From Chloroflexota bacterium (GTDB taxonomy: Bacteria > Chloroflexota > Dehalococcoidia > UBA6926): 33,217 nucleotides of DNA. A program made the position numbers and the translations under genes. This document shows positions 1-33,217 of this stretch, piece after piece (positions within the stretch are counted from its first letter, which is position 1; each line of letters begins with the position of its first letter). The stretch lies in NCBI GenBank assembly GCA_026713485.1, contig JAPOOK010000067.1, positions 1 to 33,217 of the forward strand. The letters are read 5' to 3'. The notes under the pieces were generated by a model that made no database searches, was not told where the DNA came from, and saw only the letters and a list, made by a program, of their open reading frames with translations.

Positions 1-1
1 G

Positions 2-676
2 GAGGAGTTCATCGTCGAGAAGATACGGGAGCGCATCCTCACCGAAGAGACCATCGTGGCCCTGGTGCAGCTGGTGGCTGAGGAGATTGACGCCATGGCC
101 GGTGAGCTTTCCGGCAGGCTGGAGGTGGTCGAGGCGGAGCTTGAGGACGTGAGGAAGCGGCTTTGGGAGGTCTACCAGGCCATCGAGAGCAGCGATCTGA
201 CCCTTGAGGTCCTGTCGCCCCGCATCATGTCCCTGAGGCAGAGGGAGGAGCAGTTGGAGGCTGCGAGAGAGGACGCTGAGACCCGGCTTGAGCAGCGCAG
301 GGTTGTCCTGCCCGACACCGAGGAGATAGTGGAGTACGTGGCGGACTTCCGAAACTTCCTGAAGGATGGGACGATCCCCGAGCGGAAGGCGCTCATCCGT
401 AACTTCGTTGAGGGCATCGAGATCAATGGAGACGAGGCCGTACTGACGTACACCGTGCCCATGCCGAGCGACGGCGTGAGGCGGGAAAAGGCGTCGGTTC
501 TTGATTTCGTCCAGTCCAGCCCACCACCGGGGACGGGAACGTGTGGTGCTGCGTGTATGGTAGCCCTGCTTCTCTCCCCACTTGATGTAGGCGAGGGCAG
601 CCGTCCCTTGCAGTTCGCCTTTGTTCTCGTGGCACATGAACAGTTTGTGGGGCAGGGTGGCGGGATCGACCAGTAG
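2..676 (+). CDS. Large serine recombinase, C-terminal part (5' end off window)
   Basis: The reading frame is open from the left edge, so only the last 224 residues are present. The resolvase catalytic domain and most of the DNA-binding region lie outside. What remains is a long heptad-rich coiled-coil segment, a stretch with the pattern P.ERKALIRNFVEGIEI, and the end motif ASVLDFVQ. This order is typical of the C-terminus of large serine recombinases (phage-integrase/transposon type), which cut and join two short attachment sites. After VLDFVQ the last 50 or so residues look unrelated to the family. They are encoded by the antisense of the neighbouring methyltransferase gene, so the stop codon is borrowed from the integration target. 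The recombinase therefore appears to sit at the very end of an inserted element lying to the left. Family call is firm; the subfamily cannot be judged without the N-terminus. Confidence 0.87.
   Translation, partial: EEFIVEKIRERILTEETIVALVQLVAEEIDAMAGELSGRLEVVEAELEDVRKRLWEVYQAIESSDLTLEVLSPRIMSLRQREEQLEAAREDAETRLEQRRVVLPDTEEIVEYVADFRNFLKDGTIPERKALIRNFVEGIEINGDEAVLTYTVPMPSDGVRREKASVLDFVQSSPPPGTGTCGAACMVALLLSPLDVGEGSRPLQFAFVLVAHEQFVGQGGGIDQ
511..530. other. Probable attachment-site junction of a serine-recombinase element
   Basis: Left of about 511 the plus strand encodes the conserved end of a serine recombinase. Right of about 530 the minus strand encodes the conserved body of a DNA methyltransferase, up to a RPRWW motif. 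The two coding signals switch within this short interval, at the CCACCA that forms the antisense of the WW codons. This is what one attachment-site half (attL or attR) looks like after integration. The exact crossover dinucleotide cannot be read from one junction. Confidence 0.6.
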
Positions 677-3220
677 CCTGCGGGATTCTTGAGGCGTGGT
701 CATTACGGGCCGCAAGTACTCCGGTTCAATGCCCCATTGGTCTATCTTGTCCTGCTTCAAATAGAAGAAATCGTTGGCGCCCGTGGTTATGCCGCGGCGG
801 ATGTGGGCAACGTCTCCCAACCGAACAAGTTTGTCCGCTTTCTTGTCCAGGATGTGATGGTAAATGTCAGGGGCTCGGAGGTACTTGCCGCCCCACTTGT
901 CTCCCACGTATTTCGTCCCCGAAATGCCGGGCTCCCTGCCTGCGGTCAGGAGCGTCTCCTGCGTGCGCATCAATTCGCGTCGGAGGCTCATATCGCCAAG
1001 CGCCTTATCGAATTCATCCCGCAGCGAGATGAACCGCGTCACCGCGCCTTTTTCCTGTGTGCCCTTTCTGATGACGGAGATGATGGTGTTGATGTCCGCA
1101 GTTGAGAATTGCCGTTCCACTGCGCTTTCATAGATGGCTTGCAAGTGCGCGTTGGTCAGCAGGTATTCCTGTAGCTTTGCGCCGTATCCGACGTCCAGCC
1201 AGCTGTTGGAGCACACGAAGACCTGAGTTCCTCCGGGAGCCAGCAACTGCAGGGCGCGCGCATAGAAATAGCAATAGAGATCTGAGCGCGCGACGGCGGC
1301 ATCGGCATAGAGGCTGGTCAGCTCCGTCTTGGTGGGGCCGATATTCTCTTGGCGCACGTACGGCGGGTTTGCTATCGCCACGTCAAAGCCGCCGGCGGGA
1401 GTAAACAATTCCGCGAATTCCACCCTCCAGTCAACGACTCCCTCATGTGCGAGTTCACCAACCTGCACCTCGATGGCACGCGTCATGCGGTTGATCTCGT
1501 CCTTCAGGTCGGTTTTCCGTGTGCCATCGGACTCGCGCATATACACGGCCTTTGTCTCGGCCAGCTTCGTGACGGCTTCCAAATCGATACCCAACACGGC
1601 CTGGGCGTTGATGTCGCTCGGGTCCGGCCCAAGCAGGCTGTCGCCGCGGACGATCTTGAAGTCGAGGTTGGGCAAGGGAGGTGGTGTATCGCCGTCGAAA
1701 TCGATCGCCAGGGAGAGCCAGAGCCGCAGCATGGCGATGTTGACGGCGAATTCATTGATGTCTACGCCGTATAGGTTGCGCTGGATGATGTGGAGTTTGA
1801 TCTTGTAGAGTTCCCCGGGTTCAGACCTGATCCTAAAGAGGGCATCCCGTAGTTCGACAAGTTCCTGCATCATGCCGAGGAGGAACGCGCCGGAGCCACA
1901 GGCCGGATCCACCACCGTAATCTCGTCCAGTTCCGCGCCCACACGTGGGGCTGCGGGACCCCCAATATATGACGCATCGTGCGTGTCAATGAAGCTTGCG
2001 ATGTTCTCCGCACTCACACCGGTTTCCTTGCCCTCAAGGTAGCCTTTCAGCGCCTCGCGGCACATGAAGGCGACGACGGGGCGGGGGGTGTAGTAGGCCC
2101 CGGAATCGTGCCGCTCATTGACCAGTTCCTCGAACACCTTGCCGAGCATCTCCGGGTCGACGGCCACCTCGATATCGTACGGAGTGGACTCCATGACGGT
2201 GAAGTTGAATTTTTCGAAGAGTTCCGTGAGGGCGCTTTCGATTATGCTGTCCGGCACATGGATGCCATCGCGATTGTCGAGATCGCTTTCCTCAAACAGG
2301 CCGCCGTTTAGGAACGGGACCGAGCCGATGGCGTGGGATGCGCCTCCGGTCACGTCTCGTGAGTCCGGGTTGTTGAGGCCGGTAGAGAAGAGGACGCGCA
2401 GTCGATCGCGGTAGAAGTTGGGGTCGTTGCCGCTGGGCGTAGGGGCGGCATTCTTGCTGTAGTCAGTCCACAAGGCCCTGAGGTAATCCTTGTCATCGTT
2501 AATGGAGAGCCATCCCTTGCGAGAGAGGAAGTGGACGAACATGAGGCGGTTGAACAGCGTCTGCGTGAAGAGCCGCTTCGCGCCCTTCTCCTTGTCGCTA
2601 TCGCCAAAGCCGGTGATTGCCTCCTCCGCCCGTTTGAATACCCTCTGATATTCATCGAAGAACTCATCGGTGAACGGCTCGATGGCGAAAGCTTTGGCGA
2701 GGATAGGGGGCAGGAAACCGGGCGGACCGTCCTTCACATCTTCGTAGTCCGCATAGATGTTGGCGATCTGCTGGACGATTGTGCGACGCGGCACGCCGTC
2801 CGTCACCACCATGCGGCGCAGGACAAGGCGCGAGCTGCTGAAATCCGGCAGGATGATGTGTAGCTGGGTTGCTGACATGTTGGAGATGATGAGAAGAATA
2901 TCCTCGCCAAGCTCAGCCTCAATTCGCTTGGCGGCCACCTCAACCTCCGCCTTGCGGACTCGGTCGGTATCGACGGTGTTCAGGTCGATATAGAGGACGT
3001 GGAAGCCATCAAGCTGCGCGATGCGCTCTGCCGTGGCAGGCAGACTGACATTCGAGGGAGTGGCGGGGAGGCTGACGGTCCTATTGAAGACTGGTTCAAA
3101 GTCGAGAACCTCGGCGAATAGTTTGCGGACCTCGTTTGCGCGATTCTCAGGTGTGGAGTCAAAGACGCGCTTGAAGGCAGCCTCTACTTCGCGTGCATTG
3201 TTGGGGTCTTTGATTGGCAT
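521..3220 (-). CDS. Eco57I-like adenine DNA methyltransferase, truncated by insertion
   Basis: The gene starts at an ATG at 3220 and stays in one frame for about 900 residues. Residues near 438 carry the SAM-binding motif DPACGSGAF and residues near 617 the amino-methyltransferase motif NPPY. Together with the long N-terminal region this matches Eco57I-type restriction-modification methylases, which make N6-methyladenine and are sometimes fused to a nuclease (type IIG). I do not recognise a nuclease motif in the N-terminus. Homology-like sequence ends at RPRWW near residue 897, where the recombinase element begins, so the target-recognition part is missing or displaced to the far side of the insertion. 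By chance the frame has no stop all the way to the left edge of the window, antisense to the recombinase. The protein is probably inactive or altered in specificity while the insertion is present. Confidence 0.82.
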
Positions 3221-3304
3221 GGTGGTAGAACCCTCCTCAGACTGGATTTCAGCATAGCAGGGCGGGGGCTTGCGGGATCATCTCGTAAATGGAACACTTG
3301 AGCC

Positions 3305-3871
3305 ATGAACATAGTGACAACCAGCAAGCAACTGACAAGCCGCATGACCCGCGCGGCCTTTGCCGATAGAGGGCTCTATTGGGAGCTTGCGCTTGATGCA
3401 GGCGCAATCCGGCAATCACTGCTGGCGGTAGTCATCGTGGCGGCCGCATTGGGCGTCGGCTCGGCCATTCACGATGTCATGCGAGGCGCTGTTAGCGGGG
3501 CGATTGGCGGGTTCACCGTGATGGGGCTGTGGGGGATGTTCTACTGGTTCCTCTTCAGCGTATCCGCGTGGACATTGGCGAAGCTGCTGGCCGGTCTCTA
3601 CGAAGTTGAGGTGGAGCGCGTGACGTACCTGCAGTTCGTTCGCAGGTTCGGCTTCGTGTCCTCGCCCGGCCTACTCTTAATCCTGACGCCCATTCCGTTC
3701 GTGGGCGAGGCGGCAGTTCTCATGGCATTCATGTGGACAGCGCTTGCCGCAGCGATCGCCATCCAACTGACCTTTGAAGCGCCCATAGGGCTGGGCGTCA
3801 TGGCCTCATTCATTGGGATGGTGGCGGCGCTTTTGATCTCTGTCCTTGTCGGGGTGTATCTGCTGTCTTAG
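3305..3871 (+). CDS. Yip1-like integral membrane protein
   Basis: A 188-residue protein with a soluble N-terminus of about 35 residues, followed by about four or five hydrophobic segments. They lie roughly at residues 38-60, 68-95, 118-140, 140-158 and 162-186. The layout, with a small-residue-rich membrane half and a conserved-looking FVSSPGLLLILTPIP segment, resembles the Yip1 domain family of bacterial membrane proteins, whose function is mostly unknown. It is divergent from the methyltransferase, with 84 bases between the two starts, and convergent with the XRE gene. No catalytic residue is visible. The Yip1 assignment is by overall look only. Confidence 0.6.
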   Translation: MNIVTTSKQLTSRMTRAAFADRGLYWELALDAGAIRQSLLAVVIVAAALGVGSAIHDVMRGAVSGAIGGFTVMGLWGMFYWFLFSVSAWTLAKLLAGLYEVEVERVTYLQFVRRFGFVSSPGLLLILTPIPFVGEAAVLMAFMWTALAAAIAIQLTFEAPIGLGVMASFIGMVAALLISVLVGVYLLS

Positions 3872-3893
3872 CAGGGCTCAACCGCGTGCAATG

Positions 3894-3927
3894 GTGGGAG
3901 TCCCAAAGAGGGTGTCGGGACTCCCAC
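3894..3927. terminator. Perfect 11-bp inverted repeat between convergent genes
   Basis: GTGGGAGTCCC at 3894-3904 pairs exactly with GGGACTCCCAC at 3917-3927 around a 12-base loop. It lies between the ends of the convergent Yip1-like and XRE genes and can form on either strand, so a bidirectional terminator is likely. There is no clear T tract on either side. Confidence 0.6.
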
Positions 3928-3942
3928 AACAGCGACTCCAAT

Positions 3943-4401
3943 CTAAGCGCGCTCCTCCCGCCGCACCAGCAGTGCCGAGCACCCCCGCTGTACAACGTGA
4001 TGCACGTAAGTATGGCCGCTGCCGTCGTAACCGGTGCGGTAGGCGAATTCGACGTTCGCGCCATGCGGCATGCGGCTGCCGATGCGGGCCGTCTTGCCGT
4101 CATTCTCGCGCACGATCATCCCAGTGCGCTCGCCCTTGCGCCAACCGAGCACCTTCACCTCGGCGGGCATCACGCGCAGCTCGGCTTTCGACGGCTGGAA
4201 CAGCACGTCGTGCAACTTCCTGAGTACCGTCGGCGACGGGCTCCTCTTGCCGGACATGATGCTCGCCAGGTGGCCCGACGTGATCCCCGCCTGCTTCGCG
4301 ACCCTGTTCTGGCTGATGTCGTGCGCGTTCATTCGGTCCCACAACGCCTGGATATTGACGTCGGCGCGCTCTGCCGGCGTGGGCGGCTCATCTGTTGGCA
4401 T
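3943..4401 (-). CDS. XRE-family transcriptional regulator
   Basis: A 152-residue protein. The ATG at 4401 (MPTDEPP) is chosen because the frame upstream of it is low-complexity and does not resemble the family; no strong Shine-Dalgarno is visible. Residues of roughly 20-70 form a Cro/C1-type helix-turn-helix, with ISQNRVAKQAGI then SGHLASIMSGKRSPS as the recognition helix region. The C-terminal 75 residues form a second small domain rich in charged and aromatic residues (KVLGWRKGERTG, GYDGSGHTYVHHV), which I do not recognise. The gene lies downstream of the SRAP gene on the same strand but is separated by 340 bases, so it may have its own promoter. It could control the SOS cassette or the element; this is not shown by the sequence. 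Confidence 0.75.
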   Translation of the reverse strand: MPTDEPPTPAERADVNIQALWDRMNAHDISQNRVAKQAGITSGHLASIMSGKRSPSPTVLRKLHDVLFQPSKAELRVMPAEVKVLGWRKGERTGMIVRENDGKTARIGSRMPHGANVEFAYRTGYDGSGHTYVHHVVQRGCSALLVRREERA

Positions 4402-4616
4402 GGGGCGTCGGGCTGTTCTTGGCGCTGGGGCCCGTCTATCAAGGCGTGAGAATGTCCTCCACCACACCCGGCGAGCGCATAGAATCCAGTTCGACGTTGA
4501 TTGAGCAGAACGGTCTCTGGGTTGTCTGGACATTGATCGTTCCTGTCCTAGTCTCAGGTGTCGCGCTGGTGGCTACACACTTCATGTACGCCAGCCAAAT
4601 CCAATGGCGCAGATAA
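4395..4616 (+). CDS. Possible small membrane protein or gene remnant
   Basis: A 73-residue frame begins at a TTG that overlaps the start of the divergent XRE gene. It contains a hydrophobic N-terminus, a polar linker with the pattern ESSSTLIEQNGLW, and a second hydrophobic segment (VVWTLIVPVLVSGVALVATHF). The pattern of a polar loop, an NGLW turn and a membrane helix looks protein-like rather than random and resembles small two-helix membrane proteins. There is no Shine-Dalgarno, and the start lies inside another gene. It may therefore be the surviving 3' part of a gene whose 5' end was replaced by the XRE gene. Weak call. Confidence 0.35.
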   Translation: MAWGVGLFLALGPVYQGVRMSSTTPGERIESSSTLIEQNGLWVVWTLIVPVLVSGVALVATHFMYASQIQWRR

Positions 4617-4740
4617 ATTTGCGTTTCGAGATTGCTCTCTAGCCCAGCGCTAGGCCAGCCGTTATGACAGAGCAATGCTGAACAAATCCAACGGCTACCA
4701 ACAGACGCAGGAATTCGAAAACCAGAAGCCCTTATTACGC

Positions 4741-5409
4741 TTAGACTGCCCTGATGATTACGTCCGGCGTGTCGTTGGCTTGGGAGTTGACGAGCGTCGA
4801 GACGGGGTAGGTTTCCATCATGTCCGGCGGATAGGGGGTGAGGAAGCTGCTGAGCGCGGTAGAATCCTCTATCGAGTGGTCGAGCCAAGCTGCTTCGTGT
4901 TCCGGCGGCAGGATGACGGGCATTCGATCATGGATTGGGCGCATGATGTCGTTCGGCGTGGTGGTGACGATTGTGCAGGAGTTGATCATCTCCCTGTCGG
5001 GGTTTTTCCAAGTTTCCCACAGGCCCGCGAAGGCGAAAGGTTCTCCCGTCGTCATCAGGATGCGCATGGGTTGTCTGGCCTTGCCGCTGCCGGTCCATTC
5101 ATAGAAGCCGTCCGCGAGGATGAGGCAGCGGCGGCGGCGCAAGGCCGTGCGAAACATAGGTCTGTCCGCCAGGGTTTCAGCCCGCGCGTTGATGGCACGG
5201 TTGCCGATGGACATGTCTTTCGCCCACGAGGGTATCAGCCCCCACCGCATGTGCTCTGCTACGTTGTGCCCGTCCTCCCAACGCACCGTCAGGACGTTCT
5301 GCGTCGGCGCAATGTTGAAGCGGGGCGCATATTCATGGACAGGATTCTCGAAGTCAAACCGCAGCTGCAGGGCTGTAAGGTCGCTGATCAGGCTGTATCG
5401 TCCACACAT
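4741..5409 (-). CDS. yedK: SRAP-domain abasic-site protein (YedK/HMCES family)
   Basis: The start is set at MCGRYS (5409), because the family uses Cys2, exposed after methionine removal, as its catalytic nucleophile. An upstream in-frame ATG would bury it. Key residues are all present: Cys2, Asn74 in INARAET, Glu104 in GFYEW and His160 in IHDRMP, at almost the same numbers as in E. coli YedK. At 222 residues it is full length. SRAP proteins form a thiazolidine crosslink with abasic sites in single-stranded DNA and shield them. The gene follows dnaE2 by 60 bases on the same strand and so likely belongs to the SOS operon starting at imuB. This matches the known genomic association of SRAP genes with SOS mutagenesis genes. 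Confidence 0.93.
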   Translation of the reverse strand: MCGRYSLISDLTALQLRFDFENPVHEYAPRFNIAPTQNVLTVRWEDGHNVAEHMRWGLIPSWAKDMSIGNRAINARAETLADRPMFRTALRRRRCLILADGFYEWTGSGKARQPMRILMTTGEPFAFAGLWETWKNPDREMINSCTIVTTTPNDIMRPIHDRMPVILPPEHEAAWLDHSIEDSTALSSFLTPYPPDMMETYPVSTLVNSQANDTPDVIIRAV

Positions 5410-5469
5410 TTTTTGAGCGGGCCACCATGGCATTTTTTCCGGCTTCTCGTTGAATTAGTCTAGCGCGGC

Positions 5470-8400
5470 TCAGTGCCAATCGTGGGCGTTCGGCATGGGG
5501 ACATCGGTGTTGATGGCACGGATCTCAGACGCGATGATGTTTGTCGTTCCGTCCCAACGAGATACGATGCCACGCGCCATGATGACGCGGTTGCGGAGGG
5601 CGCGCCGGGATCGCGCGAACACGTCCTTCCAGAGAATGAGTTGCACGTCGTCGCACTCGTCCTCAATGGTGACGAAGACGGTGCCGTCCCGCCCGCGCGG
5701 GTGTTGCCGGGCAATCGGCCAACCGGCAACGAGCACTTCCTGGTCCTCAGGCATGTTGTACACGTCTGAGGTTCGCAGGACATGGTCATTCAACGTGGGG
5801 CGCACGAATTCCATGACGTGGCCGCGTGGGTAGATGCCCATGACGCGATACTCGCCAACCATCTTCTCGTATTCCAAGAAATCCTTGAGTTGCGGGGTGG
5901 TGTGGTCAGTGGTTGTGGCGAGAGTGCGCTGGCCGCTCCTGAGCGGGCGGTTGGCAAGACCAACTTCCCACAAGGCCTGTCTGCGGTTGGACGAGACATC
6001 ATCGAACGCGCCCGCCATGACGAGCGACGCGGCAGCCTGCGGCGTGATGCCCGTTCTGCTCACAAGGTCGGCGGGGCTGCCGTACCGGCCTCGCGCCTCT
6101 CGTTCTTCCACAATGGCACGCGCCGCTGCCTCGCCAACATCCTTAATGAGGCCAAGGCCCAGCCGCACTGCCCCATCCTCCGGCACGCACAGCGCCCGGC
6201 TGCGGTTCACGCAGGGGTTGAGGAACGGGACACCGAAACGCCGCGCATCTTGCTTGAGGGTCTCCATCGGGTAAAAACCCATCGGCTGGTTGTTGATGAG
6301 GGTCACAAAGAACTCCAGCGGGTGGTAGCGCTTGAGCCACGCGGCCTGGTAGGCGGTGATGGCGAATGCGTGGCTGTGGCTCTCCGGAAACATGTAGTGG
6401 CCGTTGACCTTGCCGAAGATTTTTTCTGCGATATCATCCGGCACGCCGTTGCGACGCGCTCCCTCAAGGAATCGCTGCCAGTGCATCTCAATCAGGGCGG
6501 CGTTGTTGGGACGACCAAAGGCCCGGCGTATCTCATCCGCCTCCGCCGTCGTGACGCCGGCAACGTCCGCCAGCAACTGCACCACCTGCTCCTGCCAGAC
6601 GATGATGCCGTAACCGCGCTCCAACGCCCGCTTCTCCAGCGGGTGATCGTAGCCCCACGCTACCCCGTACCGGTAGCGCTCCACGAATTGGCTGACAGAA
6701 CTGCCCTGCACCCCCACGCCGGGTCGGATGAGTGCGACCTGGTAGGCAAGGTCAAGAAGATTACGCGAGCGGAGACGCTGCGCCATCTTGAGCTGGGCCG
6801 GTGATTGCAGCAGGAAGACACCCTTGGCACGGCCCTCGTTGATCATGTCGTAGACGTTGTTGTCATCCGGCTCCACTCGGCTCAGGTCGGGGCGGCTGCC
6901 CGTCCGCTGCTCAATGAGGTCGAGCGACTGCTCCAGCTGGTCCAGCACCGGCAGGGAAAGGAGATCAATCTTGGCGACGTTGGCATCGGCGATGGTGTCC
7001 TTGTTCCAGTCGATGATGTAGCGCCCCTCGATTGCACCCTCCCGGATGGGCGTCATCTCCGAGATGGGCGAGCTGCTGAGGATCATGCCGCCGACGTGCT
7101 GGCCGAGGCTGCGGGGGGCGTCCATGAGCTGCGGGGCGAGTTCAATCAGTTCCCGCCAGCCCTGCGACTCAACACGATCCTTGTAGGCGGGCAGTCGCAG
7201 CATCTCCTCTTTGAGGTCATCGGCGTGGTGGGAGTGGAGCTGCTTGGAGAGGAGGGTGAGATCCTCTTTGGGCAGGCCGAGTGCCTTGCCAATGTCCTGG
7301 ATGATGCCCTTGACGGAGTAGGTGCTGATCGCGCCGGTGAGCGCGGCGTAGTCCGGGCCATACCGCCGGTGGACGCGAGTGATGAGCTCATCGCGCAGGC
7401 CGCGCGGAAAATCGAGATCAATGTCCGGCAACATGGACATGTCCTCGGAGATGAAACGCTCCAGCGTCAGATCCCACTTGATGGGATCGATGTGGCTGAT
7501 GCCGATGAGGTAACCGACCAACAGCGCGACGGACGAACCACGTCCCCTGCCCGGCGGCCTCTCCTCCAACGGGATCTCCGGCGGTGTCAGTCCGCGCTCT
7601 TCCATGATCTGCTGGGCCAGCAGCACGATGTCCCGATACAGCAGCAGGAAACCGGCGATGCCATGCCGCTTGATAAGGGCAAACTCTTCATCGAGTCGAT
7701 CCTGCACGCGCTGCGAGATGCCGCCGTAGCGTCGCATTGCCGCCTCGAAACAGAGGCGTTGCAGGTAGCTGTCCGTGGTGTAGCCCGCCGGCACGTCCGG
7801 CTCCGGTAGTTCGTAGTTGATGCTCTCGGCAAGGTTGAAGTCGCACTGCTCGGCGATGCGGCGCGTTACGTCGATGATCCCCGGGTACTCCCTCTCAAAG
7901 AGCCGCGCCATCGCGTCGTGGGGCTTCAGATGGAAGTGGTGGTTTGGGCGGATGTGCGGGAGTGCCTGGTCGATGGTGGTGTTGTGCTTGGCGGCGACGA
8001 GCGCGTGCTGGAGGCGGTACCGCTCCGGCGCGTGGTAGTGGACGTCATTCGTGGGAACGAGGCAGACGCCCGCATCTCTGGCGACACGGGCCAGCTCGCG
8101 GTTACGCGCCGTGTCGCCGCGGATGAGGTTCTGTTGCAGTTCTGCGAAGACGGAGTCCCGGCCGAACCAGTTCATGTAGCCTTGCAGGAGTTTTTGAGCA
8201 TCGTCATGACGGCCGGTCAGGGCGAGTTGGGACAGTTGGCCGTCGCGTCCACCGGCGATGAGCACAACACCCTCGGCGTGGTCCGGCAGATGGACAGGAT
8301 CAAGACGCGGCTCACGGCGATCAACAGCGTTGGCGAGCGTGAAGAGACGGGAGATGTTGGCGTAGCCCTGCTTGCTCTTGGCCAGCAGCGTGATGCGGGA

Positions 8401-8619
8401 GCCGTCCAGCATGGTCAACTCGCCGCCGGCAATCGGCTTGATATCGAGACTCTTGGCCAGTCGGGCAAATTCCAGCGCGCCGCAGAGATTCGTGTCAGTC
8501 AGTGCCAGCGCATCGTAGCCGTACTCTTTCGCTTGCGTCAGCAACTCGTGGACGTGCGATGCTCCCTCCCCAAAGGAGTAGAAACTCTTGGCGTGCAACT
8601 CGACGTATGAGGCTGTCAT
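5470..8619 (-). CDS. dnaE2: Error-prone DNA polymerase III alpha subunit DnaE2 (ImuC)
   Basis: A 1049-residue C-family polymerase of the usual DnaE2 length. The N-terminal PHP domain begins YVELHAKSFYSFGEGAS and includes ALALTDTN. The palm holds the two catalytic aspartates in PDIDLDF near residue 398 and a third in AKIDLLSL near residue 550. A helix-hairpin-helix region and an OB-fold domain follow, with VLVAGWPIARQHP and FVTIEDECDDVQLILW near residues 945-990. There is none of the extended C-terminus of replicative DnaE1. DnaE2 performs translesion synthesis with ImuB and the beta clamp. The gene follows imuB by 15 bases and precedes the SRAP gene by 60, in what looks like one transcript under an SOS promoter. 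No imuA is seen. Confidence 0.95.
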   Translation of the reverse strand: MTASYVELHAKSFYSFGEGASHVHELLTQAKEYGYDALALTDTNLCGALEFARLAKSLDIKPIAGGELTMLDGSRITLLAKSKQGYANISRLFTLANAVDRREPRLDPVHLPDHAEGVVLIAGGRDGQLSQLALTGRHDDAQKLLQGYMNWFGRDSVFAELQQNLIRGDTARNRELARVARDAGVCLVPTNDVHYHAPERYRLQHALVAAKHNTTIDQALPHIRPNHHFHLKPHDAMARLFEREYPGIIDVTRRIAEQCDFNLAESINYELPEPDVPAGYTTDSYLQRLCFEAAMRRYGGISQRVQDRLDEEFALIKRHGIAGFLLLYRDIVLLAQQIMEERGLTPPEIPLEERPPGRGRGSSVALLVGYLIGISHIDPIKWDLTLERFISEDMSMLPDIDLDFPRGLRDELITRVHRRYGPDYAALTGAISTYSVKGIIQDIGKALGLPKEDLTLLSKQLHSHHADDLKEEMLRLPAYKDRVESQGWRELIELAPQLMDAPRSLGQHVGGMILSSSPISEMTPIREGAIEGRYIIDWNKDTIADANVAKIDLLSLPVLDQLEQSLDLIEQRTGSRPDLSRVEPDDNNVYDMINEGRAKGVFLLQSPAQLKMAQRLRSRNLLDLAYQVALIRPGVGVQGSSVSQFVERYRYGVAWGYDHPLEKRALERGYGIIVWQEQVVQLLADVAGVTTAEADEIRRAFGRPNNAALIEMHWQRFLEGARRNGVPDDIAEKIFGKVNGHYMFPESHSHAFAITAYQAAWLKRYHPLEFFVTLINNQPMGFYPMETLKQDARRFGVPFLNPCVNRSRALCVPEDGAVRLGLGLIKDVGEAAARAIVEEREARGRYGSPADLVSRTGITPQAAASLVMAGAFDDVSSNRRQALWEVGLANRPLRSGQRTLATTTDHTTPQLKDFLEYEKMVGEYRVMGIYPRGHVMEFVRPTLNDHVLRTSDVYNMPEDQEVLVAGWPIARQHPRGRDGTVFVTIEDECDDVQLILWKDVFARSRRALRNRVIMARGIVSRWDGTTNIIASEIRAINTDVPMPNAHDWH

Positions 8620-8634
8620 GAGGTGCTGCGCGAA

Positions 8635-10080
8635 TTACGGAACATGTTGATACCAGCAATCGTCACGCCGGTCTCGGAAGAGGACCAGTTCGCGGCCGTC
8701 CTGTCGGCTCACGCGGTAGTAGGTCCTGGTGAGGGGCTGCGGCAGCCACCAGAGGTCGAAGCTCCAGCGGTCTTCGATGCGGTCGATCCTCTGCCACCGC
8801 TCGCCAAGCCGCACGGCGACCGGCTGTCGGTTCGGGCCCTCTCGCACGACCAGTGCGGTGGGCACTGAGAGGGCCGTCGCATCATCACCGGTGGAGGAAT
8901 CGATGGGGACGCGGAGGGCGCGCATCTCAGGCGCTGGGTGCCACGGCGCGACATCCAGGATCTGGTAGAGGGCGTTGCTCCCCCTGAGGTGAGCACGGAG
9001 TCCCCTGTACATTTCCAACAGCCGCTCATTTCGGTCGCGGCGGTTCTCACGCAGCAGGCCCATCTGCATGCCCTCGTCGCCGCTCAGATCAGTCAGCGTC
9101 ACGCTGATCTCCTCGACAGGCGCAAGAGGGTGATCCTGCTCCATCTGCGGCGTGATAATCTCCGACACGCGCCCCGATGTGCCGGCGGGCTGCTTGAATC
9201 TCAGGATTCTCTCCCATGCGGGGACGTTGAGCAGAAGGCAATGGAGCATGACGGCCCCGGCGTAGCGGCCGCGCATTCGCGGCGTGGCATAGGCACGCTT
9301 GAGGAGGGTGTCCAACGTGACGATGACGAGTTGCAGAGAGCTTGAGGCGAATGGTAGCGACATGCGCTCCGAGACGGATTCCTGATACGCGAGTGGGATG
9401 AGAGGACTGTCGTCGATGCCGTGCGAGAACCGCCACACCGCGCCGCCCTCAGCGCCGAACTGATCGACAAGGGCGGCCTCGGACATCGCCGCCACATCGC
9501 CCAACGTGCGAAGGCCGAAACGACGGAGGCCTATGCGGGTTTCGTCCTTTGTCGGCAGCAACTCGACGGATCGCGGGGCTAGGAACTCCGCCGCATCTAG
9601 TGGGACAGCGGTGACGCCGAGAGGGGGGGTACCAGCGGCCGCAGCAAATGCGGGGAACTTACCCTCGCCGATGCCGATTCGCGCCTGCAGGTAACCCGGG
9701 ATCGCCTCATGCAGCGCGGCGACCAGCGCGTCCTCGCCGCCGTACATCTCGTCCAGCCCGGCCACGCGCACGTAGGCCGTTCCGAGACCTGCGTCCTCAA
9801 CCTGGTCGCTGACCTCTTGCAGCGCAGTGAGTGTCTGCCGGAACACACTGCGATACGTTGCCTCGTCCGCCTCAAGGATCAGCGTATCCGCCTGCTGCGA
9901 GAGGGCCTGTTCCGGCGTCATGCCGATACTGATGCGGGGGGCGGCGGGCGAGTGGTCGACGACAATGGGTTTCTTCTGTCCGCGCGCGACAATGACGGCG
10001 GGTTTGCCGGACAGGTCCGGCCGCCGCCGCATCTCGATCTTTGCCCTCAGATGCGTGATGAGCACGCAGGCGATACGCAT
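8635..10080 (-). CDS. imuB: ImuB, inactive Y-family polymerase-like mutasome subunit
   Basis: A 481-residue protein. The ATG at 10080 (MRIACVL) is preferred over the GTG four codons upstream because a GGGGGG Shine-Dalgarno lies five bases before it. The Y-family fold is recognisable from RIACVLITHLRAKIE through ARIGIGEGKFPA, but the first catalytic aspartate motif is replaced by CVLITH. The usual SxDE stretch reads as the ImuB-type VRVAGLDEMYGGEDAL. It is therefore a non-catalytic ImuB, the hub linking DnaE2 to the beta clamp. The last 80 or so residues (VAVRLGERWQRIDRIEDRW to YYRVSRQDG) match the small C-terminal domain often found in ImuB proteins (DUF6504-like). It is the first gene of the SOS operon. 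Confidence 0.9.
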   Translation of the reverse strand: MRIACVLITHLRAKIEMRRRPDLSGKPAVIVARGQKKPIVVDHSPAAPRISIGMTPEQALSQQADTLILEADEATYRSVFRQTLTALQEVSDQVEDAGLGTAYVRVAGLDEMYGGEDALVAALHEAIPGYLQARIGIGEGKFPAFAAAAGTPPLGVTAVPLDAAEFLAPRSVELLPTKDETRIGLRRFGLRTLGDVAAMSEAALVDQFGAEGGAVWRFSHGIDDSPLIPLAYQESVSERMSLPFASSSLQLVIVTLDTLLKRAYATPRMRGRYAGAVMLHCLLLNVPAWERILRFKQPAGTSGRVSEIITPQMEQDHPLAPVEEISVTLTDLSGDEGMQMGLLRENRRDRNERLLEMYRGLRAHLRGSNALYQILDVAPWHPAPEMRALRVPIDSSTGDDATALSVPTALVVREGPNRQPVAVRLGERWQRIDRIEDRWSFDLWWLPQPLTRTYYRVSRQDGRELVLFRDRRDDCWYQHVP

Positions 10081-10111
10081 CGTTCCCCCCACCGTTTACC
10101 TAGTAAGGGGC

Positions 10112-10141
10112 AGAATAAAAGAACGTTCGTTCTTGTGTCAA
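10112..10141 (-). promoter_or_regulatory. SOS (LexA-type) box inside the imuB promoter
   Basis: On the minus strand a consensus -35 TTGACA (10141-10136) is followed after 18 bases by TATTCT (10117-10112) as -10. The spacer contains the perfect dyad AAGAAC-N4-GTTCTT (10119-10134), which holds the GAAC-N4-GTTC core known for LexA of Gram-positive bacteria and Chloroflexota. A repressor bound here would block RNA polymerase directly. The expected transcript starts some 20-30 bases before the imuB ATG. Confidence 0.85.
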
Positions 10142-10674
10142 GGATGCTGATCCGCAGCTCGATTAGCCATGCGCCGTCCGCCGCCTCGCTATACCATCAA
10201 GGACCGCTTGCCCCCATTAACCGCTGGTTTCAACCCATCCGACATTAGACAGGTTCGCTATGCGGTCCCGGCGCGTGTATTCCCACCGCATTCTGCCTGC
10301 GTGAAACCTGTTGGCTGTTCGCAACAGAGCCATTGCGCGTCTGTCTTTACCTCTAATTACGTTTCAATTCGGATTCATACCGTAGGCCAAGGTTCCCCGC
10401 GGTATCGGTGAGCCAGCCAGCCGGTAGGGTCGTGCCGGTCGGCGGTTCCCCGGACGTGAGAAACCCGGCCATCAGGTTGTCAATCTCTAAGGATGACCTC
10501 TCTCGATCCGGCTTCCAGGGACGGTGTGCATGATTAGGCATGACGCGAGACGACGGGAGAAGGCGACGGGAGTTGAGATCAGATTGTTTGCTAACAACTG
10601 TCAAACAATTGTTGAAGTTTTGTGAGTGATTCCGACGGTTTGGGTCGAATTGGTGACATCGGTCCTTGTCCTGC
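10142..10674. other. Non-coding gap between the SOS operon and the HTH gene array
   Basis: About 530 bases between divergent transcription units. It is less GC-rich than its surroundings in the right part. It holds an imperfect dyad near 10600-10620 (TCAAACAATTGTTGA), a possible operator. No convincing gene, RNA or terminator was seen. A 143-codon minus-strand frame that crosses it has no protein-like composition. Confidence 0.4.
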
Positions 10675-10696
10675 AAAGCCTCGTGCGCTAGGCTTT
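10675..10696. promoter_or_regulatory. 7-bp perfect inverted repeat upstream of the HTH array
   Basis: AAAGCCT (10675-10681) and AGGCTTT (10690-10696) form a perfect dyad with an 8-base centre, 75 bases before the first small gene. Fifteen bases further on, TTGTTCT occurs twice (10711-10717 and 10721-10727), one helical turn apart. Such a pair of elements before an array of small DNA-binding proteins suggests an operator and promoter region. Confidence 0.4.
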
Positions 10697-10770
10697 CTGA
10701 ATCAGTACGTTTGTTCTGTTTTGTTCTAGAGACTAGCGCCCCAGGAACGGAGCCGGAAGGAAGCCACTGT

Positions 10771-10935
10771 ATGCCAAGAAACAAGCGCTACGGCGAGTAC
10801 GAACTCACACCGGAACAGCAGCAGATCGTCGACGACGGACTACGCATACTCGCTCGGATGATTGCCAGACGGGTCATGCAAGAGCAGGCGCACGATGCCG
10901 CTCACGCCGCAAGTGGGGAGGAAGGGCGCCAGTGA
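10771..10935 (+). CDS. Small hypothetical protein, first gene of the HTH array
   Basis: A 54-residue protein beginning MPRNKRYGEYELTPEQQQ, with a GGAAGGAAG Shine-Dalgarno 8 bases before the ATG. An upstream in-frame start would add 35 residues of unlikely sequence. The middle (IVDDGLRILARMIARRVMQEQ) is a predicted amphipathic helix, and the C-terminus is rich in Ala and His. No known domain is recognised. Its last bases overlap the GTG of the next gene (GTGA), indicating translational coupling and a shared role with the helix-turn-helix proteins that follow. Confidence 0.6.
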   Translation: MPRNKRYGEYELTPEQQQIVDDGLRILARMIARRVMQEQAHDAAHAASGEEGRQ

Positions 10936-11177
10936 CAGCCAAGGCGAGGCGTCCACGCGTCAGGATACGAACCCGACGGGTCTATGAGTTGCTGGAACAG
11001 CTCAATCTGTCCCAGAACCAACTGGCCGAACTCGTAGGCGTTTCCTCTGGCTACATGTCGATGCTTCTCACCGGAAGACGGTCGCCATCGGGTGCCGCGA
11101 GGAGGCGTCTTCAAGAGGCATTGAGTGTCACCGAATTCGGCGAGATCTTTGAGTTGGAGGGCGCGAATGACGCATAG
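10932..11177 (+). CDS. Small XRE-like helix-turn-helix protein
   Basis: An 81-residue protein starting at a GTG that overlaps the previous stop by 4 bases. After a basic N-terminus (KARRPRVRIRTRR), residues of roughly 18-68 make a Cro/C1-type helix-turn-helix: LNLSQNQLAELVGVSSGYMSMLLTG, followed by RRSPSGAARRRLQEAL. There is no further domain, so it is a bare DNA-binding module. It is the second of five overlapping genes. Its likely role is repressor or antirepressor of the element; the target is not visible. Confidence 0.8.
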   Translation: MTAKARRPRVRIRTRRVYELLEQLNLSQNQLAELVGVSSGYMSMLLTGRRSPSGAARRRLQEALSVTEFGEIFELEGANDA

Positions 11178-11463
11178 AACGTATCTGCCCAAGAGGTTGA
11201 TGCTGTTCGGGGCGGACCTGCCGGACGACTTTCCCGACCGGATCGAACTCCTGCGCCAGAAGACCGGCCTCTCGCGAGAGGCGTTCGCGCACTGCCTCAA
11301 CGTCGACCCCAGGCAGTTGCGCAAGTGGATGAAAGGGTCCAGACCGGGCCCGGACGGTCTCTTTGCCCTCTTCACGATGGCCGAGCGCCTGCCCGACGGT
11401 TTGTCGCTTCTCTTGCACGGGAATCTGAAGAGCAAGTCGGTTCAGGGGAGGTTTCGACCATGA
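11167..11463 (+). CDS. Small helix-turn-helix protein (array member 2)
   Basis: A 98-residue protein. The ATG at 11167 overlaps the previous gene by 11 bases. The body follows the pattern F..RIELLRQKTGLSREAFAHCL, then VDPRQLRKWMKG, then GLFALFTMAERLPDGLSLLL. The recognition-helix segment has a conserved W followed by K/R and G. The next two genes repeat the same layout at the same spacing, so the three appear to be tandem paralogs. The fold is most like XRE/Cro helix-turn-helix, but the sequence is divergent. Function unknown; DNA binding is inferred. Confidence 0.72.
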   Translation: MTHRTYLPKRLMLFGADLPDDFPDRIELLRQKTGLSREAFAHCLNVDPRQLRKWMKGSRPGPDGLFALFTMAERLPDGLSLLLHGNLKSKSVQGRFRP

Positions 11464-11747
11464 GAGATGAGCCGTCGACGGCTCAGGATCAGCCCGCCTT
11501 TCCCGCACGCTTGCGGGCGTTCAGGAAGTTGACCGGGATGACCAATGCAGAGATCGCCAAGGCCATAGAAGCGCCGGTGGGCGTTGTCAACGGCTGGCAG
11601 CGGGGAGCCTTGCCGAGGGGTCTCGCCCTGCTTCGATTCATGGCGCTTGCGGCCAAGATTCCCGATGGCATGGACACCATGTTCCCGCTGCTGGCCGCCG
11701 ATATCCGCAAGTTGGACGCAAACCGGCGCGATCGGTATGGCTCGTAA
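11460..11747 (+). CDS. Small helix-turn-helix protein (array member 3)
   Basis: A 95-residue protein starting at an ATG that overlaps the previous stop (ATGA). The internal layout matches its neighbours: PAFPARLRAFRKLTGMTNAE, then IAKAIEAPVGVVNGWQRGALPRG, then LLRFMALAAKIPDGMDTMF. The W-x-R-G turn after the putative recognition helix and the IPDG near the C-terminus are shared positions. It looks like a duplicated and diverged copy of the adjacent genes. The unusual feature is that each copy stays a separate short protein rather than a fused repeat. Confidence 0.72.
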   Translation: MRDEPSTAQDQPAFPARLRAFRKLTGMTNAEIAKAIEAPVGVVNGWQRGALPRGLALLRFMALAAKIPDGMDTMFPLLAADIRKLDANRRDRYGS

Positions 11748-12012
11748 GAACCCAGTCCTTCTCACCTCCCGCCCAGCCTTCCCGTCTGACTTCCCTACCC
11801 GTCTTGAACGGTTCAAAGAGGCTTCGGGTCTCACTTGGCGTGTTCTCGCGCGGGCGGTCTACGTGAGCCCTCGCCGAGTCCACTATTGGCGGCACGGCAC
11901 CCTGCCCGACGCGGTCCATTTCTATCAATTACTCACACTGGCGGAACAACTCGGCCTGCGAGATGTGCTGGTGGGGGACGACGATCCCGAAGAACGGGAT
12001 GATTCGGAGTAG
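11737..12012 (+). CDS. Small helix-turn-helix protein (array member 4)
   Basis: A 91-residue protein whose ATG overlaps the previous gene by 11 bases. It repeats the family pattern: PAFPSDFPTRLERFKEASGL, then LARAVYVSPRRVHYWRHGTLPD, then FYQLLTLAEQLGLRDVL. The C-terminus is strongly acidic (DDDPEERDDSE). It is the last gene of the array. Its stop is one base from the stop of the convergent replication-relaxation gene, with no terminator between them, so transcripts from the two sides should overlap. Confidence 0.72.
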   Translation: MARKNPVLLTSRPAFPSDFPTRLERFKEASGLTWRVLARAVYVSPRRVHYWRHGTLPDAVHFYQLLTLAEQLGLRDVLVGDDDPEERDDSE

Positions 12013-12013
12013 G

Positions 12014-13648
12014 TTACCCTCTGTGATCCTTAGGCTCGTTTCGCCTTACGGGTGACGCTATCGCCGGATGCGGCCCCGGGTTCCCGTCCCTCACCACCAG
12101 CGGCAAAGACACGCCGGTTCTCGTCATCTCCTGCCCGGCAATTCGGGCGAAGCGGGAAATGGCGATCTCGTCTTCAAGAACGACCAGGACCTTGGGCGTG
12201 ACTCCGTGGTCGTCGAGCGGGCGCTTCGTGGAATAGTAGCGGAGGTACGGGGCGATGCGCTCGCGCATCGTGGAGGGACGCACGGCACGCCGTTCCCATT
12301 CGAGGAAGAATGCCTGTGTTTCGTCGTGGCACCGGAGCATAAAGAAGGCGTCGGGATGAACCGACCGCTGCCCTCCCTCGTACATGAAATACCGGGAAGC
12401 GCGATGTGGCGGATCAAGCTGAACAATCACCCAGCCCTGCTCACGGGCCGAAATCGCCATTGAGGCAAGATACGAGTGAACCGCGTCGGTGTGACCAACG
12501 TGTCGAAGCAACTGCCGGATTCGTCTTCCCGGCACCCTGTACCAAGTATGGCTCAGATCCTCTCCGGTCTCACTTATGCTCCAGCGTCGTTTCGTCGTAC
12601 CGACAGATGCTCGGTCTCTTCGGGACAGCAGCCCCAAACCACGATCGGTGAGCGCAAGACGAATCCCATTCACGTAAAACCGATTCACCAGCCCCCTTTC
12701 ACCCAGCCTACCGAGTATCTCGGACAACCACGTTGGATTCAGGTCTAGGAGGATGCGCAGATTCTCGATGCTGATGCATGGCCAATCGGCGATCATGTCC
12801 AGCACACTCTTATCCGATGGATGGAGATCGACGGGGAGCAGGTGGGCCGGGATGTTGTGCTTATCACCTCCCAATGTCAACTCTTCAGGCATCGTCACGC
12901 GGTTGAGGGGCGGCTCGGTTAGGACCCTGCCCTCCTTAGGGGTCTTTCTGACCGCAGACGCGACATCGAACCGTGCGTCCGTACCGGGCATGTTCCACAC
13001 GGGTTCGTCCGCGTCCTCGGACATGAACGTCCTCTCGATTGCAACGAACGCGGGAATATGTTGACGGGCCAAAAACCTGACGGCATACCGCGATCTGATC
13101 TCGTCCGGCACAAGCAGCATCAAAGAGCCCGGCATTGGGCCATCATGGAGACGCTCGATCCTCTTGGTGAAGGCCGTTCTGTCTGACATCGGCCCCCACC
13201 GCATGATCCCCATTACCCGACCGTCGAGCAATGTGACGGCGGCATCGAGAGCTCCCGCGCGGTAGATGCGCAGACGCATGGCCGATGACGCCAGATGGAT
13301 GACTTCGGCAATGCCATAGATGCTGGCCAATGCATCAAGGCGCCCAAGCAGTAGCCGGTGCCACTGTGACGACACCGGTCTAGTTCGCAGGAGCTCGTCC
13401 ACATCTACTTCCTGCAGGCGTGCCGTCTCCCGAATCCCATCTGCGGTCAGATAGAACCGTTGGGTGTGACGTTGCCCTTCGGTCGTGTGCGGCAGGGAGG
13501 CCACAAGGCCAGCGAGATCGAGTCGTTCGACGGCCTTGTAGACACCGGACACCGACGATGACACGAACGTCGCCAACTCCGCTCTGCTGAGGAAGGGCAT
13601 CTCGGAGAGAAGCCGCAGTATGTCCGAGACCACCATAGTTGTTCGCAT
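12014..13648 (-). CDS. Replication-relaxation family protein
   Basis: A 544-residue protein. The ATG at 13648 is chosen because AAGGGA lies 9 bases upstream and the longer frame has an implausible N-terminus. Residues 5-75 form a winged helix-turn-helix (LSRAELATFVSSSVSGVYKA, then a TAD.GI wing). A second winged helix lies near residues 290-355 (ISIENLRILLDLNPTWLSEIL). The C-terminal part has HPDAFFML followed by FFLEWERR, which resembles the nuclease-like core of the replication-relaxation family (Replic_Relax) found next to conjugation ATPases on plasmids of Gram-positive bacteria. It is the last gene of the T4SS operon and may process or control the DNA to be transferred. The family assignment is from memory of its layout and is not certain. 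Confidence 0.65.
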   Translation of the reverse strand: MRTTMVVSDILRLLSEMPFLSRAELATFVSSSVSGVYKAVERLDLAGLVASLPHTTEGQRHTQRFYLTADGIRETARLQEVDVDELLRTRPVSSQWHRLLLGRLDALASIYGIAEVIHLASSAMRLRIYRAGALDAAVTLLDGRVMGIMRWGPMSDRTAFTKRIERLHDGPMPGSLMLLVPDEIRSRYAVRFLARQHIPAFVAIERTFMSEDADEPVWNMPGTDARFDVASAVRKTPKEGRVLTEPPLNRVTMPEELTLGGDKHNIPAHLLPVDLHPSDKSVLDMIADWPCISIENLRILLDLNPTWLSEILGRLGERGLVNRFYVNGIRLALTDRGLGLLSRRDRASVGTTKRRWSISETGEDLSHTWYRVPGRRIRQLLRHVGHTDAVHSYLASMAISAREQGWVIVQLDPPHRASRYFMYEGGQRSVHPDAFFMLRCHDETQAFFLEWERRAVRPSTMRERIAPYLRYYSTKRPLDDHGVTPKVLVVLEDEIAISRFARIAGQEMTRTGVSLPLVVRDGNPGPHPAIASPVRRNEPKDHRG

Positions 13649-13755
13649 AACCCATCCCTTCTCTTGTAGTACGGTTTCACTCGATTGCCGATCTGCGCCA
13701 AGCGGCCCGTTCTTGCGGCAGCGCCACCCAGCGTCTTGCAACGTGCTTCCGGCTG

Positions 13756-16233
13756 TTAGGTGATGTCGCTCTGCTCTTCGCTGTCCGCGTCGTCGACCGT
13801 CTTGCGGTACTGTTCAACCAGACGCTCAAGACTCGCGTCACGAGCGCCCAAGATGTCGTGTCCGGTGGTGTAGTCGACGGTTCCGGCACGGATTCTCTGA
13901 GCGAGGGCGCCATTCCCCGTCCCGGGCTTCCGCACTTCCATCGAGAACGTTGGCAGCCGTTCGGTGCCGACCGTCGCCCTGACGTAACACTGATGGACCG
14001 GCAGCGACGTGATGTCATCCTGCGTCACTCGGTCAGTACCGAGTTCTCCCACGAGCTGACGCGCATCCGAGGAGGCCACCTGGAAGACCGCGAGGCATCC
14101 GACGTTTGCCAGCAGGCTGTCCCGCATGGTGGGAGACAGGTCATCGAGTTTGGAGAGGCTCTGCGTGGCGAGCACGAAGCTCGCCCCAAACTTGCCCAGC
14201 TCAGACAGCATGGATTCGTAGTCCACGCCGGGCATCGATTGCATCTCGTCGACCACGACGAGCACGCCCCGGCGTTCGCTGGGGTGGAGCCCTCCCTGCT
14301 CACGAATAACCGCGTCGACAAGATTCAGCAGGGAGGAGCCGACCAAGGCGGACACGTCGCGCCCCGCTGCTCCCTGTGCCGTCGACACGAGGAGGATTCC
14401 GCCGTCGCGAATCGTGCGCCGGATATCGATCGTGGACCGCCGCTGCCCCAGAATCGCACGCGCCTTCTTGGATGTGGCGTAGTAGGACAGGCGCGTCTGA
14501 ACCGGAGCCAGCGCCTCGGACCGGTACTGCTTGTGCCAACTCGTGAAGTCGCGGGCCCACCATTCCAGTAGGTGGATATCGTCCACTCTCTTGAGCATCT
14601 TGGATCTGAAGGACCCGTTCTTCGGTGCGAGGAGCGCAAGACCGTCAAGGATTGTGTACTGCTTGTCCTCCGGCATCCTCTCGTTGGCCTCGTGGAGAGT
14701 CTTGACCACCTGCTCCAGGATCGACTGCATTCTGGGGCCCCACTGGTCCCAGAGTCCCTTCGCAATGCGTACGACCGAATCGGCCGTTCGGTCGCGGTCG
14801 GTGAAGATGCGGGAATCCAGAAGGTTGATTCCCGGGGCTCCGTTCGGATCGGCAAGATCGACGAGTCTGACCTGGTCCGCCAACGACTCCGGGACGTGTT
14901 CCAGCAGGGACGCAATAAGGTCGACATGGGGGTCGATGACCACGATCGCGTCGTCGTCCCTCCCGATCGCCTTCTCTCGCAGTTTGTGCGCCACGATGTG
15001 CTGCATGAGGGTCGACTTGCCCATACGCGTGCGTGCCACGTACAGGTGATGCCGGCGGAGCAGATCACCCGGAAACCGTATCTCGCCGCCGGAGTCCCCA
15101 CTGAAACTGCCGACGTGAGCGCCAAAGTCAAGCGCCCTGGCGGATGGCGTCAGCACCTTCGAGCCTGAGCGGTCGACCTGGGGCGCTTCATCCTTCGAGC
15201 CGAGGGGATGCCATAGGCTGGCCACCTCACGGACGCCGAGCACGTTGCGCTTGGCAAACATGCCTCCTCCGACTTTGAGGCCGAATTCCTCGGGCGCGAG
15301 CTTCAGCTTGCCGACATCGAACTTCGCCCCGACGGGGTTGTTGTAGTGGCCATACGCTGTGGCCGCCTGCGTGAGCAGCTCACTCGCTCGTCGCCGTCCA
15401 CCCTTTTTGGGGACGACAGCTATGAGTTGCACCTCCGCCTGGAACGCCGTCCGCGACACCTTCTCCAGGACAATCTGCGTGTTGGGTATGCGCGGCTTCT
15501 CTCGCTTGAGACGCGTCCACACGATTGCCGCTGTCAGCGCCCCGAGCACTGCCCCGCCGGCGAGGGCAATCGCCTTGAAGACATCGCCGTCCTGCCAGTA
15601 CTGCCATGTTCGCAGGCCAACGAATGCGCCGCCCGCCAGCAGCATGAGCCGGATGACCTCCCCGTGGTTGACCTGCCCTTCCTGCGGCGTGGGGCGGGGG
15701 ACGAAGCGTGGTTTCTCCGCCTCCACCTGATAGGCCTCCGACCAATCGGGACCCATCGACTTGAGAACGAGGCGAGCGACGACTCGCTCCTTTGGCCGCA
15801 CCGCCGACAGTGCTCCGATGAGGGCGAGCATGGGGTCGGAGCCCTCGTCGAGTAGATCGTCGTCCCTGAAGACCCGGAGAGGCACGTATTCCGGTCCTCT
15901 CACCGTGAGGGACGTCGTCCACGCCTCTTCGCCCTCATCGAGCGTCAACGGGTCATCCGCGTCATTGACGGCGCTCACCCGCGCTTGCGGATAGTGGACG
16001 CCCACCTGCCCGCGCACGGTCTGCGAATCGATGCAACGGACAAGGAGTCGCACCCCATCCCCGTTGCCCGCAATCTCCAGCGAGAAGGGCTCCGGGACGG
16101 CAATGGCTTGCAGCATGTTTTCGACACCGAGCATGGTGCGTTCCCCCGTGCGGGGCGGGGTTATGGACAATAGGACGGGATCGTTTGCCTTGTCCGATCC
16201 AAAGAGTCTCTTGAGTGGTGTTAGCGGATTCAT
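13756..16233 (-). CDS. VirD4/HerA-like conjugation coupling ATPase
   Basis: An 825-residue protein. The ATG at 16233 has a GGGAGG Shine-Dalgarno and overlaps the VirB4 stop by 4 bases. The order is a soluble N-terminal region, two membrane segments at about 193-236, then an ATPase domain. The Walker A near residue 404 reads ARTRMGKST, with Ala in place of the usual first Gly. Walker B near 662 is GVLVVVDEMQS, and a sensor-like VLATQSLSKLD follows. This is the TraD/VirD4-HerA class that delivers DNA-protein substrates to the T4SS channel. The neighbours VirB4 and Replic_Relax fit. A DNA-pumping role in conjugation is inferred from family and context. Confidence 0.85.
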   Translation of the reverse strand: MNPLTPLKRLFGSDKANDPVLLSITPPRTGERTMLGVENMLQAIAVPEPFSLEIAGNGDGVRLLVRCIDSQTVRGQVGVHYPQARVSAVNDADDPLTLDEGEEAWTTSLTVRGPEYVPLRVFRDDDLLDEGSDPMLALIGALSAVRPKERVVARLVLKSMGPDWSEAYQVEAEKPRFVPRPTPQEGQVNHGEVIRLMLLAGGAFVGLRTWQYWQDGDVFKAIALAGGAVLGALTAAIVWTRLKREKPRIPNTQIVLEKVSRTAFQAEVQLIAVVPKKGGRRRASELLTQAATAYGHYNNPVGAKFDVGKLKLAPEEFGLKVGGGMFAKRNVLGVREVASLWHPLGSKDEAPQVDRSGSKVLTPSARALDFGAHVGSFSGDSGGEIRFPGDLLRRHHLYVARTRMGKSTLMQHIVAHKLREKAIGRDDDAIVVIDPHVDLIASLLEHVPESLADQVRLVDLADPNGAPGINLLDSRIFTDRDRTADSVVRIAKGLWDQWGPRMQSILEQVVKTLHEANERMPEDKQYTILDGLALLAPKNGSFRSKMLKRVDDIHLLEWWARDFTSWHKQYRSEALAPVQTRLSYYATSKKARAILGQRRSTIDIRRTIRDGGILLVSTAQGAAGRDVSALVGSSLLNLVDAVIREQGGLHPSERRGVLVVVDEMQSMPGVDYESMLSELGKFGASFVLATQSLSKLDDLSPTMRDSLLANVGCLAVFQVASSDARQLVGELGTDRVTQDDITSLPVHQCYVRATVGTERLPTFSMEVRKPGTGNGALAQRIRAGTVDYTTGHDILGARDASLERLVEQYRKTVDDADSEEQSDIT

Positions 16234-18449
16234 ACACTGCCTCCCTTCTGTTGCTGAACGGCGATCCGGCTTCGGCCTGGCCGCCACTCGATAACGTCTG
16301 TCTCTTCCTCTGTAGCCTCAATACGGACGGGAAACCGGCCTCCCCGTGCCAGCAGAAGTCCGTCACCGCGAGGGCACGAGATCAGCCAATGCTGCAGGTC
16401 CTCGGGGAGGTCGAACGCGTCACCGACCGTGCGGATCGCCGCCGCGTCCTGCTGTAGCAGGAGCTTGAACGCTGCGTTCTGGAGCAACGCCCGACCGGAA
16501 TGGCCGGTGATGGCGCGGGACGTGTCCTCGGACAACAGATCCTGCACGTCCTGTGTGATGAACTGCAGACCAAGCCGGTGCTTGCGGGCCCGCTTGGCCA
16601 TGCTCACCATGAACGCCGCGCCCTCCGGGTGCTGCATGATCGACCACACTTCGTCCACGACCAGGAGGCGCGGCTTGGGATTCTGCGCCGCCGCCGTCCA
16701 CACGGTTTCCGTGCAGACCATCGCGGCGGCGGGGCGCATCTCTGGTTCCAACAAGCGCAGATCGAAGACCGTGACGGGAGCCTCATTGGTTAGGAGGTCG
16801 TCGCCCTCGTCCGTGAGGAGATGCCGGAGACTGCCCGTCGCGAACGGCCTGAGCAACTTGTCCAGAACGCCGTCGCCGTGCTCCTTCAGGTGTTCGTAGA
16901 AGTCCCCGAAACCCGTGCGTTCACGAGGCTCCATGTAGTAGGCAGCGAGGGCGTGATCGAGCGCCGCTCGCCTCTCCGCGCCCAGTGGCTCACCGATCAT
17001 GACCTCGATGAGTCGCCTCAGGCTGCCGATGCGGAGGAGCAGCTCCTCGCTGTCGGAGCGGTCGATGACAAAGGGGTTCATTCCCTGCCCCGGCACTCCG
17101 GGCGACAGGACGCGTCCACCCGCGGCGCGCGCCATATCCGCGTATTCACCCTCTGGATCGATTACATAGGCCGTCACCCCACGGCAGATCGCGCGTAGGA
17201 CGCCGAGCTTCGTGGCGAACGACTTGCCGCTGCCGGAACGGGCGAGGACGGCGGTATTCGCGTTGAGATGCGTACCGTCGAACGGGTCGTAGACGATTGG
17301 CGACGACGAGCGGAGGTCTAGACCATACAGGGTGCCGCTGCGGGTATCGAGGTCCGGCGGGGAGAACGGGAAGAGCCGCGCCAACGATGATGTGTCCAGA
17401 GTTCGCCAGGTTCCGATGGCATTGAGTCCGATTGGCAGTGCTGAGACCAACCCCTCGCGTTGCCGGTAGGAGAGAGTATCGAGCTTGCCCAGGGTGGAAG
17501 CGAAATGGGCCCGAACGCCCTGTGTCATCTCCTTGAGCTCGGCGGCGTCATGGGCGTGGAGCGTGATTGAGAGCGAGGAATGGAAGAGCCGCTCCCTTCC
17601 TCGCTGCACGTCGTCGCGGAGGCGGCGCACGTCCTCAAGCGCGATCTCGGCCTCAGGCGACATGGTCTTGCCGCGCCTGATCGACAGCGACTGCGCCGAC
17701 TCGAATCTCACCTTCTGCCATTCGAGCGTGCGGGACGCCTGGTCGGCGGGAATCGGGCCGAGATGGATTGACACGTCCATCCGCGTCCCGGACGCCATCA
17801 GCGCCTGCAAGAATCCCGGGATCAGCGCCCGCGGCCACTTGCCCAGGTGCAGCGACCTGGCAAGCGTGTCACCTAGGCGAATCTCCCTCTGCCGGATCTC
17901 GACCTCTAGGAACGCATCGTCGGCAATCTCTCTCGGCGAGCCCCCGGCCGCCGACGCGACGATCAGCATCCTCAGCTGGCGGCCCCTAATGGGATTGACG
18001 GCCAATCCGGCGCGGACCATCAGGCCGCGCAGGTCGTCGATGCGGTCGAATTCGCAGACGGCATAGAAACGCCGGTCGACCACGCCTTCCCGGTCCTCAA
18101 GGTCGGAGAGCAGCCCACGTAGGGAGTCTGCGGCGACCGTCGTCTGGGGCGGCAGGTTGTCGGGCTGCTCGTCCATTAATTGAGCTCGCAGGCGGCTCAA
18201 CTCCGGCGAGTGTTGCCGAATCAGCAACTGCACCGGAAAGTCCATCGCGTTGAGCGCGCCGGTGAAGGAGCCCAGTTTCGCCTCGTCCAACTCCAGCCCA
18301 AGCGCTTCGAGCACTCCGAGCTTCACGCCGTCGATGCGGACCGGCCCGTCATCGTCGACGTGGGAGAGCATGAAGAATCTTGCCAGCGGGCTGGCCTCGG
18401 ACTCGGGTGTCGAATCAGGCGTTTTCGGTCTTTTTAAGAAACTCTTCAA
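16230..18449 (-). CDS. virB4: VirB4/TraC-like T4SS ATPase
   Basis: A 739-residue protein. The start is set at TTG 18449 because AAGGAG lies exactly 7 bases before it. A GTG six codons upstream would place this ribosome-binding site inside the gene. The N-terminal half is the VirB4 domain. The C-terminal half carries Walker A ARSGSGKSF near residue 406 and Walker B LLVVDEVWSIM near 598, followed by QFITQDVQDLL. VirB4 energises pilin extraction and substrate passage at the inner face of the membrane. It overlaps the coupling ATPase downstream by 4 bases. Confidence 0.9.
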   Translation of the reverse strand: MKSFLKRPKTPDSTPESEASPLARFFMLSHVDDDGPVRIDGVKLGVLEALGLELDEAKLGSFTGALNAMDFPVQLLIRQHSPELSRLRAQLMDEQPDNLPPQTTVAADSLRGLLSDLEDREGVVDRRFYAVCEFDRIDDLRGLMVRAGLAVNPIRGRQLRMLIVASAAGGSPREIADDAFLEVEIRQREIRLGDTLARSLHLGKWPRALIPGFLQALMASGTRMDVSIHLGPIPADQASRTLEWQKVRFESAQSLSIRRGKTMSPEAEIALEDVRRLRDDVQRGRERLFHSSLSITLHAHDAAELKEMTQGVRAHFASTLGKLDTLSYRQREGLVSALPIGLNAIGTWRTLDTSSLARLFPFSPPDLDTRSGTLYGLDLRSSSPIVYDPFDGTHLNANTAVLARSGSGKSFATKLGVLRAICRGVTAYVIDPEGEYADMARAAGGRVLSPGVPGQGMNPFVIDRSDSEELLLRIGSLRRLIEVMIGEPLGAERRAALDHALAAYYMEPRERTGFGDFYEHLKEHGDGVLDKLLRPFATGSLRHLLTDEGDDLLTNEAPVTVFDLRLLEPEMRPAAAMVCTETVWTAAAQNPKPRLLVVDEVWSIMQHPEGAAFMVSMAKRARKHRLGLQFITQDVQDLLSEDTSRAITGHSGRALLQNAAFKLLLQQDAAAIRTVGDAFDLPEDLQHWLISCPRGDGLLLARGGRFPVRIEATEEETDVIEWRPGRSRIAVQQQKGGSV

Positions 18450-18470
18450 GTCGGTTCTCCTTAACACATG

Positions 18471-18782
18471 TCATGGGATGGGGACGATGCCGGTGATGAG
18501 GACGCGGCTAACGATCTTGGCCGAGAGAACTAGCACCAGTCCTCCGAGGGCGAGGAAGACGGCGGCTCGCGCCCTGCCAGCCTCCCTGTCGTCCGCGCCT
18601 TCCGCCATCAGGACGAATCCCGCCCAGACGATGGCGAAGACGGCCAGACCCGCCGCCGCGTAGACCATACCCGTCAGCACCTCGTCGAATGCCGCGAGCA
18701 TCGCCTGCTGTTCCGGCGTCATCGCTCCCAGCGACAGCGCTGCTGCGACGACGATCAGCCCCAATACGATGGAACGCCTCAC
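18471..18782 (-). CDS. VirB2/TrbC-like small membrane protein (pilin candidate)
   Basis: A 103-residue protein. The GTG at 18782 overlaps the upstream stop as GTGA, as elsewhere in this operon. An ATG five codons earlier is an alternative. Residues 1-20 look like a signal peptide (RRSIVLGLIVVAAALSLGAM). Two further hydrophobic helices lie near 36-60 and 72-98, with a short charged loop (EGADDREAGRAR) between them. This is the VirB2/TrbC pilin layout. Its position directly before virB4 is also typical. Confidence 0.68.
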   Translation of the reverse strand: MRRSIVLGLIVVAAALSLGAMTPEQQAMLAAFDEVLTGMVYAAAGLAVFAIVWAGFVLMAEGADDREAGRARAAVFLALGGLVLVLSAKIVSRVLITGIVPIP

Positions 18783-20317
18783 CAGGGCCAGTCCCATCCA
18801 AGCCTGTCAAAGAGGTCCTCAACGACGCCGCTGTCCGCGGGAACCTGTTCTGCAGCCTCCGGCGTCGGCTCAGGTTCCGGAACTTCAAGCACGGCATACA
18901 GCGCGTCCGCCCACAGAAGCGATTCCAATACGATGGTCTCGTCTCGCCAGCGCATCACCGGCTCCCGCTCCACGATCGCAGCCGTGACGTAGGGCTCGTG
19001 GGTCACAGGAACCCTCGTAGTCGTGTCGATCACCGTTGACGGTACGGAAAGATACGCCGATATCCTGTGGCTCTCCTCCGTCCCGTCCGTGCAGATCCCC
19101 GTCACGGTCTCGCGGACCATCCTGCTGATACCCGGACGCAGCACCGAGACGACGTGCGCCTGTTGCACCGTGCGTTCGGGTACGGTACGCATCTCGACCA
19201 GCGGCGGCATGGGAATGCGCAGCGAGCCGCGCAGGCCCAGGTCGATCGAAACGGGATTGATCCCTTCCGCGGGGTCGGCGGAAAGACTGAAGGTTGTCAC
19301 TCCGTCCGCAACAAGCGGCACGTTGGTTTCTTGACCGGCGAGTCGCACAGTGACCTTACCGCTGACGCGGGCGACGTCGGCTTCTTTCACCGTCCTGACC
19401 TCGACGGTCTCCTTCCCCGAGACGGTCTCGATTTCGAGAATCTCCATGACCGCCTTCGCGCAGTCTGTCGCAACGGTGCCGCTCACCGCGCTGCGCGACA
19501 ACGACAGGGACGTGACCTCGGCATCGCAGAGTTCGCCGTCCGCGAACGGCAGAGGATGCGGAAGCTGGTCGGAATTCAGGCTGAACGCGCCCGCCTGCCC
19601 CAGCGAATCGACCCACGAGAAGGTAAACGATGGCCTGTTCCCGTCGAGCGGCATGTCGAACGACGCAGTCTCGCCCTCATCGACGGATGTCGCGTCCGCA
19701 AAGCGAAGGGTATCGCCACTGTCTCCGCCGTATGCCCGGGCGCGGAGGCTGATGTCCGTCGCAGCACGAACCGTGGCGTTCAGTCGCCCTCCGGTAACGT
19801 TGATCTCCTCGACGTAGACACGCCTGCCGAGGACCGGCGGCGGCAGCTCGAGGTCAACCTCTGAGATGTGGTAGCCGCCTTCGTCGCCCTCGCCCTGCGC
19901 CAGCACCGCCTGCGGAATGACGGCGGCGACGGCCAGAACGACTATCGTCCCCACGTTCACCCACCGGCGGCGGCCGAAGTTGATCCGGCCGGACTGCTTG
20001 TCCTTCTTCGACCGCTTGGAACCTTTACCCTTGCCCCGGCTCGAGGAGTTGTGATTGCGGCCTGTGCCGTCGCCGTTCCGGCGGTCGCGCCTGTTGCACA
20101 GACGCCGCAACCGACGACGGCCCTTCTCCCACATCTTGTCCATCAACCCGGGTTCGGCCTCGACGGCCATCACCGGCGCTGGCTGCAGGAGGTCTCCGGC
20201 CTCACCCTCGAAACGGCGTGGCCCCAACCAGTACTTCAGCAAGTCGGCAACGACCAGCGGCAAGCGTCGCCCGCCGATCTGCCCCACCGCGGCTGCGGCG
20301 CCAATCACTCCAATCAC
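18779..20317 (-). CDS. T4SS membrane-anchored ectodomain protein (PrgI C-terminal half attached)
   Basis: A 512-codon frame usable from a GTG at 20317. Its first 45 residues (VIGAAAAVGQIGGRRLPLV, LLKYWLGPRRF) are clearly the second half of a PrgI domain whose first half lies in another frame just upstream. One base too many within 20321-20324 separates them. After PrgI comes a strongly basic linker (KGKGSKRSKKDKQSG), one membrane segment near residues 118-140, then about 360 residues of Ser/Thr/Val-rich, beta-like sequence outside the membrane, ending in a Glu/Pro-rich tail. The ectodomain is not recognised and could be a cell-wall or mating-pair component of a monoderm T4SS. Its real N-terminus depends on how the frameshift is resolved. 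Confidence 0.7.
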   Translation of the reverse strand: MIGVIGAAAAVGQIGGRRLPLVVADLLKYWLGPRRFEGEAGDLLQPAPVMAVEAEPGLMDKMWEKGRRRLRRLCNRRDRRNGDGTGRNHNSSSRGKGKGSKRSKKDKQSGRINFGRRRWVNVGTIVVLAVAAVIPQAVLAQGEGDEGGYHISEVDLELPPPVLGRRVYVEEINVTGGRLNATVRAATDISLRARAYGGDSGDTLRFADATSVDEGETASFDMPLDGNRPSFTFSWVDSLGQAGAFSLNSDQLPHPLPFADGELCDAEVTSLSLSRSAVSGTVATDCAKAVMEILEIETVSGKETVEVRTVKEADVARVSGKVTVRLAGQETNVPLVADGVTTFSLSADPAEGINPVSIDLGLRGSLRIPMPPLVEMRTVPERTVQQAHVVSVLRPGISRMVRETVTGICTDGTEESHRISAYLSVPSTVIDTTTRVPVTHEPYVTAAIVEREPVMRWRDETIVLESLLWADALYAVLEVPEPEPTPEAAEQVPADSGVVEDLFDRLGWDWPW

Positions 20318-20474
20318 GACGGCCTATCCGTAGACCCGTGGGGCCGGGCGTGTAGTTGAAGGCCCCGTAGCCCACGGCAGCCACCGCGATCAGCGATACC
20401 ACCTGCGGGAAGGTCAGCCACAATAACACCCTGTCCTCGGTCTGCACGTGTGTCGGTACCTCGTGTTCTCTCAT
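20202..20474 (-). CDS. prgI: PrgI family protein, N-terminal half (frameshifted)
   Basis: Starts MREHEVPTHVQTEDRVLLWLT, the classic PrgI opening, followed by the first membrane helix (VVSLIAVAAVGYGAF) and PGPTGLRI. A GGAGA Shine-Dalgarno precedes the ATG. After residue 52 or so the reading becomes Arg/Trp-rich and unlike the family, while the continuation AVVIGVIGAAAAVGQIG is found in the other frame. PrgI is a small inner-membrane T4SS protein that is usually encoded just before virB4. It may be a sequencing error, a true disruption, or a regulated frameshift that yields a PrgI-ectodomain fusion. Confidence 0.75.
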   Translation of the reverse strand: MREHEVPTHVQTEDRVLLWLTFPQVVSLIAVAAVGYGAFNYTPGPTGLRIGRRDWSDWRRSRGGADRRATLAAGRCRLAEVLVGATPFRG

Positions 20475-20497
20475 GGATGTCTCCTCTCTGTGGCGGG

Positions 20498-20791
20498 CTA
20501 TCCGCCACTCGGGGTAGGCGTGGGGGTGGCAGGATCCGGCACGGTGATGTCGACGGCCGGGTCGACGACGGCGTTCATCACCACGTCGACGATGCCGAAG
20601 GCCACCATTGCCAAGACGATGCCCGCGACGGCGGTCATCATCGCGCTCTTGCCCTTCTCCATCTGGTTAGGAGAGCCGCTCGCCGTCAGGTACTGGTACG
20701 CGCCGAAGATGAAATACGCCACACCCACCACGCCGACCAGGCCGAGCATGATGCCGACCAGATTCGAGATCGTCTGCGTCAACTGTTCCAT
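20498..20791 (-). CDS. T4SS pilin-like protein
   Basis: A 97-residue protein. The ATG at 20791 (MEQLTQTISNL) has GGAGG at the right distance, and the 17 residues encoded further upstream are not family-like. Two hydrophobic helices lie near residues 9-35 and 47-72, separated by the loop LTASGSPNQMEKGK. That loop and layout are typical of the small T4SS pilin family of Gram-positive and candidate-phylum systems. The C-terminus is a Pro/Thr-rich tail (VPDPATPTPTPSGG). It lies 23 bases before PrgI. Confidence 0.8.
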   Translation of the reverse strand: MEQLTQTISNLVGIMLGLVGVVGVAYFIFGAYQYLTASGSPNQMEKGKSAMMTAVAGIVLAMVAFGIVDVVMNAVVDPAVDITVPDPATPTPTPSGG

Positions 20792-20905
20792 TGCTGTCCT
20801 CCATGTTCCTTGTGCCCTTTTTTGTGTCATTGCTTGCGTCATCTGCCCACGTCGCCACCTCCTCGGACTTGCAGGATTGGAATGCTTCGTTCCATTGGTT
20901 GTTGG

Positions 20906-21868
20906 CTACTCATCGGCGCTTCTGAACGTCCCACCCTCGATGGACGACGCCCCGCTCGCCGCCGAACGGATGCTGCTGCCGAGGGCCGCAACCCCTCCTC
21001 CGGCAATCGCCGCTCCCGCCGCGATGCCTACCGGGCCTCCCGCGCTGCCGGCGATGAGGCCGATGGCGCGGCTGGATCGCATGATGGAACTCGGCAACGA
21101 CATCCCGAAGTAGAGGGTTCGGAGCCACGCGTCGAACGTCCCGCCGTTGCCCAGCAGCGACGGCACCCGGCCGGCCATGTAGATGAAGGCCATCGACAGC
21201 AGCAGTTTCCAGATCAGGTCCTGCACCGCCTCGAAGGCCGCTATTGCCGCTAATTCGTTGAGGAATCCGAATCCCAGCGCGATGGCGATGAGCTGCACGG
21301 CCTGCTGGAAGACGGTCAGCATGAAGTTTCTGAGCCACTGCCTCCCCCACCCCGCCGTGTGCGGCAGGATCCACAGCCCCAGTGCGATGGGGGCAAGGGC
21401 CAGCAGGATGTCGATCAGGGCGATGCGCAGAATCATCTGCACGAGGACATACAGAACAAAGAAGGCGTAGATCAGATAGAGCACGGCCATCAGCAGCCCC
21501 ATGCCGACGCTGCCCGCATCGACCGCTCGCAACAGCGTGTCCAGGGCGGAACGCACGAAGTCCCCCGCCGTGATTCCCATCTCCGTTGCGATGAAGCCGG
21601 AGACCGCGTCGGCAACGTCGATCACGAGGGCGCACCACCAGAGCGAACTCGCGGCGCCCACCAGCCCGAGCACGAGGCGCGGAACCATCTCCCGCCAACC
21701 GGCCCGTCCGCCGCCGACGTGCTCCTGCACGATCAGCGTCAGCCCAATCCAGCCGAGGATGACCACCAGCGCCCCGGACGTGACGGCCCAAACGACGCGC
21801 CACGCCTGTCCGACAAGCGGGTGGAGGTAGGTCAGCTCCGGCGGAGTGCCGGTCAGGATGTCACTCAT
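20906..21868 (-). CDS. VirB6/TrbL-like polytopic conjugation protein
   Basis: A 320-residue protein with six or more hydrophobic helices between residues 25 and 245, including a long central pair (GLLMAVLYLIYAFFVLYVLVQ and LIDILLALAPIALGLWILP). The C-terminal 60 residues are small-residue rich (GGPVGIAAGAAIAGGGVAALG). This matches the VirB6/TrbL group that forms the inner-membrane part of the T4SS channel. It lies between the anchored surface protein (14 bases away) and the pilin-like gene, on the same strand. Confidence 0.8.
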   Translation of the reverse strand: MSDILTGTPPELTYLHPLVGQAWRVVWAVTSGALVVILGWIGLTLIVQEHVGGGRAGWREMVPRLVLGLVGAASSLWWCALVIDVADAVSGFIATEMGITAGDFVRSALDTLLRAVDAGSVGMGLLMAVLYLIYAFFVLYVLVQMILRIALIDILLALAPIALGLWILPHTAGWGRQWLRNFMLTVFQQAVQLIAIALGFGFLNELAAIAAFEAVQDLIWKLLLSMAFIYMAGRVPSLLGNGGTFDAWLRTLYFGMSLPSSIMRSSRAIGLIAGSAGGPVGIAAGAAIAGGGVAALGSSIRSAASGASSIEGGTFRSADE

Positions 21869-21881
21869 ACAGTGCTGACTC

Positions 21882-22511
21882 CTACCGGCACTCCGCCGCG
21901 TCCACGCCCGTCGCCCTCTCGACGACGCCGCAGAGCGCGCCGTGAACGCCCCCGATGATCCACCGCGCCACAGCCCTCGCCCACCGGTCCGGGCTCAGCG
22001 CGCCGATCACGCGGTCCCAGAGCGAGTCGGATTCATACACGGGGATGACGGCGTGGAAGGTGTAGACCTCCGCGCCGATCGCTTGTCGCGTAATCAAAGC
22101 AATCACATAGGGTTTATCGGGGTCGATTTCCGGCTGTTCAGCGAGGACCGGGTACTCGAACGTGTACTCCCAGCCATCGCGGTGCCGACGTTCCCCTCTG
22201 CGCACCTGGTACACCGCGCTGAGCCAATCCCCCGTATCGGCGTCGCGGATGCCGTAATGCAGCAGCGGGACTTGTCGGTCGAAGACGGGGCGCGACGTGA
22301 AACTGCCGTCATCGTCACGCTCCACGATCTCGTCGGGATCACTCACCAACTCGGTCGCGCCGGGCGGGGCCTGGGCGGCTGCCGGTGCTGTAGCCCAGAA
22401 GATCACGAGGGCGTTGGCGAGACAGCCAATCAACAGCAGGCCGGCCAGTGCTACCCAGCGGATGTACCCGAAATCTCCCAGAGTCTCTCTGGTCGCGTCT
22501 CGTTGCTTCAC
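21882..22511 (-). CDS. Membrane-anchored protein of the T4SS operon, function unknown
   Basis: A 209-residue protein starting at GTG 22511, chosen for the AGGAGG 5 bases upstream. After a short charged start, one membrane segment lies at about residues 17-42 (VALAGLLLIGCLANALVIFWA), with a lipobox-like LIGC inside it. The rest is a soluble domain with YQVRRGERRHRDGWEYTFEYPVL and a final amphipathic segment with two Cys (LCGVVERATGVDAAECR). I do not recognise the family. As first gene of the operon it may be an accessory surface protein of the mating channel. Confidence 0.68.
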   Translation of the reverse strand: MKQRDATRETLGDFGYIRWVALAGLLLIGCLANALVIFWATAPAAAQAPPGATELVSDPDEIVERDDDGSFTSRPVFDRQVPLLHYGIRDADTGDWLSAVYQVRRGERRHRDGWEYTFEYPVLAEQPEIDPDKPYVIALITRQAIGAEVYTFHAVIPVYESDSLWDRVIGALSPDRWARAVARWIIGGVHGALCGVVERATGVDAAECR

Positions 22512-22910
22512 ATGTGCCTCCTCGCCACGAGTACTTGATGCATGAGACAAGTGTTCGTATTTCGACCGGTGGGGAACAGGACTCGTAGAGGGTGCTTTCC
22601 TCAGCACTCCTTTTGACGCCTGTCACCCAGGAGCGGCGTCGGGCAGCGTGGGGGGTGTACAGGGATTAGCCCTGTGAAAAGAGGGGATCGGACGGGGTGT
22701 TTAGCGCGTGTCGATGCGGTGGAGAGACGATTGAAGGCGGATTTCTGTAAGCACTTTGGATTCGGTCGCCAGTGGACGCACCTGAACAAAAGCCCCTATC
22801 TGTGGAGACATTTTTGTTGGGCGTGAATCGACGGGGTGGTACATCGGCGCTATCTGCATTCGACACTTTTGTGCCAGTGCCACCTCGTCAGGAAATGGAG
22901 GGCAGATTTG
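22512..22910. promoter_or_regulatory. Divergent intergenic region with a palindrome
   Basis: About 400 bases between the T4SS operon and the next plus-strand gene. It should contain both promoters, though I cannot place them with confidence. The perfect dyad ACAGGG-ATTAG-CCCTGT at 22659-22675 is a candidate operator, or a small hairpin. No gene was seen. Confidence 0.45.
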
Positions 22911-23813
22911 ATGACGGAACAAATTGTTGAGAATCCGCAGGACGTGAGGCTGCTGGCCGTGCTGGCCGAAGCGGTGCAGACGAGGGGAGAAAGGTCGACC
23001 GCGAGCTGGCTGGGAGTAGATCGGCGAACCATGCTGGCATGCCTGGCCAATGGCGAGCTGACGCCGAGGGTTCGAACGGCTCTCGAGAATCGGGTACGCA
23101 AGGAAATCAACGAGGAGATTTCCGGCATACGCGAGGGTTTGGAGGTGCAGGGAATAAGGACCAACGAGCTGGCAACGAAGATCGACAGCCTCGGCACGGA
23201 CTTCGAACGCTTGGAGACGATGATCAAGGCCGTGCGGCAGGAATCCGCCAAGGAACTTCGGACTTTGGGGCAGCGTGTGGAGCGGCTTGAGAAGGGACGC
23301 GATTCCGGGGGCGGCGCGGGTGCGGAGAAAAGTGCAGCGGGGACAGGCGGGAGGTTGTCCAGTGACGGGAAGGAGCGATCGAGGAATCCCCTGCTTGTTG
23401 GGCGAGATAGCTTGAAAATTGAGGCACCGGATCAACCGACACGGCCATGGTTTCCACCCAGGGATCACGACGAGATCGTGACGGTCGAGCCGGCGCCGGA
23501 CGACTCCTATGTTTACGGCAAGGCATGGCCACTGGTCAGGGAGTGGCGGATGTTGCAGCGGAATCACCCCTTGCAAGGCAGGACGCTTTTGTGGATGCAA
23601 CGGCAGGAGCGCCTGCTGGTGGTTGAGATGGCACTGCTGCATGAGCACAAGTTGACTCTCGCCCCTGAGACCCAGCCCATCGACGCATTGTGGCGTGCCC
23701 ACATCATGAACTGGCACAGGAGCGATCTGCACGACGTCAGGCGGAGAATCTGTCGCCGCAAGGCGTTTCGGTGGGTGCGGCGGTTGGGGACGTTTGGACT
23801 GTGGTGGGGCTGA
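22911..23813 (+). CDS. Helix-turn-helix and coiled-coil protein, function unknown
   Basis: A 300-residue protein. The ATG at 22911 (MTEQIVENPQDV) has GGAGGG upstream. Residues 12-60 resemble a small DNA-binding module (ASWLGVDRRTMLACLANGEL). Residues 62-130 form a coiled coil (RKEINEEISGIREGL, LGQRVERLEKG). A Gly/Ser-rich linker follows, then a C-terminal domain with conserved-looking Trp/Arg/His residues (WPLVREWRMLQ, LWRAHIMNWHRSDLHDVR). It is divergent from the T4SS operon. It could regulate transfer or act at the nearby repeat region as a partition or replication protein; neither is proven. A 343-codon antisense frame over it is rejected. Confidence 0.68.
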   Translation: MTEQIVENPQDVRLLAVLAEAVQTRGERSTASWLGVDRRTMLACLANGELTPRVRTALENRVRKEINEEISGIREGLEVQGIRTNELATKIDSLGTDFERLETMIKAVRQESAKELRTLGQRVERLEKGRDSGGGAGAEKSAAGTGGRLSSDGKERSRNPLLVGRDSLKIEAPDQPTRPWFPPRDHDEIVTVEPAPDDSYVYGKAWPLVREWRMLQRNHPLQGRTLLWMQRQERLLVVEMALLHEHKLTLAPETQPIDALWRAHIMNWHRSDLHDVRRRICRRKAFRWVRRLGTFGLWWG

Positions 23814-24078
23814 GGTTGGGCCTTAGCGGAGCATCTGCTCGCCGGAGGCCGCCCCTTCCTGTTAACACTTGTTGCTGCCGTGTTCATCAAAAGTGAGTGA
23901 TCCGGGCGGCGGCGGCCGAATGGGGCCAAAATCCTCTTGCCACGGGGGCGTCTGCCGATAAGAATGGCAGAGTTGTTTGGCTTTCCAGTGTTTCCCAGCC
24001 CGAGAAACCTGGTGGGTTGTCCCAGATGGCCCAGATCGCAGCGACGGGATCGAGACCTTTCTCCCCGAGCGGTCACAA

Positions 24079-24110
24079 CGGGACATTCGCTCTCCGAGGC
24101 GAGGGATGGA
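24079..24110 (+). repeat. 32-base hairpin repeat, copy 1
   Basis: Begins CGGGACATTCGCTC and agrees with the second copy at 26 of 32 positions. It can fold as TCG-CTC, loop TCC, GAG-(bulged G)-CGA. Confidence 0.6.
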
Positions 24111-24151
24111 ACAGAGCTAGGGACGTAGTCCGCGCCATTCCATCTCGAACA

Positions 24152-24183
24152 CGGGACAATCGCTCCCCGGGGCGAGAGGCGGA
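24152..24183 (+). repeat. 32-base hairpin repeat, copy 2
   Basis: Begins CGGGACAATCGCTC, 73 bases after copy 1 in the same orientation. The differences keep the same stem, with one pair becoming G-T. It is preceded by CTCGAACA, which recurs with CGGGAC at 24217. Confidence 0.6.
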
Positions 24184-24584
24184 TCACGACTGGGAGTTTT
24201 CTCTCAGGTGAGCCACCTCGAACAGCGGGACTTGACGGACGGGTTGCCGAGTGCGGCCTGATCTCTCTTGCATTGGCCGGAACGCCACTTGCGCTTCGGC
24301 TGATTCGACTTGCCCGCGAGAGCCACGTGAATCGTAGCTAGGCGGGTCTCTCACACATTGCCGGTCTGCGGCAGAAGCCGGGGCCGGCGTTTCCATTTCG
24401 GGCGGCAGTGACGGCGGTTTCCCTCTGGGGACATCTCGTCGGCTGCGTCCCATGAATTCTCTTTCAACTCGCGTGACGGTTCGGCATCCGGCCGTCGGCG
24501 AGCTATGCCCATTTCCCCTTTCGACAGCACATGGCTCGCGCCCCGGATGCCGGCGTGGGCCGCAACGCATGCAAGGAGGCGCAC

Positions 24585-24863
24585 ATGCGCATTGCATTGA
24601 TTCCCGTGAGGGCGCTGGGGCTGCTGGTTCGGCACCGGTGCCTGTTGCTGATCGCCGCCGTGGCGGCGCTGTTCATCCTACCGTTCGCCCTCTCCCGCGA
24701 TCCGGAGATCTGCGTGCTCAACGCGATCGGACTCGCCTACGTCCTGTTCCAGTTCAGGCGGTTCGTGCTGGCTTGGGCCATCGGCAAGGCGGCGGGGGCG
24801 GCGCAGAGGCGGGCGGCAGAACGAGATCGCAGGAAGAAAGAGAAGGAAGGAGCAAGCAAGTGA
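24585..24863 (+). CDS. Small membrane protein
   Basis: A 92-residue protein. The ATG at 24585 (MRIALIPVRAL) follows GGAGG by 5 bases; a longer frame adds 18 unlikely residues. Two hydrophobic segments (CLLLIAAVAALFILPFAL and VLNAIGLAYVLFQF) are followed by a positively charged tail (RAAERDRRKKEKEGASK), which should be cytoplasmic. No family is recognised. It opens the DNA-metabolism block and overlaps the next gene as GTGA. Confidence 0.6.
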   Translation: MRIALIPVRALGLLVRHRCLLLIAAVAALFILPFALSRDPEICVLNAIGLAYVLFQFRRFVLAWAIGKAAGAAQRRAAERDRRKKEKEGASK

Positions 24864-25309
24864 CAACGACAATCGAATTGATCGACGAGAGGCCCATGGC
24901 GGCGCTGGAGCCGCTGGTGGACAGGGTGATCGCGGCCATCTTCGGACGGAACGCGGAGAAGAGAGAGTCCCTCAGCATCGCCAGAGCGATCCACGAGGCG
25001 CGCCGGCTGCGGCGCGAGGGCAAGCCCGAGGAGGCACTGGCAACGTTCTCCGCGGCCGACGCCAGAGACGCAGCGCTGGAGCAGAAAAGGTGGCTCTACA
25101 ACGAGTGGTTTGACCTCGTGCGCCGCTGCTTCGGGCGGCAGCGGGTGGTGGTCTACACGCAGGGCGACGGTCGCGCCGCCGCCCTGGAACAGGTCGCCCG
25201 GGGCGATCTCGAAGTTGTCGCGGTGCTAAGCATGAAATGGCGGCCCGGGAAGGTTGTATCACGCCGGAGCCTGCGGGGGCTGCGCGCCTTGAATGGGAGG
25301 CCGGCATGA
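24860..25309 (+). CDS. Hypothetical protein coupled to the primase gene
   Basis: A 149-residue soluble protein starting at a GTG in a 4-base overlap with the previous stop. It ends in a 4-base overlap (ATGA) with the primase, so the three genes are translationally coupled. The first 60 residues are helical, with LEPLVDRVIAAIFGRNAEKRE and a charged helix (ARAIHEARRLRREGKPEEAL). The second half has a short beta-rich stretch (RQRVVVYTQGDGRAAAL, LEVVAVLSMKW). No motif is recognised. Confidence 0.6.
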   Translation: MTTTIELIDERPMAALEPLVDRVIAAIFGRNAEKRESLSIARAIHEARRLRREGKPEEALATFSAADARDAALEQKRWLYNEWFDLVRRCFGRQRVVVYTQGDGRAAALEQVARGDLEVVAVLSMKWRPGKVVSRRSLRGLRALNGRPA

Positions 25310-26358
25310 CCATCGCAGTCCCCCGCATCGACATCGCGGCGGTCAAGGCGCGTCACGACCTCGCCGCCATCGTGGAGTCCGCTGGCGTGAAGTTGCGCGG
25401 CACGGGCCGCGTCCGGCAGGGCGTCTGCCCGTTCCACGACGAGGCCGAGGGCAGCTTCACCGTCTACGGCGACTCGCAGCGATGGTACTGCTTCGGCTGC
25501 GGCGAGGGCGGCGACGTGCTGGACTTCATCCAGCGGACGGAATCAGTGCCGCTCGCCGGAGCGCTGCAATTGCTTGGCGGCACAGCCGCCCCTACCCCGC
25601 CTGATACCCCGCGCGAGTCGCGGGCATACGTGGAACCGCCGCCAGCGCGGGATCGCGCCATCCTGACGGCGGCCGCGCGCTTCTACGCAGCACAGCTGCT
25701 TCGAAGCGAGGACGCGCTCGCCTACCTCGAAGGACGCGGCATCACGATTGCCACGGCAATCGAGCTCGGCCTCGGCTATGCGCCGGGGGTGCGACTGCGC
25801 GAGGCGCTGCTCGCCGCCGGATTCGACGGCGAGCGGGTGGCCCGCTGCGGGCTGTTCACCGAGCGTGGCGCGGAACGCTTCGCGGGCACGCTCGTCGTGC
25901 CCGACGCTGCCAACGGCCAAGTTCGATGGCTCGGAGGGCGGGCGATTACGCGCGACGCGCGGGCCCGCTTCCAGGCGTTGACCGGCCCCAAGCCGGTGCT
26001 TGGGCTGGGTCGCATCCCCCCTGATGCCCGCTGGGTCATCGTCACCGAGGGAATGTTCGACTGGCTGACGCTGTCGCAGTGGGGATTGCCCGCCTGTGCC
26101 GCCCTGGGAACGCAGGGCCTCGAGCGCGTCGCGCAGGCGGTCTCGCGGTTCGCCAACGTCTTCGTCGCCTTCGACAGGGACGATGCCGGCATCGCCGCCG
26201 CCGAAAGACTCTCCGCCCTCTTGGGCCGTCGTTCGGCGGTCGTCCGGCTTCCCCGCGACTTCATGGATGTCGGGGAACTCGCCACCGCACCGGACGGACG
26301 CGCCGCCTTCATCGCTCAGTTGGCCGAGGCGGCGCGAGAGAGGAGAACGGAACGATAG
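25306..26358 (+). CDS. DnaG-like primase (CHC2 zinc finger plus Toprim)
   Basis: A 350-residue protein starting at the ATG of an ATGA overlap. The N-terminal zinc-binding module has Cys41, His44, Cys62 and Cys65 (CPFH to YCFGC). A linker and the primase core follow, then the Toprim domain with the glutamate in VIVTEGMFDWL and the acidic pair in FVAFDRDDAG. This is the DnaG order, but at about 350 residues it lacks the C-terminal helicase-binding domain of chromosomal DnaG. It probably primes the element's own DNA, for example the transferred single strand after conjugation. Plasmid and phage primases of this shortened form are known. Confidence 0.9.
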   Translation: MTIAVPRIDIAAVKARHDLAAIVESAGVKLRGTGRVRQGVCPFHDEAEGSFTVYGDSQRWYCFGCGEGGDVLDFIQRTESVPLAGALQLLGGTAAPTPPDTPRESRAYVEPPPARDRAILTAAARFYAAQLLRSEDALAYLEGRGITIATAIELGLGYAPGVRLREALLAAGFDGERVARCGLFTERGAERFAGTLVVPDAANGQVRWLGGRAITRDARARFQALTGPKPVLGLGRIPPDARWVIVTEGMFDWLTLSQWGLPACAALGTQGLERVAQAVSRFANVFVAFDRDDAGIAAAERLSALLGRRSAVVRLPRDFMDVGELATAPDGRAAFIAQLAEAARERRTER

Positions 26359-26373
26359 CAGACCACCGATTGA

Positions 26374-26414
26374 CGGGGTACAACTGCCCCGCACACGGGC
26401 CGACTGACGGCCCG
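26374..26414 (+). terminator. Two short hairpins after the primase gene
   Basis: CGGGG-N8-CCCCG (26374-26391) and CGGGCCG-ACTGA-CGGCCCG (26396-26414) lie in the gap before the annealing-protein gene. They are weaker than the other stem-loops of this block. They may reduce read-through or protect mRNA ends. Confidence 0.35.
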
Positions 26415-26444
26415 CTCACTTATCGGACAAGCAAGGAGAGAACC

Positions 26445-27212
26445 ATGGTCAACACGAACGGCAACGGTCACAAGAACGGCGCGAATCCCACGGCCATCAC
26501 GCCGGTGAACGGGCACGACGCCATCCTCTGGGACGGTCTCGCGCCCGGCATCAGGCAGGAGTTGGACACACCCATCAACCCCGCGCTGGTCTCGCAGCGG
26601 AAGGGGCGAGGCGGCAAGACCTTCTCGTACATCGAGGGGCACACGGTCATCGATGAGGCGAACCGCGTCTTCGGCTACGGCGGCTGGGGCTACGACGTGA
26701 TGGGCGACGTGACGCTGCGGGAGATAGATAGCGTCGATGGCAAGACGGGCGAGATCCGCCGCATCCGCGCCTACGCCGCCACAGTGCGCGTCGCGGTGCT
26801 GGGAGCGCCGTCCCGCATGGACGTCGGTTTCCACGCAGTCGTCGAGGACAACGCCGACGGGCATGAGACGGCCGTCAAAGGAGCGGTCACCGACGGCCTC
26901 AAGCGGGCGCTGCGCTCCTTCGGGGCGCGGTTCGGGAACGCGCTCTACGGCGATTCACAGACGGGCATCGTCGAGGTGACGAGGGAGCCGTCGACCAGGC
27001 CGGCGGTCGAGAGGCAAAAGTTGGGCATTCGCCTGTACGAACTCGGCAAGTCACAGGGATTCAACGCCGAGCAGGTGGAGGCCGCAGTCAAGGCGCGCAC
27101 CGGCAGGGGCGTCACCCAGATCAGCACCGAGGAACTGGCCGATCTGGTCGCGGCGGCGGAGAGGAAGGTCGACGAACAGAAGAGGCACTCTGAGCCGCCG
27201 ACGGCGGCCTAG
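26445..27212 (+). CDS. Rad52/Rad22-family single-strand annealing protein
   Basis: A 255-residue protein. The ATG at 26445 follows AAGGAG. After a low-complexity N-terminus (NGNGHKNGA), residues of roughly 45-185 hold the Rad52-type core: YIEGHTVIDEANRVFGYGGW, then RAYAATVRVAVL, a short acidic stretch, and the family signature AVKGAVTDGLKRALRSFGARFGNALYG. Such proteins form rings on single-stranded DNA and anneal complementary strands. The nuclease and SSB genes downstream suggest a Red/RecET-like recombination set. The C-terminus is charged (ERKVDEQKRHSE). Confidence 0.9.
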   Translation: MVNTNGNGHKNGANPTAITPVNGHDAILWDGLAPGIRQELDTPINPALVSQRKGRGGKTFSYIEGHTVIDEANRVFGYGGWGYDVMGDVTLREIDSVDGKTGEIRRIRAYAATVRVAVLGAPSRMDVGFHAVVEDNADGHETAVKGAVTDGLKRALRSFGARFGNALYGDSQTGIVEVTREPSTRPAVERQKLGIRLYELGKSQGFNAEQVEAAVKARTGRGVTQISTEELADLVAAAERKVDEQKRHSEPPTAA

Positions 27213-27233
27213 TCGCCAGCCCACGAGCAGTAC

Positions 27234-27269
27234 AGCGGGGCCGCCTCCTGAAATAGGGACGGCCCCGCT
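27234..27269 (+). terminator. Strong intergenic stem-loop after the annealing-protein gene
   Basis: AGCGGGGCCG (27234-27243) pairs perfectly with CGGCCCCGCT (27260-27269). It is followed by TCCTCTTAGAGGAGAGG rather than a T tract, in which CCTCT can pair with AGAGG next to the Shine-Dalgarno of the following gene. Confidence 0.6.
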
Positions 27270-27294
27270 TCCTCTTAGAGGAGAGGCAGCACAC

Positions 27295-27681
27295 ATGGAA
27301 CAGACGAACAGAACACGGCCCCGCTCGCTGAGCGGCACGACGACGGTGATCGCCACCGCGCACGGCAATCTCTACTTGACCGTCTCGGTGGACGAGAACG
27401 GCGAGCCCTTCGAGGTATTCGGGCAGTTGGGGAAGGCGGGCACGTTCGAGCGCGGCCTGACCGAGACGGCCTGCCGCCTCGTGTCGCTGCACCTCAGGCG
27501 CGGGACGCCGATCGCCGAGATCGTCGATCAACTCGCGGGCATCCACGAGATGCAGCCCTGGCCGAATGAGTTGCCCGACGGCTCGAGCGGCTGGGTGCAC
27601 GGCATCGCCGATGCCATCGCACACGTCCTGCGGCCCTTCGCGGCCGAAAGGAAACACGGCGCAACCGAACGCGCCGCCTGA
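27295..27681 (+). CDS. TSCPD-domain protein lacking the usual cysteines
   Basis: A 128-residue protein with GAGAGG upstream of the ATG. Residues of roughly 15-108 match the TSCPD domain found at the C-terminus of B12-dependent ribonucleotide reductase and as stand-alone proteins: TTVIATAHGNLYLTVSVDENG, PFEVFGQLGKAG, then LVSLHLRRGTPIAEIVDQLAGI. The cysteine after the LGKAG turn and the cysteine of the usual GIRCP stretch are absent (here AGTFERG and GIHEMQP). Stand-alone TSCPD proteins have no firmly known role. Being between a Rad52-like protein and a nuclease suggests a DNA-related or nucleotide-related function. Confidence 0.75.
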   Translation: MEQTNRTRPRSLSGTTTVIATAHGNLYLTVSVDENGEPFEVFGQLGKAGTFERGLTETACRLVSLHLRRGTPIAEIVDQLAGIHEMQPWPNELPDGSSGWVHGIADAIAHVLRPFAAERKHGATERAA

Positions 27682-27707
27682 CAGTCATTCCCTACAGGAG
27701 GAACGAG

Positions 27708-28763
27708 ATGACGACCACGATTGAGTCAGATTCAGACTTGGGAGCGGATCCCTATTCGCGGCCTAACGCGCGGTTCCGTGAGGACGGCGTGCTGGAGATT
27801 CGCGCCTCGGCAGTCGGCGACTGCCGCCGCGCCCTCTGGTATGCCGCGACGGGGCATCCCGCCACGAACCCGCCCTCGGAATCCGCCCTCACCACGATGG
27901 AGACGGGCACGGCCTTGGAACCCGTCGTGCTCAGGGCGATGGAGCGCGCCGGCTGGGAGATCCACCCGGCCGACCGCAAGAATCCGCAGTTGGTGTCCGT
28001 CGCCATCGGCCCCGCAGCGCTCATCAGCGGTCATCCGGACGCCACGGGAGTCATGCCCATCTTCGGCGGCGAGGCGGTCATCGAGGTGAAGACCCGCAAT
28101 CCTGACGCCTTCAAGCGCTGGCAAATGCTGGGCGCGGAACGCAGCCACCCGAACGCCGTCGCGCAGGCCGCGGTCTACACGTTGGGCGCGTTCGGCGAGA
28201 TGCGGGATGCGGTCATCGCCTGCATGGACACGGGCAGCAGGACGTGGGACTACGAGGTGATTCCGGCAGAGCGGCTCACGACGGCGCTGCGGGACGCCTC
28301 TAAACGGCTGGGGCAGCTGGCCGCGCACCATGCACTCATCGGGCCGGATCCCGACTCACTACCGGACCGCGACTTCACCGCGGAGTCGTGGCAGTGCCGG
28401 AGTTGCCCGTTCCTGGCGACATGCCAGCCGGAGGCGGCCGCACAACCAAGTGACATTGAAGAGGACGGCCGTGAGGTCAAGGAGGTGAACGACGACGATG
28501 CTCGGCGGGCGGTCTCGGACTACCTGTCGGCGCAGGACGCCGTGCGCGGGCCGGAGCTGGCCAAACGCGCGGCGCTGGACACGCTCAGGGCGTGGATGAC
28601 GGGCCAGGAATCTGGCAAGGCGGAGATCGACGGTCACACCGTCAGCCTCGTACAGTCGCGGCGCTACACCGTCGACCACAGGAAGCTCAACGCCCTGCTC
28701 GATCCCGAGACCCGCGCGGAGATCGTCACGGAGAACCTCTCCGAGTACGTCCGCGTCAGCTAG
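27708..28763 (+). CDS. Cas4/RecB-like PD-(D/E)XK exonuclease, Fe-S cluster type
   Basis: A 351-residue protein with AGGAGG upstream of the ATG. Nuclease motifs are visible as SGHPDATG near residue 108 (metal-binding Asp) and AVIEVKT near 124 (E-x-K), followed by a Gln-containing helix (NAVAQAAVYTLGAFG). A cysteine in GDCRRALWY near 38 and three in WQCRSCPFLATC near 229-238 have the Cas4/AddB Fe-S spacing. The last 90 residues form an extra helical domain of unknown role. It probably resects DNA ends to give the single strand used by the neighbouring annealing protein. It is not CRISPR-linked here: no cas1, cas2 or array is present. Confidence 0.85.
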   Translation: MTTTIESDSDLGADPYSRPNARFREDGVLEIRASAVGDCRRALWYAATGHPATNPPSESALTTMETGTALEPVVLRAMERAGWEIHPADRKNPQLVSVAIGPAALISGHPDATGVMPIFGGEAVIEVKTRNPDAFKRWQMLGAERSHPNAVAQAAVYTLGAFGEMRDAVIACMDTGSRTWDYEVIPAERLTTALRDASKRLGQLAAHHALIGPDPDSLPDRDFTAESWQCRSCPFLATCQPEAAAQPSDIEEDGREVKEVNDDDARRAVSDYLSAQDAVRGPELAKRAALDTLRAWMTGQESGKAEIDGHTVSLVQSRRYTVDHRKLNALLDPETRAEIVTENLSEYVRVS

Positions 28764-28790
28764 CCGCCCCCAACACCGAGGGCGCACTAC

Positions 28791-28820
28791 GGGGCTGTTC
28801 CCAATAGCGGGAGCAGCCCC
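28791..28820 (+). terminator. Strong intergenic stem-loop before ssb
   Basis: GGGGCTGTTCCC (28791-28802) pairs with GGGAGCAGCCCC (28809-28820) over 12 positions, with one G-T pair and the loop AATAGC. It is followed by CTCTTCCTTAAAGGAGG, in which TCCTT can pair with AAGGA. The AAGGAGG here has no start codon at the right distance. Confidence 0.6.
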
Positions 28821-28891
28821 GCTCTTCCTTAAAGGAGGCGCAATACCGCGCCACGAAAGATCGCATCCAATTGCGAGAAGGAGTTCAAAAG

Positions 28892-29284
28892 ATGTCACGC
28901 ACGATCAATCGCGTCGAGCTGCTGGGCCGCGTGGGCAACGAGCCCGAGATGCGGTACACGCCGAGCGGCACCGCCGTCACCCAGCTCCGGCTGGCCACCG
29001 ACCGGAATCGCCAGAACGGGGAGACCGAGGCCGACTGGCACACCGTCACGGTGTGGGACAAGCTCGGCGAGGCCGTGAACCAGTACGTCAGGAAGGGCCA
29101 GCGTCTCTACGTTGCGGGCCGCCTCGCCCAGAACACCTACGAGGCGAAGGACGGCACACGCCGCTACGCCACCGAGATTTACGCCTCCGAGGTGGTGTTC
29201 CTGGACGGCGGCAACGGCAATGGCTCCCACAGCGAGGCGTCCGAGTTCGACGAGGACGTGGAGCCGGGCGGTTCCCCTTTCTAG
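28892..29284 (+). CDS. ssb: Single-stranded DNA-binding protein
   Basis: A 130-residue protein with GAAGGAG upstream of the ATG. The OB-fold is standard: INRVELLGRVGNEPEMRYTPSG, then TDWHTV-like DWHTVTVWDKLGEAVNQYVRKGQ, LYVAGRL and YATEIYASEVVFL. The C-terminal tail is short and acidic (EFDEDVEPGGSPF), keeping the final Pro-Phe that SSB uses to recruit partner proteins but with less acidity than in E. coli SSB. It coats single strands made during transfer and recombination. Its short tail suits an element-encoded SSB. Confidence 0.95.
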   Translation: MSRTINRVELLGRVGNEPEMRYTPSGTAVTQLRLATDRNRQNGETEADWHTVTVWDKLGEAVNQYVRKGQRLYVAGRLAQNTYEAKDGTRRYATEIYASEVVFLDGGNGNGSHSEASEFDEDVEPGGSPF

Positions 29285-29327
29285 CTGGACCGACGAATCG
29301 ACGCCTGCCCGCCTGAGCAGACGCCAC

Positions 29328-29362
29328 ACGGGGCCGACTCCCCATTTGGGAGTCGGCCCCGT
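29328..29362 (+). terminator. 15-bp perfect stem-loop after ssb
   Basis: ACGGGGCCGACTCCC (29328-29342) pairs exactly with GGGAGTCGGCCCCGT (29348-29362) around the loop CATTT. It is followed by CTTCCGTTAAC. It is the strongest of the block's hairpins and probably ends or processes the ssb message. Confidence 0.65.
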
Positions 29363-29373
29363 CTTCCGTTAAC

Positions 29374-29393
29374 GAGTCCCTCCGGAGGAACTC
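29374..29393 (+). promoter_or_regulatory. Possible hairpin over the radC ribosome-binding site
   Basis: GAGTCCCTCC and GGAGGAACTC are complementary except at one position and are directly adjacent. The GGAGG Shine-Dalgarno, 7 bases before the ATG, could be folded away. The loop would have to come from the central CCGG. Confidence 0.35.
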
Positions 29394-29395
29394 CC

Positions 29396-29902
29396 ATGAC
29401 ACGCAAGAAACCCTCGGAGCCGTCCGAGATCATCGACGCGCTCCGCACCAATCTCCAACTCCTCGGCGAACTCGCCGTCCGCTACGAGGTGAGCACGAAA
29501 CCCTCCCGACGTAACGGTCACGTCGTCACCGTCTCCAGCCCCCACGACGTTCACGCGCTGCTGCGCGACGAGATGGCGGAACTGGCGCAGGAACAACTGC
29601 GCGTCCTGCTGCTCGACAAGAGGAATCCCCTCGCGGGGCAGCGCGTCATCTACCAGGGCACGGTCAGCGAATGCGCCATCCGGCCCGCCGAGGTGCTGAG
29701 GCCCGCCGTCGTGGAGGGCATGCCGCACCTCATCGTGGCCCACAACCACCCGTCGGGCGATCCCACCCCCAGCCCGGAGGACATCCGGGCCACCCGCGAA
29801 CTCCAGCGGTCCTGCAAGCTGCTGGGCGTCGATCTCCTCGACCACGTCGTCATCGGCGGCGACCACTTCTCAAGCATCAAAGACCTCGGCCACATCGACT
29901 GA
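29396..29902 (+). CDS. RadC-family JAMM/MPN+ protein
   Basis: A 168-residue protein starting at the ATG after GGAGG. It contains the JAMM metal motif HNHPSGDPTPSPED near residues 119-132, that is H-x-H-x7-S-x2-D, all present. It is preceded by VIYQGTVSECAIRPAEVLRPAV and followed by LLDHVVIGGDHFSSI. The N-terminal helix-hairpin-helix of chromosomal RadC is absent. RadC-like proteins are common on plasmids, phages and genomic islands. The activity is unsettled, with a metal-dependent nuclease or peptidase role proposed. Confidence 0.93.
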   Translation: MTRKKPSEPSEIIDALRTNLQLLGELAVRYEVSTKPSRRNGHVVTVSSPHDVHALLRDEMAELAQEQLRVLLLDKRNPLAGQRVIYQGTVSECAIRPAEVLRPAVVEGMPHLIVAHNHPSGDPTPSPEDIRATRELQRSCKLLGVDLLDHVVIGGDHFSSIKDLGHID

Positions 29903-29959
29903 GGCGCCACGGGGCAACGTACCCGCATCCACCCGCTCCCTACAGGAAAGGACACGCCA

Positions 29960-30592
29960 ATGACTGTTCAGACGGCAATGATCGACGCCGAGTCGCTGTA
30001 CACGGTGAACGCGGGCGGCTTCTCCGCCACGGCGGACGCCTTCGCCCGCGATCCGAAGGACGGGACGCTCTGGTTCCTGTCGATGGTCGGGGCGCAAACG
30101 GCGCTCAAGGCCATCTGGGGCTCCATGCTCAAGCAGCCGCCCGAGCCCGCCCACCTGATTCGCGGCGTCGACGGCATCGCAATCTCCGGCGGCTACCAGC
30201 GCTGCGTCATCCCGCCCACCACCATCGGCACTTGGACGACGAAGATCCAGCGACTCCCGTCGTCGGGCGGCTGGCACGCGCTGGTCTTCACACGCATGGC
30301 GGAGTACGCCTTCGAACGCGACGACTTCCTCTTGCTCGCCGAGTCGGAGGACGCGGCCCCCGCCCTGCATCACCGCTTCCTGGACCGACGGAGCCCGCTG
30401 CCGCTGCACCGCGACTGGGCGGAATGGCTCTGGAAGCGCGGTCAGCGGCGCAAGGAGATCATCAGGCTCGACTCGCAGGGCATCGTCGCCTACCGGTGCT
30501 CCCCCGATTCCGAGGCGCTCCGCGAGGACCTGTCCATGGCGGTCGGCATGGGCGCGCTGACGCTCCAACAACCGGAGGCCGCCGATGGATAA
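29960..30592 (+). CDS. Hypothetical protein of the DNA-metabolism block
   Basis: A 210-residue soluble protein with AGGAAAGG upstream of the ATG. Notable stretches are LWFLSMVGAQTALKAIWGSML, GGWHALVFTRMAEYAFERDDFLLLAE and the basic WLWKRGQRRKEIIRL. There is no signal peptide, membrane segment or cysteine cluster. I do not recognise a family. It overlaps the next gene by 8 bases, so the two are probably translated together. Confidence 0.65.
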   Translation: MTVQTAMIDAESLYTVNAGGFSATADAFARDPKDGTLWFLSMVGAQTALKAIWGSMLKQPPEPAHLIRGVDGIAISGGYQRCVIPPTTIGTWTTKIQRLPSSGGWHALVFTRMAEYAFERDDFLLLAESEDAAPALHHRFLDRRSPLPLHRDWAEWLWKRGQRRKEIIRLDSQGIVAYRCSPDSEALREDLSMAVGMGALTLQQPEAADG

Positions 30593-30977
30593 GACACTCA
30601 GGAAGGCACGACGCGCCAACGTCAAGCGGCGACAGAAGAACGTTCGCGCCTGGAAGAGGTTCGCGCTCGACGGCGGTCTCTGCGCCTACTGCGGACACGA
30701 CGGCGGCTCGCACCTGACCGTCGCCGTCCAACCCCACTTCTACCGTCCCGCCACGCGGGAGGAGAGCGGCGACGGACGCGTGACACTGTACACCCACCGT
30801 ATCGGCGCGGAGAGGGTGGTCCTCGTCAGGCGCGTCGCCGTCGCCCGTGACGCGGAGATCGTCACGGCCTACTGCACGACCTGCGCAGCACGCCTCAGGA
30901 CGAGCCAGGCGCTCTGCTTCCAGCAGACCCACGGCGTCGGCGAGGTCATCGGCATCAACGACAAGGACACGGACTAG
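30585..30977 (+). CDS. Hypothetical protein with two CxxC motifs
   Basis: A 130-residue protein starting inside the previous gene. It has a very basic N-terminus (RKARRANVKRRQKNVRAWKR), a first CxxC in LCAYCGHDGG near residue 33 and a second in YCTTCAARL near 96. The four cysteines probably hold one zinc ion. With the basic start this suggests nucleic-acid binding, possibly an HNH-like or zinc-ribbon fold. No catalytic HNH residues can be named. Confidence 0.62.
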   Translation: MDKTLRKARRANVKRRQKNVRAWKRFALDGGLCAYCGHDGGSHLTVAVQPHFYRPATREESGDGRVTLYTHRIGAERVVLVRRVAVARDAEIVTAYCTTCAARLRTSQALCFQQTHGVGEVIGINDKDTD

Positions 30978-30990
30978 GAAGGAGATTCAC

Positions 30991-32031
30991 ATGCGACTCG
31001 CAGCACAGGCCAAGGGCGGCTACTATCCCACGCCGGACCGGGTCGTCGATATGATCGGCGGCCTGATGCGGCAGCCCTACGGCTACCATCAGGCATCGAA
31101 AGCAAGCGTCCGCGCGCTCGATCCCTGCTGTGGCCCGGGCGACGCTCTCGGACGGCTGACCGACCTGCTCCGGCAGGGCGGCACAGCGGCGGTCGAGACC
31201 TACGGCGTCGAGCTCCACAAGGAACGCGCTGAGGAAGCGGCCGAACGGCTCGACCACGTGCTCCCTGCGGACACCTTCCAGACTTCCATCGCCAACGGCG
31301 CGTTCGGGCTACTGTTCCTGAACCCCCCGTACGACTGGGAACAGGACGACAAGAAGCGCGTCGAACACGCCTTCCTCACCCACTGCACCCGCTACCTGGT
31401 CGACGGCGGCGTGCTGGTCTTCATCGTGCCCCGCCAACGGCTCACCGTCTCGGCGCGGTTCCTGTCGACGCACTACATGCGGGTGCGCTGCTGGGCGTTC
31501 CCCGATCCCGAGCGGGAGGCCTTCGACCAGGTGGTGCTCATAGCCATCCGGCGATCCGATCCCAGTCCCGACTCCGCCACGGAGGCGCAGATCAGGGAAT
31601 GGGCCGAGGGGGAGCCCGAGACACTGACCCACTCCCAGTACACGGTCTTCTATCCGCCGGTGACCGCCGTCGGGGACATCCTCTTCACGCGGCGCACGGT
31701 CGATCCCGTTGCCGCGGCAGTCGAGGCGCGACGCTCCGGACTGTGGACGAACCCGCAGATCACGGACGTGCTCTGGCCCGCCAAGGAGGACCGCACCCGG
31801 CCACTCATGCCGCTGCGGCGCGGTCACATGGCCATGCTCGTGGCGGCCGGCTTCCTGGACAACCTCCAGCTGGAGGCGGACGGAAGGCGCATCCTCGTCA
31901 AGGGGCGCACGTCCAAGGAGATGGAGCTCGTCGACGAGACGCCCGAGAAGGAGGTGTTCCGCGAGAGGCTGAAGACGACGGTCGTCGCCCTCGGCCTCGA
32001 CGACGGCGAGATAACAGACATCGCCGCCTAG
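30991..32031 (+). CDS. DNA methyltransferase-like protein (DUF6094 type)
   Basis: A 346-residue protein. The ATG at 30991 (MRLAAQAKGGYYPTP) has GAAGGAG upstream. It contains the SAM-binding motif LDPCCGPGDAL near residue 44 and the amino-methyltransferase motif NPPYDWEQ near 111, followed by GGVLVFIVPRQRL. The opening AKGGYYPTPDRV is characteristic of the DUF6094 proteins found on mobile elements next to helicases. Whether it methylates DNA is unproven; the intact NPPY supports N6-adenine chemistry. It could mark element DNA against host restriction, or work with the helicase that follows. Confidence 0.8.
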   Translation: MRLAAQAKGGYYPTPDRVVDMIGGLMRQPYGYHQASKASVRALDPCCGPGDALGRLTDLLRQGGTAAVETYGVELHKERAEEAAERLDHVLPADTFQTSIANGAFGLLFLNPPYDWEQDDKKRVEHAFLTHCTRYLVDGGVLVFIVPRQRLTVSARFLSTHYMRVRCWAFPDPEREAFDQVVLIAIRRSDPSPDSATEAQIREWAEGEPETLTHSQYTVFYPPVTAVGDILFTRRTVDPVAAAVEARRSGLWTNPQITDVLWPAKEDRTRPLMPLRRGHMAMLVAAGFLDNLQLEADGRRILVKGRTSKEMELVDETPEKEVFRERLKTTVVALGLDDGEITDIAA

Positions 32032-32057
32032 ACGGCCAGTTTCATGGCCGAATCTCA

Positions 32058-32094
32058 AGGCTCCGTCACCCTCCCCCACCGGGTGACGGAGCCT
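32058..32094 (+). terminator. 14-bp perfect stem-loop between methyltransferase and helicase
   Basis: AGGCTCCGTCACCC (32058-32071) pairs exactly with GGGTGACGGAGCCT (32081-32094) around a 9-base loop. It has no T tract; the Shine-Dalgarno AAAGGA of the helicase follows about 27 bases later. Confidence 0.6.
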
Positions 32095-32135
32095 CGCCGA
32101 ATCACCATAGCACCAATAAGAAAGGAATGACGCCA

Positions 32136-33217
32136 ATGAATCTCGGTGAATTCATCGACACCTACAAGGACGCAATCGCGCAGCGCGTCGTCGAATCCTA
32201 CCCTCCCCTCTACCGGCCCTCCAACTCAGGTTCGGTTCCGCTGCCCACGCTGCTCCGCACACCGCTCGGCGCGCAGGCCGACGCGATTCGCGGCGCGGCG
32301 CTCTCGCTCCGGGCGAACCGAGGCACGGGGGTCGTCGGCGAGATGGGCACGGGCAAGACGTTCATCGCGACGTCCGCCGCACACGCGGCCGGCTTCCGGC
32401 GCATCCTCGTCCTCGCGCCGCCACACCTGACCGTTAAGTGGAAGCGAGAGGTCGAGCAGACCGTCCCGGGGGCGAGGGCCGTCATCGTCAGTTCCATCAC
32501 GGACCTGGTCAACCTCCGGCGTGCGGTGACCCTTGGGCCGCTCTTCGCCATCATGTCCCGCGAGCGCGCCAAGCTCTCCTACCGCTGGCATCCCGCCACG
32601 GTGAACCGGTGGGCGGTCGCGGGCGGTAGGCTGATTCGGATGGAGGAGACCGGGCTGCCGTTTCGCGTGCCGACCTGCCCCGTCTGCGCGGAACAGATCG
32701 TGGACGCCGACGGCGTGCCGCTCTCGGATGAGGACCTTGCGCGCCGCAAGCGGAATTGCCCCGAGTGTCACGGCCCCCTCTGGCAGGCTGATAACTCAGG
32801 CCCCCGACGCTACCCGCTCTCCGACTACGTCAAGAACCACATGCCTGGGTTCTTCGACCTGCTGATCGGGGATGAGGTGCATGAGTACAAGGGAAGGGGC
32901 TCCGCGCAGGGCATCGCGGCGGGCGTGCTCGCAGACGCCTGCGGGCGATCGCTGACCCTGACCGGCACGCTGCTTGGCGGCTACAGCTCGACGCTCTTCC
33001 ACCTCTTGTACAGGTTCAGCCCGGCGATTCGCTCAGAGTTCGGGCGGTCGGAGGAGGGTCGATGGATCACACGCTACGGCTTCGTCGAGCACTCCATCGG
33101 CAAGGACGATGACCGCTTCACAGAGGACGGCAGAAACAGCCGTCGTCGCAAGTACCGGAAGACCGTGAAGGAACGCCCCGGCCTCGCGCCGTCGGCGCTC
33201 TTCCACCTCATCGGCAA
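32136..33217 (+). CDS. DEVH-box SNF2-like helicase, N-terminal part (runs off window)
   Basis: At least 360 residues are present and the frame is open at the right edge. Walker A is GEMGTGKT near residue 68, followed by LVLAPPHLTVKWKREVEQ (motif Ia type of superfamily 2). Motif II is GDEVHEYKG near 247, a DEVH variant. Motif III looks like LTLTGTLLGG. Between motifs I and II lies an inserted zinc ribbon, CPVC and CPEC near residues 186-215. The type is SF2, closest to SNF2/DEAH proteins of mobile elements. It probably translocates on duplex DNA. The neighbouring methyltransferase suggests joint action. Confidence 0.85.
   Translation, partial: MNLGEFIDTYKDAIAQRVVESYPPLYRPSNSGSVPLPTLLRTPLGAQADAIRGAALSLRANRGTGVVGEMGTGKTFIATSAAHAAGFRRILVLAPPHLTVKWKREVEQTVPGARAVIVSSITDLVNLRRAVTLGPLFAIMSRERAKLSYRWHPATVNRWAVAGGRLIRMEETGLPFRVPTCPVCAEQIVDADGVPLSDEDLARRKRNCPECHGPLWQADNSGPRRYPLSDYVKNHMPGFFDLLIGDEVHEYKGRGSAQGIAAGVLADACGRSLTLTGTLLGGYSSTLFHLLYRFSPAIRSEFGRSEEGRWITRYGFVEHSIGKDDDRFTEDGRNSRRRKYRKTVKERPGLAPSALFHLIG

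Follow-up and report, generated by a model that had tools for sequence, protein, structure and literature searches.

Does a mobile element interrupt a DNA methyltransferase gene at the left end of this contig, and if so, what kind of element is it and what does the insertion do? The window, meaning the whole stretch of DNA analyzed (33,217 nucleotides), is the entire contig C67 of a 1.9-Mb metagenome bin from an uncultured bacterium of the class Dehalococcoidia or a near neighbor of it. A first-pass annotation had proposed that a serine recombinase element is integrated there, that the target supplies the integrase stop codon, and that the insertion could act as a switch on host defence. The recombinase frame on the plus strand and the methyltransferase (MTase) frame on the minus strand, which starts at nt 3220, meet at about nt 520–527. 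The junction is real, sharply defined and of a kind documented elsewhere. The features around it, with boundaries set by sequence comparison, are:

2–511, plus strand: 170 C-terminal codons of an A-clade large serine recombinase (LSR), whose gene is truncated by the end of the contig.
512–526, plus strand: conserved element end (attP-side arm), with the core CCACCA at 521–526; same DNA in 29 clade members, divergence from 527.
527–676, plus strand: recombinase tail provided by the target, 49 codons read from the antisense strand of the MTase gene, with stop TAG at 674–676; frame read directly, and tails differ among loci.
524–3220, minus strand: truncated Eco57I / type IIG-like DNA MTase gene (Pfam Eco57I, E=2e-34; PADLOC type IIG; homolog alignment).
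2–523, minus strand: run-on of the MTase frame through the recombinase antisense, with no stop before the contig end; frame read directly, no Pfam match.

The plus strand frame was read directly from base 2 to the TAG. Its 170 recombinase codons gave no match in a Pfam scan. They are 91% identical to the gene of G281:C21 and 88% to that of G238:C14, whose contigs also begin within the gene or just upstream of it. A full-length relative in the clade carries Resolvase, Recombinase and zinc-ribbon domains (Pfam) and is a large serine recombinase; DUF4368 was not seen in the one clade relative scanned. Of 393 genomes in the same class, 130 contain relatives of the recombinase; the viral contigs, plasmids and phages searched contained none. 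The A clade is the set of 29 sequences at 56% identity or more, the window included; it is monophyletic, with branch support of 100/99.

Most A-clade members end in VLDFVQSxPP as protein and in a sequence close to CAGTCC.GCCCACCA as DNA. Across the 29 sequences, the 30 bases that end at window nt 526 average 1.3–1.7 bits of conservation per column; immediately past nt 526 the value drops to about 0.26 bits per column. Every member (29/29) stops matching at the core, at the same base, showing that the target-supplied stop codon is a property of the clade. When the DNA of 20 recombinase loci is aligned pair by pair, almost every alignment stops at one point, give or take a few bases, the exceptions being loci whose flanks are themselves related; the junction is therefore not due to chance. 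None of the 20 loci read through has a stop before the core, and all take their last residues from the flank. Because the recombinase gene of this clade runs through its own attachment site, the DNA of the integration site supplies its last codons. The first-pass annotation was thus right that the recombinase has no stop codon of its own and that its C-terminus changes with the target. The antisense tail that it described also stands, with two corrections: the family sequence does not end at VLDFVQ but extends to VLDFVQ-S-x-P-P, and the tail is 49 residues instead of about 50. Recombinase homologs at other loci do not carry this 49-residue tail.

Similar behavior was reported for dsiB of the Dehalococcoides ssrA genomic islands, which always overlaps attL, has its stop codon only outside the island and shows divergent C-termini (McMurdie et al. 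2011, PMC3146451). As in the A clade (29/29), the attachment site falls inside the gene, whose end is reached only in the flank, and the DsiB hosts apparently belong to the same bacterial class as the window. The likeness is one of described behavior. DsiB targets the tmRNA gene ssrA and has a small partner recombinase, DsiA, whereas the A clade appears to use tRNA 3′ ends with the recombinase on the downstream side, and the window junction lies in an MTase gene. With the window in an MTase gene and its relatives at tRNA genes or other DNA, the ssrA integration that marks DsiB proper is not seen here.

On the other side of the junction, five MTase relatives (L009, L010, L011, G263 and G019; 48–56% identity) continue for about 150 residues beyond a conserved W-[Y/W], which is mostly preceded by R. 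The window MTase is family-like up to W-W (nt 524) and lacks these last 150 or so residues, just as the first-pass annotation had placed the break; past the W its sequence is the reverse complement of the recombinase, and its second W codon is already inside the recombinase CCACCA. The five aligned intact homologs do not continue into recombinase sequence, and neither of the two outcomes named as refuting in the first-pass annotation was seen. At the matching site the relatives have TGGTAC, TGGTAT or TGGTGG, so TGGT (ACCA on the other strand), present in five homologs, was probably in the target. The crossover is located within the conserved element end with its CCACCA core, with ACCA/TGGT as the minimum shared sequence. 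The claim of an att junction within a restriction/defence-type gene is borne out, as the join combines the recombination point of the clade with the TGGT of the MTase.

MTase residues 612–847 align with positions 127–375 of the 585-residue BseCI. The cut falls beyond the methylase domain, in the C-terminal, probably target-recognition, region. In enzymes of the Eco57I / type IIG type, the C-terminal region reads the target sequence. The MTase is probably inactive, since the gene is split within this region. Of an Eco57I / type IIG restriction-modification enzyme, the methylase domain is present and the intact C-terminal region is not. In a search of viral contigs, plasmids and phages, the MTase relatives on plasmids reached only less than 60% identity.

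The DNA to the right of the junction contains the following:

3943–4533, minus strand: HTH_3 regulator (Pfam); by tblastn, related ICEs carry relatives of this gene between their recombinase and conjugation module.
4741–5433, minus strand: SRAP protein, ICE cargo (Pfam).
5470–8619, minus strand: DnaE-type polymerase III alpha, ICE cargo (Pfam).
8635–10092, minus strand: Y-family IMS/ImuB-like polymerase, ICE cargo (Pfam).
12014–22607, minus strand: conjugation module (Pfam), collinear with ICEs carrying A recombinases.
12014–13741, minus strand: Replic_Relax protein (Pfam).
13756–16287, minus strand: TrwB/TraG-like coupling protein (Pfam).
16230–18467, minus strand: VirB4-like ATPase (Pfam), up to 80% identity in ICEs bearing A recombinases.
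20906–21868, minus strand: TrbL/VirB6 (Pfam).
25237–33217, plus strand: maintenance module (Pfam), collinear in G171:C41.
25237–26358, plus strand: DnaG-like primase (Pfam).
28871–29284, plus strand: SSB (Pfam).
29396–29902, plus strand: RadC (Pfam).
30991–32031, plus strand: DUF6094 MTase-like protein (Pfam).
End of the maintenance module, plus strand: helicase-like frame running off the contig (label from reading the sequence).

Both modules occur in the same order, with VirB4 up to 80% identical, in A-recombinase elements of other genomes. From its gene content and order, nt 527–33217 is probably an ICE of the same broad family that carries A recombinases. In related ICEs the A recombinase sits at the conjugation-module end, in the same direction as the module, and reads out of its own element. 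In the window the truncated MTase occupies this end, while the A recombinase lies outside the resident ICE and points toward it. The MTase appears to be ICE cargo near the recombinase-side end and not an ordinary chromosomal gene. The integrase and the ends of the resident ICE itself were not seen within the window.

Three further observations concern the ICEs of this family. The SRAP, DnaE-type and ImuB-like block (nt 4741–10092) resembles an SOS mutagenesis cassette. A row of small regulator-like genes follows at nt 10932–12012, one of them HTH_3 and the others without Pfam match; relatives of 11584–12012 recur next to the conjugation module of related ICEs, often as two tandem copies. At G193:C19:82713-128492, both modules, conjugation and maintenance, lie the other way round with respect to the recombinase than they do in the other ICEs.

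Where does such an element usually integrate? Most recombinases of the sister clades (B and the lower-identity A relatives) read into antisense sequence from the 3′ end of a tRNA (TGGTGGAGC...GATTCGAACC); by ARAGORN, 18 of 33 B recombinases and 8 of 11 lower-identity A relatives enter a tRNA, and so do most of eight recombinases from single-contig, Dehalococcoides-like genomes. In the A clade itself none of the 29 enters a tRNA; 10 point straight at a B recombinase end and the other 19 at different DNA. The flanks examined do not support specific targeting of MTase genes by the clade. In the genome of the window, two B-type serine recombinases, L003 (G000:C18) and L004 (G000:C15), run into antisense tRNA-Ala and tRNA-Ile genes, indicating that other such elements reside in the same bin.

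At the 10 convergent loci (G178:C13, G178:C60, G223:C14, G223:C11, G241:C64, G193:C48, G074:C9, G074:C18, G160:C30 and G088:C25), only the CCACCA core separates the A and B recombinases, and the tail of each is the antisense of the other. Such tail-to-tail pairs represent either a pair of elements abutting at a single tRNA or a circular or tandem junction. The arrangement of the window resembles them, except that the join is inside a cargo gene. That related elements are so arranged at 10 loci shows that insertion of one element beside another is common. We also considered A and B as the two ends of one element, with the convergent arrangement as its circular junction. This is attractive for the shared core and was not adopted: in G171:C41 and G178:C13 a separate set of conjugation-module genes points to each recombinase, and within 77–137 kb of contig no partner is listed. 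A motif like the B end (CGTACCGAACTGCGAAC or similar) lies about 10–15 bases off the core at the A junctions L069 (G128:C11), L072 (G088:C39) and L062 (G241:C13), and the MTase sequence at window nt 527–553, AACGTGTGGTGCTGCG, resembles the L062 version. These motifs could be what is left of older ends, could reflect a preference for a half-site, or could be fortuitous.

An empty-site comparison bears on the A clade directly. Sister genomes (G074:C19 and G117:C11) keep uninterrupted the region that is occupied in G171:C41; in place of the recombinase end of G171 they have a tRNA-Ala and a tRNA-Ile, each with a terminal CCACCA, and the spacing to the next conserved motif is nearly equal (about 117–122 bases by eye). 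In G171, at this locus (L104, G171:C41:137545-143693), 6 kb with cobalamin genes separate a B-type element, which ends in tRNA-Ala, from an A-type element; in the cobalamin region of the sister genomes a second tRNA gene lies at the A site. Judging from this one locus, A-type elements can also occupy tRNA 3′ ends, in reversed orientation, the recombinase reading into the DNA downstream of the tRNA. The comparisons gave no exact empty site for the oligopeptide-transporter region and the histidine-kinase-adjacent site; the second A-clade locus so compared showed no tRNA. From the one locus and the sister clades, the usual site of the clade appears to be a tRNA 3′ end. The window junction is not at a tRNA 3′ CCA, and the MTase is therefore most likely a secondary site. 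Like the multi-targeting LSRs (Durrant et al. 2022, PMC10083194), the A clade has related recombinases at many unrelated sites; unlike them, it seems tied, at the one testable locus, to the CCACCA end of tRNA genes, so that its scatter may reflect many tRNA genes and accretion instead of relaxed specificity.

We propose that a second A-type ICE integrated at a TGGT pseudo-site in the cargo MTase gene of the resident ICE, and assign this a probability of about 0.62. A second ICE with an A-clade recombinase, circular after excision, would have presented an attP composed of the recombinase 3′ end, CCACCA and its other end. Conservative site-specific recombination with a pseudo-attB, the W-[Y/W] codons (TGGT) of the Eco57I-type MTase gene, would have split the MTase in its C-terminal region and added 49 antisense codons to the recombinase frame. 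The left-hand DNA would then be the whole second ICE with the missing MTase half at its far end, MTase function would be lost, and excision may still be possible. Comparison of the sequences establishes the junction with its exact position, the behavior of the clade, the truncation of the MTase and the ICE-type gene content of the contig.

Insertion of a second ICE is favored because the junction falls at the exact recombination point of the clade and TGGT is found in five MTase homologs, because the clade is monophyletic and the resident DNA is collinear with ICEs, and because the recombinase faces the resident ICE from outside, unlike the outward reading in related ICEs. A documented analogue also argues for it. 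Tn1806-like ICEs of Streptococcus agalactiae integrate in hsdM, SNF2-type MTase or Eco57I-type MTase genes and are found nested in ICESa2603-family ICEs, and their excision from the nested state was shown by experiment (PMC12942858). As proposed for the window, these serine-integrase elements split MTase genes, including one of Eco57I type, and can sit within another ICE. The Tn1806-like elements, however, have the core TGGG, three serine integrases and MTase genes as regular targets, whereas the core here is CCACCA/ACCA and the MTase looks exceptional, no other clade member examined being in an MTase gene; of the left-hand element, the window contains the end of a single integrase gene. Streptococcal IMEs with serine integrases also sit in and disrupt ICE genes (PMC5357655), conserved ICE genes being their regular targets, whereas the window target is a cargo gene. 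Three points count against the insertion of a second ICE: the contig begins at base 1; neither the second MTase half, whose recovery the first-pass annotation had called for, nor the N-terminal part of the recombinase was found in the bin, in searches one of which had no positive control; and no tRNA-like half-site upstream of the core was recognised by eye in the MTase homologs.

The join could also have been built in two steps at a tRNA. With the resident ICE located at a tRNA, recombination between the core of that tRNA and the MTase TGGT would have deleted the resident recombinase and the 3′ part of the MTase, and a new A-type ICE would then have integrated at the same tRNA, next to the remaining stump. 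Pile-ups at tRNA sites are frequent, and an A-type element uses a tRNA 3′-CCA at the one locus tested, yet two events are needed where a direct join into the MTase needs one, and we regard this course as unlikely.

An inversion within one ICE predicts the same local structure: recombination of the resident's own A end with the MTase TGGT would have turned round the recombinase together with the 3′ part of the MTase. On this view the recombinase belongs to the resident ICE itself, and the lack of another at the end where related ICEs carry one would be explained; the inverted modules of G193:C19 provide a related case. Serine integrases normally join attP to attB, and an integrated end is not an attP, which makes the inversion quite unlikely.

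That two unrelated contigs were joined at the recombinase end by the assembly is very unlikely. The sequence is from a metagenome bin, the contig end is 525 bases from the join, and the contigs of the two closest relatives also start within the recombinase gene or just upstream; a chimera, however, would not be expected to hit both the precise point at which the clade recombines and a core that matches it in the MTase.

The last recombinase residues differ between the circular and the integrated state, and the tail might therefore be functional. The gene, by overlapping its attachment site, would then contain an internal sensor controlling the activity or direction of the recombinase, coupled at the MTase site to loss and recovery of restriction-modification. 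We give this idea very little weight.

The switch on host defence suggested by the first-pass annotation found no support. It would make the MTase a selected, regularly used site, with reversible insertion turning restriction-modification off and on. The site is at a conserved motif of the MTase family, and Tn1806-like ICEs use MTase genes regularly (PMC12942858). Against it, the clade members examined include no other case in an MTase gene, no empty or excised MTase allele was seen, the other halves were not found in the bin, and LSR targets overall are not enriched in or near defence genes (PMC10083194). The idea comes only from the nature of the target gene, is unsupported, and is highly improbable.

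A circular or tandem junction of a single element, with its conjugation-side end in the MTase gene and A at the other end, would match the convergent A–B junctions, which look like attP or tandem junctions, but it would require a complete MTase family gene to end at the element boundary by chance, at an end where related ICEs carry a recombinase and not an MTase, and is regarded as extremely improbable.

The junction reveals, down to the single codon, how a gene of defence type on one element can be disrupted by a related mobile element. It adds a clear clade-wide case (29/29) in which the C-terminus of an integrase is written by its integration site. Annotators should expect chimeric tails, such as those of GGAEGTRTPD type from antisense tRNA, which are not domains. 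The clade also makes the 2011 remark on dsiB testable on dozens of natural variants.

Follow-up and report, generated by a model that had tools for sequence, protein, structure and literature searches.

Five very small, overlapping genes at positions 10,771-12,012 of a 33,217-nucleotide stretch of Chloroflexota DNA (hereafter the window) form an array that, on balance, we read as an early operon under LexA/SOS control that belongs to a family of serine-recombinase ICEs in this phylum; its ordered helix-turn-helix (HTH) proteins would be slot-specific regulators of excision and/or transfer. Comparison with related loci defines an unnamed, recurrent control module, composed of p1, p2 and an ordered set of two to four HTH proteins, for conjugative elements of largely uncultured, often sponge-associated Chloroflexota. 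Because its promoter carries a predicted SOS switch and the gene order of its HTH proteins is constant, the timing of the element's departure or spread is probably set by this unit.

The five genes encode proteins of 54, 81, 98, 95 and 91 amino acids, with successive overlaps of 4, 11, 4 and 11 bases; their reading frames lie exactly where a first, sequence-only reading of the window had placed them. The first, p1 (10,771-10,935, + strand), encodes a small conserved non-HTH protein with the pattern L-T-x-E-Q...G-L-R-x-L-A-R-x-I-A-R. It is followed by p2 (10,932-11,177, +), which starts at GTG and encodes an XRE (Cro-like) HTH protein, and then by p3 (11,167-11,463, +), p4 (11,460-11,747, +) and p5 (11,737-12,012, +), which are the first-slot, middle-slot and last-slot members, respectively, of one HTH family. 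A single base separates the end of p5 from the 3' end of a convergent gene at 12,014-13,648 (−). Because homologs of each of the five occur elsewhere with their order kept, p1 through p5 are real genes.

The proteins encoded downstream of p1 belong to the Cro/CI (XRE) HTH superfamily: p2 by its Pfam match, p4 and p5 by their structural models, and the family as a whole by its profile. The original proposal of four small HTH proteins is borne out, in that p2 is a typical XRE protein (HTH_3, E = 2.5e-8), p3 (HTH_3, E = 5.5e-4) and p5 have weak matches to Pfam HTH profiles, and p3 is also matched by the family profile. Pfam gives no match for p4. AlphaFold2 models built with alignments of relatives show the five-helix Cro/CI HTH fold, and not a non-HTH fold, both for p4 (pLDDT 86.8), which has an additional C-terminal helix, and for p5 (pLDDT 79.2). 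Foldseek searches of the PDB with these two models retrieve XRE proteins (ClgR, P22 c2, HipB and controller proteins) at a probability of ~1 (1.0 for p4); the E-values exceed 0.02, as a fold this small would lead one to expect. Searched against PDB sequences, the family profile finds XRE chains (best E = 2.7e-8), including HigA (4e-5) and C.AhdI (1e-4), with weak matches to CII (E = 0.005) and ICEBs1 ImmR (E = 0.007); the HigA and HipB antitoxins are also among its matches. Further, p4 as the sole phmmer query recovers p3 (E = 2.1e-4) and p5 (E = 2.3e-4) from the same genome, which indicates that the three proteins are paralogs, as had been suspected, and are related beyond their common layout.

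None of the HTH proteins carries an effector domain, in agreement with the earlier description, and Pfam finds neither a DUF2285 domain (E ≤ 1) nor a match to PF18897, the Gp3-like RDF, among p1-p5. A toxin-antitoxin system was considered and set aside, as no toxin partner was found adjoining the array; likewise, PADLOC models for anti-phage defence give just weak HTH matches. A second p2-like XRE gene with a C-terminal extension lies elsewhere in the window (3,943-4,371, −; E = 4e-12 to the p2 profile).

We found about 34 distinct arrays by combining a profile search of 400 genomes of the phylum, a scan of genome contigs, and near relatives of the window. In the 400-genome search most family members fall below ~1e-19 and the background lies above ~1e-12, with one degraded copy from family f78 in between; this score gap sets the family proper apart from a broad list of profile matches (219 of the 400 genomes) that are mostly generic XRE proteins. 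A scan of genome contigs with the single protein p4 gave no match. All but one of the hosts are Chloroflexota bins, from Dehalococcoidia and other classes, and many appear from their bin names to be sponge-derived. In the one exception, a bin labelled Bryobacterales (Acidobacteriota), the array (L086) is of almost the same type as those of f78, which reflects either cross-phylum transfer or a binning error. A phage or plasmid origin was rejected: viral contigs held no relatives, and plasmids gave merely weak generic HTH matches.

The family recurs as arrays on other elements, as the sequence-only reading had anticipated, and not as single genes with unrelated neighbors: 33 of the 34 arrays hold two to four family copies (L072 has one), and p1 and p2 homologs and relaxase, T4SS or recombinase genes are found nearby repeatedly. 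Four copies are present in five or six loci (L087, L088, L090, L091 and L092, with L089 cut after three). Single copies or fragments outside any array were seen at L062-L064, and extra family-like copies on the opposite strand face the array at L077 (10,719-10,892, −), L082 (2,204-2,386, −) and L083 (1,852-2,010, −). Of 32 loci scanned, 31 have a p1 homolog ahead of the array, and the one that does not (L076) starts ~100 bases ahead of the first copy; p2 homologs accompany every array group but the Crp-like one. The constant core is p1, usually p2, and the ordered array, with upstream partners that vary, and p1, which was overlooked at first, is a defining component of the unit. We found no description of such an HTH array among the open-access papers searched.

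The position of a copy within the array is a heritable property. A tree built from 76 copies places all 30 proteins of the last slot, p5 included, in one clade (support 99/97), and the first-slot and middle-slot proteins likewise cluster far above chance, such that the three slot labels require 4 changes versus a shuffled mean of 34. Within this tree p3 is placed among the first-slot proteins on a long branch, and p4 sits on a separate, genus-specific middle branch (a clade of 3, support 100/100). Because the last slot is a single clade, the slots must be ancient and distinct; the tree does not support a recent date for the tandem duplication of p3-p5 that had first been proposed to account for their resemblance. 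The divergence of first-slot and last-slot proteins, as read from the tree, predates the spread of the elements, and a duplication so old and inherited slot by slot speaks for distinct roles over dosage. The third protein of the four-gene arrays ranges from neutral to acidic, with a net charge averaging −0.7, and its ability to bind DNA may have been lost.

As originally described, the array is flanked by an SOS operon on one side and a conjugation operon on the other. On its upstream side, divergent from it, are an imuB/DinB-like polymerase gene (8,635-10,092, −; Pfam IMS, E = 5.5e-13) and, after this, a DnaE-like gene (5,470-8,619, −). On its other side the convergent gene at 12,014-13,648 encodes a PF13814 (Replic_Relax) protein (Pfam E = 7.2e-10), a putative MOBC-type relaxase, PF13814 being given as relaxase family MobC in PMC5357655. 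TraG/TrwB-like coupling ATPase (13,756-16,287, −) and TraC/VirB4-like ATPase (16,230-18,467, −) genes follow, both assigned by Pfam and syntenic in many array loci. The contig start cuts a serine recombinase gene, of which the C-terminal part remains (2-676, +; 61% identity over 178 aa to the L081 recombinase, which has Resolvase, Recombinase and Zn-ribbon domains). With TraG, TraC, a TrbL-like gene, PF13814 and this recombinase C-terminus, the window, from a metagenome-like assembly, has the gene content of a putative ICE.

Around 4,741-10,092 the window holds what appears to be an ICE-borne mutagenesis cassette under a perfect LexA box, made up of ImuB, identified by Pfam, and genes that we take from their sequences to be SRAP-like and DnaE-like. 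A long gene beside the recombinase (2-3,220, −) resembles, judged by eye, that of a type II/BREX-like DNA methyltransferase and may be defence cargo.

Most other arrays face the same convergent genes (PF13814 relaxase-like, TraG, TraC, TraB) or adjoin a serine recombinase; at L074, L078, L081 and L085 the tra genes lie beyond 10 kb, 30-80 kb off on the same contig. The upstream partner is imuB-dnaE in the window, L018 and L019 (imuB adjoins the array also at L080), a CRP-like HTH gene at L066-L073 and L075, where readable, and a serine recombinase at L074, L078, L080, L081 and L085. In 11 loci (L058-L060, L079 and L086-L092) an XRE gene and an ImmA/IrrE-like peptidase gene, an ImmR/ImmA-like pair, are divergent from p1-p2-array. 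Upstream of the tra operon we found a conserved ATCCCTGTACACCCCC (22,651-22,666, −), a candidate oriT/nic core or operator, whose CTGTACA core (ATTCCTGTACACGCCC-like) occurs once per ~12-kb tra-upstream piece in 10 of 10 such pieces (the window and L119-L127), at the matching intergenic place in most.

The array promoter carries a predicted host SOS (LexA) box, which had escaped the sequence-only reading. This promoter (10,666-10,694, +) has a −35 TTGTCC (10,666-10,671), a 17-nt spacer and a −10 TAGGCT (10,689-10,694), and is followed by the candidate operator GTACGTTTGTTC (10,705-10,716, +), which matches the host LexA box GAACNNNNGTTC at all but one position. Two dyads had been proposed as binding sites: that near 10,675 spans the p1 promoter, where the conserved operator is the one at 10,705-10,716, and that at 10,119 is a perfect LexA box (GAACGTTCGTTC, 10,121-10,132) inside the −35/−10 spacer of the imuB promoter (TTGACA-18-TATTCT). 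A GAAC-N4-GTTC box with at most 2 mismatches lies 39-42 nt after the −35 TTG in all 23 promoters of this kind, which share the TTG and the −10, in an alignment anchored on the box after the box had been seen and drawn from loci that include related, non-independent elements. The box is perfect in the array promoters of L072, L074, L078 and L081. In array upstream regions GAAC comes out first of all 256 palindromic half-sites: the box is perfect in 5 of 18, counting the divergent imuB box at L019, and present with at most one mismatch in 14 of 18, versus a same-GC mean of 2.3.

The same box marks SOS genes of the host. In the 1.9-Mb host genome GAACNNNNGTTC occurs at 9 sites, versus 66 for the reversed control, and among the nine are a site 67 bases ahead of the HTH match in lexA, another immediately upstream of recA and that in the imuB promoter of the window. 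The GTAC...GTTC variant found at the window array is also present in the host recA promoter (GTACAAGCGTTC) and in the lexA promoter of another genome (G025, GTACTGATGTTC). The lexA promoters of G000, G091, G077 and G059 have a perfect box, at the same promoter position as in the arrays where this could be read (the first three). The presence of this box, with a single mismatch, at the window's array promoter and its recurrence at host lexA and recA would place the array in the host LexA regulon. Among tra promoters of relatives, L125, L126 and L127 have perfect boxes, and L120, L122, L123 and L124 have GAACNNNNGTGC. Because GAACNNNNGTGC also stands at one lexA promoter (G069, L110), its recurrence suggests that it is a tolerated variant of the LexA box in the class.

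We propose that LexA represses the array operon through the box that immediately follows the −10. Once damage to DNA removes LexA, p1, p2, the two to four slot-specific proteins of the Cro/CI type and imuB-dnaE would all be switched on, and the slot-specific proteins would then start or limit excision and transfer by acting elsewhere on the element, at other promoters or sites. What the sequences show is the operon, its conservation, slot orthology, the HTH fold, the promoter and box architecture, and the box at host lexA and recA; LexA binding, the target genes, the sign of regulation and mixed oligomers are inferred. DNA damage could in this way trigger element transfer directly through host LexA, a route that is open to testing. 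Counting against the model are the single mismatch in the window's array box, the tra promoters of the window and its sister L119, in which no LexA box is recognizable, and the arrays of f78 and L086, which are without a box. No repeats that p3-p5 might target turned up in a search for sequence shared by the array and tra promoters. In f78-type arrays (upstream regions of L058 and L086) a different palindrome (TTCTGCATAGCAGAA in L058) takes the place of the LexA box, next to ImmR/ImmA-like genes; an operator shift along with host LexA specificity found no support here, as the f78 lexA upstream regions do not have the f78 array palindrome.

The box could resemble a LexA site by mere likeness and be an autoregulatory operator of the array, bound by p2 or a slot protein, a reading for which degenerate boxes in several arrays (GAACNNNNTTTC, GAACNNNNGTAC) might be cited. 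Because the box is kept in the group that has no p2 (L066-L075), it is not a private operator of p2, and host lexA promoters share both the box and its spacing; we therefore regard autoregulation as a very improbable account of it. A separate question is whether the array proteins regulate transcription at all, since DNA-binding accessory proteins are common in relaxosomes and these might bind oriT to aid the adjacent PF13814 relaxase. The 1-base gap between the array and the relaxase gene in the window, their convergence in many relatives, and the conserved CTGTACA upstream of the tra operon, possibly oriT, are consistent with such a role. However, the array stays beside the serine recombinase at the four loci whose tra genes are 30-80 kb away, and its proteins have a Cro/CI and not a ribbon-helix-helix fold, which leaves the relaxosome role quite unlikely.

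The array may also bear on excision more directly. The p1 profile also matches genomes that are complete in one contig and belong to a different family (f15) of the class; gene content suggests that they are Dehalococcoides/Dehalogenimonas-like. Their islands share with the array loci a related serine recombinase (46% identity to that of L081), an XRE protein and an ImmA-like peptidase (PF06114, E = 1e-5), divergent from a p2-p1 pair. By contrast, p2-p1 is followed there by a PF18897 Gp3-like RDF (E = 2e-52) and a DUF3854 primase, with no array copy at that site and no T4SS genes in the 9-kb stretches. The ssrA islands (PMC3146451; a module of DsiB, DsiA and others) offer a point of comparison at the level of the island. 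PF18897 is missing from 11 of 12 array-bearing genomes searched, with no match anywhere in G000, so that the array, which seems to sit at the place of the RDF behind p1/p2 (a correlation only), may replace the Gp3-like RDF.

That the array proteins are themselves the RDF for the serine recombinase, or controllers of one, is nonetheless doubtful. The absence of PF18897 is compatible with an unrelated RDF, one genome (G108) has both the array and PF18897, though on different contigs, and some array loci have no recombinase within the stretch examined. We know of no HTH array that acts as an RDF. The strongest form of the idea, a multi-protein RDF (excisionase complex) for large serine recombinases that replaces the Gp3-like RDF and brings about damage-triggered excision via LexA, we hold to be somewhat less likely still. 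Since the same p1/p2 pair is followed by the array in some elements and by an RDF in others, the way in which these serine recombinases are signalled to excise becomes directly testable.

Several known systems resemble the LexA-controlled operon that we favor. In the SXT/R391 ICE, host DNA damage is likewise tied to an operon of two small regulators, SetC/SetD, which are believed to form a heteromer that acts on genes for excision and transfer (PMC4344509). There, however, it is the element-encoded CI-like SetR whose inactivation involves RecA, and SetCD do not make up an XRE array, whereas the array promoter has the predicted host LexA box directly; we noticed no SetR-like protein in the window, and no autocleaving CI-like repressor next to the array there or in the family scans that we ran. 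The 11 array loci with an ImmR/ImmA-like pair recall the immunity region of ICEBs1, a module that is absent beside the window array, where imuB-dnaE stands instead. To our knowledge, ICEBs1 has no array of slot-specific XRE proteins. The array appears to be like SXT SetR/SetCD and ICE immunity regions in coupling damage to element activation and to be a member of neither. FseA/QseM of ICEMlSymR7A are small HTH paralogues, including activator/antiactivator pairs, that control transfer of an ICE (PMC10359603), but these have DUF2285, which is not matched in p2-p5, and the array consists of separate genes with a standard Cro/CI fold and an SOS-type promoter. Lambda CII/Cro and XRE regulators share the fold and size, unlike the array's organization into two to four separate slot-conserved proteins. 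At one locus (L026) a LexA-type HTH match (9,733-9,909, −; E = 2e-8) lies directly 3' of the array, and this may be an element-borne LexA-like gene in place of host control.
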